From Natribaculum luteum (GTDB lineage Archaea > Halobacteriota > Halobacteria > Halobacteriales > Natrialbaceae): 64,000 nucleotides of DNA. The stretch lies in contig NZ_CP095397.1 in NCBI RefSeq assembly GCF_023008545.1, positions 1,488,001 to 1,552,000 on the forward strand. Direction: 5' to 3'. This document shows, one piece after another, positions 1-64,000 of the stretch. The notes beneath the pieces are model-generated. The model saw nothing but the letters and a program-made list of their open reading frames with translations, was not told the origin of the DNA and did not search any database. A program made the position numbers and the translations under genes. Within the stretch, counting starts at the first letter, position 1. The number at the start of each line of letters is the position of its first letter.

Positions 1-186
1 CCGGTCGTCCGGACGAAGCAGGCGATCGACGACCTGGCAGCAGACGAGGTCCTCGAGGTCGTCGCGACCGACTCCGGGAGCATGAGCGACATCGAGGGCT
101 GGGCCGACGGCACAGACGGCGTCGAACTCCTGGACCAGGAGGACGGCGACGGCGTCTACAAACACTACGTGAAGAAACTCGAGTAA
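1..186 (+). CDS. TusA-family sulfur carrier/sulfurtransferase, C-terminal part
   Basis: The gene enters from the left edge in frame 1 and ends at TAA 184-186, leaving 61 residues. The visible part has the TusA-like layout: a helix (TKQAIDDLAADEVLEV), a strand, a GW segment and the ending HYVKKLE. The N-terminal Cys-Pro-x-Pro sulfur-accepting site typical of TusA lies outside the window, so activity cannot be judged. A DsrE-like gene follows after 37 bases on the same strand. TusA and DsrE proteins commonly work together in sulfur relay, so the two are probably co-transcribed (inference). Confidence 0.75.
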   Translation, partial: PVVRTKQAIDDLAADEVLEVVATDSGSMSDIEGWADGTDGVELLDQEDGDGVYKHYVKKLE

Positions 187-223
187 ACGCCAGCAGCGTT
201 CTCCCACTTCCACACTCCGACCC

Positions 224-688
224 ATGTCCGAAACCGACGACACGCAGCAGCAGGAATCGACCGACGACAGTTCGATGACGCTCATCGTCCGCGTCGACGC
301 GTACGACCAGGTCATCACGCCACTGGCATACGCCTACCTCGGCTCGGCCGTCTACGACGAGGTGAACGTCCTCTTCGTCAACTGGGCGGTGCGACTGCTC
401 TCCGAGGACGGCCTCGAGGATCGCCTCTCGCCCGCCTCCGCAGATCGGGGGATGACCCTCGAGGAGGTGAAAGCGAGCGTCGAGGCGGGTGGCTTCCCGC
501 CGGAACTCGACCAGATCGTCGCCGAACTCGGCGCTGCCGACGAGGTCAACCTCTACGGCTGTAGCCGCGCCGCCCGCGTCTTCGACGTCCCCGAGGAGAA
601 GCTGATCCCCGAGGCCGACGGCATCGAGGGCGCGACCTGGTTCCTCACCGAGAAGGCCGAGACCGCCGACCTCTTCTTGCAGTTCTGA
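224..688 (+). CDS. DsrE/F-like family protein
   Basis: This 154-residue protein starts with a short acidic, low-complexity tail (residues 1-18). A DsrE-type alpha/beta fold follows: MTLIVRVDAYDQ strand, YAYLGSAVYDEVNVLFVNWAV helix-strand, and LGAADEVNLYGCSRAAR near residue 113. The Cys in YGCSRAA sits where DsrE/DsrF members carry their persulfide-forming Cys. It follows a TusA-type gene, so a role in sulfur-carrier transfer is the best guess. The substrate is unknown. Family assignment is from motif and context, not from a search. Confidence 0.7.
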   Translation: MSETDDTQQQESTDDSSMTLIVRVDAYDQVITPLAYAYLGSAVYDEVNVLFVNWAVRLLSEDGLEDRLSPASADRGMTLEEVKASVEAGGFPPELDQIVAELGAADEVNLYGCSRAARVFDVPEEKLIPEADGIEGATWFLTEKAETADLFLQF

Positions 689-990
689 GGTCGACGGCTC
701 CCTGCTACAGTGGACGGATCGACGCACCGCCTTCCGACGACGTTCTCCTCGACCGACTCGCACCGTCTGCTGTCCGTCAGTTCCCGAACAGCCGCGACTC
801 GTCCAGCGGTTTTCGGGACACAGGTATCGCAGGCAGTCTCACGCGATCATTTCGCTCGCCACCAGGGCGTCGATTTCGGCGATAGCGTGACGACCCGCTG
901 TCCGTTCTCGAGTCGTAGACGAGCGTCCGTCTGACCGGTTGTCGTCACCGGCCGTGCCTTCGGCCGCCGATTCGCGAACAGCAGTCTAGA

Positions 991-1004
991 TAAAGCCTTT
1001 AACG
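991..1004 (+). promoter_or_regulatory. Probable archaeal promoter of ffh; rest of the gap empty
   Basis: An AT-rich box (TAAAGCCTTTAACG) lies 24-37 bases upstream of the ATG at 1028, the spacing expected for a haloarchaeal TATA box with a very short leader. The remaining gap from 689 to 990 holds no convincing gene. Its only ORF has no homology signal that I recognise. Confidence 0.5.
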
Positions 1005-1027
1005 CCGTCGCCCCGTACATCGAGCAA

Positions 1028-2413
1028 ATGGTACTCGACGATCTCGGAAGTTCTCTCCGAGGCACCCTCGACAAACTTCGCGGGAAGTCCCGCATTTCGG
1101 AAGAAGACGTCGAGGAGGTCGTCAAGGAGATCCAGCGGTCGCTACTGCAGGCCGACGTCGACGTCTCGCTCGTGATGGAGCTGTCGGACTCGATCAAAGA
1201 ACGCGCACTCGAGGAAGAGCCGCCAGCGGGGACGCCGGCGCGCGATTTCGTCTTGCGCATCGTCTACGAGGAACTGGTCGATCTCATCGGCGAGTCGACC
1301 GAGCTGCCACTCGAGGAACAGACTATCCTGCTGGCTGGACTGCAGGGGTCGGGGAAGACGACGTCCTCGGCGAAGATGGCGTGGTGGTTCTCGACGAAGG
1401 GGCTCCGTCCGGCAGTGATTCAGACGGACACCTTCCGTCCCGGCGCGTACGACCAGGCAAAGCAGATGTGCGAACGGGCGGAGGTCGACTTCTACGGCGA
1501 CCCCGACGCCGACGACCCCGTCCAGATCGCCCGCGACGGCCTCGAGGCGACCAGCGAGGCGGACGTCCACATCGTGGACACCGCCGGCCGCCACGCCTTA
1601 GAGGACGACCTGATCGCGGAGATCGAGGAGATCGAGTCGGTCGTCGAACCCGACACCTCGCTTCTGGTCCTCGACGCGGCGATCGGGCAGGGCGCGAAAG
1701 ACCAGGCCCAGCAGTTCGACGAGTCGATCGGCATCGACGGCGTCGTCATCACGAAACTCGACGGAACCGCGAAAGGTGGCGGTGCGCTGACGGCGGTCGA
1801 CCAGACCGACTCGTCGATCGCCTTCCTCGGCACCGGCGAGGAGGTCGAGGACATCGAACGCTTCGAGCCCAACGGCTTCATCTCTCGGCTGCTCGGCATG
1901 GGAGACCTGGGCCAGCTCGCAGAACGCGTCGAACGCGCGATGGAGCAGACCCAGGTCGAAGAGGAAGACTGGGACCCCGAGGACATGCTCAAGGGCCAGT
2001 TCACCTTGAACGACATGCAAAAGCAGATGGAGGCGATGAACAACATGGGTCCGCTCGACCAGGTGATGGACATGATCCCCGGCTTCGGCGGCGGGATCAA
2101 AGACCAGCTGCCCGACGACGCGATGGACGTCACCCAGGAGCGGATGCGCAAGTTCGAGGTCATCATGGACTCGATGACCGACGCCGAGAAGGAGTACCCC
2201 CGCGCCATCGGTGCGAGCCAGATCGAACGCATCGCACGCGGCTCGGGCACGAACGAGGAGGACGTCCGGGAACTGCTCCAGCAGTTCAAGATGATGGAAC
2301 GGACAATCAAGCAGTTCCAGGGGATGGGCTCCGAACAGGAGATGCAGCGGATGATGAAGAAGATGCAACAGCAAGGCGGTGGCGGCGGTATGGGCGGCAT
2401 GGGTCCGTTCTGA
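1028..2413 (+). CDS. ffh: Signal recognition particle protein SRP54 (Ffh)
   Basis: This 461-residue GTPase binds 7S RNA and signal sequences and delivers ribosomes to the FtsY receptor at the membrane. Domains in order are: N helical bundle (about 1-90); G domain with P-loop GLQGSGKTT (104-112), DTAGRH (184-189) and TKLDG (242-246); and a Met-rich M domain from about 300 ([12 protein letters not shown] and MMKKMQQQ). It ends in a Gly/Met-rich tail, [12 protein letters not shown]. Length and motif order match archaeal SRP54. It appears to be transcribed alone from the box at about 997. Confidence 0.97.
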
Positions 2414-2497
2414 ACCGTCAGCTCTTCCCGTCCCGTCTATCGATTCAGTTTTCGACACTGTCGGTATTCTCAAGGGGTTCTCTCGTTATCGGCCAGT

Positions 2498-3499
2498 ATG
2501 GACCGGCGATACTATCTCACGCGATCTGCATCAGTGCTCGGCGTCGTGTCGCTTGCGGGTTGTCTCGGGAGTCTCGAGTTCGGCGACCGGAACGGGACCC
2601 GGGACGACCGGAGTGACGACTCCACGTCCGACGAGTCTTCGGATAGCGACCGGGAGGCAGACCGGGAGATCAGGCGCGCCGTCGGCCAGTTGAACAAGGC
2701 GGGACTCGCCCTCCACGCGGTCGAGGAACGACTCGAGGACCCCGAAACGATCGAATTCGACGCCGACGAGCCTCGAACCCGACTCGAGACCGCACGCGAC
2801 CACCTCGAGACGGCCGAGGAAGACGCGACCGACGCCCGGCTGGCGGACGTCGAGGAACTCCGGGCGTTCGCCGACGTCCTCGAACGGCTCGTCGACGTTA
2901 CCGTCGCGATCACCGAGATCGAATTCGCCGTCGACGACGTGCAGACGGCGATCGACGAGCGACGGTTCGACGAGGCACGCGACTCGCTTCGAACTCGCCA
3001 GGAGACGGTCGTCGACGCGCGCGATCGCCTCGATCCCGTCCACGAGACGATCGAGACGCTCGACGGAGAACGTCTCGAGTCGCTGGACGTCGTCGACCTC
3101 GAGCCGATCGCAGACGGTGCGTCGGCGCTCGATCGACTCCTCGACGCGCTCGCGACGCTGTTCGAGGCGTACGATGCGATCGTCACCGGGAACGAACGCC
3201 TCGTGTCGGGCCAGGCGGACGCCGACGACCGCGAGTACGAGACCGCACGTGGCGAGTTCGAAGCCGCTCGAGACGCGTTCGCGGACGCGACCGAGACGCT
3301 CGCGTCCGGGGGCGACGTCCCGTCCTCGCTCGCCAACCAGATCGAGACTGCACGGTGTCGAAGCCAGACCCTCGAGGAGGCTGCGGTACGCCTCGTCGAC
3401 AGCGCCGACGCGGCGCTCGACGGCGACGTGTCGAGTGCCCGTGACCTCGAGGACGAGGCGACGTCGTTGATCGACGACGCAGACGCGTGTGGGGACTAG
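2498..3499 (+). CDS. Haloarchaeal lipoprotein with long coiled-coil region
   Basis: This 333-residue protein begins MDRRYYLTRSASVLGVVSLAGC. A basic N-terminus, hydrophobic stretch and LAGC lipobox (Cys22) predict a secreted, lipid-anchored protein. A Ser/Asp-rich linker (about 25-60) follows. The rest is heptad-like acidic helices rich in Glu, Asp, Arg and Leu, consistent with extended coiled coil outside the cell. No catalytic motif is visible and I do not recognise the family. It stands alone between ffh and the convergent RNA-binding gene. Confidence 0.8.
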   Translation: MDRRYYLTRSASVLGVVSLAGCLGSLEFGDRNGTRDDRSDDSTSDESSDSDREADREIRRAVGQLNKAGLALHAVEERLEDPETIEFDADEPRTRLETARDHLETAEEDATDARLADVEELRAFADVLERLVDVTVAITEIEFAVDDVQTAIDERRFDEARDSLRTRQETVVDARDRLDPVHETIETLDGERLESLDVVDLEPIADGASALDRLLDALATLFEAYDAIVTGNERLVSGQADADDREYETARGEFEAARDAFADATETLASGGDVPSSLANQIETARCRSQTLEEAAVRLVDSADAALDGDVSSARDLEDEATSLIDDADACGD

Positions 3500-3562
3500 C
3501 CGGTCGATTTGGCACCGCCATACCTCCCTGCCTGTCACCGATTCGAGTCAGAGGTGACCCGG

Positions 3563-3976
3563 TTAGCCCTCGATCGGTCTGCCGTCTTCCGTCGGTGGTG
3601 CGACGTGATCGACGTACTCCTCGAGTGTGGGCTCGTGGACTCGCACGCGAACCGCGATCTCGCCGAGTTCGTCCGGTTCGCCCACGGCGAAGTTCACGCG
3701 CTCTTCGAACGCCGCCTGTTTCTTCAGCGCAAACGAGAACGTATCGCCCTCGCGGTTCGAGAAGAACTCGCCGCGAGCGGTATCGAGGATCTCCTGTCGG
3801 TGCAGGAGGTCCGAAAAGTGATCGAGCGAGTGTGCAGTCCCCGCAATCTCGCCGTGGCGCTTTTCGATCTCGGCGTTCGGAAAGACGTTCGCCACGGCGT
3901 CTGCGATCCGTGTCGTGACCTCGGTGTCGTAGACCGGTGCCGTAATCTCGACGTCGACGCGGTAGATTTCACTCAT
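3563..3976 (-). CDS. Archaeal RNA-binding domain protein (PF01877-type)
   Basis: This 137-residue protein begins MSEIYRVDVEITAPVYDTEV. It contains the alternation of strands and helices seen in the small archaeal RNA-binding family sometimes called an exosome-associated subunit (family from recognition, not search). The start codon overlaps the stop of the upstream kinase-like gene by four bases (ATGA at 3976-3973), so the two are translationally coupled. The RNA target is unknown. The residue pattern is complete, with no sign of truncation. Confidence 0.75.
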   Translation of the reverse strand: MSEIYRVDVEITAPVYDTEVTTRIADAVANVFPNAEIEKRHGEIAGTAHSLDHFSDLLHRQEILDTARGEFFSNREGDTFSFALKKQAAFEERVNFAVGEPDELGEIAVRVRVHEPTLEEYVDHVAPPTEDGRPIEG

Positions 3977-4554
3977 GGGTCGGCTTCGGCCTCCGTACGT
4001 TTTTCATCGTCGGTGCCGCGGATGATCGTTCGAACCCGCTCGTGGAACGACTCGAGTGAGTTCGTGTTCTCGACGACGACGTCGGCACGGTCCATCGCGT
4101 CGTCCATTCCGAAGCCGCGTTCGCGCTCGTCGCGGGCAGCCAGCCCCTCGCCACCGTCGTCTTCGCCCGCGTCGCGGCCACGGGCGTCGATTCGCTCGGC
4201 ACGGACCTCGAACGGCGCTTCGATGCTGACGAGCGTAAAGTCCTCGCCGAACCGGTCCTCGAAGACGTCGACCTCGACGTCGGACCGGATGCCGTCGACG
4301 ACCACCACGTCGTGGTCCTCGAGGCGGTTTTCGATCATCGGTAACGATCGTTCGGCGATCGCCGTCGGACCGTCCTCCTCGCGCAACGCCTGGGCGACCG
4401 TTCCGTGGTCTTTCGCGGGATCGAGCCCGCGGGCCTCCGTTTCCTGTCGGACGACGTCGCCCATCGTTACCACCGGAATGCCCTCCTCGCGTGCGACCGT
4501 GGCGGCCTCGCCCTTGCCGCTGCCGGGCAACCCCACCGTTCCGATGACGTCCAT
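3973..4554 (-). CDS. UPF0200-type P-loop nucleotide kinase
   Basis: The start is taken at MDVIGTVGLPGSGKGEA (ATG at 4554). The longer reading frame to 4635 adds a non-conserved basic stretch and would bury the promoter. The 193-residue protein has a P-loop GLPGSGKG near residue 8, a hydrophobic Walker-B-like strand VVVVDGIRSD and a C-terminal helix. This is the layout of archaeal UPF0200 kinases, which resemble dephospho-CoA and adenylate kinases. The true substrate is not established for the family. It overlaps the downstream RNA-binding gene by four bases. Confidence 0.8.
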   Translation of the reverse strand: MDVIGTVGLPGSGKGEAATVAREEGIPVVTMGDVVRQETEARGLDPAKDHGTVAQALREEDGPTAIAERSLPMIENRLEDHDVVVVDGIRSDVEVDVFEDRFGEDFTLVSIEAPFEVRAERIDARGRDAGEDDGGEGLAARDERERGFGMDDAMDRADVVVENTNSLESFHERVRTIIRGTDDEKRTEAEADP

Positions 4555-4924
4555 CGAGGTGAGGTACAGGCGACTCCCGCATAAGGACTGTGTTCGACGC
4601 TCGAGGTCGACGCGACACCTGAGGACGGTCGCCACGACGCCTCGATTGTTCCTGGCGAAACGTCGGTAGGGTCCGGGTACCTCGCCGTCCGTCGCGACCG
4701 GCCCGGATCCGCTCGTTGAGGGGCCGTGACGGCGATCTTACGCTCGCGTTAGGCTCGGTTCTCCGCCCGAGACGAATCCGTTTCGCAGGCCGCAACGACG
4801 GTCGCGTCTGGAACTGTTCGCTCCTCTGCGGTCAAATCGCGACAATTCATCCAAATCCGAACTGATCGTCGAAACGGAGTCTAGCTGTTATTGATCACTC
4901 CGGTGGCGGTGTAGCTGTCGCGCT
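4555..4924. other. Divergent intergenic region (370 bases)
   Basis: The region separates the minus-strand kinase gene from the plus-strand lipoprotein. On the minus strand, CCTTATGCGGG lies about 28 bases upstream of the ATG at 4554 and could be its TATA box. On the plus side, AT-richer sequence (GCTGTTATTGATC, about 4885-4897) lies 28-40 bases before the ATG at 4925. No gene or RNA is evident in the GC-rich middle. Confidence 0.4.
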
Positions 4925-5308
4925 ATGACAAAACAGTCACTCAACAGGCGTCGATTCACGACACTACTCGGTGCAGGCACGATGGTTGCGATCGCCGGCT
5001 GTGCGGACTCGCTCGGTAGTGGCGGCTCGGACGACGAAAACGGCAGCGACGGCACGGAGACCGAAGAGGAAGGCGACAGCAGTGGTCTGGGTACCGACGA
5101 CGAAGACGACAGCGACAGTACGGAGACCGAGGACGACGACTCCGAAAACGACAGCGTGTTCGGGGGCGACACCGAAAACGACAGCGACACCGAAAACGAC
5201 AGCGACGGCGGATTCGGAGACGATACCGAAAACGACAGCGACACCGAAAACGACAGCGACGGCGGATTCGGAGACGATACCGAAAACGACAGCGACGACG
5301 AAAGCTGA
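4925..5308 (+). CDS. Small Asp/Ser-rich repeat lipoprotein
   Basis: This 127-residue protein has an N-terminal twin-arginine-like signal (NRRRFTTLLGAG) and lipobox IAGC with Cys at about residue 26. It is probably Tat-exported and lipid-anchored, as is usual in haloarchaea. After the Cys the protein is almost entirely Asp, Glu, Ser, Thr, Asn and Gly. Tandem units built from DTENDSD and GGFGDD repeat two to three times, and the DNA is repeated nearly exactly (about 5168-5290). It is probably an unstructured surface protein. Function is unknown, and repeat number is expected to vary. Confidence 0.75.
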   Translation: MTKQSLNRRRFTTLLGAGTMVAIAGCADSLGSGGSDDENGSDGTETEEEGDSSGLGTDDEDDSDSTETEDDDSENDSVFGGDTENDSDTENDSDGGFGDDTENDSDTENDSDGGFGDDTENDSDDES

Positions 5309-5441
5309 CGAGCGTCGCTGACGCGCGCAGAACGGCCCTCCTTTTCGGCTGTGACTCGAGGCGAGTAGCGCTTGAGTAGCAGTCGCGCCACTCGTCCGAC
5401 GGACCGCCGACGTTATCTCTCCGTCCGACCGATATTCAGGT

Positions 5442-5819
5442 ATGAGTCAGCGATCCTTGCTCGTCCGTGCGATCTGGTTTCTCCTCGTCGGCTGGTGGCT
5501 GACGCCGATCGTGATCAACCTCGCGTGGGCGCTGAACGTGACCGTCGTCCTCGCTCCAGTCGGGATCAAACTGATCAACCTCGTCCCGACAGTGTTGACC
5601 CTGAAAGAGCCACGCTCGTTTACGGATCCGGAGCTGGCGCGCGGCCAGCCCTCGCTCGTGATCCGGGCGGTCTACTTCGTCTTCGTCGGCTGGTGGTTGA
5701 GCTTTCTCTGGGCGAACGTCGCGGCGTTTCTCGCGGTGACGATCGTCGGGCTGCCGATCGCGATCTGGATGATCAACCGCTTGCCGTACGTCACGTCGCT
5801 GTATCGCTTCGACGGCTAG
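5442..5819 (+). CDS. YccF-domain membrane protein
   Basis: This 125-residue protein consists of two similar halves, each with a FxLVGWWL motif (residues about 12-20 and 83-91) followed by a hydrophobic segment and a P(V/I)(G/A)I..(M/L)IN turn. This duplicated pattern is characteristic of YccF-domain inner-membrane proteins, whose function is not established. Three to four membrane segments are predicted by eye. It ends 47 bases before tRNA-Arg. Confidence 0.8.
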   Translation: MSQRSLLVRAIWFLLVGWWLTPIVINLAWALNVTVVLAPVGIKLINLVPTVLTLKEPRSFTDPELARGQPSLVIRAVYFVFVGWWLSFLWANVAAFLAVTIVGLPIAIWMINRLPYVTSLYRFDG

Positions 5820-5866
5820 GGCAAATCCCCACTGCTTATACCGTTTCACCGACGACTGGACACCGA

Positions 5867-5941
5867 GGGCACGTAGCTCAGTCCGGATAGAGCGTCGGAC
5901 TTCTAATCCGACGGTCGTGGGTTCGAATCCCATCGTGCCCG
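5867..5941 (+). tRNA. tRNA-Arg (anticodon TCT)
   Basis: A 75-base cloverleaf. Acceptor GGGCACG pairs with CGTGCCC (5934-5940) with discriminator G at 5941. The anticodon stem TCGGA/TCCGA encloses loop CTTCTAA with anticodon TCT at 5902-5904. The T-arm is GTGGG-TTCGAAT-CCCAT. CCA is not encoded. Its last bases form the left attachment site of the relic element that follows. Confidence 0.95.
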
Positions 5942-5943
5942 TA
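5929..5943 (+). other. Left attachment site (attL) inside tRNA-Arg
   Basis: The first copy of the 15-base direct repeat spans the T-stem 3' side, the acceptor 3' strand, the discriminator and two bases beyond. Identity stops exactly outside these 15 bases in the second copy. Confidence 0.7.
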
Positions 5944-6154
5944 CGAAAACTGTCTGTTTAGGAGTTTTACCTGGCCGTCCGTCTGACGTCCGGTACCGTC
6001 GACATTCGGTGGATTACCGATTCGATTCCTACCCTGCGAATCTGGATTCCGTTCAACGGTTGAACGCGCCCTCTCGCCCTCATGCAATTTTCGTTGTCGG
6101 GCGGTCACTGAGGTGGTCGGCGTGACGGTCTCGCCGTGGCCGTCGACGGACCAC

Positions 6155-6244
6155 TCGACCTGCCTCCACTGTGGCGCGCACGTCACCGATCGGTTCCGGC
6201 ACGTCTTCGGTGACGACTCGCGATCGCGCGTGCGTGTGAAGGCA
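6155..6244 (+). pseudogene. Relic of a small CxxC zinc-finger protein (DUF7563-like)
   Basis: One reading frame of this stretch contains CLHCGAHVTDRFRHVFGD. This strongly resembles the N-terminal half of small haloarchaeal proteins with C-x-x-C-G-x-x-V-x-x-x-F-x-R-V-F-G-D followed by a second C-P-x-C pair. The second Cys pair is absent here and the frame continues into unrelated Arg/Ser-rich sequence. No start codon is convincingly placed. It is interpreted as decayed cargo of the integrated element. The rest of the 5.94-6.60 kb stretch has no gene that I can support. Confidence 0.4.
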
Positions 6245-6450
6245 CGTTCGTCGACCCGGACCTGGTATCGTCCCTGTGTCTGGACCGGCGCGTGAGAGTA
6301 AAATCAGTATCGGCCGCGTAGTCGAACTTGAAAACCGCGAGGCAAAATCAGTTCAAGGTAGTGTTGTAATCCCCTCTGTAGCTCCTTGATTATCAGATCT
6401 GAAACTGTCTAAAGACAAATGACTGATAGATATCTCCTCACGATCGCATA

Positions 6451-6459
6451 ACTATATAT
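6451..6459 (+). promoter_or_regulatory. Possible TATA element ahead of the pilin pair
   Basis: ACTATATAT is the most AT-rich box upstream of the pilin genes. It lies about 145 bases before the chosen ATG (6603), which would imply a leader of about 115 bases. A weaker alternative, CGAATATC near 6568, is at normal leaderless distance. I cannot decide between them. Confidence 0.3.
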
Positions 6460-6602
6460 GGTACAAGTCTACTGGATGTTATCAGCATCTGCAACGAACG
6501 GGGGCGGAAAGCGTGGCCGCAGGGTCTATCCCCAGTCTTCGAGTGCCACCGGACAAACCAGAAGTCCGAATATCAGCTTTCCTACCGTTCAGGCGATGCG
6601 AA

Positions 6603-7067
6603 ATGATTCAAACCATGGACGTTACACGACTCAGATCGAAGCTCATCGGGAGTGAAAACGAACGAGCAGTATCGCCAGTTATTGGTGTCATTCTTATGGT
6701 CGCAATCACGGTTATTCTTGCAGCCGTAATTGCGGCATTCGTGCTTGATCTTGGACAAGGTCAGCAGGAGAATGCCCAGGCGGGTGTGTCAATTGACGGT
6801 GATGAAGTAACTGTCACTAGTCTCAATAATGCAGATGGTATCTACTTTGTTGATAATAGTGGCGTGATGGGTTCGATCAGCGTTGGGTCAACCGATAGTA
6901 ATGATGCAACAGTGAATCAAGTCGGCTCAACTGTCGATCTAGACTCACAGGGAGCGTCTGGAACTGTGAGTATTGTTGCATATATTGGTGATGCGAGTGG
7001 TGCTGGTACCAACATCGAGGACAATGTTGAAACCACGACCACGATCCAAACGCACGAGATGAGCTAA
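6603..7067 (+). CDS. Archaeal type IV pilin-like protein (1 of 2)
   Basis: The start is at [14 protein letters not shown] (ATG 6603); MDVTRLR at 6615 is an alternative. This is a 154-residue protein. A basic leader ends at [19 protein letters not shown], the archaeal pilin N-terminal domain. In this class the PibD prepilin peptidase cleaves before the hydrophobic helix, and that helix packs in the filament core. The C-terminal part is Ser/Asp/Thr/Gly-rich beta-type sequence with no Cys. The codon third positions are more AT-rich than in neighbours, fitting the mobile-element context. Confidence 0.85.
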
Positions 7068-7071
7068 AAGC

Positions 7072-7551
7072 ATGTCTTGGCAAGCTACACTCGTGGGCAA
7101 TGAAAAAGAAAGAGCAGTATCGCCAGTCATTGGTGTGATACTGATGGTAGCAATTACTGTAATCTTAGCAGCAGTGATCGCTGCATTTGTCCTTGATCTT
7201 GGACAAGGCCAGCAAGACAATGCTCGAGCCGGTGTTCAGGTCGACGTCTCAGATAGTGCAAAAGAGGTGCAGATATCGGTGACGTCGTTAGACAACGCAG
7301 AAGAGGTTCTCATCCGAGGTGACGTAGGCGAGTGGGACGTTCCTGCTGGTGGTGGTAGCGGTTCATTCGCCGATGCTGAACCATCCCTATCTACGACAGG
7401 CGCATCTACCACGCTTGAATGGGAAAGTACGGGATCGAGAACAGATGGGGAAGTATACTTGTCGTCTAACTCGGGGACTCTCTCAGTTGTCGGAGTGACA
7501 GACGACGGAACAGAAACCACCATCCAAACCGTTGACTACGACTTCAGTTGA
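7072..7551 (+). CDS. Archaeal type IV pilin-like protein (2 of 2)
   Basis: This 159-residue protein starts four bases after the previous stop. Its first 45 residues after the leader are almost identical to the upstream pilin ([13 protein letters not shown] through LDLGQGQQ). The C-terminal domains differ strongly apart from the ending TTIQT. The pair looks like a tandem duplication with a conserved assembly helix and diversified exposed domains. Such pilins form adhesion filaments or minor pilins. Two consecutive pilins with no motor ATPase nearby must rely on assembly genes elsewhere. Confidence 0.87.
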   Translation: MSWQATLVGNEKERAVSPVIGVILMVAITVILAAVIAAFVLDLGQGQQDNARAGVQVDVSDSAKEVQISVTSLDNAEEVLIRGDVGEWDVPAGGGSGSFADAEPSLSTTGASTTLEWESTGSRTDGEVYLSSNSGTLSVVGVTDDGTETTIQTVDYDFS

Positions 7552-7559
7552 AGTCGTAG
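7536..7559 (+). terminator. Perfect stem-loop over the pilin stop codon
   Basis: CTACGACTTC (7536-7545) and GAAGTCGTAG (7550-7559) form a perfect 10-bp stem with the 4-base loop AGTT. The pilin TGA (7549-7551) lies in the loop/stem boundary. A pyrimidine- and T-containing stretch follows. A role in transcription termination or mRNA 3'-end protection is plausible. Confidence 0.5.
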
Positions 7560-7625
7560 CAGTCTTCACCAATTTTCACCGACACGTCCGTCAGCCTCGA
7601 CCGATGATGACGACGATCGACTTGG

Positions 7626-8018
7626 ATGATGAGACAGTACCACCGCCCGGACGTGACCGACGACTACGGCTGCAAACCTCTGATCGCGACTCAGTACGGC
7701 CGTCTGCCGGGCAACACGATCCGGAAGACGTTGTACCGGGTCACTCGTCCCTGTTGGCGCGACGAACCGTGCCCGCGCGACCGCGACCTCGAGGAGTGTG
7801 AAGCCGTCCATCTGGACCACGCGAGCACGTGCCCGTCGTCGCGATCTCCCCACGACGTCCGTAGTGGCCGGGTGGCCTACTATCGACGAGAAGACGTTCC
7901 CCGACGGATCGTCAAGGATCGGCTCAACGCGAGCGATGACATCCTCGATCGCCATTACGACCGCCGTTCCGACCGCGAACAGGCCGAACAGCGCAGTAAC
8001 TTCCTTCTGGACCTATGA
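7626..8018 (+). pseudogene. C-terminal fragment of haloarchaeal tyrosine integrase/recombinase
   Basis: The frame encodes the last ~125 residues of a XerC/D-like haloarchaeal integrase: VTDDYG..PLI.T.YGR, a Cys-bearing segment CWRDEPCPRD, then DHASTCPSSRSPHDVRSGRV with the catalytic H-x-x-R box, and LNASDDILDRHYDRR with the nucleophilic Tyr. The first part of the catalytic domain (first Arg, Lys) and the whole N-terminal core-binding domain are missing. The bases just upstream do not continue in frame. It lies about 50 bases from the right attachment repeat, as expected for a tRNA-targeting element. Confidence 0.8.
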
Positions 8019-8066
8019 GAGACACGAACGCGAAACGGAGAGTCGCATCGCACCAGGGCATCTCTA

Positions 8067-8081
8067 CCCATCGTGCCCGTA
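8067..8081 (+). other. Right attachment site (attR)
   Basis: This is the second copy of the 15-base direct repeat CCCATCGTGCCCGTA. The bases after it (ATTCTGCGGCGAAC) resemble the sequence that follows other tRNA 3' ends in this window, so this looks like the original downstream flank of tRNA-Arg before integration. Confidence 0.7.
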
Positions 8082-8157
8082 ATTCTGCGGCGAACGGACG
8101 TGAGGAGCGAATCTGGGAGCAACTTCGCTGCGACCGTGGTTCGAATCCCATCGTGCC
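8067..8157 (+). repeat. tRNA-Arg tail repeat: displaced downstream hairpin unit
   Basis: Read in the tRNA direction, the unit has: an acceptor-end copy (8067-8080); a spacer TTCTGCGGCGAAC; a partial inverted T-arm GCGAATC; a core GGGAGCAACTTCGCTGCGACCG; and another T-arm/acceptor copy (20 bases, 8138-8157, identical to tRNA 5920-5939). The 34 bases 8115-8148 differ at one position from the minus strand of 62097-62130 at the CAT tRNA locus. No coding potential is apparent. Confidence 0.7.
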
Positions 8158-8457
8158 GCCGTAGCTTCTCGTGGTACCGCCGATAGACCGTCCAGCTTCC
8201 GGCTGTCGGCGTGCTCGAGCATCGTCCTCTCGAACTCGACGGGCGTGCTGTTGCCGAACGTCGCGTCGTGCCAACTCGAGCGGTACGCGTCTCCCGACCG
8301 ACCCATCTCGAGTGTGATTCCCGACGACGCGGCACTCGTCGCCTCGAGGTCACTCGAGGTGACTGTCACGTGGTCCGTGACTTCGTCCTCGAGCGTCGCC
8401 GCAGGCGGGGAAATGCTAATATGTTACCGTACGATACGTTAACACAGGTAGTCTCCG
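8158..8457. other. Gap of 300 bases; possible minus-strand gene fragment
   Basis: The only candidate is a minus-strand frame (about 8369-8170) reading VTSSDLEATSAASSGITLEMGRS. Its residue composition looks protein-like, but it runs without a stop into the tRNA-tail repeat. I do not recognise a family. AT-rich sequence (GCTAATATGTTACC, about 8415-8428) may be the promoter of the small gene at 8458. Confidence 0.25.
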
Positions 8458-8712
8458 ATGAATGCAACAGCGAGTCTCGACGTCGCGGTAGCGCTTGCAC
8501 AACAGGGTCCGAAACTGATCGTGACGCTCGTCGCCGGATTCATGCTGTTGCTTTCGGTCGCGTTTCTGGTGTTCGTCGCGATCGGGCCGTACCTCTCGCC
8601 GAAGTGGGCCGCCGAGTTCGACAGTGGAAACGGTGAAAGCCAGTACGGCTACGAGACAGATGGGATCGACGACCAGAGTGAGTCGTCGGAGCCGGACGCC
8701 GACCCGCAGTAG
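8458..8712 (+). CDS. Small single-span membrane protein
   Basis: This 84-residue protein has one strong membrane segment (LIVTLVAGFMLLLSVAFLVFVAIG, about 20-43) followed by YLSPKWAAEFD and a Ser/Asp/Glu-rich tail. Proteins of this size and layout are common, uncharacterised haloarchaeal genes. The tail-to-tail gap to the aminopeptidase is five bases. Function is unknown. Confidence 0.65.
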   Translation: MNATASLDVAVALAQQGPKLIVTLVAGFMLLLSVAFLVFVAIGPYLSPKWAAEFDSGNGESQYGYETDGIDDQSESSEPDADPQ

Positions 8713-8717
8713 AACTG

Positions 8718-9800
8718 CTACTCTTCGAAGACGAACGTTCCGTCCTCCTGGACGCGCTCGCCGTCTACCTCGATGAACGAATTCTCGCTCATGTCGACGA
8801 TCATATCGACGTGGACGGCGCTTTCGTTCTGCTCGTTGCCCTCACCGACGGTGTCGTCGTAGGCGCGGCCGACCGCCATGTGGACGGTGTCGCCCATCTT
8901 CTCGTCGAACAGCATGTTGTACGTGAACTGGTCGATGTCGCGGTTCATCCCGATGCCGAGTTCACCGAGTCGGCGCGCGCCGTCGTCGGTCTCGAGCACC
9001 TCGGTCAGGAGGTCTTCGTTTTTCGCCGCCGAGTGAGAGACGACTTCGCCGCCCTCGAACTCGAGGTAGACGTCGGTGATCTCCCGGCCCTGGTGGTACA
9101 GCGGCATGTCGAACAGGACCTCGCCCTCGACGCTGTCGGGGACGGGTGCGGTGAAGACCTCGCCACCGGGCAGGTTGTGTTCGCCGTGGTCGTTGATCGT
9201 CGGGTTGCCCGCGATCGACATCGTCACGTCGGTCGTGTCGCCGCTTTTGATGCGGATCTCGTCGGCGTCGTCCATGATCTCGACCATGTTCGCCTGGTGT
9301 TCGCGCTGGGCTTCCCAGTCTTTGTTGACGGCGTCCCAGACGAAGCTCTCGTAGGCTTCGGTGCTCATTTCGGCGAGCTGGGCGTTCGCTGGCGCGGGGA
9401 ACTGCGTGAGACACCACCGCGTCGAGAGCCGTTCCTCGAGGATGGGTCGGTGGGCCTGCTGGTAGGCGGCGCTGATCTCGGGGGCGACGTCGCTGGTCTG
9501 GGTGACGTTGTCGCTCGCCCGGATGGCGATGTAGACGTCCGTGTTCTCGATCAGCGCGAGTTCGTGTTCGGGCGTCTCGAACTCGCCGTCGGACGCGTGG
9601 AGGAACGCCCGTTGCTGACGTTTGCCCGTCCGCTGGCTCGTGGAGACGGGGTTCGCTCCGTAATCGCCGATCACCTCGTGGAGGGCGACGACGAGGTCCT
9701 CGGCGACGGGGTGGGCGTCGACGACGACGTTGTCGCCTTCCTGGAGGTCGACCGAGTGGTTCGCGATGATCTCTGCGTGCTCGCGGATGCGCGGGTCCAT
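8718..9800 (-). CDS. M29-family aminopeptidase (first copy)
   Basis: This 360-residue protein begins MDPRIREHAEIIANHSVDLQ and ends in an acidic tail. It matches the thermophilic metallo-aminopeptidase (M29/AmpS) family. Conserved elements include GGEVFTAPVPDSVEG, LGELGIGMNRDIDQ, NMLFDEKMGDTVHMAVGRAYDD and HVDMIVDM, which carry the Glu, His and Asp metal ligands. It is cytoplasmic, with no signal peptide. A paralogue with the same motifs lies at 58170-59267, so the genome keeps at least two copies. The natural substrate is not predictable. Confidence 0.9.
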   Translation of the reverse strand: MDPRIREHAEIIANHSVDLQEGDNVVVDAHPVAEDLVVALHEVIGDYGANPVSTSQRTGKRQQRAFLHASDGEFETPEHELALIENTDVYIAIRASDNVTQTSDVAPEISAAYQQAHRPILEERLSTRWCLTQFPAPANAQLAEMSTEAYESFVWDAVNKDWEAQREHQANMVEIMDDADEIRIKSGDTTDVTMSIAGNPTINDHGEHNLPGGEVFTAPVPDSVEGEVLFDMPLYHQGREITDVYLEFEGGEVVSHSAAKNEDLLTEVLETDDGARRLGELGIGMNRDIDQFTYNMLFDEKMGDTVHMAVGRAYDDTVGEGNEQNESAVHVDMIVDMSENSFIEVDGERVQEDGTFVFEE

Positions 9801-9839
9801 GTACCACAGGTATTCGAGAGATCAAAAACCCTTTTCGAA

Positions 9840-10020
9840 TCGAAATCCAGGATCGGTGTCTGGTGCCGCCACTGATACCGGGAAGCCGCTGTCGGACAGT
9901 AAGGAAGACCCCGAGGTAGATCGACGCCAGCGCACAGGCGACGCCAGTTCCGAACGCGAGCGTGTACGGCGACTTGAGGACGAACTCCCGCCGCAACCAC
10001 CGTCTCGAGTGGTCGTTCAT
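9840..10020 (-). pseudogene. Short membrane-protein ORF, probably truncated
   Basis: From ATG 10020 the minus strand reads MNDHSRRWLRREFVLKSPYT followed by a clear membrane segment LAFGTGVACALASIYLGVFL. After about 45 residues the sequence stops looking like protein, yet the frame stays open into the aminopeptidase gene. This suggests a small membrane gene whose 3' end was lost or frameshifted. The remaining bases of the 9801-10105 gap hold the start regions of the two flanking genes. Confidence 0.35.
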
Positions 10021-10105
10021 GTCCGCCGATAGCCGGCGAGCGTCCGTCGGGAAATCCCCGAAACCTATCGTAGTTTTATGTGTCGACCGATTCTTTCGTC
10101 GATCG

Positions 10106-10750
10106 ATGAAATCCGCGCGCGTCTCGATCGGACACGACGTGGCGGCGCTGTCGTCGATACACGCGGGAATCTGTTCGTCGCCGGATATCGACCGGGAAAT
10201 CGTCCTCGGCGGCCAGACGGTCGACGGCGTCGAAACGATCACTTCGTTCGTCTACGGCGACGTCGCAGCGTACGAGGACCTGCTGGAGGGCCGCGAGGCG
10301 GTCCGGGAGTACGACGTGACCGAGACGACCGACGGGTTCTTCCTGTATCTCCGCCGGGAACTCGGCTCCAGGGAGCGGTCATTGCTGGACGCGCTTGCAG
10401 GGGACACCGTGGTCGTCGTCCCGCCGATCGAGGTCCGCTCGGACCGGACGATCCGGCTGACGATCGTCGGCCACCCGACGGATCTCGCGAGCGTGCTCGA
10501 GAACGTTCCCGACGGCGTGACGGTCGACGTGCTGTGGGTGAGCGACAGCGCGTCGGTTGCCGAGACGCCGGCCTCCGACCGGCAGCGGACGGCGCTCCGG
10601 GCCGCCTGGGACGTCGGCTACTACGACGTTCCCCGCCGAAACGGCATCGAGGCGGTCGCGGACGAACTCGACTGTGCGGTCTCGACAGCGTCCGAACTCC
10701 TCCGACGGGCGGAGGCCAACGTGGTCGGCCGGGCACTCGATCGCCAGTGA
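10106..10750 (+). CDS. Bat-type (HTH_10) transcription regulator
   Basis: The start is set at MKSARVSIGHDVAALSSI (ATG 10106), since the upstream extension looks non-coding. The protein has 214 residues. The C-terminal ~50 residues (TALRAAWDVGYYDVPRRNGIEAVADELDCAVSTASELLRRAE, about 162-203) carry the GYY-x-x-P-R and the L-x-x-S-T-x-x-x-L-L-R-R-A-E signature of the bacterio-opsin-activator HTH domain. The N-terminal part is the mixed alpha/beta sensor-like region seen in this family. The regulated genes are unknown. Confidence 0.85.
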   Translation: MKSARVSIGHDVAALSSIHAGICSSPDIDREIVLGGQTVDGVETITSFVYGDVAAYEDLLEGREAVREYDVTETTDGFFLYLRRELGSRERSLLDALAGDTVVVVPPIEVRSDRTIRLTIVGHPTDLASVLENVPDGVTVDVLWVSDSASVAETPASDRQRTALRAAWDVGYYDVPRRNGIEAVADELDCAVSTASELLRRAEANVVGRALDRQ

Positions 10751-10765
10751 TCGAACTCGAGTCGA

Positions 10766-11476
10766 CTACTCCTCCGGCGAGACCGACTTGCGACAGTGGA
10801 CGGTATACGCCGTTCCCGCCGCGTACGTCTCGCCGACCGTACACTCCGTGAAGACGGCACGGAGCGACGCGAGGACGTCGCCGTCGGGGTTCCAGTTCGC
10901 GTACCAGCGGAGGAACCATCGGAGAAACGGGTTTGCGATCCGCGCGGGACCCTCCGGGACGGGACGGAGGTCGAACACGACGAACGATTTGCCAGACTCG
11001 AGGTGACGGTGAACGTTCCCCACCGCCGCCCGGACGTCCGGCATGATACTCATCGAGAGCGTCGCGACGGCCGCGTCGAACGATCCCTCGATGTCGACTC
11101 TCGTCGCATCGGCGCAGTGAACTTCGACGTTGTCCCACCCGTGTCGCTCGATCCGGTCGCGAGCCTTCGCGACCATCTCGGGGCTGTAATCGATGGCGAC
11201 GAGTCGCCCCGTCTCGCCGATCGCCTCGCGTACGAGCGCGAAGTTGACGCCCGGACCACAGCCGATCTCCAGGACGCGATCGCCGGACTCGAGCCCCAGT
11301 CGATCGATCGCCGCCTCCCGTATCGGTTCGAAGTCGCGCTCGCTCATCGTGTACCAGTCACTCCAGCGGTTCCACATCGTCCGACTGCGCTCGAGGTGCC
11401 TCTCGTACCCCGGGTCGGTCGGGTCAGGGGTGGCCGACTCCGTTGCGTCTCCAGGCTGCTTCGATTCGGCGTTCAC
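10766..11476 (-). CDS. Class I SAM-dependent methyltransferase
   Basis: This 236-residue protein has motif I VLEIGCGPGVNFAL (about 69-82), an acidic residue ending strand 2 (LVAIDYSPEMV) and motif IV-like FDAAVATLSMSIMPD. This order fits ubiquinone/menaquinone-like (UbiE-type) small-molecule methyltransferases. The N-terminus is Asp/Glu/Pro-rich and disordered. The substrate is unknown. The gene is convergent with the HTH regulator, 15 bases apart. Confidence 0.85.
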   Translation of the reverse strand: MNAESKQPGDATESATPDPTDPGYERHLERSRTMWNRWSDWYTMSERDFEPIREAAIDRLGLESGDRVLEIGCGPGVNFALVREAIGETGRLVAIDYSPEMVAKARDRIERHGWDNVEVHCADATRVDIEGSFDAAVATLSMSIMPDVRAAVGNVHRHLESGKSFVVFDLRPVPEGPARIANPFLRWFLRWYANWNPDGDVLASLRAVFTECTVGETYAAGTAYTVHCRKSVSPEE

Positions 11477-11641
11477 ACTCGTGGATTGGCGTTGGAGCGA
11501 CGAAGGCCTACCTCCGATAGGTATCGCCTCTTTATATACTGGCGATCGGGACGCCTGAACGGACGGGAATCCGATTCGAGTCCTACCGCCTCCGACCGCC
11601 AGGGCGTCGCCTATTTCTGCTCGCGCCCCTCATCTCGAGTC

Positions 11642-12661
11642 ATGATCGACCTGCGTTCGGACACGGTCACGAAACCAGACGAGGAGATGCGCGAGGTAGC
11701 ACGCGACGCCGCGGTCGGCGACGACGTCTACGGCGAGGATCCGACGGTGAACGAACTCGAGGCCCGCGCCGCCGACCTCGTGGGCAAGGAAGCCGCGCTG
11801 TACGTTCCCACCGGGACGATGGGCAACCAGGTCGCCGCCCGCGTCCACACGGAGCACGGCCAGGAGGTGCTCGCGGATCGGCAGAGCCACGTCGTCAAGT
11901 ACGAACTCGGTGGCCTCGCCCAGCACTCGGGACTGCAGGTGCGGATGCTCGACGCCGATCCGAACGGGGTTCCGACGCCCGAACAGGTCGCCGACGGCTA
12001 CGTCGCCGAAGACGTCCACCGGCCTGGCACCGGGCTGCTCTGTCTCGAGAACACCCACAACGCCCGTGGCGGCCGCGCGATTCCATCGGGGGAGATCGCG
12101 GCTGCAGCCGAGGCGGCCCACGACCACGGCGTGCCGGTCCACCTCGACGGCGCGCGGGTGTTCAACGCCGCGGTCGCCCTCGACGTTCCCGTCACCGACA
12201 TCACGGAGCCGGTCGATTCGGTCATGTTCTGTCTCTCGAAGGGCCTTGGCGCGCCCGTCGGATCGATGCTCGCGGGCAGCGAGGAGTTCGTCGAGCGCGC
12301 CCGCCGGACCCGCAAACTGTTCGGCGGCGGCATGCGCCAGGTCGGCGTGATCGCCGGCCCCGGCCTGCGTGCCCTCGAGAACGTCGACGACCTCGCGACC
12401 GACCACGAGAACGCGCGCGTCCTCGCCGACGGCCTCGATTCGGTCGCGGGACTCTCGGTGGCAGAACCGGAGACGAACATCGTCCTCGCCGACGTCGCGG
12501 AAACAGGCCTCGACGCGGCGGCTGTCATCGACCGCCTTCGAGACCACGAGGTGCTTGCCACGCAGTTTGGGCCGACGACGGTCCGGTTTTGCACCCACCG
12601 CGACGTCGACCGCGAGGACGTCGAGACCGCTGTCGACCGCGTCGCGACGGCACTCGAGTAG
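11642..12661 (+). CDS. Threonine aldolase family PLP enzyme
   Basis: The start is at MIDLRSDTVTKP (ATG 11642), which matches the family's invariant N-terminus; the open frame further upstream is spurious. The 339-residue fold-type I enzyme has the PLP lysine in CLSKGLGAPVGS (Lys200), ENTHN near residue 139 and HLDGARVFNAA near 168. This is typical of low-specificity L-threonine aldolases, which cleave threonine or allo-threonine to glycine and acetaldehyde. Specificity cannot be read from sequence. Confidence 0.92.
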   Translation: MIDLRSDTVTKPDEEMREVARDAAVGDDVYGEDPTVNELEARAADLVGKEAALYVPTGTMGNQVAARVHTEHGQEVLADRQSHVVKYELGGLAQHSGLQVRMLDADPNGVPTPEQVADGYVAEDVHRPGTGLLCLENTHNARGGRAIPSGEIAAAAEAAHDHGVPVHLDGARVFNAAVALDVPVTDITEPVDSVMFCLSKGLGAPVGSMLAGSEEFVERARRTRKLFGGGMRQVGVIAGPGLRALENVDDLATDHENARVLADGLDSVAGLSVAEPETNIVLADVAETGLDAAAVIDRLRDHEVLATQFGPTTVRFCTHRDVDREDVETAVDRVATALE

Positions 12662-12667
12662 TCTGCG

Positions 12668-12796
12668 CTACCGGCCCATCCCTTCGCGGAACTCGAGGAT
12701 CGTCCGGCGAAGGAGGAGGTACGAGAAGAAAACGAGCGAGAGCAGGATGACGACGACCGCGATGATGACGGGGTCGTCGGGGATGAATCCCAGCAT
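12668..12796 (-). CDS. 42-residue single-span membrane protein
   Basis: This small gene runs from ATG 12796 to TAG 12668. It reads MLGFIPDDPVIIAVVVILLS and continues into a Leu/Phe-rich membrane helix, then a charged end RRTILEFREGMGR. One strong transmembrane segment with positive charges after it suggests an inserted peptide. The codon use (GTC, CTC, ATC, CGG) is that of genuine local genes. It sits seven bases from the convergent aldolase gene. No function is known to me. Confidence 0.6.
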   Translation of the reverse strand: MLGFIPDDPVIIAVVVILLSLVFFSYLLLRRTILEFREGMGR

Positions 12797-12874
12797 AGCA
12801 GACGTGTACACGACAGGAGGGCAAAACCGTTTCGACGGGCCGTCTCGATCACGGCCCCCGCCGTCGGTCGTTCT

Positions 12875-12896
12875 AGCTAAAATCGACTTTTTAGCT
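12875..12896. repeat. AT-rich perfect inverted repeat
   Basis: AGCTAAAA (12875-12882) and TTTTAGCT (12889-12896) form a perfect 8-bp palindrome with a 6-base spacer, in otherwise GC-rich DNA. It lies about 80 bases upstream of the small membrane gene on the minus strand. It could be an operator or a terminator. The remaining gap to 13119 shows nothing else. Confidence 0.35.
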
Positions 12897-13119
12897 TGCG
12901 GTGACTATTTTCCGAGCCGACACGTAGGTTCAGATGCGCCCCGAACTTCGGCCCTCTCCGACGCGTGGCCGGCGACAACCGGGGCGAAACTGCTGCCATC
13001 CCCCGGTCCCGATCGCTGCCAGCCCCCACCCCGATCGCGTTCGGGACCGCTCCTGATCGTCCCCCTGATCGTGCCTCTCACAGGCCGGTCGGCTGGAAGC
13101 CACTCGACTGCTCGACCGG

Positions 13120-13629
13120 TCACGATTTTCGCTCGAACGTCTCGATGACCGTTCCATCTGGTTCGCACAGCCTCCCCTCGAGGCCGCCCTCTGTCGACTC
13201 GAGCGTCGCGAACCCCGGCCTGTTTCCGCGCGGCTGGGCGTGGCTGCCCGGGTTGAGCAACAGGACGTCTTCGGTCTCTGCCACCGTCGGGCGGTGGCTG
13301 TGTCCGGAGACGACCACGTCGGCGTCTCGCGATCGACCGAACATCGCCAGGCCCACCTCGCCGCCGTCGCGTCGGTGAGTGACGGCGACCCGAATCCCCG
13401 ACTCCTCGACGATCCGGTCGGTCGGCAACCGGTCTCGAACCGCCGGCTCGTCGGCGTTGCCGTAGACGGCGTACAGCACCGAACACTCCTCGAGGAACGC
13501 CTCGAGTGCGCGCTCGGTCGTGAAGTCGCCCGCGTGGATCACGGCATCAGCCTCGCGTGCCGCGGCGAGCGCCTCGCCCTCGAGTTCGTGTCCGCGGTGG
13601 CTGTGCGTGTCGGAGAAGATCGCGATCAT
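13120..13629 (-). CDS. YfcE/MJ0936-type metallophosphoesterase
   Basis: The start is at MIAIFSDTHSHRGHELEG (ATG 13629). The 169-residue protein shows the calcineurin-like metal motifs: DTH (7-9), HAGDF near residue 32, YGNAD near 57 and VSGHSHRP near 108, followed by NPGS. This set is characteristic of small Mn/Ni-dependent phosphodiesterases. The longer open frame upstream on this strand crosses the CDF gene and is not coding. Its physiological substrate is unknown. Confidence 0.92.
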   Translation of the reverse strand: MIAIFSDTHSHRGHELEGEALAAAREADAVIHAGDFTTERALEAFLEECSVLYAVYGNADEPAVRDRLPTDRIVEESGIRVAVTHRRDGGEVGLAMFGRSRDADVVVSGHSHRPTVAETEDVLLLNPGSHAQPRGNRPGFATLESTEGGLEGRLCEPDGTVIETFERKS

Positions 13630-13716
13630 GGCTCCGGCTACGGCGACCTGGATGAGGATTCTTTCGTCTTCCGTTTCATCCAGTTTTAATTGATAATCGA
13701 TCGTACGTGTACCGAG

Positions 13717-14667
13717 ATGGCAAGTAGCAAGTCGGTCGTACTCGCCGCACTGGTCGCGAACGGAGCGATCGCCGTCCTGAAGTTCGCCGGGTTCCTGCTG
13801 ACCGGCAGCGCGGCGATGCTGTCGGAGACGTACCACTCGATCTCGGACACGGGAAACCAGGTCTTCCTGCTGATCGGCATCCGGTTCGGCGCGCGCGATC
13901 CGACCCGGGCACACCCGTTCGGCTACGGCAAGGCACAGTTTTTCTACAGTTTCCTCGTCAGCGTGTTGCTCTTTGGCATCGCTGGCTGGGAGAGTCTCAC
14001 ACACGGGTACTCGGTGCTTGCCCACGGCGAGGCCCACGTCTCGAGCAGTCAGACGCCGCCGCTTCCGCTCGTCGGCGCGGTCGATGGCGTCTACGTCAAC
14101 TACGCGGTCTTGCTCGGTGCGATCGGCTTCGAGTCCTACGCGTTCGCGAAGGCGTACGAGGCGATCCGTCTCCAGATGGACGAACACGGCTGGGAGAGCT
14201 TTCGCGAGGCGTTCCGGAAGACGACCGACGTGACGACGCTGACGGCACTCACGGAGGACACAATCGCACTCGCCGGCGCCGGCATCGCGCTGTTTGGCGT
14301 CTACCTCACGCGGCAGACGGGTGATCCGGTCTACGACGCGACGGCCGCGGTGCTCATCGGCCTGTTGCTCATGGGCTTTGCACTCGCGCTGGCGTGGGAG
14401 AACAAGCGACTCCTGCTGGGTGAGAGTCTCATCGCGCCCGAGGAGGCGGAGCTTCGTGAACTCGTCGCCGAGAGCGACGGCGTAGACGACGTCGTCGACT
14501 TTCGTACAGTCTACTTCGGCCCCGAACAGCTCCTCGTGACGGCCGACGTCGCGTTCGACCCGGACCTCGAGACGGAAACACTCGAGCGCACCGTCGACGC
14601 CATCGAAGACGCGCTGCGCGCTCACAACTCCCAGATCGAGAAAGTGTACGTCGAACCGGAGGAGTGA
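13717..14667 (+). CDS. Cation diffusion facilitator (CDF) transporter
   Basis: The start is at MASSKSVVLAALVANG (ATG 13717). The 316-residue protein has about six membrane spans. Likely metal-site residues are in ETYHSISDTGNQ (TM2; H-x-x-x-D) and ALTEDTIALAG (TM5). A ferredoxin-like cytoplasmic domain (about 240-316) ends the protein. CDF proteins exchange divalent metals (Zn, Fe, Mn, Cd) for protons to export metal from the cell. The H-x-x-x-D rather than D-x-x-x-D pattern in TM2 is often linked to zinc (family knowledge). The metal is unproven here. Confidence 0.9.
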   Translation: MASSKSVVLAALVANGAIAVLKFAGFLLTGSAAMLSETYHSISDTGNQVFLLIGIRFGARDPTRAHPFGYGKAQFFYSFLVSVLLFGIAGWESLTHGYSVLAHGEAHVSSSQTPPLPLVGAVDGVYVNYAVLLGAIGFESYAFAKAYEAIRLQMDEHGWESFREAFRKTTDVTTLTALTEDTIALAGAGIALFGVYLTRQTGDPVYDATAAVLIGLLLMGFALALAWENKRLLLGESLIAPEEAELRELVAESDGVDDVVDFRTVYFGPEQLLVTADVAFDPDLETETLERTVDAIEDALRAHNSQIEKVYVEPEE

Positions 14668-14702
14668 CCGACGGATCGTCGAACCGGACACCCGCCTGAG
14701 TC

Positions 14703-15116
14703 CTACAGACCGTCGTTTTCGACGTTGACCGCGACGAACGTCTGTCCCGGTGGCCGTTCCGTCGTCGTCGCCGACACCGTCGTCTCCTCGAGGTCGACCG
14801 CCGAGTCGAGCACCACTCGCTCGCTTTCGGTCTCGACGGCCACCGCGACGTCCGTCGGGCTGGCACCCGGCGGCAGTTCCGAGGGATCGTACTCGAGGAC
14901 GACCCGGAGGGCGTCCAGCCCCGTCACGTCGTCCAGTCCGACCAGGTCGACGGGATCGGTGAGCGCGTCGGCGGGGGTCTCGAGGTCGCTCGCGACGAGG
15001 TCGAACTCGTCTGGGACGCCCGCGGCGACGATCGACGCGCTGGCTCCCGCTCCCTCCGTCTCTCGCTCGAGCAGGGCGTTTTCGACGTCCGCTGGATCGT
15101 AGCCTGGAATCGCCAT
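14703..15116 (-). CDS. Conserved haloarchaeal hypothetical protein
   Basis: This is a 137-residue acidic protein with start MAIPGYDPADVENAL (ATG 15116); the upstream ATG at 15125 adds three residues. It has a short N-terminal helix and then alternating strand/turn segments rich in Val, Asp and Thr (RVVLDSAVDLEETTVSATTTERPPG). No membrane segment, Cys or catalytic motif is seen, and I do not recognise the family. It faces the helicase gene divergently, with about 105 bases between them. Confidence 0.6.
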   Translation of the reverse strand: MAIPGYDPADVENALLERETEGAGASASIVAAGVPDEFDLVASDLETPADALTDPVDLVGLDDVTGLDALRVVLEYDPSELPPGASPTDVAVAVETESERVVLDSAVDLEETTVSATTTERPPGQTFVAVNVENDGL

Positions 15117-15222
15117 AGTCGACACGCCAACGTCGAGGCACGTAGCTGTACCCCCGGCTATCGACTGCCGTGGTCCCGTGTGAGACGAACGCTTTTATCG
15201 GAGCAGGAACCAATCACTCGGT

Positions 15223-17397
15223 GTGTCGGAGACTGCCGGCTACATGCGCTTTTTCCCGTACGAACAGCCGTACGAGAACCAGCGCGACGCGATGGACCGG
15301 ATTCACAACGCCCTGGTCCGCGGACAGGACGTCCTCTTCGAGGGTGCCTGTGGGACGGGCAAGACGCTCTCGTCGCTCGTCCCGGCGCTCGAGGTCGCCC
15401 GCGAGCAGGACAAGACGGTCGTCATCACGACGAACGTCCACCAGCAGATGCGCCAGTTCGTCGCCGAGGCACGCGAGATCACGCGCGAGGAGCAGATCCG
15501 GGCGGTCGTCTTCAAGGGCAAAGCCTCGATGTGTCACATCGACGTCGGCTACGAGGAGTGTCAGGCGTTGCGCGACAACACCCGCGCGCTAGTCGACGCC
15601 GAACGCGATCGCGACCAGCTCGAGCGTCGCCAGCGCGAACTCCTCGCGGAGAGCCAGGACGGCGACGGCTCCGCCGCCGAGGCCCGGAGCGCGGTGATGG
15701 ACGAACTCGAGTCGATCGAAGACGAGATCGACGACCTCGAGGAGCAAAACGTCTGTACGCACTACCGGAACAACCTGACCGAAGAGACCGACGAGTTCTT
15801 CGGCTGGCTGTTCGAAGACGTTCGGACGCCGGCGGACATCTACGCCTACGCCGACGAACGCGACCTCTGTGGCTACGAACTCCTGAAGGAGGGACTCGAG
15901 GGCGTCGACCTCGTCGTCTGTAACTACCACCACCTGCTCGACTCGACGATCCGCGAGCAGTTCTTCCGGTGGCTGGGACGCGACCCCGAGGACGTCATCG
16001 CCGTCTTCGACGAGGCCCACAACGTCGAGGACGCCGCCCGCGAACACGCCACCCGGACCTGCTCCGAACGGACGTTCGACTCGGCGCTCGACGAACTCGA
16101 GGACGTCGACGACTCCCGGGCGGCGGACGCGGCGAACGTCCTCGAGGCGTTTCGAGACGCGTTAGTCGAGACCTACGAGGACGCCTTCGGGTTCGGCCAC
16201 CGTGAGCAGATCGGCGAGGACTGGCAGGACGTCCCGATCGCCAACGCAGACCGGCGCGACGACCTCACGCTCGCGTTCCTGCAGCGGTACTCGGGCCAGG
16301 GGATCGACGACGACCTCGAGGCGGCGACGACGCTGGGCCAGCGCCTGGACGAGGAGTACGAGGAGGCCTACCGATCCGGCGAGAGCGCCACCCGCACGGA
16401 GTGTCAGACCCTGCAGGCGGCGGCGTTCGTCAGCGCCTGGATGAACGAGGGGGCAAAGCAGGGACTGTACCCCGTCGTCTCCGTGCGCCGCGACGCCGGC
16501 ACGGACGAGATCTACGGCCGGGCGGAGCTGTACACCTGCCTGCCTCGACAGGTAACCGGTCGGCTCTTCGAGGAAGTGTACGCGACGGTGCTGATGAGCG
16601 CGACGCTGCAACCGTTCGACGTGACCGAGGACGTCCTCGGGCTCGAGGAGCCGGTGACGATGGCCTACGGGCTCCAGTTCCCCGAGGAGAACCGCCGCAC
16701 GTACGCCGTCGAGACGCCCGCGCTGTTCGCGAGCGAGCGCGACGATCCCGCGGTCCAGGAGGCCGTCGCGTCGGCCATCTGCGACGCCGTCCGCTTTACG
16801 CCTGGCAACACGCTCGCCTTTTTCCCCAACTACGCCGAGGCGGCCCGGTACGCGAGTCGACTCGAGCAGGCGGACCTCGAGTCGACGGTCTACCTCGACG
16901 AACCCGGGGTCGCAGTCGAGGACCTCCGGACGACGTTCGTCGACGACGACGACGCCGTCTTGCTGACGTCACTGTGGGGCACCCTCGCGGAGGGCGTGAG
17001 CTTCGACGGCGAGGACGCACGCACCGTCCTCGTCGTCGGCGTCCCGTACCCGCACCTCGACGACCGTGCCGAAGCGGTCCAGGATGCCTACGACGCGGCG
17101 TTCGACGGCACGCAGACGGGCTGGCGCTACGCCGTCGAGATTCCGACTGTCCGGAAGACGCGCCAGGCGCTCGGGCGGGTCCTTCGGTCCCCGGAGGACG
17201 TCGGCGTGCGGGCACTGCTCGACCGGCGCTACTCGCGGGAGGCGAAAGCCGAGCTCGGCAAGTACAGCGTCAACGGCACCTTCCCACACGAGGAACGCGA
17301 GGAGCTGATCGACATCGATCCCGAGAAGCTCAAGTTCGCCATGCTCAACTTCTATACGGACCACGACGCCTACGCGGGCGAACCGCCGACGCCCTGA
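15223..17397 (+). CDS. XPD/DinG-like superfamily 2 DNA helicase with Fe-S cluster
   Basis: This 724-residue protein uses a GTG start; the ATG at 15244 (MRFFPYEQPYENQRDAM) is an equally likely start, since conserved sequence begins there. Motifs are Walker A GACGTGKT (41-48), four Cys of the probable 4Fe-4S site (in SMCHID, YEECQAL, NVCTHY and RDLCGYE, about 104-216), DEAH in VFDEAHN (about 262-265) and a C-terminal motif VI RQALGRVLRSPEDVG. These show a Rad3/XPD-type 5'-3' helicase acting in repair or replication. Confidence 0.92.
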   Translation: MSETAGYMRFFPYEQPYENQRDAMDRIHNALVRGQDVLFEGACGTGKTLSSLVPALEVAREQDKTVVITTNVHQQMRQFVAEAREITREEQIRAVVFKGKASMCHIDVGYEECQALRDNTRALVDAERDRDQLERRQRELLAESQDGDGSAAEARSAVMDELESIEDEIDDLEEQNVCTHYRNNLTEETDEFFGWLFEDVRTPADIYAYADERDLCGYELLKEGLEGVDLVVCNYHHLLDSTIREQFFRWLGRDPEDVIAVFDEAHNVEDAAREHATRTCSERTFDSALDELEDVDDSRAADAANVLEAFRDALVETYEDAFGFGHREQIGEDWQDVPIANADRRDDLTLAFLQRYSGQGIDDDLEAATTLGQRLDEEYEEAYRSGESATRTECQTLQAAAFVSAWMNEGAKQGLYPVVSVRRDAGTDEIYGRAELYTCLPRQVTGRLFEEVYATVLMSATLQPFDVTEDVLGLEEPVTMAYGLQFPEENRRTYAVETPALFASERDDPAVQEAVASAICDAVRFTPGNTLAFFPNYAEAARYASRLEQADLESTVYLDEPGVAVEDLRTTFVDDDDAVLLTSLWGTLAEGVSFDGEDARTVLVVGVPYPHLDDRAEAVQDAYDAAFDGTQTGWRYAVEIPTVRKTRQALGRVLRSPEDVGVRALLDRRYSREAKAELGKYSVNGTFPHEEREELIDIDPEKLKFAMLNFYTDHDAYAGEPPTP

Positions 17398-17561
17398 CCG
17401 TCGTGGCAGTCGTCTCGCCGAACGATTCGACGGCGAGACGGGACGGCCAGGAGCCGCTGAACGTCGCGCCGGTTCGACTGACCGGCGTCGGCTCGACTAC
17501 GATCGAGTTGCTGGCTCGAGCGACGGTTCCCGTCGTCGTGTCGTTTCCCGAACCGTAATCG

Positions 17562-18062
17562 TCACGCCGGCAGCGACACCCGGCTCACTGGCAGCCGGTA
17601 GGAGCCATCGAAGAACTCGAGTTCGCTTACAGTCCACCTGATCGGCTCGATCTCCCGCTGGGCGAGCCGGCGGGCGTCCTCGAGGTCGCCGCCGCGGGCT
17701 AAGGTGACGTGGGGGACGTAGTCGGCCGCCTCGAGCCCGTCGACTTCGCCGAAGGCGTCGACGAGGTCGGCGTGGATCGCCTCGAGGCCGGGACTCTCGA
17801 CGGCGAGGTAGACGACGGGCGCTTCCCCCAGCGGGGGATCGGCGAAGTAGTCGATGCCCGTCACCTGCGCCTCGACGGCGGGGGCACCCTCGAGCGCGCG
17901 GTGGGCGCGCTGCTGGAGCTGGGCGACGTGGTCGGCGTCGCCGAGGCGTTTGAGGAGAAACGAGTGGTCCTCGCGGACGGCGTCGAACCCCAGCAGCGAC
18001 GGGTAGAGATCGGCTGCGAGTTCGCGAACGCGGCCGGGGACCGGAACGTTGACGCTGTACAC
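17562..18062 (-). CDS. 2'-5' RNA ligase/phosphodiesterase-fold protein
   Basis: This 166-residue protein has two LigT-type halves. The second motif is canonical (HVTLAR, His118), while the first reads DHSFLLK around His33 and departs from the usual H-x-T/S. Such proteins form or hydrolyse 2',5' phosphodiester or cyclic phosphate bonds in RNA or nucleotides. Whether this one is active needs testing, given the first motif. It is convergent with the helicase gene. Confidence 0.75.
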   Translation of the reverse strand: MYSVNVPVPGRVRELAADLYPSLLGFDAVREDHSFLLKRLGDADHVAQLQQRAHRALEGAPAVEAQVTGIDYFADPPLGEAPVVYLAVESPGLEAIHADLVDAFGEVDGLEAADYVPHVTLARGGDLEDARRLAQREIEPIRWTVSELEFFDGSYRLPVSRVSLPA

Positions 18063-18125
18063 GTACCAGAACGTACGCCAGGTTCGGGTATGAGTCTGGT
18101 GGTTCCAGCGTCTCGACCCGCCGAT

Positions 18126-18326
18126 CTACAGTCGGTCGAGGAACCAGAGGACGATCAGGACGGCGATCGCGAGTGGTAAGACGAGGAAAAACGGTCCGAG
18201 CAGGCTCGCGATGGTGCTGATGATCTTGCCGACGATCTGGAGGACCAGCAGGATGGTGATGAGCGCGAGGACGATCCCCAGCAGCGTCCGGAGGTCGACC
18301 GCGAGTTCACCTCGACTGTCAGGCAT
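18126..18326 (-). CDS. Small two-span membrane protein
   Basis: This is a 66-residue protein with start MPDSRGELAVDLRTLLG (ATG 18326). Two hydrophobic segments (LLGIVLALITILLVLQIVG and LLGPFFLVLPLAIAVLIVLWFL) follow a short charged head, and it ends in DRL. It is a typical uncharacterised haloarchaeal membrane protein. It is 63 bases from the RNA-ligase-like gene on the same strand and could be co-transcribed with it. Confidence 0.65.
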   Translation of the reverse strand: MPDSRGELAVDLRTLLGIVLALITILLVLQIVGKIISTIASLLGPFFLVLPLAIAVLIVLWFLDRL

Positions 18327-18528
18327 ACGATCATGTCGGTGCGATCGGTTCAAAAATTGATCGAAATGGGCTCTCGATCGCTCGAGCAGTTCGTGCGACC
18401 GAAACGAGCCGCGGATCGTCTCGATCCACCGATTTCAGTGAATGACAGAAAAATATATCAATATTCAAGTGATTGTTTGAACCATCAGTAGGAAAGAAAT
18501 ATCTGGCCAGGGATTTCATCAGTGAGTA

Positions 18529-19632
18529 ATGGACCGGAGGGGGCTTCGGGTACTCATCTGTTGCATGATGGTGGTCGGCTGGGTCGTCGCGGGAATCCCG
18601 GTGGCCGGTGCCGACGGGGTTCCTGTCTCTTCGAGTGACACGTCGGTCGTCGCCGAACGAACCGGGACGTACGCTGCGGTTCAAGACGAGACCTCGCCCT
18701 CCGGATATGACGTGAAACAGATCACGATCGAACTCTCGGACAACGGTTCTGCGGCGTGGACCGTCGAGTACCAGTTCCGACTCGACGACGACAACGATAC
18801 CGTCGACTGGGAGGAACTCCAGACGGACGTCGAACAGCGTCGAGGCGAGTACATCGAGACGGAGCGAGCGAGATGGGCCGGGATGGTCCAGGAGGGCGAA
18901 AACGCAACTGGCCGGGAGATGACGGTCTCGAACTTCTCGGTCGAGACGGACGCCCAGACGACGCCACACGAGTACGGCTACGTTCGATTTACGTTCGAGT
19001 GGGATTCGTTCTCCCTCGTCGAGGTCAACCGAATCGAGGCGGGCGACGCGCTCGTCGGCTTCAGCCTCGACGAACGGGGACAGCTGATCGTCTCCTGGCC
19101 GGAGTCGTACAACACTACAGCGATCGAACCCGAACCGGACGAGCGGCGCGATACGGCCGCCGTCTGGAACGGCCAGACGGAGTTTCTAGACGAGGAGCCC
19201 CGCATCGAGTTGATCGACACTGGTGGTCAACCAGTCCAGACGCCCGACGATCGGGATCGGGTCGTTCCGCTGTCGTGGCTCGCGATCGCCGGCATCGCCG
19301 TCCTCGCGGTCGTCGGCGTCGGCTGGTGGGTCGTCCGAGATCGGGAGCGAGAGCGCGCTTCCAGTCCGCAGATGGCGACCGACGGCCGATCGGCACCTGC
19401 CGACGGCCCGCCGCCGGAACTGCTGAGCAACGAGGAGCGAGTCCTGCGACTGCTCGAGGAGAACGGTGGACGGATCAAACAACAGGAGGTCGTCTCCGAA
19501 CTCGACTGGACAGAGGCGAAGACGAGTCAGGTCGTGAGTGGACTCCGCGAGGAAGGGGAGGTCGACGTCTTCCGGATCGGTCGGGAGAACGTTCTGACGC
19601 TCCCCGAGGAGACCGAACAGACCGAGGAGTAA
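18529..19632 (+). CDS. Membrane-anchored winged-helix protein with extracellular domain
   Basis: This 367-residue protein has a signal peptide (LRVLICCMMVVGWVVAGIPVAGA), then an extracellular beta-rich domain (about 35-235). A transmembrane helix (VVPLSWLAIAGIAVLAVVGVG, about 244-266) leads to a cytoplasmic winged helix (LSNEERVLRLLEENGG...SQVVSGLREEGEVDVFRIGRENVL, about 300-360). The layout suggests a one-component sensor that reads the cell surface and binds DNA from the membrane. This architecture recurs in haloarchaea, and no ligand is known. The upstream region is AT-rich. Confidence 0.8.
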   Translation: MDRRGLRVLICCMMVVGWVVAGIPVAGADGVPVSSSDTSVVAERTGTYAAVQDETSPSGYDVKQITIELSDNGSAAWTVEYQFRLDDDNDTVDWEELQTDVEQRRGEYIETERARWAGMVQEGENATGREMTVSNFSVETDAQTTPHEYGYVRFTFEWDSFSLVEVNRIEAGDALVGFSLDERGQLIVSWPESYNTTAIEPEPDERRDTAAVWNGQTEFLDEEPRIELIDTGGQPVQTPDDRDRVVPLSWLAIAGIAVLAVVGVGWWVVRDRERERASSPQMATDGRSAPADGPPPELLSNEERVLRLLEENGGRIKQQEVVSELDWTEAKTSQVVSGLREEGEVDVFRIGRENVLTLPEETEQTEE

Positions 19633-19651
19633 TATTTGCCACCCCGACAGG

Positions 19652-19659
19652 TTTTAATA
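19652..19659 (+). promoter_or_regulatory. TATA box of the arginine leader ORF
   Basis: TTTTAATA is centred about 29 bases upstream of ATG 19685. A TATA box acts about 26 bases from the start site, so the transcript would start at or within a few bases of the ATG. That is standard haloarchaeal leaderless geometry, and it supports the short ORF as a real transcription unit. Confidence 0.55.
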
Positions 19660-19684
19660 GGGTTCTCGCGCTATAGAGCACCAG

Positions 19685-19768
19685 ATGCAGTACATCGCGT
19701 CTACCGGCATCGCCTCTTTCGGTAGCGACGCGACCGTCCTCTCGCGACGACGACGACCGGGCCGTTAG
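19685..19768 (+). CDS. Candidate arginine leader peptide (27 codons)
   Basis: The ORF begins MQYIASTGIASFG and ends SRRRRPGR before TAG 19766-19768. Codons 21-24 are four consecutive CGA arginine codons, and codon 27 is CGT. It lies 147 bases upstream of argG, the first gene of the arginine-biosynthesis cluster. It has its own leaderless-type TATA box, and its last codons and stop lie inside a perfect hairpin. The layout resembles bacterial amino-acid attenuators, where ribosome stalling on scarce charged tRNA changes downstream RNA folding. This is inference; no archaeal precedent is claimed. Confidence 0.5.
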   Translation: MQYIASTGIASFGSDATVLSRRRRPGR

Positions 19769-19773
19769 GCCCG
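19758..19773 (+). terminator. Hairpin at the end of the arginine leader ORF
   Basis: CGGGCC (19758-19763) and GGCCCG (19768-19773) form a perfect 6-bp stem with loop GTTA. It contains the last codons and stop of the leader ORF and is followed by AACTTATTTC. A ribosome stalled at the CGA run would cover or sit at the foot of this stem. Confidence 0.5.
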
Positions 19774-19810
19774 AACTTATTTCACTTTCGACACTCACAC
19801 CGTGCTTTCT

Positions 19811-19851
19811 TGCAGAGAATCCTCGATTCTCCGGTTAGCGTTCGCTCTGCA
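19811..19851 (+). promoter_or_regulatory. Two mutually exclusive stems upstream of argG
   Basis: GAGAATC (19815-19821) pairs with GATTCTC (19825-19831) over a 3-base loop. TGCAGAG (19811-19817) can pair with CTCTGCA (19845-19851) and shares bases 19815-19817 with the first stem. The outer and inner stems therefore compete in part, as expected of a switch. The sequence then becomes T/A-rich. Confidence 0.4.
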
Positions 19852-19876
19852 GGTATTTTACGAAATCTAAATCAGC

Positions 19877-19886
19877 AAATTTAAGG
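19877..19886 (+). promoter_or_regulatory. Possible argG promoter
   Basis: AAATTTAAGG is centred about 33 bases upstream of the argG ATG (19915). The lysW operon has a very similar box (GGGTTTAAGG, 22857-22866) at the same distance from its start, suggesting both are real promoters of co-regulated units. Confidence 0.5.
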
Positions 19887-19914
19887 CCGTACGTCCGATT
19901 CAATCGAGTACGAC

Positions 19915-21207
19915 ATGACCCGCGTGGCACTTGCGTTCTCGGGTGGGCTGGACACGACTGTCTGTGTCCCCCTGCTCGAGGAGGAATACGGATACGACGA
20001 CGTAATCGGCGTCACGGTCGACGTCGGACAGCCGGCAGAAGAGTTCGACGAAGCCGAAGAAACTGCCGAGGCACTGGGCCTCGAACACTACGTCGTCGAC
20101 GCGCGAGAGGAATTCGCTCAGCTCTGTCTCGAGAGCGTTCGCGCGAACGCCACCTATCAGGGATATCCGCTCGGAACCGCGCTCGCACGTCCGGTGATCG
20201 CCGAGGCGATCCTCGAGGTCGCGGAGGAACACGACTGCGACGCGCTGGCTCACGGCTGTACTGGCAAGGGGAACGACCAGCTCCGCTTCGAGGCCGTCTG
20301 GCGCGACACCGATCTCGACGTCTACGCGCCCGTCCGCGAACTCGGGCTCACGCGCGAGTGGGAACAGGAGTACGCCGCCGAGAAAGACCTGCCCGTCGAG
20401 GGCGGCAGCGGCGGTGACTGGTCGATCGACACCAACATCTGGAGTCGCTCGATCGAGGGCGACGACCTGGAGGACCCGAGCTACGTCCCGCCGACTGATA
20501 TCTACGAGTGGACCGACGAACCGACCGGCGAGACCGAGGAGATCGAGATCGCCTTCGAGAACGGCTATCCCGTCGCCGTCGACGTTCTCGGGAGCGAAGC
20601 TCCCGCGAGCCAATCAGAAGCGGACGCTTCTGATGACGGGAAGGAGATGGACCCCGTCTCGCTCGTCGAGCACCTGAACGAGGTCGCCGGCGCACACGGC
20701 GTCGGGCGCACCGACACGATGGAAGATCGCATGCTCGGGCTGAAGGTTCGCGAGAACTACGAGCACCCCGCGGCGACGACGCTGCTCAACGCCCACGAGG
20801 CGCTCGAGGGGCTCGTCCTCACCCAGGAGGAACGCCAGTTCAAACAGCAGATCGACAACCAGTGGTCCCAGAAGGCCTACGAGGGCCTGATCGACGCCCC
20901 GCTCGTGGACGCACTCGAGGGCTTCATCGACGAGACCCAGAAACGCGTCACCGGGACGGTGACGATCCGCTTCGAAGGCGGCCAGGCACGTCCGGTGGCC
21001 CGCGACAGCGAGTACGCGGCGTACTCGGCGGCCCACGCCTCCTTCGACACCGAGACCGTCGGCAAGATCAAACAGGAAGATGCCACGGGCGTCGCGAAGT
21101 ACCACGGCTTCCAGCGTCGCCTCGCGAACAAGGCGATCGAGAAGATCGACGGCGACGAGACGGTCGAACTCGCCACCGACGGCGGTAACGACGCGGACGA
21201 GGAGTGA
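19915..21207 (+). CDS. argG: Argininosuccinate synthase
   Basis: This 430-residue enzyme joins citrulline and aspartate with ATP to give argininosuccinate. The N-terminal P-loop-like SGGLDTT (9-15) binds ATP. GCTGKGNDQLRFE (near 119-131), and a conserved GGSGGDWSIDTNIWSRS (about 162-178) follow. The C-terminus is acidic, with a Ser/Asp-rich insertion near 225-240. It is the first large gene of the arginine cluster and ends two bases before argH. Confidence 0.96.
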   Translation: MTRVALAFSGGLDTTVCVPLLEEEYGYDDVIGVTVDVGQPAEEFDEAEETAEALGLEHYVVDAREEFAQLCLESVRANATYQGYPLGTALARPVIAEAILEVAEEHDCDALAHGCTGKGNDQLRFEAVWRDTDLDVYAPVRELGLTREWEQEYAAEKDLPVEGGSGGDWSIDTNIWSRSIEGDDLEDPSYVPPTDIYEWTDEPTGETEEIEIAFENGYPVAVDVLGSEAPASQSEADASDDGKEMDPVSLVEHLNEVAGAHGVGRTDTMEDRMLGLKVRENYEHPAATTLLNAHEALEGLVLTQEERQFKQQIDNQWSQKAYEGLIDAPLVDALEGFIDETQKRVTGTVTIRFEGGQARPVARDSEYAAYSAAHASFDTETVGKIKQEDATGVAKYHGFQRRLANKAIEKIDGDETVELATDGGNDADEE

Positions 21208-21209
21208 CC

Positions 21210-22664
21210 ATGGACGAGGAGGGATCGGACGAGGGCGTCGTTCGCCGCGACCGCTTCAGCGGCGGCCCCGCCAGGAGCTTCCTCTCCTCGCTCGCCGCCG
21301 ACGAACGCATCTTCGAGGCCGATCTCGAGGTCGACCGCGCACACGCGGTGATGCTCGCAGAGTGTGGGATCGTCGACGACGAGACTGTCGGCGAGATCCT
21401 CACCGCCCTCGACGCGATCGAAGTCGAGGGTCACGCCGCGTTGCCCGACGGCGAGGACGTTCACGAGGCGATCGAGACCGCCGTCATCGAGCGCGTCGGT
21501 CCCGACGGCGGGAAGATGCACACCGCGCGCTCGCGCAACGACGAGGTGGCGACCTGCATCCGCTACCGGCTGCGCGAGGACGTCCTCGAGGCGCTCGAGA
21601 CGACCCTCGGGCTGCGCGAGGCGCTCTGTGAGGTGGCGGCCGAGCACACCGAGACGGTGATGCCCGGCTACACCCACCTCCAGCCCGCCCAGCCCATCAC
21701 GGTCGCCCACTGGACGCTCTCCTACGAGTCGGCCGTCCGCCGCGACACGGCGCGGCTGCTCGAGGCCTACGCACGGATCAACGAGTCGCCGCTGGGCGGG
21801 GCGGCCTTCGCGGGCACCACCTTCGACATCGACCGCGAACGGACGGCCGAGTTGCTCGGATTCGACTCGGTGATCGAGAACTCGATGGACGCCTCCTCGA
21901 GCCGGGACTTCCTGCTCGAGACGACCCAGGCGCTGTCGACGCTCGCGACGACCCTGTCGGGGCTCGCCGAGGACCTCGTCGTCTTCGCCAACCGCGGGTT
22001 CGTCGACCTCTCGGACGACTACGCCTCGACCTCGTCGATCATGCCCCAGAAGAAGAACCCGGACACACTCGAGTTGGTCCGGGCGATCGCGGGCGATGCG
22101 GCGGGTGCCGTCCAGGGGCTGACGACGACGCTCAAGGGACTGCCTCGCGCGTACAACCGCGACCTGCAGCGGGCGACGTCCCACGCCTGGGAGACGGTCG
22201 ACGCCGTCCGCGAGGCGACCGAGGTCGCCGCCGGGACGGTCGCCACGGCCGACTGGCCCGAGGACGTCCTCGCCGACGCGGCCGGCGAAGGGTTCTCGAC
22301 GGCGACCGGCGTCGCGGATCTGCTCGCGGCGAACGGACTGCCGTTTCGGACGGCCCACGAAGTGGTCGCCATCGCCGCAGAACGGGGCGCGGACTACGAC
22401 GCCATCGCGGCCGCCGCCGAGGAAGTGCTCGGCGAGAGCCTCGAGACCTACGTCGATCCCGACGCCGTGGCGGCGGCGCTCGATCCGACCGAGAGCGTGG
22501 CGAGTCGCGACTCGCAGGGCGGTCCCGCTCCCGTGGCCGTCGAGACACAGCTCGAGGCGGCCCGCGACGCGCTCGCGGCCGACGAGGAGTCGCTCGAGGC
22601 GCTCGAGGCGTCACTCGAGACGGCCCACGAGACGCTCCGCGCGGAGGTGAACGGGTATGTCTGA
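21210..22664 (+). CDS. argH: Argininosuccinate lyase
   Basis: ATG 21210 is preferred to the overlapping GTG at 21204. The 484-residue enzyme splits argininosuccinate into arginine and fumarate, the last step of the pathway. Superfamily signatures include HTARSRNDEVAT (near 105), PGYTHLQPAQP (near 152) and SSIMPQKKNPDTLE (near 275), the flexible catalytic Ser loop. The gene lies two bases after argG, so the pair is co-transcribed. A strong hairpin follows the stop. Confidence 0.96.
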   Translation: MDEEGSDEGVVRRDRFSGGPARSFLSSLAADERIFEADLEVDRAHAVMLAECGIVDDETVGEILTALDAIEVEGHAALPDGEDVHEAIETAVIERVGPDGGKMHTARSRNDEVATCIRYRLREDVLEALETTLGLREALCEVAAEHTETVMPGYTHLQPAQPITVAHWTLSYESAVRRDTARLLEAYARINESPLGGAAFAGTTFDIDRERTAELLGFDSVIENSMDASSSRDFLLETTQALSTLATTLSGLAEDLVVFANRGFVDLSDDYASTSSIMPQKKNPDTLELVRAIAGDAAGAVQGLTTTLKGLPRAYNRDLQRATSHAWETVDAVREATEVAAGTVATADWPEDVLADAAGEGFSTATGVADLLAANGLPFRTAHEVVAIAAERGADYDAIAAAAEEVLGESLETYVDPDAVAAALDPTESVASRDSQGGPAPVAVETQLEAARDALAADEESLEALEASLETAHETLRAEVNGYV

Positions 22665-22716
22665 GACCCCTGTTCTGGCTCCGTTCGAGGGGAAGCGCCG
22701 GACGCGACTGCGAGCA

Positions 22717-22749
22717 CCCTCGCGAGTCTTCCCGCCGCCCTCGCGAGGG
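22717..22749 (+). terminator. Hairpin between argH and lysW
   Basis: CCCTCGCGAG (22717-22726) and CTCGCGAGGG (22740-22749) form a perfect 10-bp stem with a 13-base loop. AT-rich sequence follows (CTACTATATGATATACC). It probably ends or attenuates the argGH transcript before the lysW promoter. A 37-codon Arg-rich frame (22657-22770) overlaps it; see findings. Confidence 0.5.
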
Positions 22750-22856
22750 GACGAGTTACCTACTATATGATATACCGAACGAAAAAGCTCGTAAAAACGG
22801 CCTGAAACGCGCTTAGAGGCGGGTATCTTTTCTGTAAACTTCTCGGCAAGTCCGAA

Positions 22857-22866
22857 GGGTTTAAGG
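22857..22866 (+). promoter_or_regulatory. Promoter of the lysW-argXCBDEF operon
   Basis: GGGTTTAAGG ends 27 bases before ATG 22893, the spacing for a short-leader haloarchaeal promoter. It matches the box before argG. Confidence 0.55.
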
Positions 22867-22892
22867 TAGACGATCACGGACGTTGGAGTACA

Positions 22893-23057
22893 ATGACCGA
22901 ATGTCCCGAGTGTGGGGCGGACGTGGCCCTGCACGACGACCTGGAAGTCGGAGAGATCGTCGATTGTACCACCTGCGGAGCAGAGCTGGAAGTCGTCGAC
23001 GTCGAGCCGCCAGTCCTCGAGCGAGCGCCGGAGCTCGAAGAGGACTGGGGTGAGTGA
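22893..23057 (+). CDS. lysW: Amino-group carrier protein LysW/ArgW
   Basis: This 54-residue acidic protein begins MTECPECGADVALHDDLEVG. It has two Cys pairs (C4-x-x-C7 and C25-x-x-C28) for one zinc and the invariant C-terminal EDWGE. The gamma-carboxyl of the last Glu is the point where glutamate is attached, so that intermediates from glutamate to ornithine stay bound to the carrier. Its place next to argX and argC-F shows use in arginine synthesis. It is small enough to be missed by gene finders. Confidence 0.95.
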   Translation: MTECPECGADVALHDDLEVGEIVDCTTCGAELEVVDVEPPVLERAPELEEDWGE

Positions 23058-23103
23058 CCTTGCAGACGGTCGAAACGACGTCGCTCCCCGATCACCCTCG
23101 CCA

Positions 23104-23112
23104 TAGGAGGTG
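23104..23112 (+). promoter_or_regulatory. Shine-Dalgarno site deciding the argX start
   Basis: GGAGG (23106-23110) is eight bases before the GTG at 23119, favouring MNVGVLYSRI over the GTG at 23110, which overlaps the site itself. Most genes in this window are leaderless or overlapping, so a strong site marks an internal operon start. Confidence 0.55.
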
Positions 23113-23118
23113 GCTCAC

Positions 23119-23991
23119 GTGAACGTCGGCGTACTCTACTCCCGGATCCGCAAAGACGAGAAACTCCTCCTCGAGGAGCTTCGCGAGCGCGGCCACGACG
23201 TCGAGAAGATCGACGTCCGGAAGGTGACGTTCGACCTGTCCGAGCCGCCGGCGGCCTTCGAGGACCTCGACGTGGCGGTCGATCGCTGTCTCGCGACGAG
23301 CCGCAGCCTGTACGCCACGCAGTTTTGTGAGGCCTACGGCGTGCCCGTCGTCAACAGCCACGAGACGGCCGAGATCTGTGCGGACAAGGTGAAAAACAGT
23401 CTCGCACTCGAGACCGCGGGCGTGCCCACGCCCGAGACGAAAGTGGCGTTCACGAAGGAGTCGGCGATGGAGGCGATCGAATCCTTTGGCTACCCCTGCG
23501 TGCTCAAACCCGTCGTGGGATCGTGGGGACGCCTGATGGCCAAGATCGACTCCCGCGACGCCGCCGAGGCGATCCTGGAGCACAAGGCGACGCTCGGCCA
23601 CTACGAGCACAAGGTGTTCTACGTCCAGGAGTTCGTCGAGAAGCCCGGCCGCGACATCCGTGTGCTCGCCGTCGACGGCGAGCCGATCGCGGCGATGGCC
23701 CGCTCGTCGGACCACTGGCTCACGAACGCGGCGAAAGGTGCCGAGACCGAGCCGCTCGAACTCGACGACGAGGCCGAAGCACTCGTCGCGAAGGCGAGCG
23801 ACGCCGTCGGCGGCGGCTTACTCGGCGTCGACCTCATGGAAACCGGCGACAGTTATACGGTCCACGAGGTCAACCACACCGTCGAGTTCAAGGCGCTCAA
23901 CGACGCCGTCGACGTCGACGTCCCCGGAACCGTCGTCGACTGGCTCGAGGCGAAGGCGGCGGCCGAAGACGAACTCGAGGTGACCGCCTGA
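23119..23991 (+). CDS. argX: Glutamate-LysW ligase ArgX (ATP-grasp)
   Basis: With GTG start at 23119 the protein has 290 residues. It is an ATP-grasp enzyme that ligates glutamate to the C-terminal Glu of LysW with ATP. Recognisable parts are CADKVKNSLALETAGVPTPET, VLKPVVGSWGRLM (nucleotide-binding loop), FVEKPGRDIRVLAVDG and VHEVNHTVEFKAL near the metal site. LysX, the lysine-pathway paralogue, has the same fold. The arg context and lack of lysine genes support ArgX. Its TGA shares a base with the argC ATG. Confidence 0.92.
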   Translation: MNVGVLYSRIRKDEKLLLEELRERGHDVEKIDVRKVTFDLSEPPAAFEDLDVAVDRCLATSRSLYATQFCEAYGVPVVNSHETAEICADKVKNSLALETAGVPTPETKVAFTKESAMEAIESFGYPCVLKPVVGSWGRLMAKIDSRDAAEAILEHKATLGHYEHKVFYVQEFVEKPGRDIRVLAVDGEPIAAMARSSDHWLTNAAKGAETEPLELDDEAEALVAKASDAVGGGLLGVDLMETGDSYTVHEVNHTVEFKALNDAVDVDVPGTVVDWLEAKAAAEDELEVTA

Positions 23992-25067
23992 TGGCGGTCG
24001 ACACGGAGCACGAAACGGACGACGCCGCGGAGACCGTCACCGCGTCGGTCGTCGGCGCGAGCGGCTTCACCGGCGGCGAACTGCTTCGGCTGCTGGCCGG
24101 CCACCCCAACTTCGAGCTTGCCGAGGCGACGAGTCGCTCCTACGCCGGCAAGAGCGTCGGCTCGAAGCACCCGCCGCTTCGCGGGACCGACCTGCGATTT
24201 ACGGAACCCGACGACCTCGAGTCCGTCGACGTCCTCTTCGCCGCGACGCCACACGGCGTCTCGATGGGGCAGATCGACGAGTTCTTCGACGTCGCCGACA
24301 CCGTCGTCGACCTCTCGGCCGACTTTCGGCTCGACACCGAAGAACAGTACGACGAGTGGTACGACGGCCACGACGCGCCGGAGTACCTCGAGCGCGCGGA
24401 GTACGCTCTCCCCGAGATCAACCGGGAGAACCTCCCCGGTGCCGAGTTGATCGCCGGCGGCGGCTGTAACGCCACCGCGACGATCCTCGGGCTGTACCCG
24501 CTGGTCGAGGCCGGCATCGTCGACGGCGACCAGCAGATCGTCGTCGACGTGAAAGTCGGCTCCTCGGAGGGAGGCGCGGGCGGCGGCGAGGCCTCGAGCC
24601 ACCCCGAGCGGTCGGGTGTCGTCCGGCCGTACGCGCCGACTGGCCACCGCCACGAGGCCGAGATCGAGCAGTTCCTCGACACTTCGGTCGCGTTCACGTG
24701 CCACGCAGTCGACATGGTCCGTGGCGCGAGCGCGACCAGCCATGTCTTCCCCTCGGGGCCGGTCTCGAAGGGCGACCTCTGGAAAGCGTACAGGGGAGCG
24801 TACGAGGACGAACCGTTCGTCCGCATGGCCGCCGGCGGCTCGGGCGTCTATCGCTACCCCGAGCCCAAGGCCGTCGCGGGCACGAACTACGCCGAGGTCG
24901 GCTTCGAACTCGACCCCTCGAACAAGCGCGTCGTGGTCTTCTCGGCCATCGACAACATGATGAAGGGATCGGCCGGGCAGGCGGTCCACGCCGCCAACGT
25001 CGCGCTCGGCTTCGAGGAGACGGCTGGACTCGACTTTGCGGGGCTGCACCCCGTGGGAGCACCCTGA
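23991..25067 (+). CDS. argC: N-acetyl-gamma-glutamyl-phosphate reductase type (LysW-linked)
   Basis: This 358-residue protein has an NADP Gly motif VGASGFTGGEL (21-31) and the catalytic Cys in GGGCNATAT (about 159). The His-bearing GHRHEAEIEQF lies near residue 221, and a C-terminal AIDNMMKGSAGQAVH follows. It reduces the LysW-bound glutamyl phosphate to the semialdehyde. An acidic 15-residue head precedes the fold. It overlaps argX by one base and argB follows after four bases. Confidence 0.95.
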   Translation: MAVDTEHETDDAAETVTASVVGASGFTGGELLRLLAGHPNFELAEATSRSYAGKSVGSKHPPLRGTDLRFTEPDDLESVDVLFAATPHGVSMGQIDEFFDVADTVVDLSADFRLDTEEQYDEWYDGHDAPEYLERAEYALPEINRENLPGAELIAGGGCNATATILGLYPLVEAGIVDGDQQIVVDVKVGSSEGGAGGGEASSHPERSGVVRPYAPTGHRHEAEIEQFLDTSVAFTCHAVDMVRGASATSHVFPSGPVSKGDLWKAYRGAYEDEPFVRMAAGGSGVYRYPEPKAVAGTNYAEVGFELDPSNKRVVVFSAIDNMMKGSAGQAVHAANVALGFEETAGLDFAGLHPVGAP

Positions 25068-25071
25068 AACG

Positions 25072-25935
25072 ATGACAACCGTTGTCAAAATAGGTGGTGC
25101 GCGCGCGGTCGACCCCGCGGGTGCGCTTTCCGACGTCGCACAACTCGTCGAAGACGACGAGGACGTCGTCCTCACACACGGCGGCTCGACCGCCGTCGAC
25201 GAGACTCTGGAAGAACTCGGCGAGGAACCGACCTACGTCGAGACGCCCGGCGGCGTCGTCGGGCGTTTCACCGACGAGCGCACGATGGACGTCTTCAAGA
25301 TGGTCATGCCGGGTAAACTCAACACGGACCTGGTCGAAAGCCTCCAGAACGAGGGCGTAAACGCCGTCGGCCTCACCGGCACGGACGGCAAGCTCCTCTC
25401 TGGCAAACGCAAGTCGGCCGTCCGCGTCAAAGAAGACGGCAAGAAGAAGATCAAGCGCGGCGACCACTCGGGCAAGATCGAGTCCGTGAACGCCGACCTG
25501 CTCGAGACGCTGCTCGCCGGCGGCTACACCCCCGTCGTCTCCGTCCCGATGCTCGGAGAGGAGAAGTCGGGCGGCTACACCGCGGTCAACGCCGACGCCG
25601 ACCGCGCCGCCGCGGCAATCGCGGGCGCACTCGAGGCCGACCTCGTCTTGCTGACGGACGTCTCGGGCGTCTACGAGGACCCCGACGACGAGTCGACCCG
25701 CATCGACGCCGCGGAGACGCCAGAGGAGTTCGAGGCCGTCGAGGACGCCGCCGAGGGGTTCATGACCAAGAAGGTCATGGCCGCCGAGGAGGCCCTCGAG
25801 GGCGGGGCCTCGTCGGTCGTCGTTGCGGATGCGAACAGCGAGGAACCGATCTCGAGCGCACTCGAGGGCGACGGCACGACCCTTGCACCCGGCGTGCTCG
25901 CGGACGACGAAGCGGAACCGGAGGCTGCACGATGA
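25072..25935 (+). CDS. argB: [LysW]-glutamate kinase
   Basis: The start is at MTTVVKIGGARAVDP (ATG 25072). The 287-residue amino-acid kinase fold has KIGGARAV (N-terminal Gly loop), HGGSTAVDETLE near 39, a Lys-rich segment KEDGKKKIKRGDHSGKI near 121 and ADADRAAAAIAGALEAD near 172. It phosphorylates the carrier-bound glutamate. Its stop overlaps the argD start by four bases (ATGA). Confidence 0.94.
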   Translation: MTTVVKIGGARAVDPAGALSDVAQLVEDDEDVVLTHGGSTAVDETLEELGEEPTYVETPGGVVGRFTDERTMDVFKMVMPGKLNTDLVESLQNEGVNAVGLTGTDGKLLSGKRKSAVRVKEDGKKKIKRGDHSGKIESVNADLLETLLAGGYTPVVSVPMLGEEKSGGYTAVNADADRAAAAIAGALEADLVLLTDVSGVYEDPDDESTRIDAAETPEEFEAVEDAAEGFMTKKVMAAEEALEGGASSVVVADANSEEPISSALEGDGTTLAPGVLADDEAEPEAAR

Positions 25936-27089
25936 GCGACCTCGATTTCGTCTCCGGCAGCAAGCCGATCGGCATCGAGCGCGGCGAGGGACCGTACCTC
26001 TACAGCACGGACGGCACGGAGTACATCGACGCGGGCGCGAGTTTCGCCTGCACGCCGCTCGGACACAGCCACCCGGCGGTCGTCGAGGCCGTCCAGGAGC
26101 AGGTCGGTCAGTTGACGTTCGTCGACTCTTCGTTTCCCGTCCAGTCGCGCGAGGACGCCTACGCGGCGTTCGTCGCGTCGACGCCCGACGGCCTCGAGTC
26201 GGCCTGGTTCTGTAACTCCGGGACCGAGGCCAACGAGGCTGCACTGAAGTTCGCCCGCTCGGCGACCGGTAACTCGAAGATCGTCGCCGCGACCCGGAGC
26301 TTCCACGGCCGGACGATGGGTTCGCTCGCAGCGACCTGGAAGGACAAGTACAAGAAGCCGTTCGAACCCCTGGCCGGCGGCGTGGAGTTCGTCCCCTACG
26401 GCGACGGCGAGGAACTCGCGGCCGTCGTCGACGACGAGACGGCAGCCGTCATCCTGGAGCCGATCCAGGGCGAAGGCGGGATCAACGTCCCGCCCGCGGG
26501 CTACCTCGAGACCGCCCGCGAGGTCACCGACGAGGCCGGCGCAGCACTCGTCTTCGACGAGGTCCAGACCGGGATGGGCCGGACGGGGTCGATGTGGGCC
26601 TGCCAGAACGCAGGTGTCACACCCGATATCCTCACGACCGCAAAAGGCCTCGGCAACGGTCTACCGGTCGGCGGCGTCGCGGTTCGGGACTGGATCGCCG
26701 ACGGCGCGGCCTCGCACAACTCTACGTTCAGCGGCGGCCCCGTCGTCACTGCGGCGGTCCACGCGACCATCTCGACGCTGGTCGAGGAAGGGTGGCCCGT
26801 CCACGCCGCCGCGATGGGCGACTATCTCATGACGGAACTCGAGGCCAGACTCGGTGACGAGGTCCGCGAGGTCCGCGGTGCGGGGCTGCTCGTCGGCATC
26901 GAGTTGAAACGCGGGGCCAACCGCGTCGCCCGTGACCTGGCGATCGACCACCAGGTGCTGGCGCTGCCGGCGGGACGGACCGTCCTGCGCCTGCTGCCGC
27001 CGCTGGTGACCGACGAGGACGAGGTGGATCAGCTCGTGGACGCGCTGGGCGCGGTCATCGCACCTGACGAACCCGAATCCGACACATGA
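25932..27089 (+). CDS. argD: [LysW]-acetylornithine-type aminotransferase
   Basis: This 385-residue PLP enzyme of aminotransferase class III has GTEANEAALKFAR near residue 97, VFDEVQTGMGRTG near 208 and PLP Lys in TTAKGLGNGLPVGG (about Lys237). It converts the carrier-bound semialdehyde to carrier-bound ornithine. Four-base overlaps on both sides indicate tight translational coupling within the operon. Confidence 0.95.
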   Translation: MSDLDFVSGSKPIGIERGEGPYLYSTDGTEYIDAGASFACTPLGHSHPAVVEAVQEQVGQLTFVDSSFPVQSREDAYAAFVASTPDGLESAWFCNSGTEANEAALKFARSATGNSKIVAATRSFHGRTMGSLAATWKDKYKKPFEPLAGGVEFVPYGDGEELAAVVDDETAAVILEPIQGEGGINVPPAGYLETAREVTDEAGAALVFDEVQTGMGRTGSMWACQNAGVTPDILTTAKGLGNGLPVGGVAVRDWIADGAASHNSTFSGGPVVTAAVHATISTLVEEGWPVHAAAMGDYLMTELEARLGDEVREVRGAGLLVGIELKRGANRVARDLAIDHQVLALPAGRTVLRLLPPLVTDEDEVDQLVDALGAVIAPDEPESDT

Positions 27090-28162
27090 GCGCGAACGCC
27101 GACGCCGAGGCGACGAGCGACGTCCCGACCGAGGAGGCCCGGGAGCTGCTCGTCGACCTCGTCTCGATTCCTTCGCCCTCCCGCGAGGAACGCGAGGCGG
27201 CCAAACGGCTCGTCGACTTCTTCGAGGCCCACGACCGCGAGGTCTGGATCGACGCGGTCGGCAACGTCCGCGCGCCAGCGGACGACGCCGTACTCCTCAC
27301 CTCGCACATCGACACCGTCCCCGGAGACATCCCGGTCGAGGTCGAAGAGACGGGCGACGACGAGATCCTCTGGGGCCGTGGCAGCGTCGACGCGACGGGA
27401 CCGCTCGCCGCGATGGCAGTCGCCGCGGTTCGCACGGGCGTCTCCTTCGTCGGCGTCGTCGGCGAGGAAGTCGACTCGAGAGGGTCACGCTACCTCGTCG
27501 ACGACCGCGACGATGCGCCCGAGGCCGTCGTCAACGGCGAACCCTCCGGGGCAAACGGTATCACGCTGGGCTATCGCGGGTTGATCGCCGGGACCTACGT
27601 CGCGACCAGCGAGTCCGGGCACACCTCCCGGCCGGACCCGAACGCGATCCAGCACGCCGTCCGCTGGTGGTCGGCCGTCGAGGAACGCTTCGAGGGCGAC
27701 GAGTACGAACCGATCTTCGAGCAGGTGACGACCAAGCCGGTCGACATCGAAGGCGGCGTCAGCGAGGACGGCCTCTCCGTCGAGGCGACGATGGACGTCC
27801 AGCTTCGCGTCCCGCCCGCCCTCGACGTCGAGTCCGTCCGCGAAGCCGCGGAGGCCGAACTCGAGGTCGGCACCGTCACCTGGAAGGACAAGGTTCCGCC
27901 GGTGATGATGAGCCCACGCACGGAGGTCGCACGGGCGTTTCGCGTCGCTATCCGCGAGGAAGACGCCGAACCGCGCCTGCTGCGAAAGACCGGGACGAGC
28001 GATATGAACATCTACGCCGGGGCGTGGGATTGCCCGATGGTGACCTACGGACCCGGGAACTCGGACCTCGATCACGCGCCCGACGAGCGGCTCCCGCTGT
28101 CGAAGTTCGACCAGTCGGTCGCGATCCTAGAGCACGTTTCACGAACGCTCAGCGAGGACTGA
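27086..28162 (+). CDS. argE: [LysW]-ornithine hydrolase
   Basis: This 358-residue M20-family metallopeptidase has LLTSHIDTVPGDIP (metal His about 73), WGRGSVDATGPLAA (bridging Asp), VVGEEVDSRGS (catalytic Glu and metal Glu) and a final KTGTSDMN...GPG.S.LDHAPDE metal site. It releases ornithine from LysW. The acidic first 12 residues are haloarchaeal padding. argF starts 22 bases later. Confidence 0.94.
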   Translation: MSANADAEATSDVPTEEARELLVDLVSIPSPSREEREAAKRLVDFFEAHDREVWIDAVGNVRAPADDAVLLTSHIDTVPGDIPVEVEETGDDEILWGRGSVDATGPLAAMAVAAVRTGVSFVGVVGEEVDSRGSRYLVDDRDDAPEAVVNGEPSGANGITLGYRGLIAGTYVATSESGHTSRPDPNAIQHAVRWWSAVEERFEGDEYEPIFEQVTTKPVDIEGGVSEDGLSVEATMDVQLRVPPALDVESVREAAEAELEVGTVTWKDKVPPVMMSPRTEVARAFRVAIREEDAEPRLLRKTGTSDMNIYAGAWDCPMVTYGPGNSDLDHAPDERLPLSKFDQSVAILEHVSRTLSED

Positions 28163-28184
28163 CTACGATTTTACACGACACACA

Positions 28185-29120
28185 ATGACGACAGATACGG
28201 ACGATTCACAGCCGAGGCACTTCCTCGACGTCGACGATCTCTCAGCGGAGGAACTGTTCGCGGTTCTCGACAGGGCAGCGACGTACAAACGCGCCGTCGA
28301 TACCGGCGAGGACCACGCCGAGTTACCCGGGAAGACGCTGGGAATGCTTTTCCAGAAGGCAAGTACCCGCACCCGGGTCTCCTTCGAAACGGGCATGACC
28401 CAGCTGGGCGGACACGCGATCTTCCTCGGGCAAGACGACATCCAGCTCGGCCGGGGCGAGCCGCTGAAAGACACCTCGCGGGCGCTCTCGCGGTACGTCG
28501 ACGTCGTGATGGCGCGGGTGTTCAAACACGAGAACGTCGAGGTACTCGCGGAGTACGCCGACGTCCCCGTGGTCAACGGCCTCACCGACGACGCCCACCC
28601 GTGCCAGACGCTCGCAGACCTCCAGACGATTCGCGAACAGTTCGGCGGCTTCGAGGGCGTCTCCGCGACCTGGATCGGCGACGGCAACAACGTCGCCCAG
28701 TCGTTCGTCCTCGGCTGTGCGATGGCGGGCGTCGACCTCACCGTCGCTACTCCGGAGGAACACGCCGTCGACGAGGCGACCATAGAGCGCGCGGCCGAAC
28801 TCGGGACCGCGCCGGAGACGACGACCGACCCCGTCGAGGCTGTCGCTGGAGCCGACGTCGTCTACACCGACGTCTGGGTCAGCATGGGCCAGGAGGACGA
28901 ACGCGAAATCCGCCTTCAGCAGTTCGACGGCTTTCAGGTCAACGAGGAACTGCTCTCCCACGCCGCCGATCCCGTCGTGATGCACTGTCTACCCGCCCAC
29001 CGCGGCGAGGAGATCACCGACGCTGTCCTAGAGAGCGACCGGTCGATCGTCTTCGACCAGGCCGAGAACCGACTCCACGCCCAGAAAGCACTGCTGGTCT
29101 CGCTTCTCGAGGGCTTTTGA
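28185..29120 (+). CDS. argF: Ornithine carbamoyltransferase
   Basis: This 311-residue enzyme makes citrulline from ornithine and carbamoyl phosphate. STRTRVSFE (about 60-68) binds carbamoyl phosphate. HPCQTLADLQTI follows near 141, and HCLPAHRG (about 267-274) carries the catalytic Cys. There is also an ornithine-site DVWVSMGQE. The short gap to argE holds the AT-rich ACGATTTTACACGACACACA. It is the last gene of the cluster, and the next gene is convergent. Confidence 0.96.
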   Translation: MTTDTDDSQPRHFLDVDDLSAEELFAVLDRAATYKRAVDTGEDHAELPGKTLGMLFQKASTRTRVSFETGMTQLGGHAIFLGQDDIQLGRGEPLKDTSRALSRYVDVVMARVFKHENVEVLAEYADVPVVNGLTDDAHPCQTLADLQTIREQFGGFEGVSATWIGDGNNVAQSFVLGCAMAGVDLTVATPEEHAVDEATIERAAELGTAPETTTDPVEAVAGADVVYTDVWVSMGQEDEREIRLQQFDGFQVNEELLSHAADPVVMHCLPAHRGEEITDAVLESDRSIVFDQAENRLHAQKALLVSLLEGF

Positions 29121-29148
29121 CGGCGTCCATCTTCGACGACCGGGTCGA

Positions 29149-29619
29149 CTACCGGGAGAGCGCCACGTAGGCCACGCCGAGGACGAGCCCGTAGACCACG
29201 TGTCCCACGAGACTCTGCGTGCTGACGTTCGGCACCTCGGGAGCCATCCCGAAGCCGACCGCCGACAGCCAGATCGGCATGACGACGACGGCGAGGATCG
29301 CCCAGACGACGATGCCGTAGGCGACGCCGGCACCTGCCCCCGTCGCGAGGCCGACGTCTGGTTTCTTCGCCGCGACGAGCAACGCCGCGAAGACCACGCC
29401 GAGGATCGCCCCGTGGGAGACGTGGACGATCCACCCGGCGAGTCCGCCCTCGAGGCCGTACATCGCGGGGATCGCGCTTTCGATGACGGGAGTCATCTGC
29501 ATCGTCATCATGACGCCGAAGACGATTCCGCCTGCGATCCCGCCGACGACGCCCGCCTGCCATGGGACGAGGTTCGTTCCAGTCTGTACACCAGTTCGTG
29601 TGGCGGTTTCTGAAGCCAT
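29149..29619 (-). CDS. Haloarchaeal multi-span membrane protein
   Basis: The start is at MASETATRTGVQTGTNLVPW (ATG 29619). The 156-residue protein has about four membrane helices: AGVVGGIAGGIVFGVMMTM, WIVHVSHGAILGVVFAALLV, VAYGIVVWAILAVVVMPIWL and SLVGHVVYGLVLGVAYVAL. A conserved His occurs in HVSHG and GHVVYG. I do not recognise a function. It is convergent with argF, 28 bases away. Confidence 0.7.
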   Translation of the reverse strand: MASETATRTGVQTGTNLVPWQAGVVGGIAGGIVFGVMMTMQMTPVIESAIPAMYGLEGGLAGWIVHVSHGAILGVVFAALLVAAKKPDVGLATGAGAGVAYGIVVWAILAVVVMPIWLSAVGFGMAPEVPNVSTQSLVGHVVYGLVLGVAYVALSR

Positions 29620-29737
29620 ACGAGATCGGTACGACGTGGGTGTGGGTAGCACTGTCTCGGTTGTGTCCGGTCGATCCACGACCGATCGCACTCGAGCGAG
29701 CAAAGCTTCTTGCCGCCGGCAGGTCCAGTATCAGCCG

Positions 29738-29989
29738 ATGCCGGAACCACTTCGGATCGAGGCGGGAGAACTCGATGCAGACGCGATTCTCGAGGCGATC
29801 CACGAAGGACGGCGGGTCGTCATCACGACGACGACACTGGGTGCGGAACACGAGGTGACGCTCCGTCACGACGGCTCGACGTACTACTGTGACACGCCGA
29901 CCCGTCTCCACCGCCACGAAAGCGAGAGCGAGATGCGAACGTGCATCCGAAACATGGGCTACGACAGCGAGCCGACCGACGGCGCGTGA
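29738..29989 (+). CDS. Small hypothetical protein (83 residues)
   Basis: It starts MPEPLRIEAGELDADAILEA (ATG 29738). It is a compact acidic alpha/beta protein (GRRVVITTTTLGAEHEVTLRH, YYCDTPTRLHRH, MRTCIRNMGY). Two Cys and several His could bind metal, but spacing does not match a known finger. The longer frame upstream is antisense to the membrane-protein gene and is not coding. Small conserved haloarchaeal genes of this kind are common; function unknown. Confidence 0.6.
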   Translation: MPEPLRIEAGELDADAILEAIHEGRRVVITTTTLGAEHEVTLRHDGSTYYCDTPTRLHRHESESEMRTCIRNMGYDSEPTDGA

Positions 29990-30047
29990 TCGAGGCCCGA
30001 GCTGCCGAGCCCGTGACGTTTTGATCGATGACTCCCTACAGTGAGAT

Positions 30048-30440
30048 ATGACAGACGGTCCCAGACATCGACTCGGCGAGTTACTGGAACAGCCCGACCC
30101 TCCGTTCGAGAACGTCCTGAGTTGTGTCTTCGGGATCGAAGACCACGAGACGCGGACCTACCTCACCCTGCTTGAGTATCCCGGCAGCACGATCGAGGAA
30201 CTGGCGGACGTTCTCGAACGCGATCGGAGCACGATCAACCGGACGCTCTCGACGCTGTGTGACCGGGGACTGGCACGGCGCGACCGACGGCTCCTCGACG
30301 GTGGCGGCTATGTCTACCAGTACACGGCCGTCCCGCTCTCCGAGGCGAAGGCGTTGCTCCACGACGGCCTCGACGACTGGTCCGAGACGGTCCACGGCGT
30401 CATCGACGACTTCGACGGCGAGCGCCGAATCGACCGGTAA
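30048..30440 (+). CDS. TrmB-like winged-helix regulator
   Basis: This 130-residue protein has a wHTH from about 30 to 100. The segment ENVLSCVFGIEDHETRTYLTLLEYPGSTIEELADVLERDRSTINRTLSTLCDRGLARR has the helix spacing of the TrmB/MarR-like DNA-binding domain, followed by a wing (GGGYVYQYTAVP). There is no sugar-binding domain, so it is a stand-alone regulator. The ligand and targets are unknown. It precedes thrC on the same strand by 47 bases. Confidence 0.8.
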   Translation: MTDGPRHRLGELLEQPDPPFENVLSCVFGIEDHETRTYLTLLEYPGSTIEELADVLERDRSTINRTLSTLCDRGLARRDRRLLDGGGYVYQYTAVPLSEAKALLHDGLDDWSETVHGVIDDFDGERRIDR

Positions 30441-30487
30441 CGCGCAAACCCACCCACTTTTCCCCTTCGACTGCCTCCGCCCGGATA

Positions 30488-31762
30488 ATGAGTCTCAGCC
30501 TGTCTGTCGAACAGCCGGAGACGCCTGCCGAGGCGACCGACGGCGTCTGGCTCGAGTGTATCGAGTGTGGCGAGACGTTCGCACCGTTCGAGGACGTCCG
30601 CTACACCTGCGACGAGTGTGACGGCCTCCTCGAGGTCCGCTACGACGAACTGCCGACGTTCGACGACTTCGACGGCGAGGGCGTCTGGCGGTACGCCGAC
30701 GCGCTTCCCTTCGAGTCGGGCGTCTCGATCCAGGAGGGATCGACGCCGCTGTACGAGGTGCCACGCCTCGAGGAGTCCGTCGGCGTCGAGACGCTGCGAA
30801 TCAAACACGAGGGGATGAACCCCACCGGCTCGTTCAAAGACCGCGGGATGACCGTCGGCGTCGCCGTCGCACGCGAACTCGGCGTCGACCGCCTCGCCTG
30901 CGCGTCGACGGGGAACACGAGCGCCGCCCTCGCCGCCTACGGCACGCGAGCGGACATGGAGACGCTCGTCCTCCTGCCAGCGGGGAAGGTCGCCGCGGGC
31001 AAGGTCGCCCAGGCCAGTCTCCACGGCGCGCGCATCCTCGAGGTCGACGGCAACTTCGACGCCTGTCTCGACGTCGTCCAGGATCTCGCCAGTCGTGGGG
31101 AGGCCTATCTGCTGAACTCGCTGAACCCGTTCCGACTCGAGGGCCAGAAGACGATCGGTCTCGAGATCGTCGAGGCGTTCCAGGCCGACCACGGGACGTG
31201 GCCCGACAGGATCGTCCTCCCCGTCGGCAATGCGGGCAACACGTCAGCGCTGTACAAGGCGTTCCGGGAACTCGTCCAGGCGGGCGAACTCGCGGTCGAC
31301 GAGGTACCCAAACTCACGGGCGTCCAGGCCGAGGGCGCAGCGCCGATGGTCGAGGCGATCGAGAACGACGCCGACGAGGTGCGCCGCTGGGAGGACGTCG
31401 AGACTCGCGCGACGGCGATCCGGATCGGCAACCCGGTGAACGCGCCGAAGGCCCTCCCCGGCATTCGCGAGACCGGCGGGACGGCGATCGCCGTCTCCGA
31501 CGAGGAGATCACCGACGCCCAGCGTGCCCTCGCGGGCGAGGGGATCGGCGTCGAACCGGCTTCCGCTGCCTCGCTCGCCGGTCTCCGGAAACTCCGCGCC
31601 GAGGGCGTCGTCGACGACGACGAGCGCGTCGTCTGTCTCACCACTGGCCACCTGCTCAAAGACCCCGACGCGGCCGCCGCCGCCGGCAACGATCCCGAAC
31701 CGGTCCCGGCTGACACGGACGGCGTCCTCGAGAGCTTAGCGAGCGAGGGCTCGTCGGAGTAG
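30488..31762 (+). CDS. thrC: Threonine synthase
   Basis: This 424-residue PLP enzyme (fold type II) converts O-phosphohomoserine to threonine. An N-terminal zinc ribbon (LECIECGETFAPFEDVRYTCDECDG, about 21-46) precedes the catalytic domain with PLP Lys117 in TGSFKDRGM, STGNTSAALAAYG (phosphate-binding loop region) and PVGNAGNTSALYKAF. The 3' end is part of a 49-base tandem duplication (31718 and 31767) that leaves the stop codon in the first copy. Confidence 0.95.
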   Translation: MSLSLSVEQPETPAEATDGVWLECIECGETFAPFEDVRYTCDECDGLLEVRYDELPTFDDFDGEGVWRYADALPFESGVSIQEGSTPLYEVPRLEESVGVETLRIKHEGMNPTGSFKDRGMTVGVAVARELGVDRLACASTGNTSAALAAYGTRADMETLVLLPAGKVAAGKVAQASLHGARILEVDGNFDACLDVVQDLASRGEAYLLNSLNPFRLEGQKTIGLEIVEAFQADHGTWPDRIVLPVGNAGNTSALYKAFRELVQAGELAVDEVPKLTGVQAEGAAPMVEAIENDADEVRRWEDVETRATAIRIGNPVNAPKALPGIRETGGTAIAVSDEEITDAQRALAGEGIGVEPASAASLAGLRKLRAEGVVDDDERVVCLTTGHLLKDPDAAAAAGNDPEPVPADTDGVLESLASEGSSE

Positions 31763-31797
31763 CTTCGACGGCGTCCTCGAGAGTCTAGCAAGCGAGT
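31718..31797. repeat. Tandem duplication across the thrC stop codon
   Basis: 31718-31748 and 31767-31797 share GACGGCGTCCTCGAGAG followed by near-identical TTAGC/CTAGC and GAGCGAG segments. The offset is 49 bases. The second copy is non-coding, so the 3' end of thrC was duplicated once and the copy drifted. Confidence 0.6.
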
Positions 31798-31887
31798 GAG
31801 CTACATCGGCTGTAAGACCGGCGTCAGACGCGTCTGACGCCCGACTGACTGACTCTTTTCCCCGTTCGTGTGGTACCCGTGTGTGCG

Positions 31888-32232
31888 ATGTCCGTCGAGC
31901 ATCGACCTCCCGACCACCCCGCAGATGAACCGCGAGTACGCACCCAACCCACAGACGACGATGGTCGTCCCCTCGATTCGACACCCGATCGTCGCCCCTG
32001 TCGATCGTCCGCCAGATCCTCGCTCGCCGATCGCATCGAACGTGCGCACCTCCGGGCACGAATCGACGCCCTCGAACGCTCACTGGTCGAGAGTGAACGC
32101 CGCCGACAGGCCGTCGTCGATCAGTACGAACTTGCGCTCGAGGCGTATGACGATCCCTCGGCGGAGACCGACGCGAGCGGCGACGGACTGACCGCTCGAG
32201 TCAGACGACTCTGTTCGACGCTTGGCCGCTAA
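31888..32232 (+). CDS. Hypothetical protein with C-terminal coiled coil
   Basis: This is a 114-residue protein from ATG 31888 (MSVEHRPPDHPADEP). The first ~50 residues are Pro/Asp/Arg-rich and disordered. Residues about 50-85 (LADRIERAHLRARIDALERSLVESERRRQAVVDQYE) form a strong coiled-coil helix. No catalytic motif is seen, and I do not recognise the family. The real start could lie further downstream. It is unlinked in function to thrC. Confidence 0.5.
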   Translation: MSVEHRPPDHPADEPRVRTQPTDDDGRPLDSTPDRRPCRSSARSSLADRIERAHLRARIDALERSLVESERRRQAVVDQYELALEAYDDPSAETDASGDGLTARVRRLCSTLGR

Positions 32233-32391
32233 CGGCCCACACGGGCCCGTCTCAGAGTATTTTCCGCTCATCTCTCTGCTCACTGTCGTCCCGGAAGGTA
32301 TCGCTCTCCGGTATGTTATTTTCTACACTCAACAGTAATATTTTAATAGAATTACAGATTTTAAGACAGATGAGGAAGGCAGCAATCACCA

Positions 32392-33273
32392 ATGGTGGAC
32401 ACCAACGAAGACGTTGTCTGTCCGGAGTGCGGTGGTCGACTGCGGGAGACGTCGACAGAGACGATCTGTGAGGAGTGTGGCCTCGTCCTCGCGGAAGACG
32501 CGATCGATCACGGACCGGAGTGGCGGTCGTTCGACGATGACGACACCGACCGACGACGAACCGGTGCGCCGCTGACTCGCTCGCGCCACGACCGCGGGCT
32601 CTCGACCGAGATTGGCTACGGATCGCAGACCCGACTGACCGGTCGAAAACGCCGGCAAATCGCGAGGATGCGCCGGGAACACAACCGGGCTCGAATCTCG
32701 TCGAAAGCCGACTCGAACCAGGTGTACGGGTTCACCGAGATCGGTCGAATCGTCACCAGGCTCTCGTTGCCGATGGACACCAAAGATCAGGCCTGTACGC
32801 TGTTCAAATCCGCTCAATCGGAGGGACTGCTACAGGGGCGATCACTCGAGGGATTTGCCGCGGCTTCGATCTACGCGACGTGTCGGACGCTCTCGATCGC
32901 CCGGACGATCGACGAAATCGTCGACGTCGCTCGTGCCGACGAAGGCGAACTCAAAGCGGCGTACGACGCGCTCAACCGTGACCTCGGATTGCCAACCGGC
33001 CCGATCGATCCGACCGAATACCTCGCCCGATACGCGTCGAAGCTCGACCTCGACACGGCAGTCGAGCGGCGCGCTCGCGAATACGTCTCGAGGCTCCTCG
33101 AGGCAGGATTGATCAGTGGCCGGAATCCAAGCGGCGTCGCGGCGGCCTGTCTTTACGCCGCCGCCTGCGAACGCGACGGTGAACTCGTTACGCAGACGGA
33201 CGTGGCGAACGTCGCCGGTGTCGCCGCCGTCACGATCCGATCGACCGTTACCGATCTCCGCAAGATCGCCTGA
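32392..33273 (+). CDS. tfb: Transcription initiation factor TFB
   Basis: This 293-residue general transcription factor recruits RNA polymerase to TBP-bound promoters. The N-terminal zinc ribbon has CPECGGRL...CEECGLVL (Cys 10, 13, 29, 32) and is followed by a B-finger/linker (GPEWRSFDDDD). Two cyclin repeats cover about 105-290 and end in VTIRSTVTDLRKIA. Haloarchaea carry several TFBs, and this one cannot be numbered. It is preceded by an AT-rich region (AATATTTTAATAG). It overlaps the convergent MinD gene by 26 bases. Confidence 0.95.
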   Translation: MVDTNEDVVCPECGGRLRETSTETICEECGLVLAEDAIDHGPEWRSFDDDDTDRRRTGAPLTRSRHDRGLSTEIGYGSQTRLTGRKRRQIARMRREHNRARISSKADSNQVYGFTEIGRIVTRLSLPMDTKDQACTLFKSAQSEGLLQGRSLEGFAAASIYATCRTLSIARTIDEIVDVARADEGELKAAYDALNRDLGLPTGPIDPTEYLARYASKLDLDTAVERRAREYVSRLLEAGLISGRNPSGVAAACLYAAACERDGELVTQTDVANVAGVAAVTIRSTVTDLRKIA

Positions 33274-33940
33274 CTCGCCGTTCTTCCCGCTCGAGCGTTC
33301 GGGCGAGCGAACTGATTCGATCGACGGCAACGCTCTCTGACGAGATTTCGTCGATCGGACGACCGATCGACTGTGCAGCTTGCACCGCGGGCTCTTTGGG
33401 GATCTCCGTCACTGGCACGCCGAGTGCGCGCTCGACAATCTCAACCTGTCGATCCGGATCAGAGATCCGGTTGAGGACGGCACCACCGACCGGCGTCTCG
33501 AGTTTGCGTGCGAGATGCCTCGTCTTGACGGCGTCGGCTAGTGCTGCGTCGTCGGATGTCGTCACCAGTATCGCGACGTCCGCACTGTGCAACTGGACGC
33601 CGACGTCGCTGGCCAGACCGGCTGGACCGTCGACGACGACGTGTTCGAACTCGCGAGCCACCGTCTCGACCACCTGGCCGAACGTGGTCAGGTCCGCTGC
33701 CCGAGCACCGGCGAGCGACCGGCCACACGGCAGCATCTCGACAGGACCGACCTGCTGGACCGCCTCGAGCGGTGCTGCGCGGCCCGCCAGCACGTCGTGG
33801 AGGTCCGGTCCGCGCCCGCGTGGAAGATCGGCCATCGCGAGGTCGCCGTCGACGACGACCGCCTCGAGCTGGTGGCCGAGATTCAACGCGATCGTCGACT
33901 TGCCGACGCCACCCTTTCCACCGGTTACGGCGACGATCAT
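33248..33940 (-). CDS. MinD/ParA-like P-loop ATPase
   Basis: The start is at MIVAVTGGKGGVGKST (ATG 33940). The 230-residue protein has a deviant Walker A (KGGVGKST), DGDLAMADLPRG (switch I region) and HVVVDGPAGLASD (Walker B). There is no obvious C-terminal amphipathic membrane helix, so it may not be a cell-division MinD. Its start codon overlaps the preceding gene (ATGA, 33937-33940), and its 3' end overlaps tfb tail to tail. It forms a three-gene cluster with two uncharacterised genes. Confidence 0.85.
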   Translation of the reverse strand: MIVAVTGGKGGVGKSTIALNLGHQLEAVVVDGDLAMADLPRGRGPDLHDVLAGRAAPLEAVQQVGPVEMLPCGRSLAGARAADLTTFGQVVETVAREFEHVVVDGPAGLASDVGVQLHSADVAILVTTSDDAALADAVKTRHLARKLETPVGGAVLNRISDPDRQVEIVERALGVPVTEIPKEPAVQAAQSIGRPIDEISSESVAVDRISSLARTLEREERRVRRSCGDR

Positions 33941-34302
33941 GCGCGCTCTGTAACCCTCCGTCGTGGCGTCCACTGCTCGAGCGTCGAGAGGATCGTCCGC
34001 GCGCAGATCCGGCGATTGCCGTCGGTCGCACGCTCGAGTTCAACGAGTTCGACGGGCGGATCGACGGCCGCTGCAGGACTCGCAAAGCCGATGCCGCGGC
34101 GTCTCCCCGCCTCGACCGTTCCGTCCCACGTTCGTCCCGTCCACTCGCGATTGACGATTCCGTTTCGTCGCGGTGGCCAGACCGGCCCGGAGAGCGTGCT
34201 CTCGAGTCGAATCCGCTGGGGCGTCGTTCGTTCGTTCCGGACGACCACGGTGACGAAGGTCACTCCGTGGCGCCGGTCGACCGTCGTCTCGAGTTCGACC
34301 AT
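33937..34302 (-). CDS. Haloarchaeal hypothetical, beta-rich
   Basis: This is a 121-residue protein with start MVELETTVDRRHGVTF (ATG 34302); the frame is open to 34350. It reads as a small beta-sandwich-like protein (VTFVTVVVRNERTTPQRIRLES, GPVWPPRRNGIV, RRGIGFASPA) with Trp/Pro/Arg-rich segments. It is coupled to the MinD-like gene by a four-base overlap, suggesting it supplies the ATPase with a partner. I do not recognise a named function. Confidence 0.65.
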   Translation of the reverse strand: MVELETTVDRRHGVTFVTVVVRNERTTPQRIRLESTLSGPVWPPRRNGIVNREWTGRTWDGTVEAGRRRGIGFASPAAAVDPPVELVELERATDGNRRICARTILSTLEQWTPRRRVTERA

Positions 34303-34397
34303 AGCCGTCTTCGCCGCGTTTCGGAACTTAAACCTCGGCACCGCCGCCACTGCACAGAAAACCAGCTGCAGGAGGTCCGCGTTCGGCCGTCGACAGG

Positions 34398-34835
34398 CTA
34401 GTCGGTCGAGGTCAGTCGATGATCGTCCGTTTCGCCATCGTCGGTCGTGCCGTCGGACTCCCCGTCGCCGTCGATCGTCACCTCCCGTTCGTCCATCTCG
34501 GCCGGCATCGGATGATCCGTCCCCGTCGCGAACTTCGGATACGGCGTGCTCTCGTGGTCGCGGGCTTCGAAGGCAGTAGCTGCCTCGTACGCACGCCGAT
34601 ATCGTTCTCGTGACTCGTCGACCGCAACCGTCCGCTGGATCGAGACCGCCGTCCCGTGTTTGATCTGGAGTCGAAACGCGAGAAACGCGCCGAGTTCGGT
34701 CCCCTCGAACAGCACGGCGCGACCGAACCGACGGGCGACCGCTCTCTCGTAAGCGTTACAGATATTTCGGAGCGTCTGCCGTGCCTCCGGTGTATCGGCG
34801 ACGACGAGGAACGTCCCCTTGAGACCGTTCGACAT
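34398..34835 (-). CDS. Haloarchaeal hypothetical (upstream of MinD cluster)
   Basis: This 145-residue protein begins MSNGLKGTFLVVADTPEARQ. An alpha/beta region (about 1-95) is followed by an acidic, disordered tail of Asp, Glu, Gly and Thr from about 110. It contains CNAYERAVARRFGRAVLFEG and a basic patch. It is probably in one transcription unit with the MinD-like pair, 95 bases downstream. Function is unknown. Confidence 0.65.
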   Translation of the reverse strand: MSNGLKGTFLVVADTPEARQTLRNICNAYERAVARRFGRAVLFEGTELGAFLAFRLQIKHGTAVSIQRTVAVDESRERYRRAYEAATAFEARDHESTPYPKFATGTDHPMPAEMDEREVTIDGDGESDGTTDDGETDDHRLTSTD

Positions 34836-34921
34836 CTATAGTTATTACTATCGGCCAATATGTGAAATTCTTTACCATATTGGCTGATATTACTGTTCCA
34901 TACTGTGATCTGTCGCTCGAG

Positions 34922-37900
34922 TCACGTCGTTCGGAGGTTGTCCGTGCTCGGCTCGTAGACCTCCCCTTTCTGTTTGAGCTTCTCGATTTCGTGTTCGGCC
35001 TTCTGGCGATCCATGCCGATCTCGTCGGCACGATCCAGGACGACGTCGACCGGCGCACCGTCGTCGTACTCCTCCTCGACGTCGCTGATCAGCTGTTTGA
35101 TGTTCTTGATTCGGTCGCGCTGGGACTTCGAGGTCCCCGCCTCGACGATGTCGGCGTCGAACTCGCCCGTTTCTGGGTCGACGCCGATGTCCTGGAGACA
35201 CGAGCGGACGATCTCGATCACCCGTTCTGCGTCCTCGAGCTCGACCGTATCCGACAGCCGGACGCGGGCACTGGCCTCCGAGAGCCGAACCAGCGCCTCG
35301 AGTTTCCGGGCCGTCACCGGCACCGCCGAATCCTCGTCGGTGCCTTTCGAGCGCAGATCGACGTAGAAGTCCCTGATCGCGTTCCGGGCCTCCTCGGTCA
35401 TCCGCGGGTGACAGTTCTGTTTCGCGTAGGCGATGTACTTGCGCAGAAGTTCGGCGTCGATCTCCGGATCGACCGTCGCGGTCATCTCCTCGATCTCGTC
35501 GGCGCTCACCTCGAGGGAGGTCATCTCCTCGCGCTGGGTCGTCAACTCGCCGGCGTAGTTGGTCGTGATGATGTGCTCTGCGAGGTTCCGGTCTTTCTCC
35601 TCGTCCGGCTGGTCCGTGACGGTGAAGATCAGGTCGAACCGGGAGATCAGCGCCGGCTCGAGGTCGATCTGCTCGCTGATCGGCTCGTAGTGGTCGAACC
35701 GGCCGTACTTGGGGTTTGCCGCACCCAGCAGCGAACACCGGGACTTGAGCGTCGCGTTGATGCCGGCCTTCGAGACCGAGATCTTCTGTTGCTCGAGGGC
35801 CTCGTGCATGGCACTGCGATCTTCCGACCTCATCTTATCGAGTTCGTCGACTGCGGCGATTCCCTGGTCGGCGAGTACGAGTGCGCCGGCCTCCAGCGTC
35901 CACTGCTGGCCGTCGCCGAAGTCGTCGCGTACCGCCGCAGCCGTGTTGTGGGTAACGATCCCGTTCGCGAGGAAGTTGTGCGTCTCGGGAACGGTGAGGT
36001 CGAACACCTCTTTTTTTCCGGTGTCGACGGCGGCGACGACCTCGTCCCAGCACAGGTCCGCCTCGACGACTTCCCGGACGATCGGTTCGACGGGTCCAAG
36101 GTCAAGTTCCGAGAGCATTCGTCGGGCTCGGGCGCGACCGGGGTCGTCTCCGCGATGGATATTCATGTAGTATTCCCCGGCAGACCCATCGACCGTTGCG
36201 AGCGCTTTGCCTACTGGTATTTTCTCACCGCGACGGACGGCGTCACCAACGATCGTCTCGAGTGCCGCCTGCTTCCGCGGACATTCGAAGCCGATCGCTT
36301 CGGCGAATCGGTCGATGTCCTTTCCGTAGCACTCGAGGTGATACTGGACGTGTTTCGATTCGATCTCTTGGCCGTTCTCGAGGACGGTGACTCCGCGCCG
36401 ATCACGTTCGCGAAGGCGCGCACGAACACCGTAGGTCTCGAGCATCAACTGCACCTGCCGAGCGAACGTCTCGCTGATCGCCGAGAGGTGGATACTTGAG
36501 CCACCGTTCGTTCGCGCCGAAACCGAACCATCGGCGTCCATGAGGCCTCTGAGGAAGGCGTCTGCGTGTTCCGCCGTCGCCAGGCGCGGATCGAGTTCGA
36601 GATCGTCTTTCGGCGTTTGCATTCCGAGGTTGGCGAAGAATCGGGCGACAGTGGCGCTATGAAGACGAATACAGGGAACTTTGTCGTCCTGATACTCGAT
36701 CTCGGGTCGTTTATCGAACGTCGAATCGATGATCTCGACTGCCCGCTCGAGCACCGTCTCGTCACTGTTCGAAATTCGGATGTGTCCACGATTTCCACCC
36801 CGGCGTGATACCATGATATCTCCATCACCGAAGACGAGACCGAGCAGGTAACAGAGGTCTTCGTCGAACTCCTCGGGAATCCGAACACTATCGCCGTGAC
36901 GAAGCATCGCTCGCTCGACCGTCAGGTCGGACAGTTCGAGGGTCACCGCGTCGAGAACGGTTTCGAGGCGTTCGAGCGGGACGTATCGATTTTGGAGAGT
37001 GTCGTAGACGAAGTCCTCGGGGAAGCCCAGTTCACGTGCAGCCGCCCGTAACGTCCCGTATTTCTCGCAGAGTGCTCGACGGACGCGGACGATCGATTCG
37101 TCGGCTAGCCGGAGCTTTTCGTTCGTGAATTCGAGGTAGTCCATAACCGGCGGTGTCGATCGCTCGACGTCACCGTAGTTCGGAACGGCGACGTAATCGC
37201 CCGGTTCGATCTCGGAAACACGCTTCCACTCGAGCCCGGATTCGTCACAGGTCAGAACCGGCGTATTCAGTGACGTCTCGAGTTCCTTTCCACGTGCCGT
37301 TTCGATGCGCCGACACTGTTTTCGGGGCATTCGCCAGACGTGTGACGTTTCACGCGTCTCGAGGTTACCGGCATCGCGGTCGAACGTGTACAGTCCGATC
37401 TCGTCGCTGACGGCGGTCTCTTCCTCAACCGGGTCGGGGAGGGAGTCGGTCACAACGTCTCGAATCCGCTCGAGTCCGTTCTCTGTATGAACTAGCGTAT
37501 CGCCGGTGACACAGAGGCCTGCCGAAGAAGACCCCTTCCCAGAAGTATAGACGGAGCGGGGAGCGATATTCTGGATGTATCCTAGCATCTGTGATTTCCC
37601 GGTACCAGGATCCCCGATCAGGAGCATGTGCAGGTCTCCGCGAATCCTCGAGCCGTCGGGCAACTGCTTGGTCACGCCCGAGAACAGTTGCAGCATCATC
37701 GCGAGTTTCTCCTGGTCGTAGCCGTAGATCGAGGGAGCGATGGAGGCGACCATCTTCTCGTAGATGTCCTCGGAACTCGAGAGGCGGACGATCTGCTCTT
37801 TGTCGGCGTCGGTGATGTCCATGTCCTCGAACTGCTCTTCGTCGACGTCGACCGAGACGCCCTCCATGTAGAAATCGAAGATCGGCGACTTCTCTTGCTG

Positions 37901-38593
37901 GTTGCCCTGCTGCTCGAGTCGCAACACGCCGGTCGCGGAGACGTGGTCGCCCGGCGTCACCTCGCCGGTGATGTCGTCTTCGACGTGGACGTCGATCGCC
38001 TGGGGGGTTTCGCCGCCCCGGAGGCCTTCGGGGCTCTCCTGGATGCGGAGTTTCTGGGCGTCGACGAACTCCGACTGGTCGAAGTTCACCCGGAACGGTC
38101 CCTGCCGTTCACAGCCCTGACACTCGTGGGGTTCCTGGAAGTCGCCCGTCGACTGCGGGACGCGGTTGAGCGTACCACAGAGCTGACACTCGAAGGCCGC
38201 CTCTTCGATCTTCGGGCGGACGTCGGTCGCCTTGCGGACGATGCCACGCACCTGGACGAGCTTGTTCATGTGTCGGGCGCGGATGTCGCGGATCTCGGGC
38301 GACTCCGTGTCCGCCAGGTTCCGCACGCGAACGTGTGCCTGACCGAGACTCACGTCGATCGGCAGGTCGTACAGCCGCAGCGCCTCCTCGGCGTAGCGCT
38401 GGAGCTGTTCGGGCTGGTTGATGTAGTCGTCTGCCAGATCGGGATCGAACCGATAGAGGTCCTGCCAGTCGACGTAGAGCGAACGCTGTTCGTTCGGATA
38501 CCGCTGCGCAAGCTGTTTGACCTCGCTGTCGTAGTAGTTCCGGAAGAACTGCTCGAACGCGTCGACGAGTTCGGAGTTTCCCGCTTGCGCCAT
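34922..38593 (-). CDS. mcm: Replicative helicase MCM, interrupted by an intein
   Basis: This is a 1223-residue precursor; removal of the 523-residue intein leaves a 700-residue MCM. The N-terminal domain has a zinc site (Cys136, 139, 158, 161). The AAA+ core has Walker A GDPGTGKS (327-334). After the intein come ADQGIAAVDELDKM (Walker B), GAANPKYGRFD (sensor 1) and SRFDLIF (arginine finger). The C-terminal winged helix (AEHEIEKLKQKGEVYEPS) ends the protein. It unwinds DNA at replication forks. The promoter is on the minus strand at 38619-38627. Confidence 0.96.
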   Translation of the reverse strand: MAQAGNSELVDAFEQFFRNYYDSEVKQLAQRYPNEQRSLYVDWQDLYRFDPDLADDYINQPEQLQRYAEEALRLYDLPIDVSLGQAHVRVRNLADTESPEIRDIRARHMNKLVQVRGIVRKATDVRPKIEEAAFECQLCGTLNRVPQSTGDFQEPHECQGCERQGPFRVNFDQSEFVDAQKLRIQESPEGLRGGETPQAIDVHVEDDITGEVTPGDHVSATGVLRLEQQGNQQEKSPIFDFYMEGVSVDVDEEQFEDMDITDADKEQIVRLSSSEDIYEKMVASIAPSIYGYDQEKLAMMLQLFSGVTKQLPDGSRIRGDLHMLLIGDPGTGKSQMLGYIQNIAPRSVYTSGKGSSSAGLCVTGDTLVHTENGLERIRDVVTDSLPDPVEEETAVSDEIGLYTFDRDAGNLETRETSHVWRMPRKQCRRIETARGKELETSLNTPVLTCDESGLEWKRVSEIEPGDYVAVPNYGDVERSTPPVMDYLEFTNEKLRLADESIVRVRRALCEKYGTLRAAARELGFPEDFVYDTLQNRYVPLERLETVLDAVTLELSDLTVERAMLRHGDSVRIPEEFDEDLCYLLGLVFGDGDIMVSRRGGNRGHIRISNSDETVLERAVEIIDSTFDKRPEIEYQDDKVPCIRLHSATVARFFANLGMQTPKDDLELDPRLATAEHADAFLRGLMDADGSVSARTNGGSSIHLSAISETFARQVQLMLETYGVRARLRERDRRGVTVLENGQEIESKHVQYHLECYGKDIDRFAEAIGFECPRKQAALETIVGDAVRRGEKIPVGKALATVDGSAGEYYMNIHRGDDPGRARARRMLSELDLGPVEPIVREVVEADLCWDEVVAAVDTGKKEVFDLTVPETHNFLANGIVTHNTAAAVRDDFGDGQQWTLEAGALVLADQGIAAVDELDKMRSEDRSAMHEALEQQKISVSKAGINATLKSRCSLLGAANPKYGRFDHYEPISEQIDLEPALISRFDLIFTVTDQPDEEKDRNLAEHIITTNYAGELTTQREEMTSLEVSADEIEEMTATVDPEIDAELLRKYIAYAKQNCHPRMTEEARNAIRDFYVDLRSKGTDEDSAVPVTARKLEALVRLSEASARVRLSDTVELEDAERVIEIVRSCLQDIGVDPETGEFDADIVEAGTSKSQRDRIKNIKQLISDVEEEYDDGAPVDVVLDRADEIGMDRQKAEHEIEKLKQKGEVYEPSTDNLRTT
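35945..37513 (-). other. Intein in MCM (LAGLIDADG homing endonuclease type)
   Basis: The intein begins at Cys361 (CVTGDTLVHTENG, splicing block A) after GSSSAGL. It ends ANGIVTHN (block G, His-Asn) before the +1 Thr of TAAAVRD. Block B is ETSHVWRMPRK or a nearby region. LLGLVFGDGD (about 584-593) and LRGLMDADG (about 681-689) are the two LAGLIDADG motifs, so the homing endonuclease appears intact. An HTH-like segment precedes the first motif. Insertion lies just after the Walker A region of the essential helicase. Confidence 0.92.
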
Positions 38594-38618
38594 TGCACTG
38601 GCCTAGGGTCGCCACCGG

Positions 38619-38627
38619 CTATAAAAG
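38619..38627 (-). promoter_or_regulatory. mcm promoter TATA box
   Basis: On the minus strand CCTTTTATAG lies about 26-34 bases upstream of ATG 38593, fitting transcription start at or just before the start codon. It is the clearest consensus TATA box in this part of the window. Confidence 0.6.
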
Positions 38628-38772
38628 GTCGTATACCGTCCCGAAAGTGATCGTGGCGTCGCTTTCGATGCCCCCGGTCGCGACGAGTCGCCGACGAGTT
38701 CGATCGGTCGACTGTCGCCACGACCGACCCTTAACAGCGATCGTTTTGCCCGTGCGCGGTCTACGTGGGGCG

Positions 38773-39003
38773 ATGATCTCGCGCCGTCTTACGCCCCGAT
38801 ACCGGTCACGCACTGACCTCACCGAACAGGTCGAAACGCTCCAGCTTCGCCTCGAACAACTCGAGCGAACGCTGTCCGCGATCGCCACCGACGCCGCCAA
38901 CGTCTCGGTCGCGGGACCCTGTACGAAATGCCAGCGGAGTCTGCTGTTGATGCGCGATGGGGTCCTCGAGTGTCCAGCCTGCGGATACCGTCGCCCGCTG
39001 TAG
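38773..39003 (+). CDS. Small coiled-coil zinc-ribbon protein
   Basis: This is a 76-residue protein from ATG 38773 (MISRRLTPRYRSRTDL). A short coiled coil (EQVETLQLRLEQLERTLSAI) is followed by a single zinc ribbon, C-x-x-C...C-x-x-C (CTKCQ...CPACGYRRPL). Single-ribbon proteins of this size are frequent in haloarchaea and some act in stress or biofilm control (general knowledge). The specific role is unknown. It is transcribed divergently from mcm. Confidence 0.7.
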   Translation: MISRRLTPRYRSRTDLTEQVETLQLRLEQLERTLSAIATDAANVSVAGPCTKCQRSLLLMRDGVLECPACGYRRPL

Positions 39004-39370
39004 ATCGCCGGTACGCCACGTCCGACGTGGTTGTTCGTCTCTTTCAACCGCTGCAATTTGGGGAAACAGTCAACACTCGGGTCGTCGCAGATGTACCTGG
39101 CCAGCACTCACTGGCTGACAGGAACTGGGAGTGGCGGCGCCGATCGATTTTCTTGCGCTGCTCGGACGGCGGATCGTGACCGCCCGCGTACTCACTGCTC
39201 GAGTGTGATCGAGGTGGGCCCTTGTTCGACAGCGTCGATGCGACCCCGTCAGACGGAGCGACAGAGCAGTTGAACAGGATTCGACTTCTCGCTACGTGCT
39301 GGATCTGTAAATCGGTTCTCACGTCGAGTTTGGCAAATACAACAAGGTATATGGTCATCGACGGAGTTGT
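39004..39370. other. Intergenic region, 367 bases
   Basis: No gene or tRNA is visible. An AT-richer patch (GGCAAATACAACAAGGTATATGG, about 39331-39353) precedes the small zinc-finger gene and probably holds its promoter. The frames that span this region have unnatural composition. Confidence 0.4.
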
Positions 39371-39505
39371 ATGCGTGTGCCTGTCAACGTCGAGTGCACG
39401 TCCTGTGGGCTCGTTCTTCTCGGCTTCGAGAGCGGCGATCCGAGGCCAGTCGGCAAAGACGAGTGCCCCCGGTGTCAGACGGTGGAGTTCGTTCTCGCCG
39501 ACTGA
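39371..39505 (+). CDS. 44-residue CPxCG-type zinc-finger protein
   Basis: It begins MRVPVNVECTSCGLVLLGFE. Two pairs, CTSCG and CPRCQ, 22 residues apart from first Cys to first Cys of the second pair, form a one-zinc ribbon. The protein ends VEFVLAD. It is complete, with ATG 39371 and TGA 39503. Such small zinc proteins are often overlooked by annotation. A TATA-like stretch lies about 20-35 bases upstream. Confidence 0.7.
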   Translation: MRVPVNVECTSCGLVLLGFESGDPRPVGKDECPRCQTVEFVLAD

Positions 39506-39863
39506 CCGCGGTACAGAACGATACGAGCGGCCCAGGTGAGAGACTGTCCGCTCACGGGCCGCGGTCGCACTTTCTGGCTTCCTCAGTGGGTGAATTGTCC
39601 CTTCTGGACGGGTGTACCGTCTCTCGACTGAAACCCAGCTACAGTTGTCGAGGTCGGTCGACGTCGGTGCAGATGCCTATCACCAATACTTATGTCCATA
39701 ACTGTCGAAATGGAAACGTCCGGGTTGAAGACGGTAGGTGGTGGAAGTGTGGCTTCTTCGACCCGGACGTTCACCCGGTTCTACTACGCTGGTGATAAAT
39801 CCGGTGTGTTTCTGAGTTGACAATCGCGTGGCTGTATTCGATCGGTTTCGAGTCGCGACGCCG
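39506..39863. other. Intergenic region between zinc-finger gene and tRNA-Pro
   Basis: The region contains only short frames of unlikely composition. The tRNA-Pro tail hairpin follows it. Nothing else can be supported. Confidence 0.35.
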
Positions 39864-39920
39864 CTGTCAAGCGATCGCTGCCAGACTCTCCTGGCCAAGC
39901 CGTCCGATCGCTCGCGACAG
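39864..39920 (-). terminator. Hairpin immediately downstream of tRNA-Pro
   Basis: In the tRNA direction, CTGTC-GCG-AGCGATCG pairs with CGATCGCT-T-GACAG, with an internal CCAG/CTGG stem. It starts six bases after the tRNA 3' end. The 5' arm resembles the first hairpin after the other tRNAs (CTGCTGCGAGCA), but no T-arm copy follows. It probably acts as tRNA terminator or trailer. Confidence 0.5.
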
Positions 39921-39926
39921 AATGAG

Positions 39927-39999
39927 TGGGACCGCCCGGATTTGAACCGGGGTCACGGGCACCCAAGGCCCGAAGTATACCAGGCTAACCCACGGTCCC
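39927..39999 (-). tRNA. tRNA-Pro (anticodon TGG)
   Basis: A 73-base cloverleaf on the minus strand. Acceptor GGGACCG/CGGTCCC with discriminator A, anticodon stem GGGC/GCCC with loop CTTGGGT (anticodon TGG), and T-arm CCCGG-TTCAAAT-CCGGG. CCA is not encoded. Unlike the other four tRNAs here it has no partial copies of itself downstream. Confidence 0.95.
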
Positions 40000-40082
40000 G
40001 CACTCGTACTTTCGGGTGGTCCCCATAAAGGGTTTCGTTCCGTCGCGGAACGATTTTGCCTCTTCCGATCGTACATTCACCT

Positions 40083-40340
40083 ATGGTTACTGGCCTCGAG
40101 GTCGCCCTCCTCCTGTTCGTCCTCGCCCTCTTCGTCGGTGCGACGAGGATCATCCGCACCGTAAAGCCCTTCATCGTCAACGCGGCCGTCGGACTGCTCG
40201 TCCTCTTTCTCGCCGAGGCGCTTTTCGGACTCGAGGTCGCGCTCACCGCGGTCGCCTTGCTCATCGTCGCGCTCGGCGGCGTTCCGGGCGCGGTGCTGGT
40301 CATCCTGCTGTCGGTGTTCGGCGTCGCGTTCGTTCCCTGA
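40083..40340 (+). CDS. BofA-like membrane protein
   Basis: The start is at MVTGLEVALLLFVLALFVG (ATG 40083). The 85-residue protein has two or three membrane segments and the motif VKPFIVNAAVGLLVLFLAEALFG. This is the core of the family annotated as pro-sigma-K processing inhibitor BofA. Archaea have no sigma-K, so the name is only a family label. Function is unknown. Confidence 0.75.
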   Translation: MVTGLEVALLLFVLALFVGATRIIRTVKPFIVNAAVGLLVLFLAEALFGLEVALTAVALLIVALGGVPGAVLVILLSVFGVAFVP

Positions 40341-40461
40341 TAATGGCTGTGGTGACTGTTTCCGATGCACCCACACGATGGTTTGCGGTCGCGTCGGTAC
40401 TAACTCACAACAGTCGTTATAACGCACGAGAACCCGATTCCCGCCGATGCAGTCGTCCGGA

Positions 40462-42516
40462 TTAGAGGTCCGCGTCCCGGAGTTCGATGTCCGCGACGAG
40501 GTCGTAGGGGTGGGCGTCCTTGCGGATGCCGTCGACCAGCGTGAACGCCTCGCCTGGCGAGAGGAAGTGTTCCGTGACGACGCGTCCCAGCGGCGTCGGT
40601 TCGAATCCGTCGATGAACTCGTACTGGAGGAGCTTTCCGACGGCGTGTTTGGTCGGCACCTCGCCGAGCATGCGGTCGTTGAGTCGCTTCGCGGCCTTGC
40701 TGCCGACCGTGACGTTCGCGAGCGTCTCCTCGACGGCGGCGTCCTCGTCGTAGCGGGTCATCACCGGCTCCATCTCGCCTTTGAGGAGTTTGAACGCGAC
40801 CTCGTCTTCGGTCATCTCCATCGAGTTGTGGTACGTGCAGTCGGGTTCGACCAGCACGTACACCTTCCCCTCGTCGTGGTAGTCCGGCCGGCCCGCTCGA
40901 CCGAGCATCTGGTGGAACTCCTGGACTGAGAGCCACTCGATACCCATCGCGAGCGAGTCGAAGACGACCTGGGAGGCCGGGAAGTCCACGCCCGCAGCGA
41001 GCGCCGCCGTGGTGACGACGGCCGCGAGGTCCTGGTCGGCGAACTTTCGTTCGACGGTCTTGCGTCGTCTGTGATCGAGTCCGGCGTGATACGGAGCGGC
41101 GGAGTACTCGAGTTTCCGGCTGATCTCGTGACACCGCCGCCGGGAGTTGGTGAAGATGATCGTCTGGCCCCGATACCCCTTCGAAGACTTCGTGTCGAAC
41201 TCGCGTTTGACGAGTTTGTTCTCGACGCGAACCTTCTCCTGGCCGTCGGCGAAGGTGACGTGGCGTTCGATCGGCACCGGTCGTTCCTCGAACTCGATGA
41301 GCTTCGACTCGAGTGCGCCCGCGAGCTGCTCGGGGTTGCCGACGGTCGCCGAGAGGTAGATCCACTGGGAACCGCCGTAGTCGTCGCGTTTCTCGGCGCG
41401 TCGCTCGCAGGTGTACTTGAGCCGAGAGATGAGCCCGTCGAGTCGGTGGCCGCGGTCGTCCTCTTTTAAGGTGTGGACCTCGTCGATGACGACGGTGCCG
41501 ATGTCGCCCATGTCCTTGCCCGTCCGGAGGGCGTGGTCGATCCCCTCGTAGGTGCCGACGATCACGTCCGCGCCGGGGTCGAATCGCTCGCCGTCGTCGT
41601 TGATCCGACTCGCGCCCACCCGGAGGGTGACGTCGACGAGGTGGCCGTACTCCTCCTGGAAGTCGCCGTACTTCTGGTTGGCGAGCGCGACGAGCGGGAC
41701 GAGAAAGAGCATCTTCCCCTTCCCGTTTAATACGCGGTTGATGCCGGCCATCTCCCCTACGAGCGTCTTCCCGGTCGCGGTTGCCGACACGACGAGCTGG
41801 TCGTCGCCATCGAAGAGGCCGTTCTCGACGGAGAGGCTCTGGACGGGAAGCAGCGTCTCGAAGCGATCCTCGAGCAGGTTCTGGACCCCCGGATGGAGGT
41901 TCAGCGAGTCGACCGGCACGGGGTCGACCTCGTCGGTCGTCGCGCTGATCGTGTCGAACTTCGTCAGATCAGGGTCGAGCTGGCCTTTGAGCAGGTTGAC
42001 GATCCGCTCGAGGTCCTGGACCTCGAGCATCAGCTCCTCGAGTCGCTCTTTGGCTGCGCCGGTCACCTCACCTGTGTAGGAGAGCTGTCGCTCGAGTTCC
42101 TGGCGGGCGCAGTCCCGGCAGATCCAGTCGTTGCCGTCTTTGACGGCCGTCTCGGTGGTGATCGGCGAGTACCGACCGGCGGAGGCACAGTACCGGCAGG
42201 TCCTGACGGTCTTGGCCTCGAGCTGGTAGCCGTCGAGCATCGCCGTGAGTTCCGCCCGGCCCTCTGGAGACGTCTGTTCGGAGATGCGGATGCGCTCCGC
42301 ACGACGGGCGAGTTCGACGAACTCGTCGGGCTGGCGGGGTTCCTCGCTCGAGCCGCGCTTGATGCGAAACTTCGTCGGACGGGGCCCCGCCGAGGTCTCC
42401 GAGATACCGAGTTTCGCCCGGAACAGCCGCTCGCCGTCCCGCTCGACGACCACGAGGTAGTCGTCACCGATCTCGTGACAGAACAGCGTCTCGACGTCCT
42501 GGACCTGCTGTGACAC
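40462..42516 (-). CDS. Ski2-like DEAD/DEAH-box helicase with zinc motif
   Basis: With GTG start 42516 (MSQQVQDVETLFCHE) the protein has 684 residues. An N-terminal domain carries CRYCASAGRY...WICRDCAR, a likely zinc site (about 130-160). Helicase motifs are SATATGKTLVGEMAG (Walker A), VVIDEVHTL (DEVH), SATVGNPEQL (motif III) and MLGRAGRPDYHDEG (motif VI). These fit the Ski2/Hel308 superfamily 2 group, which acts in repair or RNA metabolism. The zinc insert makes it a distinct haloarchaeal type. Confidence 0.88.
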   Translation of the reverse strand: MSQQVQDVETLFCHEIGDDYLVVVERDGERLFRAKLGISETSAGPRPTKFRIKRGSSEEPRQPDEFVELARRAERIRISEQTSPEGRAELTAMLDGYQLEAKTVRTCRYCASAGRYSPITTETAVKDGNDWICRDCARQELERQLSYTGEVTGAAKERLEELMLEVQDLERIVNLLKGQLDPDLTKFDTISATTDEVDPVPVDSLNLHPGVQNLLEDRFETLLPVQSLSVENGLFDGDDQLVVSATATGKTLVGEMAGINRVLNGKGKMLFLVPLVALANQKYGDFQEEYGHLVDVTLRVGASRINDDGERFDPGADVIVGTYEGIDHALRTGKDMGDIGTVVIDEVHTLKEDDRGHRLDGLISRLKYTCERRAEKRDDYGGSQWIYLSATVGNPEQLAGALESKLIEFEERPVPIERHVTFADGQEKVRVENKLVKREFDTKSSKGYRGQTIIFTNSRRRCHEISRKLEYSAAPYHAGLDHRRRKTVERKFADQDLAAVVTTAALAAGVDFPASQVVFDSLAMGIEWLSVQEFHQMLGRAGRPDYHDEGKVYVLVEPDCTYHNSMEMTEDEVAFKLLKGEMEPVMTRYDEDAAVEETLANVTVGSKAAKRLNDRMLGEVPTKHAVGKLLQYEFIDGFEPTPLGRVVTEHFLSPGEAFTLVDGIRKDAHPYDLVADIELRDADL

Positions 42517-42584
42517 TGGTATCTCGTAGTGGGTTGGCCTACTTGAGCGGTTCGGACTCGGCCGTGTGCGGCCCCGCTCTGCGC

Positions 42585-42961
42585 TCACTCCTCGACGGGG
42601 TAGTGTGGCACGACGGTCGGGCCGTCCTCGCCGTACCCGACGGTGGCGACGACGCCGAAGACCTCCTCGAGGAGGTCGGCGGTCACGACTTCGTCCGGCG
42701 GGCCCCAGTCGTAGACGGAGCCGTCTTTGAGCGCCACGAGATTGTCGGCGTAGCGAGCCGCCTGTGCGACGTCGTGGAGGACGATGCCGACGGTGACGTC
42801 GCGTTCAGTCGTAAGCGTCTCGACGACCTCGAGCACCCGGAGCTGATGGTGCTCGTCGGTTCGTCTTCGCGCTCCCTGCCGCTGACACAGCCGGCTACAG
42901 CGCCGAGTACAGTGGTCGTTCCAGCGAGAACGGCACGTCGCGTCGGTTCGTCGGTGTGCAT
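42585..42961 (-). pseudogene. Deletion scar joining iron-siderophore binding lipoprotein to ABC ATPase
   Basis: The first ~35 residues from ATG 42961 are a Tat/lipoprotein signal (MHTDEPTRRAVLAGTT..VLGAVAGC) followed by an acidic linker. From about 42855 another frame encodes the C-terminal end of a FepC-type ATPase (HHQLRVLEVVETL, VLHDVAQAARYADNLVALKDG, ending PHYPVEE). The permease and most of both genes are missing. This reads as one internal deletion of a binding protein-permease-ATPase operon; the frames do not match at the junction. Confidence 0.75.
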
Positions 42962-42966
42962 GCGGT

Positions 42967-42980
42967 TTAGGCTAGCCTAA
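42967..42980. promoter_or_regulatory. Iron-box palindrome 1 (DtxR/IdeR/SirR-type)
   Basis: TTAGGCTAGCCTAA is a perfect 14-base palindrome six bases upstream of the relic lipoprotein ATG. It matches the half-site of DtxR-family iron repressors (TTAGGnnnnCCTAA). It would overlap the start of transcription. Confidence 0.65.
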
Positions 42981-43000
42981 TAGTTGAAAAGTACACTGAT

Positions 43001-43014
43001 TTAGGCTGACCTAA
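43001..43014. promoter_or_regulatory. Iron-box palindrome 2
   Basis: TTAGGCTGACCTAA is a near-perfect second copy, 34 bases upstream of the first. It lies between the relic importer and the cupin gene (ends 43029). Paired sites suggest cooperative repressor binding. Confidence 0.6.
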
Positions 43015-43028
43015 CTACCGGCAGACGG

Positions 43029-43400
43029 TCACTCGAGCAGTTCGATCTCGTCGTCGCCGTGGGGGACGGCACAGATGAACGCGCCGTCCTCGTCGCCCTC
43101 GTTGCGGTACCAGTGGACGGTGCCGGCGGGGATCAGAAGCGAGTCGCCCGCGCTCACCTCGTACTCCTCGTCTTCGAGCCCGACGACGTACTTGCCGGCG
43201 AGGACGTACTGTTCGTGTTCGACCTCGTTCGTGTGCTTTGGCACCTCCGCGCCGGCCTCGAGCGTGAACCGTCGAATCGCGAAGTTCGGTGCGCCGTGTT
43301 CGTCGGCGATCAGGACTCCCTTGGTCAGTCCGTCGGCAGCGTCGACGGACTCGTACTCGATTTCGTCGCTGTCGCGAATCAGCGGTTCGGGATCGGACAT
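43029..43400 (-). CDS. Cupin-domain protein
   Basis: This is a 123-residue single cupin. The metal-binding strand motif GAEVPKHTNEVEHEQYVLAGK and the second motif PAGTVHWYRNEG match the two conserved cupin boxes (His, His, Glu and His). It is cytoplasmic. Such proteins range from isomerases to ligand sensors, so substrate is not assigned. Its stop is 15 bases from the second iron box, on the gene's 3' side. Confidence 0.85.
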   Translation of the reverse strand: MSDPEPLIRDSDEIEYESVDAADGLTKGVLIADEHGAPNFAIRRFTLEAGAEVPKHTNEVEHEQYVLAGKYVVGLEDEEYEVSAGDSLLIPAGTVHWYRNEGDEDGAFICAVPHGDDEIELLE

Positions 43401-43506
43401 ACCCTCGAGTGGGCGCCGTGGTCACAAAACCTCTCGGTGTCGACGGACGCGTCGCTCACGAGTGTAAAATACTGTTCTGAAGTGTCGATACTACCGCGAA
43501 TTCGCC

Positions 43507-43701
43507 TTACAGGCGCTCGACGTTCGTCGCGCGCGGGCCCTTGGGGGCCTGCTCGATGTCGAACTCGAGCTCCTGTCCTTCTTCGAGATCCGGGCCGCCG
43601 ATGTCTTCCATGTGGAAGAACACGTCGTCGTCCGCGTCCTCAGTCGAGATGAATCCGTAGCCGCCAGTGTCGTTGAAGAAATCAACGGTTCCTTTCGCCA
43701 T
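43507..43701 (-). CDS. cspA: Cold-shock domain protein
   Basis: This 64-residue OB-fold RNA/DNA-binding protein begins MAKGTVDFFNDTGGYGFIST. It carries RNP-1-like GGYGFI (13-18) and RNP-2-like DVFFHM (26-31) and ends KGPRATNVERL. It is a typical acidic haloarchaeal CspA and acts as an RNA chaperone. It is monocistronic. Confidence 0.95.
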   Translation of the reverse strand: MAKGTVDFFNDTGGYGFISTEDADDDVFFHMEDIGGPDLEEGQELEFDIEQAPKGPRATNVERL

Positions 43702-43799
43702 TGCTTCTAAAGGGAATAGCCGACCACTGATAACCCTTCCGACTCGCCACAGATTTCGAACTCGGCGGCCTCAATCCTTCTATCCCGTCTTGGTGCCGT

Positions 43800-44018
43800 T
43801 TACGCACCGTCACCGTCCTGCAACCGGTGTACCGACATCGAGATGAAGTACACGAACATGAACAGGAGAAAGCCCACGACGAGCCCCGCCAGTTCGCGCG
43901 TGCCGACGCCGTCCGGGTTCGTCACCACGAGCACCGCGAGCCCGGCGACGAACACCCCGAACGTGAAAACGCCGATGGCGTAGTAGAACCCGACGTCGGA
44001 CTCGAGGAACTCGCGCAT
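43800..44018 (-). CDS. Small two-span membrane protein
   Basis: This is a 72-residue protein with start MREFLESDVGFYYAIGVF (ATG 44018). Two hydrophobic segments (YAIGVFTFGVFVAGLAVLVV and LAGLVVGFLLFMFVYFIS) are separated by a short charged loop NPDGVGTRE. It ends VHRLQDGDGA. It lies 43 bases downstream of the ABC permease gene on the same strand and could be part of that operon. Function is unknown. Confidence 0.65.
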   Translation of the reverse strand: MREFLESDVGFYYAIGVFTFGVFVAGLAVLVVTNPDGVGTRELAGLVVGFLLFMFVYFISMSVHRLQDGDGA

Positions 44019-44061
44019 GCGACTGCCTTCGAGTGCAAGTCGCAAAACCCTACCGCCCGTC

Positions 44062-44856
44062 TTAGTCGGTTAAGCCGTACCCGATCTTGAACAGGTAGAC
44101 GTCGACCGCGAGGACGGCGGCGGTGAGCGCCGTGAGGATGCCGAGTGAGAGGACCGGAGCCACCTCGGCGTACGCCGGCGGAGCGAGCTTGAGGAAGTCG
44201 GAGTACCCCAGGAGGCCGTACCGGACGCTGTCGACCATGTAGACCATCGGGTTCAACAGGGAGACGTACCGCCAGATCGGGGCGAGGATCTCGAGGGAGT
44301 AAAACACCGCACCGAAGAACACCAGCGGCCGGAGGATGAACTGGCTCATGACGGTGAGGTCGTCGAAGTCCCGGGCCACGAGCCCGCCGATGATCCCGAA
44401 CCCGGCGAAGAGTGCGGCGATGACGACCATCGTCGCCACGAGAAACACCGCGTGCTCGACGCTGATGGGGACGAACGCGCGTCCGACGATGGCGATGATG
44501 AGGCCGACGATCAACCCCCGGACGGCGCTTGCGGCCACGTAGGCGACGACCATCTCGAGGTACGACAGCGGCGAAGTGAGCGTCTCGTGGATGTACTCGT
44601 TCCACCGTCCGTGGAAGATGGAGAACGAGGCGTTCTCGAAGGCGTTCGAGATCGTCCCGAGGACGATCAGCCCGGGGAGGATGAACAGAATGTAGTCGAA
44701 GCCGGCGATCTGGTCGATCCGGCCGCCGAGGACGACGCCGAAGACGGCGAAGTAGAGCACGTTCGTGATCGCCGGCGGCATGAACGTGTTCTTCGGCCGG
44801 CGGACGAATCGCAGTACTTCGCGGCGAAACAGCGCGCGAGAGCCGACGGACCACAT
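44062..44856 (-). CDS. ABC-2 type exporter permease
   Basis: This 264-residue protein has six membrane segments and the ABC-2 membrane profile. It starts with a cytosolic FRREVLRFVRRPKN and has the conserved NPMVYMVDSVRYGLLG near the C-terminus. It forms the channel with the ATPase encoded just upstream (shared base at 44856). The pair resembles DrrAB/NatAB-type drug or ion exporters. The transported compound is unknown. Confidence 0.9.
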   Translation of the reverse strand: MWSVGSRALFRREVLRFVRRPKNTFMPPAITNVLYFAVFGVVLGGRIDQIAGFDYILFILPGLIVLGTISNAFENASFSIFHGRWNEYIHETLTSPLSYLEMVVAYVAASAVRGLIVGLIIAIVGRAFVPISVEHAVFLVATMVVIAALFAGFGIIGGLVARDFDDLTVMSQFILRPLVFFGAVFYSLEILAPIWRYVSLLNPMVYMVDSVRYGLLGYSDFLKLAPPAYAEVAPVLSLGILTALTAAVLAVDVYLFKIGYGLTD

Positions 44857-45842
44857 CAGGCGACCCCCTCCACGCGCTCGCGTTCCTCGTCGTCGGACTC
44901 GCTGGCCGACGACCGCGTCACCGTCCGATCCTCCCGTTTCGTCAGGTCGACGAAGATCTCCTCGAGCGAGGTGCGCGAGATTTCGAGGTCGACCACCTCG
45001 TAGCCCGCCGCCTCGATGTCGTTGAGCAGTCGCGGCGTCGCCCGACCGCCGTCGTCGACTCTGACCTCGAGGTGGTCGCCCGAGAGGGTCGCCTCGTGTG
45101 CGTACGAGCCCAGGTCCGGCGTGGTCGTCGGCGTCGGCTCGAGACCGAGGTGGATCGTGTCGGTTCCCCGTTCTTTCAGCTCCTCGGGCGTCGCGACCGT
45201 CACCTTTTGCCCTTCGTTCATGATCGCCACGCGATCACACAGCCGTTCGGCCTCCTCGATGTAGTGGGTCGTCAGCAGGATCGTCGTCCCCTCCTCGTTG
45301 AGTTCGGTGACGAGCTCCCAGAGGTCGTGGCGGAGCTGGACGTCGACGCCCGCCGTCGGCTCGTCCAAGATCAGCAGATCGGGCTCGGTCACGAGCGCGC
45401 GGGCGAGTAGCAGCCGGCGTTTCATCCCGCCCGAGAGCCAGTCGAAGCGCTCGTTGCGTTTGTCGTAGATGCCGACACGCCTGAGGGCGTCGTCGGCCCG
45501 CCGTGCGGCTTCGTCCTTCGACACGCCGTGGTAGCCGGCCTTGTGCATCAACACCTCTCGAATCGGGAAGAACCGGTCGACGTTGAACTCCTGTGGCGCG
45601 AGCCCGATCGCGTCTCTGGCCTGCTGGTACTCCGACTCGACGTCGTGACCGAACACGCGCGCCTCGCCGCCGGTCTTGCGGACCAGCCCGACGAGGGTGT
45701 TGATGAACGTCGTCTTGCCCGCCCCGTTCGGGCCGAGCAAGCCGAAGAACTCTCCCTCTTCGACGGTCAGCGACAGCCCCGAAAGCGCACGAAGCTCGCC
45801 GTACTCCTTGACGAGGTCTTCCGTCTCGATGGCTGGTGGCAT
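44856..45842 (-). CDS. ABC exporter ATP-binding protein
   Basis: This 328-residue ATPase has Walker A GPNGAGKTT (about 36-44), Q-loop LAPQEFNVD, signature LSGGMKRRL (about 137-145) and Walker B LLILDEPTAGVD. The C-terminal extension (about 230-328) contains an alpha/beta domain typical of DrrA-type subunits. It energises the permease encoded downstream. Start MPPAIETEDLVKEYG is family-typical. Confidence 0.93.
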   Translation of the reverse strand: MPPAIETEDLVKEYGELRALSGLSLTVEEGEFFGLLGPNGAGKTTFINTLVGLVRKTGGEARVFGHDVESEYQQARDAIGLAPQEFNVDRFFPIREVLMHKAGYHGVSKDEAARRADDALRRVGIYDKRNERFDWLSGGMKRRLLLARALVTEPDLLILDEPTAGVDVQLRHDLWELVTELNEEGTTILLTTHYIEEAERLCDRVAIMNEGQKVTVATPEELKERGTDTIHLGLEPTPTTTPDLGSYAHEATLSGDHLEVRVDDGGRATPRLLNDIEAAGYEVVDLEISRTSLEEIFVDLTKREDRTVTRSSASESDDEERERVEGVA

Positions 45843-46006
45843 TCACCTCTGCTCGGCCACGGCGGCGGTTAAGCATGTTGAACTGTGCTTCTGTTCGCCG
45901 ACCGGGAACCGACTCGAGTCGCGACTCGGGGTGTCACGCTGGTCTGGCCAATTCCAGCCGGTGCCGCAGGCCAAAGACTACCTCCGTGCTCTCCCTATGC
46001 TATCCC

Positions 46007-46342
46007 ATGCCAACAGTCAGGTTTCGCGACCGCGAGATCGAGTGCGAGACCGGCCGTATCCTCCGCGACGTCTTGCTCGAGGCCGACGAATCGCCGCACA
46101 ACGGCTGGGCACAGCAGTTCAATTGCCGTGGACACGGTACCTGCGGGACGTGTGCGGTGGCCGTCGACGGCGAGGTGAGCAACCGGAACGCTACCGAGCG
46201 ACGACGACTCTCCGTTCCGCCCCACGACCTCGAGGACGGACTGCGGCTGGCCTGCCAGACCCGCGTGCAAGGCGACGTCACCGTGACCAAATACGGCGGA
46301 TTCTGGGGCCAGCACGTCGACAGGGAGGCTGGTGACGACTGA
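46007..46342 (+). CDS. 2Fe-2S ferredoxin
   Basis: The start is at MPTVRFRDREIECETG (ATG 46007). The 111-residue protein has a plant-type cluster site: Cys40, Cys46, Cys49 and Cys83 in NCRGHGTCGTCAV...LACQT. The spacing is C-x5-C-x2-C, slightly unlike the usual C-x4-C-x2-C of plant ferredoxin. It is an electron carrier of unknown partner. The longer upstream frame is not coding. Confidence 0.88.
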   Translation: MPTVRFRDREIECETGRILRDVLLEADESPHNGWAQQFNCRGHGTCGTCAVAVDGEVSNRNATERRRLSVPPHDLEDGLRLACQTRVQGDVTVTKYGGFWGQHVDREAGDD

Positions 46343-46427
46343 CGTCAGGGTCACGCCCTCGAGCAAGCGCGACGTTTCTGTTCGCTTCACCGAGAATTTT
46401 ATGCTACCAACTCACAACATATGACTG

Positions 46428-46907
46428 GTGTTTCAGTTCACGTATCCCGGCGGCCACGCCGGCTTTCTCGTCGTGGCGACCTGCACGCACGCGCTCGTCG
46501 GGTACACGCTCGGCTCGTATCTGTTCGATCGGGGGCGAGCGGGATTGCTCGCTGCCGTCGTCGCCGACGTGGATCTGCTGATTCCGGCGGCGTGGGGACT
46601 GCCGCTGGCTCACCGGGGGATCACCCACTCGGCACTCGCCGTCGCGGTCGCCGTCGCCGTTGCGGCCCGTCGAGACCGACCGACTGCCGGTGCCGTCGGT
46701 GTCGGTTACGCCTCTCAGCTACTCATCGACGCCACGACGCCGATGGGGATCCCGCTCGCGTACCCGCTCTCGTCTACGTTCGTCGGCGTCACGCTCCACG
46801 GACACTCACCGGAAGCGACGGCACTGCTGTGGCTCTGCTGTCTTGGCGTGCTCTTCTATCGCCGTGCCGCTCGCTCGGATCGCGCCGTCGCCCTCGAAAC
46901 GCGATGA
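46428..46907 (+). CDS. YdjM-like membrane metal-dependent hydrolase
   Basis: This 159-residue protein (GTG start) has several membrane segments and conserved His/Asp residues. TCTHALVGYTLG, VADVDLLIPAAWG and HRGITHSALAVA match the membrane-bound hydrolase family YdjM/LexA-regulated, with metal-binding His and Asp at membrane edges. The enzymatic role is unproven in the family. An AT-rich stretch GAATTTTATGC lies before it. Confidence 0.75.
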   Translation: MFQFTYPGGHAGFLVVATCTHALVGYTLGSYLFDRGRAGLLAAVVADVDLLIPAAWGLPLAHRGITHSALAVAVAVAVAARRDRPTAGAVGVGYASQLLIDATTPMGIPLAYPLSSTFVGVTLHGHSPEATALLWLCCLGVLFYRRAARSDRAVALETR

Positions 46908-47001
46908 CCGCGCGGTTTCTGGCCGCCGCTCGAGCAGTCCGAATCGGTGCATCGTCGACGGTCAGATATAGAGCAGCTGACACTGCCGGCCAAAACGGTT
47001 G

Positions 47002-47080
47002 ATACGGTCTGCTGTACCGATTCCCGGTGCAACCGCAGGGTGGTCGCGGTTGCACAGGAACTGACGTACAGTAGTCCGTA
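47002..47080. repeat. Palindromic repeat element, copy 1
   Basis: The outer arms TACGGTCTGCTGTAC (47003-47017) and GTACAGTAGTCCGTA (47066-47080) pair except at two positions. The inner arms GTGCAACCGC (47027-47036) and GCGGTTGCAC (47046-47055) pair perfectly. It lies between two convergent genes. The same outer ends occur at 54063-54144. Confidence 0.65.
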
Positions 47081-47197
47081 CGGACATCGATCACACTCGA
47101 GACGCTCTCGGCTCTCCTCGCACCGGGCGCGGTGAGATCTCTGTTCGAGCGAGCGTCGATTCCGATCGCCGTCTCACGATGGAGCGCGTACCAACCG

Positions 47198-47491
47198 TCA
47201 GTGACTGCAGGTATCGCGTCGATCGTCGAGCGACTCGAGGTCGGTTCGAGAGCCACACACGGGACAGGCGAGTTCTCCCTTGACGTCGGTGGTCGCCTCG
47301 CTTCTGGGGAACGTCGCCCCGCACGCACCACACCGGGTGGTCACGCGCTCGCACTGGGGGCGTGCGGGAATCCCCCGGACGATGCTGCTCCCACAGACTG
47401 GACACGAGAGGACGTTCTGGACGTCGGTGGTCGCCTCGCTCCGGGGGAACGTCGCCCCGCACTCGATGCATTTCGCGTTTATCGCCTCCAT
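47198..47491 (-). CDS. Tandem zinc-ribbon protein with internal duplication
   Basis: This is a 97-residue protein from ATG 47491 (MEAINAKCIECGATFPRSEA). It has two nearly identical ribbons: CIECGATFPRSEATTDVQ...CPVCGS (about 8-34) and CGACGATFPRSEATTDVK...CPVCGS (about 53-79). These are joined by an Arg-rich linker. The repeat at DNA level shows recent internal duplication. Double ribbons usually bind nucleic acid or protein partners. Function is unknown. Confidence 0.75.
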   Translation of the reverse strand: MEAINAKCIECGATFPRSEATTDVQNVLSCPVCGSSIVRGIPARPQCERVTTRCGACGATFPRSEATTDVKGELACPVCGSRTDLESLDDRRDTCSH

Positions 47492-47632
47492 GGGTGTGGT
47501 AACAATACACACAAACATATTTCACTCTGCCGCTCGCCCCACCTCGCCACACATCCGAGGCCGAGAGCGATTCTCTCCTCGCACACCTCGTTCAAGGTCA
47601 CGCGTTTAGTCGGTTCGAGCAAAAGACCCCGT

Positions 47633-48910
47633 ATGGAGGACGACCGGCTCGGTGGACTGTTCGACGAGACGCACCTGAACGCGGCGTTCGGATGGGTCGT
47701 CGCCTTCGTACTCTGTACACTGGCGGCCGCACACGTTCTCGGGGGATCGTACCGCTGGTTCGTCTTCACCGGACTGGCGGTCGCGATCGTTCTCGCCCCA
47801 GCGGTTGCGCTTCGCGATCCGCTCGTGATGCCGTCCTGGGAACTGCTGGTACTCGTCTCGATTCCCATCGTCGACGCGACCGCGTTCGACCAGTCGTTTC
47901 TGACCACGATCGCCGTCTACGTCGCCGTCGCCGCAGTCGCGCTCGTCGTCGCCGTCGAGATTCACCACTTCACGCGGGTTCGGATGAGCCACTCGTTCGC
48001 GATCTCGCTGGTCGTGATCACGACGCTCGCTGTTGCTGCAGTGTGGAACGTCGCCCAGTGGGTCTCCGACGTCGCGTTTGGGACGGCGTACATCCTGGAT
48101 GGGCGCTCGCAGGACGCGGCCAACCGCGCGATGATGATCGACTTTGTCTACGCGACGATCGCCGGATTCTTCGCTGGCGTCGTCTTCGACCGGTACTTCC
48201 GTGCACGATCGACCGGCGTGACCGAGCAGACGTCCGTTCCGATCGAACCCTCGCCTGACGACGAGGCAGATCCGGCACCGACGCTGATTCGCGACCGGCT
48301 GGACGTGTCCGACCGGACTGTCACGCGACTCACGCGTGCGATGCAACTCGCCCTCGGCGTACTGTTGTGCTACGGACTCGTCGTCCGCGACCTGACGACG
48401 ATCGTCAACGCCAGCATCGCACTCGCGATCACGTTTTTCCCTGCCTTCCTCGAGCGCGACTACCGGCTGCCACTCGAACCGGGACTGGTCTTCTGGCTCA
48501 CGGCAGCGGCTTTCCTCCACACGCTCGGCTCGGCTGGACTGTACGACTTCGTCGGCGTATGGGACAACGTGACCCACGCACTCTCCGCGTCGATCGTCGC
48601 CGCCGGAGGGTACGCCGTCGTCCGTGCCATCGACCTCCACACCGACGACGTGTACCTCCCGCCGAAGATGCTGTTCGCGTTCATCCTGCTTTTCGTGCTG
48701 GCGTTCGGCGTCGTCTGGGAACTCCTCGAGTTCGCCATCGACGGCGGTGCACGGCGACTCGGTCTCGAGGCCGTCCTCGCCCAGCACGGCGTCGACGACA
48801 CGATCTCCGACCTCGTCTTCGATCTCGCCGGCGCGGCCGTCGCCGCGAGCCTGGGCTCGTTTTACCTCACCGATGTCGCCCACCGTCTCGCGGATCGGTT
48901 CGACGGCTAA
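47633..48910 (+). CDS. Polytopic membrane protein, unknown function
   Basis: The start is at MEDDRLGGLFDETHLNAAF (ATG 47633); sequence upstream is non-coding. The 425-residue protein has 10 or more membrane helices in two halves, with a charged cytoplasmic linker (about 200-230). Conserved spots are VWDNVTHALSASI and FGVVWELLEFAIDG in the C-terminal half. This C-terminal part resembles DUF2238/YjdF-type membrane domains. No transport motif is seen. Confidence 0.75.
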   Translation: MEDDRLGGLFDETHLNAAFGWVVAFVLCTLAAAHVLGGSYRWFVFTGLAVAIVLAPAVALRDPLVMPSWELLVLVSIPIVDATAFDQSFLTTIAVYVAVAAVALVVAVEIHHFTRVRMSHSFAISLVVITTLAVAAVWNVAQWVSDVAFGTAYILDGRSQDAANRAMMIDFVYATIAGFFAGVVFDRYFRARSTGVTEQTSVPIEPSPDDEADPAPTLIRDRLDVSDRTVTRLTRAMQLALGVLLCYGLVVRDLTTIVNASIALAITFFPAFLERDYRLPLEPGLVFWLTAAAFLHTLGSAGLYDFVGVWDNVTHALSASIVAAGGYAVVRAIDLHTDDVYLPPKMLFAFILLFVLAFGVVWELLEFAIDGGARRLGLEAVLAQHGVDDTISDLVFDLAGAAVAASLGSFYLTDVAHRLADRFDG

Positions 48911-49011
48911 CCCTGTCGACCTCGAGTCGAGCCGTCCTCGTCTCTTCTCGAGTACCTGTCTCTCTACAAAAATTAGAAAAATTTAAACTATTATTGTCTA
49001 CACAGTGTGCT

Positions 49012-49464
49012 ATGGAAAGATACCCGAAACCAGATGTTGACGACGTCGCAGGTGTTCTCGACCGACGCGCAGAAGCATTGCTCATCGACGGCCTCCTCGT
49101 GAGCGTCGTCGTCGGGGCACTCGGCTACGTAGCGGGTACCGTCCTCTCCGAGAGCGCACTCGGCGGTTTGGGGGGGCTGCTCGTCGCCCTGCAGTTTGGC
49201 GCACCCCTTGGCTTGCTGCTCTATCAGACCGGTCTCGAGGGATACTACGGCCAGACGATCGGCAAACGTCTCCGGGGCCTCGTCGTCGTCAGAGAAGACG
49301 GCTCGAGGTGTACGTGGGGTGCCGCTGTCGTGCGGAATCTCCTCCGGGTGATCGACGTGCTCCCCATTTTCTACCTCGTCGGGATCGTTTCGGCCTACGT
49401 CTCGTCGAATCACCAGCGACTCGGCGACCTCGTGGGGAAGACGCTCGTCGTCCACACCGAGTGA
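49012..49464 (+). CDS. RDD-family membrane protein
   Basis: The start is at MERYPKPDVDDVAGVLDRR (ATG 49012). The 150-residue protein has RRAEALLIDGLLV (the R...D segment of RDD), GQTIGKRLRGLVVV, and a final RLGDLVGKTLVVH. Three membrane segments lie between. RDD proteins are membrane proteins of mixed function, some implicated in ion exchange. The upstream sequence is very AT-rich (AAAAATTTAAACTATTATTG, 48979-48998), probably its promoter. Confidence 0.85.
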   Translation: MERYPKPDVDDVAGVLDRRAEALLIDGLLVSVVVGALGYVAGTVLSESALGGLGGLLVALQFGAPLGLLLYQTGLEGYYGQTIGKRLRGLVVVREDGSRCTWGAAVVRNLLRVIDVLPIFYLVGIVSAYVSSNHQRLGDLVGKTLVVHTE

Positions 49465-49539
49465 TCGCTCTCTGGAGCGCCGTCGACCCGTCACCGACCG
49501 GTGACGCGCTCGGCCCTCGTGAAGTTCTATCGCTCGAAA

Positions 49540-50018
49540 AAATACTCGCAGCAGAAGTATCGTCCCGAATACCGTATCCTCTGCTTACGAAGTTGTTCGC
49601 GGAGAATATGCCGCCTCCCGGATTTGAACCTCGCCGAGACGGTTCTGCTCGGTCGCTTCGCTCCCTGTGCGGACTGCGACTCGTCTGGTTCAAATCGCGG
49701 TCGGGTTGCATATTTACAGCTCGCGAATATGCTCGCCGCAAAAGTATGCCGCCTCCCGGATTTGAACTTCCGAAAGACTCGCTTTCGCTCGTCTTTCGAC
49801 TTCCCGCTCGCTGCGCTCGCGGGAACGGGGACAGCTCGATCTTCAGTCGAGTCCGACAGCTTCCCGAGTGGAAATCGCGCGGAAAAGCCATGCCACCTCC
49901 CGGATTTGAACCGGAGGAAGACGGTCGCCTTGCTTCGCTCGGGCGCTGCGACTTCCAGGGCTCAAATCGCGATCGGGTTGCACATTTGCAACTCGCGAGT
50001 ATGCTCGCCGCAAAAGTA
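49540..50018 (-). repeat. tRNA-Phe tail repeat cluster (three partial copies)
   Basis: Partial copies of the tRNA-Phe T-arm/acceptor end (CCGCCTCCCGGATTTGAAC or close) start at 49607, 49745 and 49889, before the real tRNA at 50019. Between copies lie spacers with inverted T-arms (GGTTCAAATC 49687-49696; CTCAAATC 49961-49968). Their cores are GC-rich, such as CTTCGCTC..GCGCTGCGAC, and a second conserved spacer CGCGAATATGCTCGCCGCAAAAG recurs with small changes before copies. One unit also contains a copy of the anticodon arm (49827-49852). There is no ORF with protein-like composition. Confidence 0.8.
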
Positions 50019-50092
50019 TGCCGCCTCCCGGATTTGAACCGGGGACAGCTCGATCTTCAGTCGAGTGCTCTCCCAGTCTGAGCTAAGGCGGC
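50019..50092 (-). tRNA. tRNA-Phe (anticodon GAA)
   Basis: A 74-base cloverleaf on the minus strand. Acceptor GCCGCCT/AGGCGGC with discriminator A, anticodon stem CTCGA/TCGAG with loop CTGAAGA (anticodon GAA), and T-arm CCCGG-TTCAAAT-CCGGG. CCA is not encoded. It is followed, in its own direction, by the tail repeat cluster. Confidence 0.96.
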
Positions 50093-50317
50093 GCATCTTA
50101 TCCTCGGTCGATGGTACAAAAAAGGATTTCGAATCCAGTTCGTCGAACCGAGCGGCCTTCGGCGAGTAAGCACTCACAACAGAATACCGGCTCCCGCATC
50201 AATTTCCCATTGATTATCTCCACGATACGTTCAGATCGTTCGAAAGTATGGTTACAGTGTGTCTGATCTTCAGATATTCAAGACACCCTTTTCCGCTCGG
50301 ATCGGTAACTCCCCGTT

Positions 50318-50764
50318 ATGGAACCCCTTACCACTAGTCAGGAGCCCAGAGAACTGACGGCGGATACGATCCTCGAGCTCCTCGCGAACCGTCGTCGACG
50401 ATACCTCCTCTACGCCCTTCGGGAGTACGACGAGCCTATCGAACTCTCGAAGCTCGCCGAGCAGGTCGCTGGCTGGGAACACGACGTTCCCCCGGATGAA
50501 GTCGCCAAAAACGAGTACAAGAGCGTCTACGTCTCGTCCGTCCAGTGCCACGTCCCGAAACTCGCCGACTCGGGCGTCGTCGACCACGACGAGAGCAACC
50601 ACACGGTCGTCCTCAGCGACAACTTCGAACAGTTGCAGCCGTACCTTCAGCTCGTGATGCTCGACGAACCACAGAACTCGACGCTCCACACCGCGCTCCA
50701 GAACAGCTCGAGCGACGGTCTCATCCGCCAGATCCGCGAGAACGTCGCCCGCCTCAAGCCCTGA
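50318..50764 (+). CDS. Haloarchaeal winged-helix regulator (DUF7344-like)
   Basis: This 148-residue protein has an N-terminal DNA-binding domain (TADTILELLANRRRRYLLYALREYDEPIELSKLAEQVAGWE, about 14-54). The pattern LLxNRRRRYLL-Y is characteristic of this haloarchaeal group. It then has KSVYVSSVQCHVPKLADSGVVDHDE (wing region) and a C-terminal tail without membrane helices. It lacks any receiver or sensor domain. Regulated genes are unknown. Confidence 0.8.
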   Translation: MEPLTTSQEPRELTADTILELLANRRRRYLLYALREYDEPIELSKLAEQVAGWEHDVPPDEVAKNEYKSVYVSSVQCHVPKLADSGVVDHDESNHTVVLSDNFEQLQPYLQLVMLDEPQNSTLHTALQNSSSDGLIRQIRENVARLKP

Positions 50765-50865
50765 CTACTGCCGACGAGCACTGGCTAGTGGTTTCTTAGT
50801 GTCGACTACTTTTCAACTCCTCCACCCGGACGAGTGGTGACTCCGAGTGTCGACAGCTCAGAGCG

Positions 50866-51347
50866 TGGCGGACTCGAGGCGGGCCGAACGACGCCGATGT
50901 GCTGGCGTCGCTTTCGGATCGCCGCGACCGACCCGTGTCGACTCGATTTCCTCTCGTCGTTGCTCTGCCGTCAGAAAGAAGCGATTGGGCAGATCCGTAA
51001 TCGATCTCTCCCGTGAACAGCCCGTGCTCGACTCGAGTTGGATCGATCTGCCTCGAGCTGTGCCCGTGCCACGGTACCTTGCTCGCGACAGCAATAGCAG
51101 GCTTGGGTGGGTTCGAACTACGCGAAGACGGTCGCTCTCGCGTTCGCTCGAGCGCTGCGTCTTCTCTTGTTCGAACCGCCACTCGCATTATACACCTGCT
51201 GCTCGCGGACTTGCTCGCAGCAGGAGTAGTGGGCTCGGGCGGGTTCGAACTACGCCGAGACGTGCTCGCGTCGCTGCGCGCGTCTCCTCTAGTTCGAACC
51301 GCCGCTCGCATACATTTCTCTGGCTCACTAATTGTTCGCCAGAGAAA
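50866..51347 (-). repeat. tRNA-Val tail repeat cluster (two clear copies, one decayed)
   Basis: Partial copies of the tRNA-Val acceptor/T-arm lie at 51230-51250 (TGGGCTCGGGCGGGTTCGAA continuing C) and 51100-51118 (one decayed form near 50873). Each is followed on the plus strand by a spacer ending in an inverted T-arm (GTTCGAACC 51292-51300; 51169-51177). Between copies, perfect hairpins occur: CATTTCTCTGGC/GCCAGAGAAATG (51313-51349), CCTGCTGC/GCAGCAGG (51195-51224) and GAAGACG/CGTCTTC (51124-51164). The upstream half of the gap from 50765 is less repetitive. Confidence 0.8.
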
Positions 51348-51421
51348 TGGGCTCGGGCGGGTTCGAACCACCGACCTCGGCCTTGTAAAGGCCGCGTCAT
51401 GACCAGCTAGACCACGAGCCC
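51348..51421 (-). tRNA. tRNA-Val (anticodon TAC)
   Basis: A 74-base cloverleaf. Acceptor GGGCTCG/CGAGCCC with discriminator A, anticodon stem CGGCC/GGCCG with loop TTTACAA (anticodon TAC), and T-arm GGTGG-TTCGAAC-CCGCC. CCA is not encoded. A perfect 12-bp inverted repeat begins at its 3' end. Confidence 0.96.
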
Positions 51422-51484
51422 GCATTCGAACGAAGACGGTCCGTCCGAATAACCTTTACCTTCTCGCCTCGCACCGTCGTGCGA

Positions 51485-51976
51485 ATGGACGTCAAGCGCG
51501 CGTGGTCTGCTCTCTCGGTCGTGGTTGTCGTCGTTCTGGTGGCGTTTCTTCTCGTTCAGTTCGGTTATCTTCCGGCTCCGTGGGGGGAAGACCGTGCGGA
51601 GGTTCGGGTCGTCGGTGACGACGGGACGACGAAAGCGGTCGTCGACGCCGACGTCGCCGACACCTGGGGCGAACGCCACACCGGTCTGAGCGAGCACGAC
51701 TCGCTCGCCGACGGCGAGGGGATGCTGTTCGTCCACTCGAGCGAGGGCGACCGCCGCTATGTCATGCGCGAGATGGACTTCGACATCGACATCCTGTTTA
51801 TCGGAGCCGACGGCGAGATCACGACGATTCGCCACGCCCGCGCGCCGGGGCCCGACGAGGACGGCGAGGACCTCGAGTACACCGGACGCGGGAAGTGGGT
51901 GCTCGAGGTGCCTCGAGGCTACGTCGACGAGACCGGTATCGAGGTCGGCGACGAGGTGCAGATCTCCTACGAGTGA
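51485..51976 (+). CDS. DUF192 family protein with N-terminal membrane anchor
   Basis: The start is at MDVKRAWSALSVVVVVVL (ATG 51485; a GTG at 51479 is an alternative). The 163-residue protein has one N-terminal membrane helix (SVVVVVVLVAFLLVQFG) and then a DUF192 domain: ADTWGERHTGLSEHDSL, GEGMLFVHSSEGDRRYVMREMDFDIDILFI and GKWVLEVPRG. DUF192 proteins are small extracytoplasmic beta-folds of unknown role. The order here is fully conserved. Confidence 0.85.
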   Translation: MDVKRAWSALSVVVVVVLVAFLLVQFGYLPAPWGEDRAEVRVVGDDGTTKAVVDADVADTWGERHTGLSEHDSLADGEGMLFVHSSEGDRRYVMREMDFDIDILFIGADGEITTIRHARAPGPDEDGEDLEYTGRGKWVLEVPRGYVDETGIEVGDEVQISYE

Positions 51977-52089
51977 TCGTTCGCCGCTCGAATCCGGCTC
52001 CCGTTCCGATGTCGATGACGGTCCGCCTCGAGATAGTATTTCGATTCGTAGGTAACGCTTATTGGTGCCGCTCCACTCACCGGAGAGTA

Positions 52090-54030
52090 ATGAGTAGCGT
52101 CGACTGGGAGCAAGACGATCCGTTCGAGGAGCAGCGAGCGGAGATCGAGAACCCGATGAAACGGCTGTTCCTCGCGTACGGGTGGGGATACAAGTTTCAG
52201 GCGGTCGTCGGCATCTTCGCGAGCGTCTTCGCCCGGATTCTCGATCTGCTGCCACCGATCATGCTGGCGGTCGCGATCGACGCCGTCTTCCGCGACGAGG
52301 CGACGTACGCCGAGGCGCTCCCGTTCGCGAGCGACTTCGTCGCCTCGTATGTCCCCGGGACGCAACTGGGCCAGTTCTGGCTGACGGTTGGCGTCATCGC
52401 CGGTGCCTTCTTCCTCGGCGCGGTGTTTCACTGGGTTCGCAACTGGGGGTTCAACTCCTTCGCCCAGAACATCCAGCACGACGTCCGGACCGACACGTAC
52501 GACAAGATGCAGCGGCTGAACATGGACTTCTTCGCCGACAAGCAGACCGGCGAGATGATGTCTATCCTCTCGAACGACGTCAACCGACTCGAGCGCTTTC
52601 TCAACGACGGGATGAACTCGCTGTTCCGACTGGTCGTCATGGTGATCGGCATCGGTCTCATCCTCGTCGCGTACAACTGGCAACTCGCGCTCGTCGCGCT
52701 GTTGCCGGTCCCGCTGATCGCCGGGTTCACGTACCTGTTCGTCAGGATCATCCAGCCGAAGTACGCTCAAGTTCGGTCTGCCGTCGGGAAGGTCAACTCG
52801 CGACTCGAGAACAACCTCGGCGGCATCCAGGTGATCAAAGCGAGCACCACCGAGGACTACGAGTCAGACCGCGTCGAGGACGTCTCGATGGACTACTTCG
52901 ACGCCAACTGGGACGCGATCGAAACCCGGATCAAGTTCTTCCCGGGACTGCGGGTCATCGCCGGCATCGGGTTCGTCGTCACGTTCGTCGTCGGCGGTCT
53001 GTGGGTGTTCCAGGGGCCACCCGGCCCGTTCACGGGCGAACTCCGGGAGGGGACGTTCGTCGCGTTCGTCCTCTACACCCAGCGCTTTATCTGGCCGATG
53101 GCCCAGTTCGGACAGATCATCAACATGTACCAGCGCGCCCGCGCCTCGAGTGCGCGTATCTTTGGCCTGATGGACGAACCCAGCCGCGTCGCCGAGGACC
53201 CGACGGCGACCGACCTCGAGATCACGGACGGTTGCGTCGAGTACGACGACGTCACCTTCGGCTACGACGACGAGGAGACGATCGTCGAGGACGTCGACTT
53301 CACGGTCGAGGGCGGCGAGACGGTCGCGCTCGTCGGCCCGACGGGAGCGGGGAAGTCGACAGTCCTGAAGCTCCTCCTCCGGATGTACGACGTCGACGAG
53401 GGTGCGATTCGAATCGACGGCCAGGACGTCCGGGACGTCACCCTCCAGAGCCTGCGCGAGGCGACGGGGTACGTCAGCCAGGACACCTTCCTGTTTTACG
53501 GCACCGTCGAGGAGAACGTCGCCTACGGCACGTTCGACGCGGATCGCGAGGACGTAATCGAGGCCGCGAAGATGGCCGAGGCACACGAGTTCATCACGAA
53601 CTTGCCCGACGGCTACGACACCGAGGTCGGCGAACGCGGCGTCAAGCTCTCAGGTGGGCAGCGCCAGCGCATCTCCATCGCGCGGGCGATACTCACGGAC
53701 CCGGACGTCCTGATCCTCGACGAGGCGACAAGCGACGTCGACACGGAGACGGAGATGCTCATCCAGCGTTCGATCGACGAACTCGCCGCCGACCGGACGA
53801 CGTTCGCCATCGCCCACCGGCTCTCGACGATCAAAGACGCCGACACGATTCTCGTCCTCGAGGACGGGCGAATCGTCGAGCGCGGCACCCACGAGGCGTT
53901 GCTCGAGAACGACGGGCTCTACGCCCACCTCTGGGGGGTACAGGCCGGAGAGATCGACGAACTCCCCGAAGAGTTCATCGAGCGGGCGCAACGTCGCCAG
54001 GCCCGGACAGAAGTCGGTAACGACGACTGA
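52090..54030 (+). CDS. ABC exporter (membrane domain fused to ATPase)
   Basis: This 646-residue half-transporter has a type IV exporter membrane domain (about 25-370, six helices; NFFADKQTGEMMS-like coupling segment MDFFADKQTGEMM). The nucleotide-binding domain has Walker A GPTGAGKST (about 417-425), signature LSGGQRQRIS (about 520-529) and LILDEATSDVD. It resembles MsbA/multidrug exporters and would work as a dimer. The acidic N-terminus has no signal peptide. The substrate is unknown. Confidence 0.93.
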   Translation: MSSVDWEQDDPFEEQRAEIENPMKRLFLAYGWGYKFQAVVGIFASVFARILDLLPPIMLAVAIDAVFRDEATYAEALPFASDFVASYVPGTQLGQFWLTVGVIAGAFFLGAVFHWVRNWGFNSFAQNIQHDVRTDTYDKMQRLNMDFFADKQTGEMMSILSNDVNRLERFLNDGMNSLFRLVVMVIGIGLILVAYNWQLALVALLPVPLIAGFTYLFVRIIQPKYAQVRSAVGKVNSRLENNLGGIQVIKASTTEDYESDRVEDVSMDYFDANWDAIETRIKFFPGLRVIAGIGFVVTFVVGGLWVFQGPPGPFTGELREGTFVAFVLYTQRFIWPMAQFGQIINMYQRARASSARIFGLMDEPSRVAEDPTATDLEITDGCVEYDDVTFGYDDEETIVEDVDFTVEGGETVALVGPTGAGKSTVLKLLLRMYDVDEGAIRIDGQDVRDVTLQSLREATGYVSQDTFLFYGTVEENVAYGTFDADREDVIEAAKMAEAHEFITNLPDGYDTEVGERGVKLSGGQRQRISIARAILTDPDVLILDEATSDVDTETEMLIQRSIDELAADRTTFAIAHRLSTIKDADTILVLEDGRIVERGTHEALLENDGLYAHLWGVQAGEIDELPEEFIERAQRRQARTEVGNDD

Positions 54031-54062
54031 GCTGCTTCGGTTCGCACGCGCCGCAGCGTTTC

Positions 54063-54144
54063 ATACGGTCTGCTGTACCTCTTTTCCGCAGCGACCGCGT
54101 CCCGTCGGGCGGTCGCTGCGGGACGGACGTACAGCGGCCCGTAT
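54063..54144. repeat. Palindromic repeat element, copy 2
   Basis: The outer arms ATACGGTCTGCTGTAC (54063-54078) and GTACAGCGGCCCGTAT (54129-54144) pair except at two positions. The inner arms CCGCAGCGACCGC (54086-54098) and GCGGTCGCTGCGG (54109-54121) pair perfectly. It fills the gap between the ABC exporter gene and the convergent gene that follows, touching the latter's stop codon. Its first 16 bases are identical to copy 1. Confidence 0.7.
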
Positions 54145-54488
54145 CAGAACGATTCCTGGTTGCGCTGTCCCTCCTGGCCAGGTGCACCCTCGTCCTGTCT
54201 GTCTTCGCCCGGCGCGGGCGGCGTCCGATCGCTGTAGTTCTTGCGACCGATCGCCTCGTCGCCGACCATGTTCATGATCGCCTGTTCGACCTCGCCGTAC
54301 GTTCTGTACTCGTCTTCGTTCAGCGGCTCGATGAGTTCCTCGAGCGTCGTCGTCTCTCCGGCCAGTTCGAGCTCCTCGTCGCCGTAGGCCTCGAGCAGTT
54401 CGTCCTGGCTCGCCGGGTACTCGTGGTCTTTCAGCTTCCCGCTCAAGTCGCCCAGCTCCACGCCAAGCTCGCGGCTGTCGTCGCTCAT
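54144..54488 (-). CDS. DUF2795-type small protein
   Basis: This 114-residue protein begins MSDDSRELGVELGDLSGKLKDHEYPASQDEL. An N-terminal ~70-residue helical domain has the LKDHEYPASQDELLEAYGD...LNEDEYRTYGEVEQAIMNM pattern of the DUF2795 fold. It is followed by a disordered acidic/Gln-rich tail. Function is not established for the family. The palindromic repeat abuts its stop codon, so this element may act as its terminator. Confidence 0.75.
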   Translation of the reverse strand: MSDDSRELGVELGDLSGKLKDHEYPASQDELLEAYGDEELELAGETTTLEELIEPLNEDEYRTYGEVEQAIMNMVGDEAIGRKNYSDRTPPAPGEDRQDEGAPGQEGQRNQESF

Positions 54489-54594
54489 GCTCGGGTCGAG
54501 TACGGACGCCGGGATACCGTTTGGGCCTGCCCTCGCGTGCCGTCGACACCGTCGAGGCGTCGGTTACAAGACGTAAGCGCCCGTCGAAGCCGGC

Positions 54595-55356
54595 ATGCAC
54601 CTCGAGCGAGCCACCTGGACGGACGTCGCGGACCTCGAGACGAACCTCGCGGTGCTCCCGGTCGGGAGCACGGAACAGCACGGCCCCCACGCTCCGCTGG
54701 GCACCGACGCACTGGCCGCGGAAGCCGTCGCCGAGGCAGGCGCTGACGCCTTCGACGGCGAGGTCGTCGTCGCACCGCGGATCTCCGTGGGGATCTCCGA
54801 AGAGCACCGTCAGTTCCCCGGGACGATGTGGGTCTCGCCCGACACCTTCCGGGCGTACGTCCGCGAGGCCGTCGACAGCCTCGCCGCCCACGGCCTCGAC
54901 CGGGTCGTCCTCGTCAACGGCCACGGGGGTAACATCGACGCCCTTCGCGAGGTCGCAGGGACGATCACGCGCCACGACGACGCCTACGCCGTCCCGTTCA
55001 CCTGGTTCGAGGCCGTCGGCGACCACTCGAGCGACATGGGCCACGGCGGCCCACTCGAGACGGCGCTCGTGCGGGCCGTCCACCCCGACCTCGTCCGTGA
55101 GGAGCGAATCGAGGACGCACGCGAGGGCGCTGCCGACGGCTGGGGCGAGTGGGTAAGCTACGCGAACCTCGCGTACGATTCGGCCGAGTTTACGGAAAAC
55201 GGCGTCGTCGGCGACCCCGCCGAGGGCGACGCGGCACGCGGCGACGAACTGCTCGAGCTGGCGGCGGCGTCGCTGGCGCGGCTGCTCGAGGCAGTCGCCC
55301 AGCGAGACGTCTCGCGGCCCGACCGGCGGCCAACTGACCCGGACGAGGCCGACTAG
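54595..55356 (+). CDS. Creatininase-family amidohydrolase
   Basis: This 253-residue protein has LPVGSTEQHGPHAPLGTDALAAE (metal-ligand Glu, His, Asp, about 21-43), VNGHGGNIDALRE (near 105) and GDHSSDMGHGGPLETAL (near 142). These are the creatininase metal-site segments. Family members include creatinine amidohydrolase and formamide hydrolases of riboflavin/F420 synthesis in archaea (ArfB). Which reaction it performs cannot be settled from sequence alone. It overlaps the next gene tail to tail by four bases. Confidence 0.85.
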   Translation: MHLERATWTDVADLETNLAVLPVGSTEQHGPHAPLGTDALAAEAVAEAGADAFDGEVVVAPRISVGISEEHRQFPGTMWVSPDTFRAYVREAVDSLAAHGLDRVVLVNGHGGNIDALREVAGTITRHDDAYAVPFTWFEAVGDHSSDMGHGGPLETALVRAVHPDLVREERIEDAREGAADGWGEWVSYANLAYDSAEFTENGVVGDPAEGDAARGDELLELAAASLARLLEAVAQRDVSRPDRRPTDPDEAD

Positions 55357-55775
55357 TCGTCGCCGTCGGATTCGTCCTCGTCGTCGGGGCCGGCGCTCTC
55401 GAGCGTTCCCCGGAGTGCCGGAATCGTCGAGGTGAGGTCGCCGACCTGGTCGCTCGCCTCGGAGATGTCGCCGATGGCCTCCTCGACCGCCGCGATCTCC
55501 TCCTCGAGGTCGTCGGCATCGTCGAAGGCATCTGCGCGCTGGCCCATCGTGAACCACTTTTTCGCGTCGCGGAGGTGCGCCTCGGCGTCGCCGGCGTCGA
55601 GTGCCGTCTTCAGTCCGTTGAGCACGCCAAGCACGTTGTCTGCGTCGGTCTCCCAGACGTCGTCGGCTTCGGGGAGGGCGTTCCAGGCTTCCTCGAGCGA
55701 GGATTCGACGTCCGATCGCATCTCGCTTGCCGCTTCGCCGAACAGTTCGTCGTCGTCGAGCGCCGTCTGGCTCAT
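55353..55775 (-). CDS. DUF5790-like acidic helical protein
   Basis: This 140-residue protein is almost wholly helical: SQTALDDDELFGEAASEMRSD, LEEAWNALPEADDVWETDADNVLGVLNGLK and a C-terminal coiled coil (ADDLEEEIAAVEEAIGDI). It ends in an Asp-rich tail. No metal or catalytic motifs are seen. It is a common haloarchaeal hypothetical with unknown function. The gap to the next gene (55776-56038) holds nothing clear. Confidence 0.65.
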   Translation of the reverse strand: MSQTALDDDELFGEAASEMRSDVESSLEEAWNALPEADDVWETDADNVLGVLNGLKTALDAGDAEAHLRDAKKWFTMGQRADAFDDADDLEEEIAAVEEAIGDISEASDQVGDLTSTIPALRGTLESAGPDDEDESDGDD

Positions 55776-56038
55776 GTCAGCACCTTCACGCCCCCTTCGG
55801 TTAAAAGGTAGCCCGAAAGTGAAAGTGAAAAACGGCTCTCGAGGGCGTCACTCAAGAAGATAGCGGCTGGATTTCGAAAGCCATGACGTCGGCCGTGTGG
55901 GTCGAAGCGATCTCCGAACGTTCTCCAGAATCGCCGCCGCTTCTCGGACGGATCGCTCGTCGATCGACCGGGCGTATTCAGTACGCGGTCCGGTGAAGAC
56001 GAATGATTTCAGCGGCGGAGATCGTCTCCGAGCCATCG

Positions 56039-56401
56039 TTACTCGTCCGGGCCGCGAACCGAAACGACCTGCATCAGCGGGTACCCGTCCTCCATCGCCA
56101 TCCGCGTGAGGACCTCCTGTCCCTCATACTCGACGACGATTTCGACCTCGAGGAATCGACCCGTCAACTCGGTGTAGTCGGCGGCCGCGTCCTCGAGTGC
56201 CGCCGCCAGCGCGTCGGTTTTGACGTCGACGCTGACCTCGGTACAGTGGGGCTGGTTCTCGATCGACTCCTCCATCGCCGTCTCGAGGCTCGGGGCGCTC
56301 TCCGGCGAGACGGGCGTGCCGGCGAACTGGTGGTAGAGCGATCCGAACTTGATACCCGCCTCGAAACAGGCGACTTCGGCGTCGGTCGGCGTATCGTCCA
56401 T
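56039..56401 (-). CDS. mptD: Archaeal dihydroneopterin aldolase MptD
   Basis: This 120-residue protein contains CFEAGIKFGSLYHQFAGTPVSPESAPSLETAMEESI (about 11-46) and YTELTGRFLEVEIVVEYEGQEVLTRM. This matches MptD, which converts 7,8-dihydroneopterin to 6-hydroxymethyl-dihydropterin and glycolaldehyde for tetrahydrofolate/methanopterin-type pterins. The conserved Glu at the start of EAGIKFG and the His in LYHQF are plausible active-site residues. There is no signal peptide. Confidence 0.88.
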   Translation of the reverse strand: MDDTPTDAEVACFEAGIKFGSLYHQFAGTPVSPESAPSLETAMEESIENQPHCTEVSVDVKTDALAAALEDAAADYTELTGRFLEVEIVVEYEGQEVLTRMAMEDGYPLMQVVSVRGPDE

Positions 56402-56501
56402 GGTCGGCGGATCGACCGCGAGTGTGATGGCCGTTGTGGTCCCACGCGCGTCGGACGGAATCGCACGTTACTTATCGCTCGTGGCTCTTCACTCCGAACG
56501 A

Positions 56502-57242
56502 ATGGCACAGTCGGTCCTGCTCACCGGGGCTGTGGGGCGCGTCGGGGAGGCGATCCTCGCCGACCTCGGTGACGAGTACGAGTGGCGGTTGCTCGATCGC
56601 GACCCGCCGACGGGCGACCACCCGGGCGAGTTCGTCGTCGCCGACATCACCGACGACGAGGCGGTCCGCGAAGCGATGGAGGGTATCGACGCGGTGATCC
56701 ACCTCGCCGGCGACCCCCGGCCGGAAGCGCCGTGGGACAGCGTCCTCACGAACAACATCGACGGCACGCAGACGGTCTTCGAGGCGGCGGTCGACGCCGG
56801 CGTCGAGAAAGTGGCCTTCGCCTCCTCGAACCACGCCGTCGGTGCGTACGAAACCGACGAGCGAACGCCCGAGATGTACCGCGCACACGACGAGTTCCGC
56901 CTCGACGGAACCGAACTTCCCCGGCCCGGCAACCTCTACGGCGTCTCGAAGGCCGCCGGGGAGACGCTCGGGCGCTACTACCACGACGAGTACGGACTCT
57001 CGGTCGTCTGCGTTCGCATCGGCAACCTCACGAAGGGACACCCGCCGATCGACTACGAGCGCGGGCAGGCGATGTGGCTCTCCTACCGCGACTGCGCGCA
57101 CCTGTTCGATCGCTGCGTCAAGGCCGACTACGACTACGAGATCGTCTACGGCATCTCCGACAACGACCGGAAGTACTACTCGCTCGAGCGCGCTCGAGAG
57201 GTCCTCGACTACGACCCGCAGGACAACTCCGCCGAACACTGA
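56502..57242 (+). CDS. azf: NAD-dependent glucose-6-phosphate dehydrogenase Azf
   Basis: The start is at MAQSVLLTGAVGRVGEAI (ATG 56502). The 246-residue SDR has the NAD motif TGAVGRVG (8-15) and catalytic Tyr/Lys in LYGVSKAAGETLGRYYH (Tyr about 146, Lys about 150). AVIHLAGDPRPEAPWDS and ISDNDRKYYSLERAREVL are close to the haloarchaeal zwischenferment Azf, the first enzyme of the oxidative pentose phosphate pathway. The C-terminus is shorter than some homologues I know, ending DPQDNSAEH. Confidence 0.9.
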   Translation: MAQSVLLTGAVGRVGEAILADLGDEYEWRLLDRDPPTGDHPGEFVVADITDDEAVREAMEGIDAVIHLAGDPRPEAPWDSVLTNNIDGTQTVFEAAVDAGVEKVAFASSNHAVGAYETDERTPEMYRAHDEFRLDGTELPRPGNLYGVSKAAGETLGRYYHDEYGLSVVCVRIGNLTKGHPPIDYERGQAMWLSYRDCAHLFDRCVKADYDYEIVYGISDNDRKYYSLERAREVLDYDPQDNSAEH

Positions 57243-57857
57243 TCAGAACAGCCCGCTTACGTCCTCTTCTTTCGCTCTCCGTCGGTCGACGTGTCCCGAG
57301 AGGCGATCGTAGACGATCCCGCGGTCGTCGTCCTCGCGGACGAAGTCGAACAGCAACGTGATGAATCGGCTGTCGTCTCGCCCCGCCTCGAGGTCGGCCA
57401 GGGCGTACTTGCCGGCTGCCTCGACCGGCGTCGCGTCGTAGCCGAACTCCTCGGCGAGGACGCCGGCCGCGATCGCCGTCTCTGTGACCTCGAGGTCCGC
57501 GAGGCGTGGAACCTCGTCCTCGTAGCCGACGGGTTCCGGTCGCCGTCGGTCGATCACCGCTGGATCGGTGGCGAGGACCTCGAGGTACGCCTGGACGGAG
57601 GCGAGTCGAACCCCACGGTACGCGTCTGGAAGTCCCGCGAGATACTCGAGTGCGCTCTCGGCCAGGCCCACGGCACCCGTCCAGTTGCGATTGCGCGCGT
57701 GGTAGACGGCCCCCGTGTACTGGATCAGCCCGTGGAGCAGGCGCTCGTCGTCGGTGTCGGACTCGAGGGCGAGCCAGCGTGCTTCCCAGGCGTCGTGGGC
57801 GGCGTGGTAGTAGCCGTCGTTGTAGATGGCGATCCCGGCCCGGAGCGCGTCTCGCAT
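57243..57857 (-). CDS. DUF309 family protein
   Basis: This 204-residue protein has an N-terminal helical bundle with YNDGYYHAAHDAWEARWLALE and LLHGLIQYTGAVYHARNRNWTGAVGLAESALEYL (about 12-75). This is the DUF309 core with conserved Tyr/His/Glu/Trp residues. A C-terminal acidic/Arg region of about 100 residues ends GHVDRRRAKEEDVSGLF. Function unknown. Its stop codon abuts that of azf with no intervening base. Confidence 0.78.
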   Translation of the reverse strand: MRDALRAGIAIYNDGYYHAAHDAWEARWLALESDTDDERLLHGLIQYTGAVYHARNRNWTGAVGLAESALEYLAGLPDAYRGVRLASVQAYLEVLATDPAVIDRRRPEPVGYEDEVPRLADLEVTETAIAAGVLAEEFGYDATPVEAAGKYALADLEAGRDDSRFITLLFDFVREDDDRGIVYDRLSGHVDRRRAKEEDVSGLF

Positions 57858-58169
57858 GTGGGATCGTTCGCGCTCCGGACCGATATACTGTGGGACGTGC
57901 CGATCCGTGCGAACTCACCCGCCGACGTGAGTTCGCTCGAGGACCCGTCTCTCGAACCGCGTCGCTGGCACGTCCGATCTGGGGGCGTAGGCCGGATACT
58001 GCCGCCTCCGGCAGGGCGAGTGGACAGTGTGGTATCCGGGACGAGGCGTCGGCTCGTCCCGACCGGTTACTGGCCGCCACCGGTCGAGGCGGTACTCGAC
58101 CGGACGGCGTGGTCGTACATGAGTATGATGTCGTTTCTGGTGACTCTGGTGTGGTTTGATACGTCTTAC
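57858..58169. other. Intergenic region, 312 bases
   Basis: No gene, RNA or strong repeat is seen. The DNA remains GC-rich, except for a small AT patch (GGTTTGATACGTCTTACTC, about 58152-58170) at the stop of the peptidase gene. The promoter of the DUF309 gene is expected next to 57858 but is weak. Confidence 0.35.
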
Positions 58170-59267
58170 TCAGCGCTCGAAGCCGTCTTCCCAGCGGAAT
58201 CGTCCGTTCCGCTGGACGACCTCGTCGTCGACCTCGAGTCGCGCGTCCTCGCTGACGTCGGTGATCAGGTCGGCGTGGACGGCCGAGTCGTTGCCCGACT
58301 CGCCGTCGGGGAGACAGGCGTCGTAGGCGCGACCGACCGCGAGGTGGACCGTCTCGCCCATCTTCTCGTCGAAGAGGATGTTGTCCGTGTAGCGGTCGAT
58401 CCCGCGGTTCATCCCGACGCCCAGTTCGCCGAGTCGGCGCGCACCGGGATCGGTCTCGAGGACGTCGCCGACCACGTCCGCGCCCGTCGCGGCGTCGTAG
58501 TCGACGACCTCGCCGTCTTCGAACTCGAGGTGGACGTCCCGGACCTGCTGTCCTCGCAGGGTCATCGGCACGTCGAACAGCACCTCGCCGTCGGTCCCGT
58601 ATGGCGCGGTGAAGACCTCGCCGCTGGGGAGGTTGTGCGAGTCGTACTCGACCGACGCGGCACTGTTGACCGCGGTTCGATCGTCGATCGACATCGTGAG
58701 GTCGGTCTCCGGTCCGACCAGTCGGACCTCGCTCCCCGCGTCGAGGATCGATTTCAACTTTGCCATCTCGGCCGCCAGCGACTCCCAGTCGCGGAGGATC
58801 GCGTCGTAGGCGAACTCCCGGTACTCCTCGTAGGCCATGTTCGCCTGCTGGGCGAGCGCCCGCGTCGGGTGGGCGGTCGAGACCCACCGGGTGTCGTAGC
58901 GCGCCTCGCGAATCTCCTGGCGAGCCCTGCGGTAGGCCTGGCGCGTCTCGCCCGGCACGTCGGCCGTCGCACTCGTGTTCCGCCCGCCGCCTAGCGAGAG
59001 GTAGACGTCGGCGTGCTCGAGCAACGCGAGTTCGTGGGCGGGATTCGACTCGAAGTCGCCGTCGTGGGCCTGCAGGTAGGCTCGCTGTACCTCGCCGGAG
59101 CCGTAGGTCGCGAGCAGGTTCGCACCGCGTTCACCGAGTTTTTCGGCGACGGCGACCGCGAGTTCGTGAGCGTCCGGGCCGACGGAGACGACCACGTCGT
59201 CGCCCGCCTCGACTCGAGCACTCCAGTCGATCAGTATCTCCGCGTGTTCGCGAACGCGTTCGTCCAT
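58170..59267 (-). CDS. M29-family aminopeptidase (second copy)
   Basis: This 365-residue paralogue of the protein at 8718-9800 begins MDERVREHAEILIDWSARVEAG. It has the same key segments: GEVFTAPYGTDGEVLFDVPM, LGELGVGMNRGIDRY, NILFDEKMGETVHLAVGRAYD and HADLITDVSEDA. Metal-site Glu, His and Asp are retained in both copies. The spread of substitutions points to an old duplication rather than a recent one. It is upstream of and on the same strand as no obvious partner gene. Confidence 0.9.
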   Translation of the reverse strand: MDERVREHAEILIDWSARVEAGDDVVVSVGPDAHELAVAVAEKLGERGANLLATYGSGEVQRAYLQAHDGDFESNPAHELALLEHADVYLSLGGGRNTSATADVPGETRQAYRRARQEIREARYDTRWVSTAHPTRALAQQANMAYEEYREFAYDAILRDWESLAAEMAKLKSILDAGSEVRLVGPETDLTMSIDDRTAVNSAASVEYDSHNLPSGEVFTAPYGTDGEVLFDVPMTLRGQQVRDVHLEFEDGEVVDYDAATGADVVGDVLETDPGARRLGELGVGMNRGIDRYTDNILFDEKMGETVHLAVGRAYDACLPDGESGNDSAVHADLITDVSEDARLEVDDEVVQRNGRFRWEDGFER

Positions 59268-59327
59268 ACTTCGACGGACGCTCCGGACCGCATAAACGAT
59301 CCTCGTTCCGGACGGTGACGCCGGCTT

Positions 59328-60056
59328 TCAGGCCGTCGCGGCGTCCTCGGTGCCGACTCCCCGCCGCGAGCGCACGAGGTAGACGATCGCGTAGACGACG
59401 GGCGTGTCGAGGACGGCGATGGCGAGTTTCAGCAGGTACTGGCCGACGATCAGCGAGAGCACGACCTCGAGTGGGAGGACGACACCGACGCCGAGAAGCG
59501 ACGGCGCGACCGCGAACGCGATCGAGACGAAGATGACGGTGTCGATCGCCTGGCTGCTCGCCGTCGAGGCGACGTTTCGCAGCCAGAGATGGTCGCGGCC
59601 GGTGTACTCGCGAATGCGGTGGAAGACGATCACGTCCCAGTTCTGGCTGACGACGTACGCCAGCAGACTGCCGAGGACGACGTTCGTCGACGCACCGAGC
59701 ACGTTCGCGAACGCACCGGGGTCGATGCTCGTCTCCGCTGCCGGCGCGGCGATCGTCGACCAGACGAGCGCGAGCACGACGAAGTTGAGGACGAACGCCA
59801 CGTTGACGACGATCTGTGCCGCTCGTCGACCGTATAGTTCGGCGTAACAGTCGCTCGCGAGAAACGTCAGCGCGTACGCCAGCGCCGCCCCGGGGAGGAC
59901 GAGGTCGGATCCGGTGATCGGAATCGAGAACGGCACCGAAAAGGCGAGCACCTTCGACGCCGTGAGCTGTGCCGTCACCAGTGCCGCGACGAACAGGCCG
60001 ATGAGCGACACCTGTGGAACCGTCGGATGTGCGCCTCGAGTCTGTGTCATGAACAC
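59328..60056 (-). CDS. Queuosine-precursor (YhhQ/VUT) family transporter
   Basis: This 242-residue protein has six membrane helices with the family motif FLASDCYAELYGRRAAQ (about 68-84), YVVSQNWDVIVFHRIRE and ASTASSQAIDTVIF. This family imports queuine or preQ-type bases in bacteria. In archaea it probably imports a precursor for archaeosine (inference). A start at MTQTRGAHPT (60050) is possible. Confidence 0.88.
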   Translation of the reverse strand: MFMTQTRGAHPTVPQVSLIGLFVAALVTAQLTASKVLAFSVPFSIPITGSDLVLPGAALAYALTFLASDCYAELYGRRAAQIVVNVAFVLNFVVLALVWSTIAAPAAETSIDPGAFANVLGASTNVVLGSLLAYVVSQNWDVIVFHRIREYTGRDHLWLRNVASTASSQAIDTVIFVSIAFAVAPSLLGVGVVLPLEVVLSLIVGQYLLKLAIAVLDTPVVYAIVYLVRSRRGVGTEDAATA

Positions 60057-60447
60057 GACGTACTCGGGCGACGACCGTAAACGATGCTATTCGACGGTGA
60101 CTTCGGTCCTCTCTTGATAATCGTTTGGTATTCTCAGCTCCCCGCTCGACCTCGAGACGTCCGCCAGTGGTGTGGAGGCCGGCGAGACGACGATCGGCAC
60201 GATACACCGCTCGACGGGCCTCACACTGAGGAGTTCGGCGTCATCCGATCGAGGTGCCCCAGAACGATCTCGGCGACCACTCGATACCGATGATCAGCTA
60301 CGACCGATCGACGAGCCGACCGTCGACCGCCAGCAGATGCACGACTCGTCGCCACCGGCCACACCTCTGCCACCGAACTGACACAACGTACTCGAGTCGA
60401 ACATGTTCGGAGCGAACCTTTCCCCTGTGGGCGTCCTACAAAGGGGT
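60057..60447. other. Divergent intergenic region, 391 bases
   Basis: It separates the YhhQ-like and MoaD-like genes. AT-rich patches (CTTGATAATCGTTTGGTATTC, about 60114-60134) could hold the promoter for the transporter. No clear TATA box is visible immediately before the MoaD-like gene (the start of 60448 is preceded by CAAAGGGG). No gene or RNA is supported. Confidence 0.35.
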
Positions 60448-60843
60448 ATGGCTACCGAAGCGACTTCACGGGAGATGCTCGAGACGACGACGGTCGAGGT
60501 CCGCTGTACGGGCCACGTCCGCGACGCCGTCGGGACACCCTCGCTCGAATACACGTTCGAGGGCTCGACGCTGGGCGAGTTCCTCGAGGCCTTCTTCGAC
60601 GACTACGACGTCGAGGACCTGCTCATCGCCGAGACGGAAGCCGATGCGACGGCACACGGCTGGGCACCCGTCCCCGACGAGTTACCGGGAACCTGGCGGA
60701 AGAACCCCGACGGCGAGCAGACGCGGACGTACGCCCGGGTCTGTATCAACGGCCGATTCAACGAACACGTCGACGGGTTCGCGACCGAACTCGAGGACGG
60801 CGACCGCGTCGCGTTGATCTACCCGTTCATGTTCTGCTGCTGA
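60448..60843 (+). CDS. MoaD/ThiS-like ubiquitin-fold protein without Gly-Gly end
   Basis: The start is at MATEATSREMLETTTVEVR (ATG 60448). The 131-residue protein has the beta-grasp pattern VEVRCTGHVRDAVGTPSLEYTFEGSTLGEFLEAFF and FATELEDGDRVALIYPFMFCC. It ends in FMFCC rather than the GG that MoaD, ThiS and SAMP proteins need for adenylation. It may therefore not be conjugated, or may need processing. Whether it is an active sulfur carrier is uncertain. Confidence 0.7.
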   Translation: MATEATSREMLETTTVEVRCTGHVRDAVGTPSLEYTFEGSTLGEFLEAFFDDYDVEDLLIAETEADATAHGWAPVPDELPGTWRKNPDGEQTRTYARVCINGRFNEHVDGFATELEDGDRVALIYPFMFCC

Positions 60844-60904
60844 TGTCTCGTCCCGATTCGTTCGCTCCCGGACTGACGAACCGCCGTCTCCGAGGCCGAT
60901 TCGC

Positions 60905-61228
60905 GTGACCGACGACGATCACGCGACCCCGACAGAACACGTCGCGCTCGCCGACCTCGAGGATCGACCCCACGCACAGGTATTCGACGGCGAACCGCGC
61001 ACGGTCCGGCTCGCACTCGAGGCGGGCGAGGGCGTCGCTTCCCATCGCCACCCCGACCGGCGGATCGTCCTCCACGTCCTCGAGGGCCGGCTGGCGGTGA
61101 CGCTGGGCGACGACGAGCACGTCGTCGAGCGAGGCGAACTCCTGCAGTTCGACGGACGACGGTCCGTCGCGCCGGAGGCGCTCGAGGACAGCGTGGCGGT
61201 GATCGTGCTGGCTCCTCGCGTCGCGTAG
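60905..61228 (+). CDS. Single-domain cupin
   Basis: This 107-residue protein (GTG start) has the cupin boxes GEGVASHRHPDRRIVLHVLEGRLAVTLGD and RGELLQFDGRRSVAPEAL. Metal-binding His are present in HRHPD and VLHVLEG, but the second box is unusual, with SVAPE where a His is expected. Function unknown. It sits between MoaD-like and the minus-strand small gene. Confidence 0.8.
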   Translation: MTDDDHATPTEHVALADLEDRPHAQVFDGEPRTVRLALEAGEGVASHRHPDRRIVLHVLEGRLAVTLGDDEHVVERGELLQFDGRRSVAPEALEDSVAVIVLAPRVA

Positions 61229-61248
61229 CGACCCGCTCTCGAGTCGGA

Positions 61249-61536
61249 CTACCGCTCGTCTCCCAGCCCGTCGGCGACCTCGTCGAGTCGATCGCGCACC
61301 TGCCGGGCCTCCTCGAGCGTCAACTCGACGTCGGCGTGGCCCGTCCCGTGGTCGCCCGCCATCGCGTCGACTGTGAACAGCACGCGGTCGCGTTCGCTCG
61401 CCTGCACCGAGACGTCCGCACGATCGGGATAGTCGCGCGGTCGGCCGATCTCGAGGTCGTACTCGCCGCGCGTCACGCCGATGCTCACGTAGTCGGGATG
61501 CTCGAGATCGATCGAGTCTGCCGGTTCGTCGGACAT
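61249..61536 (-). CDS. DUF6360-like hypothetical protein
   Basis: This 95-residue acidic protein (start MSDEPADSIDLEHPDYVSIG, ATG 61536) has the pattern GVTRGEYDLEIGRPRDYPDRADVSVQ and a C-terminal helix TLEEARQVRDRLDEVADGL. The fold looks like a small alpha/beta domain of unknown function, common in haloarchaea. It has no metal or membrane motif. It is convergent with the cupin gene, 20 bases apart. Confidence 0.7.
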   Translation of the reverse strand: MSDEPADSIDLEHPDYVSIGVTRGEYDLEIGRPRDYPDRADVSVQASERDRVLFTVDAMAGDHGTGHADVELTLEEARQVRDRLDEVADGLGDER

Positions 61537-61669
61537 ACGTAGCACCTCTCCGGCGAGTTTCTTAGTTACACGGCTCGAGGTCGATCCCGGTCTCGATCGG
61601 TGCCAGCGTGGGGCGGGCTGGGATGGCGATTATCGAAGATCGCACTGTCGACCGTCGGAACGTGTCGAC

Positions 61670-61879
61670 GTGTTCCCCACACCGTTCGCACTCCTCGGTT
61701 CCACCGCGCCGGTTCGTGTTCGTGACTGTACTATCGGCCAGGTCTATCAGAAGCGACGAGCGCGACGAAGACAGAACCGCACGGAGAGCGCCGCCGCCAG
61801 GATACAGAACTGTCCGGACTGTGGCGCACCGAACGATCCGGAGCGAACGAGGTGCAAATACTGCGGTACGGTGCTGTAA
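61670..61879 (+). pseudogene. Fragment ending in a zinc ribbon
   Basis: Only the last ~24 residues of this frame look real: QNCPDCGAPNDPERTRCKYCGTVL is a compact two-pair zinc ribbon (CPDCG...CKYCG) as found at the C-terminus of several haloarchaeal proteins. The preceding part is Arg-rich and lacks protein-like character, and no plausible start is seen. It is probably the remnant of a decayed gene. On the opposite strand the same region could encode a second CERCG zinc-finger piece, also without a convincing start. Confidence 0.35.
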
Positions 61880-62040
61880 TCGGCCAACGGCCACGGCGAG
61901 ACCGTCACGCCGACCACCCCGTTTCGGATACGAATTTCGCACGCAGGCGTCGACCCGAAACCAGTGACTGGTTCGGTTCCGGTTCAGACACCCCCTCGAG
62001 CGAAACAGAAATCCGGCGGCTCGAGTGGGTCAGGGTGCGA

Positions 62041-62187
62041 TTAGCGGCCGAATTTATTTCGGCCACGAATCGACTTATTTTTGGATGGGCCATGACGGAT
62101 TCGAACCACGGTCGCAGCGAAGCTGCTCCCTGATTCGAATCCGCCAGCGTTCCATTCCACACTGCTCGCTGTCGCTCGCAGGTTCCA
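62041..62187 (-). repeat. CAT-tRNA tail repeat unit
   Basis: One partial copy of the CAT-tRNA acceptor/T-arm end occurs at 62086-62108 (TGGGCCATGACGGATTCGAA continuing CCA). It is followed on the plus strand by a core (62107-62130) and an inverted T-arm TTCGAATCC (62134-62142), pairing with GGATTCGAA (62097-62105). The core is almost the same as that at the tRNA-Arg locus. A further stem GGCCGAA/TTCGGCC (62046-62064) lies on the outer side. Confidence 0.75.
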
Positions 62188-62262
62188 TGGGCCCTGACGG
62201 ATTCGAACCATCGACCACTCGGTTATGAGCCGAGCGCTCTAACCAGACTGAGCTAAGGGCCC
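62188..62262 (-). tRNA. tRNA with CAT anticodon (Ile2 likely, elongator Met possible)
   Basis: A 75-base cloverleaf on the minus strand. Acceptor GGGCCCT/AGGGCCC with discriminator A, anticodon stem CTCGG/CCGAG with loop CTCATAA, and T-arm GATGG-TTCGAAT-CCGTC. It is not the initiator type (no AGC-type acceptor). Haloarchaeal elongator Met genes that I know carry an intron in the anticodon loop, and this one has none. That favours tRNA-Ile with modified CAT; this assignment is inference. Confidence 0.85.
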
Positions 62263-62352
62263 GTGCAAGCGAAGGAAAAACGTGCGTGATAGTTAACCCT
62301 TGCTGTCCGACTCGCTCGAGAAAAACGGCCGCTTCAGACGCCGTCTGCGCCG

Positions 62353-62493
62353 TTACATGACGAGCCCGAGTGCGACGAATTTTTCTTTGTCGAGTTCAGC
62401 CTCGAGTTCTTCGCGGATGTCGGCCTCGGAGGTGTCTTCCCGTTCCTGTTCTTTCGCGTCGAGTTCGGCAACGTCTTCGTAGTAGTGACACAT
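62353..62493 (-). CDS. 46-residue conserved small protein
   Basis: It begins MCHYYEDVAELDAKEQERED (ATG 62493) and continues as an acidic helix ending KFVALGLVM. The short Met-Cys-His-Tyr start and helical acidic body recur in small haloarchaeal genes. A Cys-His pair at the N-terminus could bind metal or a partner. No function is known. It starts about 30 bases downstream of an AT-rich patch. Confidence 0.6.
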   Translation of the reverse strand: MCHYYEDVAELDAKEQEREDTSEADIREELEAELDKEKFVALGLVM

Positions 62494-62661
62494 GGTAGCA
62501 CTACACACTACCCCAGGCAGCATAAATCCTGTTGTGGGTTCGTTGATGATTGTGGCTTTTCTACTCGAATCCGTTCTGGTGAGAACACCTCGAGTCGAAA
62601 TGACTACTCGATCGTTCACCAGTTCGGCGAACGGTGGCCGATCGGTCGACGCCCTCTCAAC

Positions 62662-63252
62662 TCACTCGTCGGATTCGTACTGCGAGAGCGACTGATCGGT
62701 CACGTCCGCCCGGTGACTCGTCGCCAGCCCCGCCAGGTGTGGCGCCTCGGGAACGATCAGTTTCTCGCAGGCGGTTCGACACGCGCTCTTGCTCCCCGGC
62801 AGACAGAAGACGGGCGTGTCGACGGCGATTCCCGCGGTCGCTCGAGACGCCATCGCCCGCGTGCCGACTTCCTCCCACGAGAGCGAGCGGAAGAGCTCGC
62901 CGAACCCCGGCAACTCGCGTTCGAACAGTGCCGAGGTCGCCTCGGGTGAGACGTCGTCTGCGGTGACGCCCGTTCCGCCGGTCGTCACCACGACGTCGAC
63001 GTCCCGTCGAGCGACGAGGCTTCGGACTGCCGTCCGGATCGTCGCGTAGTCGTCGCGTACCAGTTCGCGGACGCGCACCTCGTGGCCGTGCGCTTCGAAG
63101 ATCTCCTCGATCGTATCTCCGCCCGGATCGTCCGGATCTGCCTCCTGTGCGCGAGAACTCGAGACCGTCACGATCGCCACGTACAGCGGATCGATGACGT
63201 CGTGGCCGTGGTCGTCGGTCGAACGCCTGTCGTTCGTATCTTCAGTCGCCAT
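62662..63252 (-). CDS. MoaB/MogA-type molybdenum cofactor protein
   Basis: This 196-residue protein has IVTVSSSRAQ (N-terminal MPT-binding strand), VVVTTGGTGVTADDVSPEAT (near 85-105; TGGTG and DDV-x-P-E motif) and PGSKSACRTACEKLIVPEAPHL near 155. These are the molybdopterin-adenylyltransferase/binding motifs of the MogA/MoaB group, which prepare molybdopterin for metal insertion. A disordered His/Asp-rich N-terminus (about 20 residues) precedes the domain. Confidence 0.9.
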   Translation of the reverse strand: MATEDTNDRRSTDDHGHDVIDPLYVAIVTVSSSRAQEADPDDPGGDTIEEIFEAHGHEVRVRELVRDDYATIRTAVRSLVARRDVDVVVTTGGTGVTADDVSPEATSALFERELPGFGELFRSLSWEEVGTRAMASRATAGIAVDTPVFCLPGSKSACRTACEKLIVPEAPHLAGLATSHRADVTDQSLSQYESDE

Positions 63253-63313
63253 GTGCCTGTCTCGTAGTCCCAGGGCGAAATACTCTCCCCCGCCACCGTC
63301 GCTCGGTTCCGCG

Positions 63314-64000
63314 TCAGTCGATCGTTTCCGTCTCGCGCGACGAGACCGTCATCGTCTCGCCCATCGACGTCGGCGTCGGATTCTCGAACGCACTCCAGTC
63401 GTCGGCCATCTCCGCGTCGGTGAGCAGACACTCGTCCAGCCGCGCCTCGAGTGCGTCCACCTCGAGGTCGCGTCCGATGAGCGCGAGCCGAACCTCGCGG
63501 TCGCCCCACTCGTCGTCCCACGACAGGTCGGGCTGGCTTTGCCGGTAGGTCTCCTGTTGTTGCTCCGAGAAGCTCGCGATCCACCTGCCCGTCACTTCGA
63601 GGGTGGTCTCGGTGCCAGCGTAGCTCATCGTCAGGGCCTGCCGTTCCCGGCCGGCGACCCAGCACAGTCCCTTCGCGCGTACGAGGCCGTCCGGAAGCGT
63701 GGCGAGCAGGTCCACGAACCGTTCGGGGTGGAACGGTCGGGTTCGCTGGTAGGTGTCGACGGTGATGCCGTATCGTTCCGGCGGATGTGCGTGATCGTCG
63801 GCGTGGCTGTGTTCGTATCCGGCGTCGCGGTCGTGGCCGTGACGCTCGGTCGTCGTCTCGTCGTCCTCGATCGCTCGCTTCCAGCCCGCCGACTCGCGCG
63901 CGGCGGTGAGGTCGAACCGCCCGCTCTCGAGCAACTCCGCCGGGTCGAGCCGGCCGTACTCGGTGGTGAGAATCGTCGCACGCGGCTGGAGCGTCTCGAG
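63314..64000 (-). CDS. CobW/COG0523 zinc-metallochaperone-type GTPase, C-terminal part
   Basis: The frame enters from the right edge and ends at 63314, with 228 residues visible. It begins LETLQPRATILTTEYGRLD. A His-rich linker (HGHDRDAGYEHSHADDHAHPPE) leads into the CobW C-terminal domain (RPFHPERFVDLLATLP, GLCWVAGRERQALTMSYAG, ...EWGDREVRLALIG). His-rich COG0523 GTPases load zinc or other metals onto target proteins. The GTP-binding domain is outside the window. Confidence 0.85.
   Translation of the reverse strand, partial: LETLQPRATILTTEYGRLDPAELLESGRFDLTAARESAGWKRAIEDDETTTERHGHDRDAGYEHSHADDHAHPPERYGITVDTYQRTRPFHPERFVDLLATLPDGLVRAKGLCWVAGRERQALTMSYAGTETTLEVTGRWIASFSEQQQETYRQSQPDLSWDDEWGDREVRLALIGRDLEVDALEARLDECLLTDAEMADDWSAFENPTPTSMGETMTVSSRETETID

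Follow-up and report, generated by a model that had tools for sequence, protein, structure and literature searches.

Two nearly identical 34-base stretches in a 64,000-nt window of the 3.66-Mb Natribaculum luteum chromosome (the whole stretch analysed here, whose coordinates we use throughout) are two copies of one core of a tRNA-linked repeat family. Members of this family occupy the 3′ flank of about half of the tRNA genes here, and the family extends across dozens of haloarchaeal genera. We tentatively read them, with close to an even chance of being right, as haloarchaeal DNA palindromes that are anchored on the tRNA T-loop, with tips that travel through ectopic conversion or template switching.

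Direct reading bears out the match itself: bases 8115-8148 (GGGAGCAACTTCGCTGCGACCGTGGTTCGAATCC) and the reverse complement of 62097-62130 (GGGAGCAGCTTCGCTGCGACCGTGGTTCGAATCC) are identical at 33 of 34 positions, beyond which they diverge into the acceptor ends of tRNA-Arg and tRNA-Met. The T-arm consensus is ruled out as the sole cause, because the 21-nt non-tRNA part alone (GGGAGCAGCTTCGCTGCGACC) is still found far above chance, twice in the window at up to three mismatches against 0.00 expected from shuffles. Plain decay of local duplications is also ruled out, as the same core stands at unrelated tRNAs and in unrelated genera; genome-wide, the class-A core to which these stretches belong is found at about 11 tRNA loci of this genome. 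The preliminary description had opposed a repeated or converting core to local duplication. Since the units are local duplications too, both ideas are partly true.

Anatomy of the units

We derived the unit plan from the 300 nt that follow each of the 52 tRNA predictions of the Natribaculum genome. It runs from a tRNA copy (T54 to the 3′ end) through a trailer, an inverted copy of the same tRNA's positions 54-64 (the anti-T arm) and a core of about 25-66 nt to the next T54-to-3′-end copy, which begins at G53/T54 and extends to the discriminator base. Units measure about 100 nt, contain no genes and have spacers of some tens of nucleotides. Their cores include class A (AGGGAGCAGCTTCGCTGCGACCGTG), class B (AGACGAGTCGCAGCC...CGTCTCGGCGTGG), class C (CCTGGAAGTCGCAGC...GACCGTCTTCCTTCGG) and class D (AGACCGAGGTTCTG...CAGGTTCTCGGGCGTGG). 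Acceptor copies decay while arms and core persist. The trailers are often palindromic themselves, with the tip CGAACAA..GTGAG; the one at 51312-51347 (minus strand), for example, has its own palindrome in which locus-specific outer arms enclose this conserved tip, the same plan as that of the units. In Thr(CGT), Arg(CCG) and Pro(CGG) units of several genera, the tRNA copy carries an extra T-loop base (TTCACAATC, TTCGACATC) and the inverted arm still fits the real T-loop.

The window contains five tRNAs, found with ARAGORN and Rfam, and seven units (Table 1). The CAT tRNA gene lies 102 nt upstream of its copy, a correction to the preliminary description. That description also did not include the core classes A-D or the tandem arrays, and it missed the inverted T-arm copy at 62144-62132, upstream of the core, by which the whole unit becomes palindromic; the resulting hairpin (62093-62143) has a fold z of -7.6 as DNA and as RNA. 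The second tRNA-Phe unit is built differently: its anticodon-arm copy is perfect, its insert consists of two palindromes, and the pseudocopy is split exactly at 53/54, an arrangement that the congener shares.

Table 1. Coordinates of tRNA genes, repeat units and the inserted element in the window
Feature	Position	Strand	Basis
tRNA-Arg(TCT); T-loop-to-3′ end 5920-5941 is the source of copies	5867-5941	+	ARAGORN, Rfam
Integrated-element remnant between tRNA-Arg and its unit	5942-8066	+	absent in congener
15-bp copy of the tRNA-Arg 3′ end (CCCATCGTGCCCGTA), displaced; opens the tRNA-Arg unit and forms the right-hand direct repeat of the 2.1-kb insertion	8067-8081	+	direct repeat
Decayed inverted T-arm GCGAATCT, palindrome lost	8107-8114	+	direct reading; DNA fold z 0.2
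Class-A core of tRNA-Arg unit	8115-8137	+	direct reading, shuffle test
tRNA-Arg copy, G52 to acceptor, 20/20 to 5920-5939	8138-8157	+	direct repeat
tRNA-Phe unit 3: anti-T arm, class-B core, copy 49629-49609	49609-49699	-	
tRNA-Phe unit 2: 27-nt anticodon-arm copy up to position 53 (49826-49852), ~58-nt palindromic insert, T54-to-3′-end copy 49767-49747	49747-49852	-	
tRNA-Phe unit 1: anti-T arm, class-C core, copy 49911-49891	49891-49971	-	
tRNA-Val(TAC) unit 2: anti-T arm, core (class C), copy 51118-51098 (17/21)	51098-51179	-	
tRNA-Val(TAC) unit 1: anti-T arm, class-B core, T54-to-3′-end copy 51250-51230	51230-51303	-	
tRNA-Val trailer palindrome ATTTCTCTGGCGAACAATTAGTGAGCCAGAGAAAT ("hairpin I"), duplicated along with many units	51312-51347	-	
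CAT tRNA copy, G53 to 3′ end, 20/21	62086-62106	-	comparison with tRNA
Class-A core AGGGAGCAGCTTCGCTGCGACCGTG of CAT tRNA unit	62107-62131	-	direct reading, shuffle test
Anti-T arm, inverted copy of CAT tRNA positions 54-64 (GCGGATTCGAATC)	62132-62144	-	direct reading
CAT tRNA (annotated Met)	62188-62262	-	ARAGORN

The other 34-base stretch had been assigned to a tRNA-Arg locus, but tRNA-Arg sits 2.2 kb upstream of the copy at 8138 rather than adjacent to it. The copy at 8115 is a decayed unit: its anti-T arm is largely lost, it no longer folds, and an integrated-element remnant of 2.1 kb separates it from tRNA-Arg. This remnant is flanked by a 15-bp acceptor-end repeat and carries two type IV pilin genes, paralogues with 79% identity over 146 nt, along with an integrase C-terminal remnant (7626-8018) that shows at most 64% identity to haloarchaeal plasmid regions, several of them annotated as site-specific integrase. 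Its repeat resembles the attachment site of SNJ2-type integrases, which is an acceptor end of about 13 bp (PMC8371274). In the congener, element and unit are both missing, and tRNA-Arg is joined directly to the sequence found here after 8160.

Distribution and turnover of the family

About 26-28 of the 46 chromosomal tRNA genes of this Natribaculum genome carry one to three units, counting decayed ones at Trp and Thr-TGT, and about 40% of tRNAs have none. The unit-free genes include the tRNA-Ala genes at three identical loci, apparently within rRNA operons, and tRNAs in the neighbourhood of ribosomal-type operons. Scanning Halobacteria with the class-A core pattern at up to three mismatches, we found it in 102 of 391 genomes, covering 44 of 86 genera, and the reversed-pattern control gave no match; within the taxonomic family the count is 80 of 125 genomes. 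The core was absent from sampled members of the phylum outside Halobacteria. Nor did it match anything in IMG/VR (exact pattern), PLSDB or INPHARED, which argues against a virus or plasmid vehicle.

The cores are tightly linked to tRNA genes. Class-A cores lie 3′ of a tRNA on the same strand in 54 of 55 cases in a first locus set and in 68 of 70 at further loci (122/125 in total), yielding the family of matches, each entering a different tRNA's acceptor, that had been set beforehand as the check on a dispersed tRNA-linked element. Nearly all linked cores are within 360 nt of the tRNA, and most run into that tRNA's own T54-to-acceptor sequence, the acceptor end of which is sometimes decayed. 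In most of the exceptions, the core lies in an array with a tRNA that has been displaced or falls beyond the stretch read. Core orientation is fixed (135/142), and the lone "inverted" match is a chance match elsewhere. We rejected inversion of the core by a recombinase acting between the inverted arms, with no true inverted core found among the 142.

Comparing one pair of species within Natribaculum, we found that units turn over as wholes. The Leu(CAA) site is filled in one congener and empty in the other, the filled site having the form R-39 bp-R′, where R is the tRNA 3′ end plus 36 bp of trailer. The congeners differ by one whole unit at His and Val(GAC), and unit number in the window genome's species versus the congener is 3 versus 5 at Phe, 2 versus 3 at Ser(CGA) and 1 versus 3 at Leu(TAG). 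These differences are gains or losses over direct repeats of about 22 bp.

Cores are also replaced in place. At Val(CAC), a class-B core here corresponds to a class-D core in the congener, while the 88 nt to its left (tRNA end, trailer and arm) are identical and the tRNA copy resumes after it. Gln and Arg(GCG) show similar replacements. Such exchange of the core within an otherwise unchanged unit, seen in one species pair, is the most direct sign of tip exchange, and it fits the earlier suggestion of a repeated element or converting template. Across orthologous units of the two congeners, arm and core together are 94% identical, the 5′ spacer 83% and the 60-nt downstream flank 64%.

Host-matched arms, shared tips and the nature of the helix

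The arms follow their own tRNA. Among 139 non-redundant hairpins taken from 88 loci, 1324 of 1529 arm positions agree with the tRNA to which the hairpin belongs, compared to a mean of 1140 and a maximum of 1177 with shuffled tRNAs (2000 trials). At the variable T-loop position 57, arm and own tRNA agree in 130 of these 139 hairpins versus 73.5 expected by shuffling, and in 130 of the 144 class-A units listed by the family scan. The arm is the inverse of positions 54-64: the match ends at about 64 and falls to background beyond 65. An alternative origin of the arm as a copy of the T-stem (49-53) through hairpin opening is disfavoured, as by 17 to 3 the informative sites at 62-63 favour the inverse of 61-65. 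Where the tRNA copy is mutated (n = 14), the arm follows the copy in 5 cases (for instance in Met unit 2, TTAAAATC/GATTTTAA) and the tRNA in 8; re-matching of arm and copy is therefore only occasional.

The tips, by contrast, do not follow the tRNA, and the same core appears at many tRNAs in many genera. Within the core stem, one pair is C-G in 85 and G-C in 54 of the listed class-A units, so that 139 of 144 are Watson-Crick. Core mismatches are conserved as well, namely a T.G at the arm junction and a tandem G.A.

If a helix is selected on the transcript, its sense-strand mismatches should be G.U rather than A.C. In the helices of 173 hairpins, with the two junction columns that hold the fixed T.G removed, the ratio of G.U to A.C is 41:43. 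Acceptor and T stems of 120 real tRNAs, used as a control, give 68:2 (Fisher 3e-12 versus the unit helices). It follows that the units are not maintained as RNA helices as tRNA stems are, though a weaker RNA role is possible, and class A alone leans mildly towards G.U (48:30). An initial position-wise count of transitions had hinted at a G.U bias and hence at an RNA-selected hairpin, but the excess disappeared once the junction columns were removed. Fold strength does not discriminate, being high for DNA and RNA alike. At the Rfam 15 gathering score, only the five tRNAs match within the window and no other known structured RNA does.

Candidate explanations and related systems

Each unit is a duplicate of the 3′ part of a tRNA from T54, usually with its trailer, and ends in a palindrome. 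On the reading that we tentatively favour, cores would pass from one tRNA locus to another through ectopic gene conversion or through template switching, with the near-universal T-loop arms serving as homology; because exchange would use these arms, arms and trailers would remain local while tips travel. Recombination between the direct repeats may raise or lower unit number, and hairpin-templated (palindrome) correction may at times re-match arm and copy. Several observations count against this reading, among them the mild G.U lean of class A and the rarity of re-matching. Arm homology between different tRNAs is only 8-12 nt, which is short for ordinary recombination; free palindrome correction would not leave the conserved T.G and tandem G.A mismatches; and the conservation of arm and core above that of the flanks could reflect function instead.

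Selection on the transcript is one rival. The units are always on the same strand directly 3′ of the tRNA, fold strongly (RNA z of -7.6 at 62093-62143), retain arm and core better than the downstream flank and covary in the core stem, all as expected of a structured RNA in the pre-tRNA 3′ trailer that acts in termination, in 3′ processing or as an anti-T switch on the tRNA fold. We nevertheless regard this as quite unlikely given the mismatch ratios above, the gain and loss of units between congeners, the unit-free tRNAs and the many arms or acceptors that have decayed. The absence of a G.U excess would agree with miniature site-specific mobile cassettes, in which a tyrosine recombinase, perhaps from an integrative element, inserts the unit at G53^T54, the tRNA is restored because the unit brings or duplicates its 3′ end, and the folded palindrome is the recombination site. 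The constant G53/T54 boundary, the direct repeats of the tRNA 3′ end, the precise filled and empty sites, the tips that vary on constant basal arms, as they do in folded recombination sites, and the window's element remnant with its integrase fragment, located at one of these tRNAs (tRNA-Arg), all point this way. But the units carry neither genes nor a recombinase, a unit taken from one tRNA would damage a second one even though cores are common to different tRNAs, and core replacement leaves arms and trailer untouched. Furthermore, class-A matches are lacking in the viral (IMG/VR), phage and plasmid collections, and the remnant's repeat is the 15-bp acceptor end rather than T54. This reading is possible but on balance unlikely. 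Its extension to an integron-like system, with Halobacteria tRNA genes as the primary attachment sites of gene-free mini-cassettes that start at T54, restore the tRNA and end in a folded recombination hairpin, the cassettes being moved by a putative recombinase that recognises the T-loop palindrome, seems improbable to us.

Integron attC sites, which IntI recombines as folded single strands, combine a variable-length tip, paired basal arms, an asymmetric bulge and a G/TT boundary, and they occur in arrays. The units share each of these features, but their arms read GTTC[AG]AA/TT[CT]GAAC instead of the attC boxes GTTRRRY/RYYYAAC, they lack gene cassettes, and we identified no integron integrase for them. 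REP/BIME elements, which have a cognate RAYT transposase, are short imperfect palindromes with a conserved tip, present in many dispersed copies and clustered. The units are likewise short, conserved, multicopy palindromes that form clusters; unlike REP/BIME, they show no general extragenic spread, being bound to tRNA 3′ flanks in the proportion given above, and their outer arms are dictated by the host tRNA. Because the arms follow the host tRNA, the units also lack the terminal inverted repeats of a parent transposon that mark a MITE. Among haloarchaeal non-coding elements, the palindrome-associated transposable elements (PATEs) of Haloquadratum have near-terminal palindromes (PMC3119063); they are related to IS605-type transposons, whereas the units are tRNA-bound with host-matched arms.

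Copies of tRNA 3′ ends are also typical of archaeal integration (PMC8371274, PMC3119063), and the insertion at 5942-8066 indicates that such elements use tRNA-Arg. The units could accordingly be scars or decoys of attachment, the copies being attR-like leftovers or retained decoy sites. This idea, already weakened by the arm and core data, strikes us as very improbable: an att duplication gives no reason to expect an inverted 54-64 arm or a core that is conserved and shared, the roughly 100-nt units follow a regular internal plan, and it is the acceptor copies that decay while arms and core persist. Compared to the att duplications of haloarchaeal integrative elements (SNJ2-type integrases, HF1-group proviruses), the units share a direct repeat of the tRNA 3′ end downstream of an intact tRNA. 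Cargo with an integrase between the repeats is found only in the separate insertion, and the units differ in being tandem and gene-free, in their own-tRNA inverted arm, in a core common across tRNAs and in copies that start at T54.

We found no earlier description of this tRNA-linked repeat family in Rfam or in the open-access literature searched. Its parts are familiar, as tRNA 3′ duplications and extragenic palindromes; we met host-dictated arms together with travelling tips in neither source. The units confuse calls of att sites and genomic islands at tRNAs. They provide a natural and countable trace of ectopic conversion or palindrome-templated repair in polyploid archaea and, if they are mobile, would be a new class of tRNA-targeted element.

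Two further features of tRNA loci emerged from these comparisons. Non-standard tRNA genes, possibly of viral origin, form dense clusters on a plasmid and elsewhere, located on N. luteum contig C2 (681274-683007, without repeat units) and in the congener on C1 (6995-11080) and C2 (586079-588480). A second sequence common to tRNA flanks, GGTGGTCGGCGTGACGGTCTCGCCGTGGCCGT, lies at about 6107-6140 (plus strand) and about 61880-61921 (minus strand) and begins an apparent small zinc-ribbon ORF behind tRNA-Arg(TCT), tRNA-Arg(CCG) and the CAT tRNA.

Follow-up and report, generated by a model that had tools for sequence, protein, structure and literature searches.

The window, by which we mean the whole 64-kb stretch of Natribaculum luteum DNA that was analysed, holds five tRNA genes. 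Behind three of them, tRNA-Phe, tRNA-Val and tRNA-Met, lie arrays built on copies of the gene's own tail; this layout is absent downstream of the tRNA-Arg and tRNA-Pro genes of the window. All parts of the tRNA-Phe array lie on the minus strand and are given below from the gene outward, in window coordinates.

50019..50092 (-): tRNA-Phe (GAA), host gene of the array (ARAGORN; Rfam RF00005)
50019-50039 (-): nucleotides 53-73 of tRNA-Phe
49985..50015 (-): unit 1, hairpin H1, TTTTGCGGC GA GC ATACTC GC GA GTTGCAAA (fold, alignment)
49960..49970 (-): unit 1, inverted T-loop arm, GCGATTTGAGC (fold)
49916..49959 (-): unit 1, core hairpin of class D (fold)
49891..49911 (-): copy 1 of tRNA-Phe nucleotides 53-73, one mismatch
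49826..49854 (-): unit 2, 29-nt partial copy of the tRNA-Phe anticodon arm, 27 nt exact
49803..49823 (-): unit 2, hairpin a, CCCGCGAGCGCAGCGAGCGGG (fold)
49771..49798 (-): unit 2, hairpin b, CGAAAGACGAGCGAAAGCGAGTCTTTCG (fold)
49747..49767 (-): copy 2 of tRNA-Phe nucleotides 53-73, exact
49713..49743 (-): unit 3, hairpin H1 (fold)
49688..49698 (-): unit 3, inverted T-loop arm, GCGATTTGAAC (fold)
49635..49683 (-): unit 3, core hairpin of class B (fold)
49609..49629 (-): copy 3 of tRNA-Phe nucleotides 53-73, exact
49577..49606 (-): decayed trailing H1, end of the array

The original prediction described tail copies separated by hairpin spacers behind tRNA-Phe, and these are real: three copies of the last 21 nt are present with 1, 0 and 0 mismatches, at copy-to-copy spacings of 128, 144 and 138 nt from the tRNA outward. 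At up to three mismatches, the last 21 nt of tRNA-Phe match only the tRNA itself and these three copies within the 64-kb window, and in 300 shuffles of the array the best chance match never fell below six mismatches. The copied part does include the tRNA 3' end, as had been stated, but instead of the whole T-arm it consists of the T-loop and the 3' strands of the T-stem and acceptor (nucleotides 53-73). The inverted half that had been placed ahead of the core is likewise present, though it is confined to the complement of the T-loop and 1-3 nt of the T-stem, the acceptor part being no better than chance. On folding, units 1 and 3 fit the alternating plan that had been described for all three units, whereas the middle one is an exception: it has no inverted T-arm and carries an anticodon-arm piece followed by a generic double hairpin. 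This double hairpin type also occurs on haloarchaeal plasmids, away from tRNAs, and its hairpin a is a generic haloarchaeal hairpin found off tRNAs as well. The class D core of unit 1 recurs at tRNA-His and tRNA-Gly-TCC.

The second and third arrays of the window comprise two units and one unit, respectively.

51348..51421 (-): tRNA-Val (TAC), host of the second array
51230..51347 (-): Val unit 1, with H1 at 51315-51347, inverted arm at 51292-51303, core at 51257-51287 and an exact copy at 51230-51250
51098..51229 (-): Val unit 2, with H1 at 51195-51224, inverted arm at 51169-51180, core at 51124-51164 and a decayed copy at 51098-51118
62188..62262 (-): tRNA-Met (CAT), host of the third array
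62086..62187 (-): Met unit, with H1 at 62162-62182, inverted arm at 62132-62142, class-A core at 62107-62132 and a copy at 62086-62106 (one mismatch)

Long ORFs running through the arrays, at window positions 49308-50081 (+), 49289-49891 (-) and 50796-51425 (-), are spurious, and array-crossing frames of this kind (e.g. those reading ...MPPPGFEPR... or ...RLPDLN...) could figure among the annotated proteins of related genomes. Separately, a sequence of about 31 nt, GGTGGTCGGCGTGACGGTCTCGCCGTGGCCG, occurs twice in the window, at about 6110-6145 (+) and about 61885-61920 (-), some 170-300 nt 3' of tRNA-Arg and tRNA-Met, respectively.

Read in the tRNA direction, a unit consists of H1, a spacer, the T-loop complement, a core hairpin and the tail copy. 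H1 begins at or near the tRNA end and has a loop such as GAACAANNTCGTGA, a pattern too short to be specific when searched alone. Units are non-coding, measure about 75-140 nt plus the copy, and stand in tandems of one to five. The limits of the copy are sharp, running from tRNA nucleotide 53, where the T-loop starts, to nucleotide 73, the mature 3' end; identity to the own tRNA is 92-100% within the copy, against 27-75% for other tRNAs at most of the variable positions, and it returns to roughly baseline one base beyond either end. Identity of the inverted arm to the complement of its own tRNA is, per position, 91-99% in the T-loop, 59-71% in the T-stem and about chance in the acceptor. Given this order and the inverted arm, the T-loop modules of an array alternate as forward, H1, inverted, core and forward. 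The core hairpins fall into a few classes, each recurring on many different tRNAs, with class A present on 22 tRNA kinds. The tRNA-His and tRNA-Phe genes share an almost complete unit with 81-82% identity over 98 nt, and the differences lie mainly in the inverted arm and the copy, each suiting its own tRNA.

Two variants of this anatomy were seen. Copies with one extra T-loop base (GTTCA[C/T]AATC) recur at Lys, Phe, Val, Pro, Thr and Arg tRNAs (loci L145, L169, L172, L174, L189, L232, L061, L085 and others), and apart from that base several of them match the tRNA tail fully or almost fully. At tRNA-Trp of another genome (G047; L266 / L268), one unit has its class-A core reverse-complemented between the T-loop arms, seemingly inverted in place; no other inverted core was found among 61 exact class-A matches.

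To establish how widely own-tail copies occur, we fetched 51 tRNA genes of the N. luteum genome, 49 of them distinct, and scored a copy where the last 22 nt recurred with at most five mismatches within 900 nt downstream. A copy follows 24 of the 49 distinct tRNAs, the first nearly always 75-145 nt away, while none of the 49 has one upstream; matches to the tails of foreign tRNAs are much rarer (174 of 2338 pairings). Among the tRNAs fetched from the second Natribaculum genome (G137) and three further genomes, own-tail copies follow 18 of 34, 16 of 34, 12 of 33 and 7 of 32. A covariance model of the unit, R1, gave 41 matches in the N. luteum genome, every one at a tRNA 3' end; the two without a listed tRNA proved to be at tRNA-Pro-CGG and an intron-bearing tRNA-Trp, and three of the 41 are antisense to units. 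Applied to 148 genomes drawn from the phylum, R1 matched in 23 of 24 Halobacteria and in none of the 124 others, and all 20 sampled loci (18 from other genomes and the two initially unassigned in N. luteum) lie beside a tRNA.

The original prediction was to be given up if no similar units stood next to tRNA genes in any other haloarchaeal genome, or if they were single local duplications without shared cores. Searching all GTDB r220 genomes with the class-A core pattern returned 57 stretches, all from Halobacteria, and the cores are common to many tRNA kinds, so that it survives on both counts. Among 61 class-A matches, 54 lie directly 3' of a tRNA called on the matching strand; of the others, most are behind tRNA ends that have decayed, and one is truncated where the fetched stretch stops. 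The class-A core was found in 68 of 292 genomes of the class and 30 of 77 genera, and the changes in its stem preserve the pairing. The original prediction also knew of no named element with this plan, and indeed neither Rfam nor the open-access literature searched offers a named family that fits: with Rfam 15, only two tRNAs of the array region reach the gathering score and two other matches stay far below threshold, and no published description of the units was found in that literature, subscription journals not being covered.

Two further loci deserve mention as observations in their own right. On the Natrinema thermotolerans plasmid CP031304.1 (L222 1322-1590), a broken tRNA-Glu, altered in the acceptor 5' strand and interrupted by an insertion close to the anticodon arm, has retained its 3' tail intact together with a unit. 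Dense clusters of extra tRNAs that look virus-like and lack typical units were seen at G000 contig C2 680-684 kb and at G058 C1 2240-2245 kb (L128).

Comparison across units supports the predicted folds. When 22 units are aligned, both partners have changed in 18 of the 26 pairs, and the covariation score of 0.423 compares with 0.173 in shuffles (0 of 500 reach it) and at most 0.10 when the pairing partner is slid. The folds are also strand-asymmetric. With G-U pairs disallowed in folding, the tRNA-sense strand has 2x2 internal loops reading GA/GA in 206 cases and TC/TC in 3, while single mismatches on that strand are G-G in 107 cases versus C-C in 6, and G-T in 90 versus A-C in 48; these counts are not independent, as the units are related. 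The sense strand is the better fold in 123 of 153 units, and the terminal loops are mostly C-G-closed triloops, largely GNA or TTC/TTT. The excess of GA/GA over TC/TC means that the structured strand is the tRNA-sense single strand, whether in the form of RNA or of single-stranded DNA. In DNA, GNA triloops and tandem GA pairs have unusual stability; folding scores computed for DNA and for RNA do not tell the two possibilities apart. A genome-wide hairpin family was considered and rejected, since GAGCGNAGCGA is not enriched (59 sites vs 67 in the reversed control); at least eight of the 59 sites lie in tRNA tails.

The arrays differ between the two Natribaculum genomes. Copy numbers stand at 3 vs 5 for Phe, 2 vs 3 for Asp and 2 vs 3 for Ser-CGA, the Phe difference having come about through duplication of a 272-nt block, a higher-order repeat. 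At tRNA-Val-CAC, H1 and the inverted arm (63 nt) are identical in both species and the core class differs; similar core swaps are found at Asp and Gly-GCC. Mean identity between the two genomes is 82% for the units, 94% for the 120 nt upstream of the tRNA and 71% for the downstream flank. Across 56 arrays with at least two units, the tRNA-proximal copy has on average 0.95 mismatches and the last copy 2.5, the last being worse than the first in 32 arrays and better in 4 (p=1e-6).

Integrated elements occur at some of the same tRNAs. In the second Natribaculum genome, tRNA-Glu (L253) has no adjoining unit; some 15.3 kb on, behind a gene for a Phage_integrase-domain protein (PF00589), lies a piece of about 64 nt from the tRNA-Glu 3' end, directly after which come a complete Glu unit and the same flank that N. 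luteum has downstream. At tRNA-Tyr of G047 (L269), an apparent integrated element of about 20 kb with a tail repeat of about 13 nt parts the tRNA from its Tyr unit. The Glu and Tyr cases thus show ordinary integrases using the same tRNAs with footprints of a different kind, so that the units do not stem from them. We also rejected the units as a virus-carried mobile element: phage records contain no unit, a single viral contig has one only beside a host tRNA-Glu, and the class-C core is absent. Scanning 483 kb downstream of 272 tRNAs gave no distant own-tail copy that would point to a gene-carrying version, and neither an enzyme nor an autonomous copy for the units was found.

The sharp 53-73 ends on at least 25 tRNAs, the shared cores, the exclusive location, the tandem growth and the distal decay together lead us to propose, tentatively and with slightly less than even confidence, that the units are short DNA elements, non-coding and made up of hairpins, which insert in series at the T-loop/3' end of tRNA genes. 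An insertion would add a direct repeat of nucleotides 53-73 of the own tRNA, keep the tRNA gene intact and push the older tail downstream; we infer that the repeat would arise either by target duplication upon insertion or by a crossover at nucleotide 52/53. A recombinase or transposase acting in trans may recognise the structured tRNA-sense strand in its single-stranded DNA form, an inference for which no enzyme has been found, and the elements themselves would be selfish or, at best, of slight use. Direct copies could afterwards recombine with one another and so expand, contract and mix the units. Insertion is only inferred, because no clean empty site has been shown against a single filled one and no mobility step was observed. 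Further points speak against it. The inverted T-loop arm is tRNA-specific, which plain target duplication alone does not yield, so that later compensatory change or copying from the target has to be assumed; moreover, the decay gradient and the exact copies are also possible by unequal recombination with gene conversion. It is conceivable, though on balance we think it rather unlikely, that haloarchaea possess a dedicated structure-recognising DNA integration system that adds hairpin units one by one at the T-loop/3' end, duplicating nucleotides 53-73 each time, so that the tRNA gene would play the part of a leader to a polar array that keeps growing.

The main rival places the function in RNA, as a structured 3' trailer: the tail would be transcribed with the tRNA, and its hairpins would act in 3' processing, in termination or as small RNAs released from a copy. 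The right end of the copy coincides with the mature 3' end that tRNase Z would set on the tRNA, the units are exclusively tRNA-sense and on the tRNA 3' side, and both the sense-strand GA/GA loops and the better fold of that strand, as well as the excess of G-T over A-C mismatches, would suit a transcript. Runs of at least four T after 27% of unit-bearing tRNAs (vs 12%) point the same way, but runs of five are rare (2%), which leaves the terminator reading weakly supported. Nor does any hairpin require an identical acceptor strand, and the loops are triloops rather than GNRA or UUCG loops. Half of the tRNA genes do without units, whose presence and number vary even between sister species, and tRNA-Glu of G137 and tRNA-Tyr of G047 persist with their arrays 15-20 kb off. 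We hold a trailer to be unlikely, without setting it aside. Recombination alone would need no dedicated mobility: unequal crossing-over and gene conversion, acting in polyploid cells, would have amplified, reshuffled and homogenised an old duplication of the tRNA tail and its native trailer hairpin. This reading could draw on the 272-nt block duplication in the Phe array, on crossovers in the arms as a cause of core swaps, and on the concentration of decay in edge copies. It leaves unexplained why the same plan with identical ends at nucleotides 53 and 73 stands on at least 25 tRNAs, and how cores passed between unrelated tRNAs, and we regard it as improbable.

Two remaining explanations start from integrases. 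Remnants of integrase elements, i.e. attL/attR pairs left by tyrosine integrases after loss of the DNA in between, would account for the copied segment, identity blocks at the T-loop and 3' end being a known att type in tRNA genes (PMC8371274). This reading is already largely refuted and receives the least credence here: the unit hairpins are conserved rather than random leftovers, the real elements at Glu and Tyr differ in repeat length and size and separate the tRNA from an array that is intact, and the phage records and lone viral contig offer it nothing. Alternatively, the extra tRNA ends might be decoys or backup landing sites that shield the gene from integrating elements or permit its repair. 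The copies are indeed exact over the region that integrases use, and integrases hit the same tRNAs, but the Glu and Tyr elements used the tRNA itself instead of a copy; as hairpins and shared cores also go unexplained, we deem decoys very unlikely.

A strand-specific hairpin family that is confined to tRNAs, copies their own tails and extends across an archaeal class points to either an unknown site-specific mobility or an unknown tRNA trailer biology, and serial insertion and the trailer are both testable, haloarchaea being genetically tractable. The units also account for a set of spurious ORFs 3' of haloarchaeal tRNA genes and illustrate the evolution of tRNA ends, a favourite landing site of mobile DNA.

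Set against known systems, the unit family is, provisionally, undescribed. The integrative elements that archaeal tyrosine recombinases insert at T-loop or 3'-end att sites of tRNA genes likewise leave a second tRNA 3' end and an undamaged gene, whereas the units are about 100 nt long, free of genes, tandem, present at many tRNAs at once and built of conserved hairpins; they share the 3'-end direct repeat (nucleotides 53-73) but neither carry an integrase gene nor are decayed forms of an element that does. CRISPR arrays and casposon-Cas1 integration resemble them in tandem repeats identical to a fixed site, apparent growth at one end and distal decay. The unit repeat, however, is a tRNA tail that differs per locus, and the spacers are related hairpins rather than foreign DNA, so that the CRISPR criterion of one repeat with unrelated spacers is not met, H1 and core classes being shared. 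Integron attC arrays consist of imperfect hairpins of variable length with one structured strand, in tandem beside a fixed site. Their likeness to the units is one of layout only (hairpins, one structured strand, tandem at a fixed site), since the units have no cassettes, no integrase was found for them and their site is a tRNA. The PATEs and IS605-type elements of Haloquadratum are similarly non-coding, haloarchaeal and palindromic, with plausible single-strand mobility, yet PATEs duplicate no target sequence and no tie to tRNAs is described for them (PMC3119063), whereas the units carry a 21-nt repeat of the target tRNA. The scattered insertion expected of MITEs is not met either, all 41 R1 matches being at tRNA 3' ends. 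REP/BIME repeats form arrays of alternating inverted hairpin modules, as the units do, but only the units carry a target-specific 21-nt copy and are confined to tRNAs.

Follow-up and report, generated by a model that had tools for sequence, protein, structure and literature searches.

Hairpin-bearing units behind tRNA genes of Natribaculum luteum and other haloarchaea as probable minimal site-specific mobile elements

The tRNA-Met(CAT) gene of Natribaculum luteum is followed directly by a second, partly inverted rendering of its own 3' end, which raises the question of what such sequences are: relics of past integration, signals in a transcript or DNA elements in their own right. The window considered here, i.e., the whole 64,000-nucleotide stretch at positions 1488001-1552000 of the 3.66-Mb chromosome, contains five tRNA genes detected by ARAGORN; the genome survey of N. 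luteum drew on tRNA-centred stretches and 100 kb of control stretches, and Natribaculum breve served as the close relative. We find that non-coding, hairpin-bearing units of about 100-160 bp adjoin the 3' side of many tRNA genes in nearly all haloarchaea examined and comprise, in order, a hairpin A, an inverted T-arm, an inner hairpin B and a direct copy of the tRNA 3' end. In behavior they recall integrative elements of minimal size or integron cassettes that carry no gene, yet they lack a defining feature of each. They probably represent a Halobacteria-wide family of non-coding, non-autonomous, site-specific mobile elements, in which the attachment site makes up nearly the entire element. 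Searches of the open literature turned up no earlier description; as they took in a minority of subscription papers, this is weak evidence.

Tail units in the window and the genome

The tRNA genes of the window and their tails are as follows:
62188..62262, minus strand: tRNA-Met(CAT), the anchor (ARAGORN; Rfam RF00005, 70.9 bits)
62086..62187, minus strand: tail unit of tRNA-Met, 102 nt (sequence comparison, folds)
62147..62187, minus strand: hairpin A region with tandem G.A motif (CTGC-GAGC..GCGA-GCAG; sequence and folds)
62131..62146, within about 62124-62147, minus strand: inverted T-arm copy (left arm, TGGCGGATTCGAATCA)
62107..62130, minus strand: inner hairpin B1 (GGGAGCAGCTTCGCTGCGACCGTG), common to the whole class
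62086..62106, minus strand: direct copy of tRNA positions 53-73, 95% identical
51348..51421, minus strand: tRNA-Val(TAC) (ARAGORN)
51098..51347, minus strand: two tandem tail units of tRNA-Val, 118 and 132 nt
50019..50092, minus strand: tRNA-Phe(GAA) (ARAGORN)
49609..50018, minus strand: three tandem tail units of tRNA-Phe (128, 144 and 138 nt; five in the congener)
39926..39999, minus strand: tRNA-Pro(TGG), without unit, the negative case (ARAGORN)
5867..5941, plus strand: tRNA-Arg(TCT) (ARAGORN)
8080..8157, plus strand: tRNA-Arg(TCT) tail unit, displaced by 2.1 kb through an insertion, its hairpin of the B1 type

The tail unit that the initial annotation had reported at tRNA-Met(CAT) is real, with both the direct copy and the inverted T-arm present. 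There is no gap between the gene and its unit, and the direct copy corresponds to the last 21 nt of the tRNA; the 24-nt direct copy at 62085-62108 is 96% identical to 62187-62210. The inverted arm pairs with the direct arm, giving two hairpins in all, and the fold of the unit beats 200 of 200 shuffles (z of -4.4 as DNA and -5.9 as RNA). Immediately past the unit, at 62044-62063, lies a small hairpin-like sequence, GGCCGAAATAAATTCGGCC, perhaps a terminator. An Rfam scan of 49400-62300 matched the tRNAs only and assigned the units to no family.

The further claim that four of the five tRNAs carry units is correct if the displaced unit of tRNA-Arg(TCT) is counted along with the three at Phe, two at Val and one at Met. 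The Arg unit retains an identical 20-nt copy of its tRNA (5920-5939 and 8138-8157) and stands 2.1 kb away because a 2138-bp segment (5944-8081), flanked by the 15-bp direct repeat CCCATCGTGCCCGTA at 5929-5943 and 8067-8081, separates the two. This segment carries two archaeal type IV pilin-like genes, and a recognised integrase is absent among the ORFs scanned in it.

At 25 of the 46 chromosomal tRNAs, the last 21 nt of the gene recur one to three times on the same strand in the 900 bp downstream, as against 1/51 in the upstream control. This bears out the general association with tRNA genes that had been proposed from the window, and the lack of enrichment that would have refuted it is not seen. 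Most of these copies are spaced 75-145 bp apart and are 81-100% identical; 8% of non-cognate pairs also match in a cross-control, because tRNA ends resemble each other. One of the 25, Ala-CGC, has a short copy only, without hairpins. The B1 inner hairpin occurs seven times in 545 kb, each time 3' of a tRNA and on its strand, and a whole-genome search with the Met tail recovered the inner part at ten more places, nine of them behind tRNAs and one being the displaced Arg unit. The inner hairpins fall into few types, each common to different tRNA isotypes, and the arms fit the local tRNA. At two identical tRNA-Asp(GTC) genes 1.1 kb apart (L032, 1028265 and 1029390), the first tail units are nearly identical, so that each gene and its tail were apparently copied as one block.

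Distribution and conserved structure

The exact B1 pattern, when searched over 84,980 species, yielded 34 stretches, all from haloarchaea. Nearly all of these lie directly 3' of tRNAs of many isotypes and have cognate arms, the exceptions being a contig edge, a displaced copy and a protein-gene case. Of 194 Halobacteria genomes, 183 contain a strict inverted-arm pattern, and 63 of 65 genera are represented among them (none with the reversed control); in the rest of the phylum, the pattern is present in 1 of 203 genomes. The B1 pattern had no match in collections of viruses, plasmids and phages. A looser inverted-arm pattern returned 29 stretches from viral contigs that lack the unit anatomy; these apparently combine chance matches and palindromic tRNA-like sites, and we set them aside.

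The structure of the hairpin that the inverted arm, B and the direct arm form together has been conserved. The core GTTCRAA is present in all aligned B1 units. Compensatory change in B1 amounts to 56 double-change cells against 20.6 in shuffled data and includes an inner-stem C-G to G-C replacement, the covariation of the arms being partly a consequence of tRNA identity. GNA triloops form the apical loop in 18 of the 41 stem-bearing clusters of inner hairpins, against 0.26 expected; tandem G.A occurs in 34, against 2.6 expected, and GNRA tetraloops are absent. GCGAAGC is known as an extraordinarily stable DNA mini-hairpin (e.g., PMC4686876, PMC10527192), and the GNA triloops together with the tandem G.A suit a folded single-stranded DNA; the G.A motifs are not read as kink-turns, the three-base bulge being absent. 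In copies at the ends of arrays, the acceptor part has decayed (0.85) and the T-arm has been kept (0.975), a pattern due either to constraint acting on the hairpin or to its correction; the hairpin may additionally serve some role in place. A composite tandem array at the tRNA-Leu(TAG) of Halobacteriales archaeon YIM A00013 (L065, 1752-2074) holds three B1 units with 146-bp spacing.

Turnover at tRNA genes and insertion at protein genes

Comparison with N. breve, based on 43 tRNAs that are nearly all identical in sequence between the congeners, shows that the number of units differs at 15, agrees with units present at 11 and is zero in both at 17. At His, Trp, Leu-CAA and Val-GAC, units are present or absent with base precision behind identical tRNAs. 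The Phe array, with its three against five units, has grown by exact tandem duplication. At Val-CAC and Glu-TTC, the inner B module has been swapped between conserved arms, with hairpin A and the downstream flank remaining orthologous. At tRNA-His, many genomes of the family have kept a recognisable first hairpin A, and the inner hairpins there belong to many types. As the means of moving B modules, homologous recombination between different tRNAs was considered and rejected, since inspection revealed too little shared arm sequence at the module edges.

In N. breve, a 15-kb insertion that carries type I restriction-modification genes together with a Phage_integrase gene separates tRNA-Glu(TTC) from its tail unit (L124, 2119-17423). 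The suggestion that units act as decoy att sites protecting the tRNA finds no support in what is a very small sample (n=2): both larger insertions looked at, the 2.1-kb one at Arg-TCT and the 15-kb one at Glu-TTC, lie at the tRNA rather than at a unit, between the intact gene and its units.

Units are also found away from tRNAs. Three units in tandem adjoin the 3' end of a Natronorubrum texcoconense gene for an OB-fold-like protein (weak match to PF01796, under its cut-off). This gene contains the T-arm-like ACCGGTTCGAACCGGT and terminates in a palindromic stretch, CCGGTTCGAACCGGTC, whose likeness to a T-arm arose by chance. Most of 31 homologous gene-end loci are empty; units are present in N. 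texcoconense (two loci) and in the genomes G467, G066 (three units) and G429, at homologous or paralogous genes, and G404 has a remnant resembling hairpin A. For G429, an exact orthologous empty site is available in G426, with which it shares the downstream gene: what G429 has in addition is TCCCTG..CCGT plus GGTTCGAACCGGTCTGA, immediately after the stop codon, which amounts to a second copy of GGTTCGAACCGGTCTGA. Thus, about 100 bp were inserted precisely, with 17 bp of the target duplicated; the boundaries, read by eye, do not show the terminal inverted repeats and short target duplication of MITEs. The G429 unit is 92% identical to one of those in N. texcoconense (G118), as against 77% for the host genes. 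This excess of unit over host-gene identity between genera points to mobility, although a unit under stronger constraint than its gene could also produce it.

Taken together, units insert exactly where a palindrome (GGTTCRAAYCC), either a T-arm or one resembling it, has its 3' edge. In the process the 3' side of the target is duplicated, over about 21 nt at tRNAs and 17 bp at the protein gene, which leaves the host gene with an intact 3' end. Between close relatives, unit numbers change in a precise manner, and the units form tandem stacks.

Competing explanations, mechanism and parallels

These observations have to be weighed against readings that dispense with mobile units. The tail could be an RNA element, i.e., a transcribed 3' trailer of the pre-tRNA acting in 3'-end processing, stability or termination, with repeats arising by unequal recombination. 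Such a role would accord with the invariable placement of tRNA-associated units on the tRNA strand, 0-4 nt behind the gene, with the strong RNA fold and compensatory changes, and with the retention of hairpin arms where the acceptor copy decays. However, a unit able to occupy the end of a protein gene is no tRNA processing signal, and these protein-gene sites, with the orthologous empty site and the identity gap, argue for mobility at the DNA level. Further, about 45% of N. luteum tRNAs have no unit, identical tRNAs differ in units between the congeners, GNA triloops are many and GNRA loops are lacking, no Rfam family matches, and T-rich stretches just 3' of many tRNAs suggest that transcription may end before the hairpins. 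Hence, we consider the RNA reading, which the initial annotation had listed among its options as processing or termination signals, unlikely on account of the protein-gene sites, the gain and loss and the loop types.

The same annotation had also entertained scars of att-site recombination, i.e., copies left passively by repeated integration and decay of ordinary tRNA-targeting viruses or plasmids. Here the link to site-specific insertion stands, and scar is not the most apt label: the units are discrete, recurrent and modular, insert precisely and occur at a non-tRNA gene too. Against passive scars speak the regular size, the two-hairpin anatomy, inner modules that recur at many tRNA isotypes and in many genera, and a clean insertion that consists of about 100 bp and no other remnant, as well as the inverted arms, which, as had been correctly noted, are unexpected from simple att scars. 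That the copies match the tRNA 3' end, the usual att core and the part that archaeal integrases mostly target (reviewed in PMC8371274), and that larger insertions do happen at unit-bearing tRNAs, still leaves this explanation quite improbable. Least probable, in our assessment, is that no recombinase was needed, the units having arisen through local template switching or slippage at the palindromic T-arm and gene conversion having carried them from tail to tail. Quasi-palindrome correction would account for the cognate inverted arms, and exact tandem duplication does expand arrays (Phe, and the Leu-TAG array of L065), yet this leaves unexplained how a complete unit came to a new site at a protein gene and why units are more alike between genera than their host genes.

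For the mobile units that we favor, the following course of events is plausible. A tyrosine recombinase acting in trans would use the T-arm palindrome as core and join this with its counterpart in an excised unit. Perhaps the sense strand would act as a folded single-stranded hairpin, its stem recreating the duplex T-arm as in integron attC sites, recombination of which is strand-selective (PMC8946536). Hairpin (quasi-palindrome) correction, together with exchange of the repeated core, might keep the arms cognate, and inner B modules might be swapped between arms. Against mobile units it must be said that few Phage_integrase matches of the genome lie near a tRNA, that none reaches the integron-integrase cut-off, that B1 is absent from the viral, plasmid and phage collections, and that simple conservative recombination does not explain why both arms, direct and inverted, are tRNA-matched and the B modules are common to different tRNAs. 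A more specific version, in which a gene-free, integron-like archaeal system uses T-arms as resident sites and folded single-stranded units as cassettes, reshuffled by a trans recombinase with the arms re-made for each target, is tentative, and we rather doubt it.

The parallels with known systems are partial in each case. With integron attC sites and gene cassettes the units share a hairpin of inverted complementary arms, an unpaired spacer and a variable tip, a tandem array behind a fixed site, a strand-asymmetric fold, and conserved ends with varying contents. Unlike integrons, they have no gene in the cassette, and the genome encodes no integron integrase (TIGR02249) over the cut-off, the best match scoring 46 bits against 265. 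Further, their core, GTTCRAA, is unlike the integron consensus, GTTRRRY, and their fixed sites are dozens of tRNA genes to which the arms are matched. As in tRNA-targeted integrative elements of the SSV, pT26-2 and SNJ2 type, the core is the 3' part of the tRNA, duplicated and restored on insertion (PMC8371274). Unlike these, the units measure 100-160 bp, are non-coding, lack a cis integrase, and have inverted arms, common inner modules and a class-wide distribution. The MITEs and palindrome-associated transposable elements (PATEs) of haloarchaea are likewise short, non-coding, hairpin-rich and non-autonomous (PMC3119063). The units differ from them in lacking terminal inverted repeats at the outer ends, in the target duplication of 17-21 nt and in having the T-arm as target. 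XerCD-dependent dif modules are site-specific and served by a recombinase in trans, as proposed for the units, but have another core, carry genes and are not hairpin units at tRNAs.

If the units are indeed mobile, nearly all haloarchaea would harbor an overlooked family of minimal mobile DNA beside their most conserved genes, one showing the lower size bound of site-specific elements and offering a natural test case for folded-strand recombination outside bacteria. It would explain the odd partial tRNA sequences of haloarchaeal genomes, and the units would mark fast-evolving, precisely bounded loci useful for strain typing and recombinase discovery. The N. luteum genome has 14 Phage_integrase matches, few of them near tRNAs (within 2 kb of two tRNAs). 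At tRNA-Ala(GGC), which has no tail unit, integrase matches lie 0.4 and 7 kb downstream (C1, 2598835-2606255). Clusters of extra, mostly low-scoring tRNA genes occur on the second replicon of N. luteum (L022, contig C2, 681273-683008), where tail units are absent from the cluster, and in N. breve (C1 at about 7-11 kb and C2 at about 586-588 kb); these clusters are possibly virus- or plasmid-borne.
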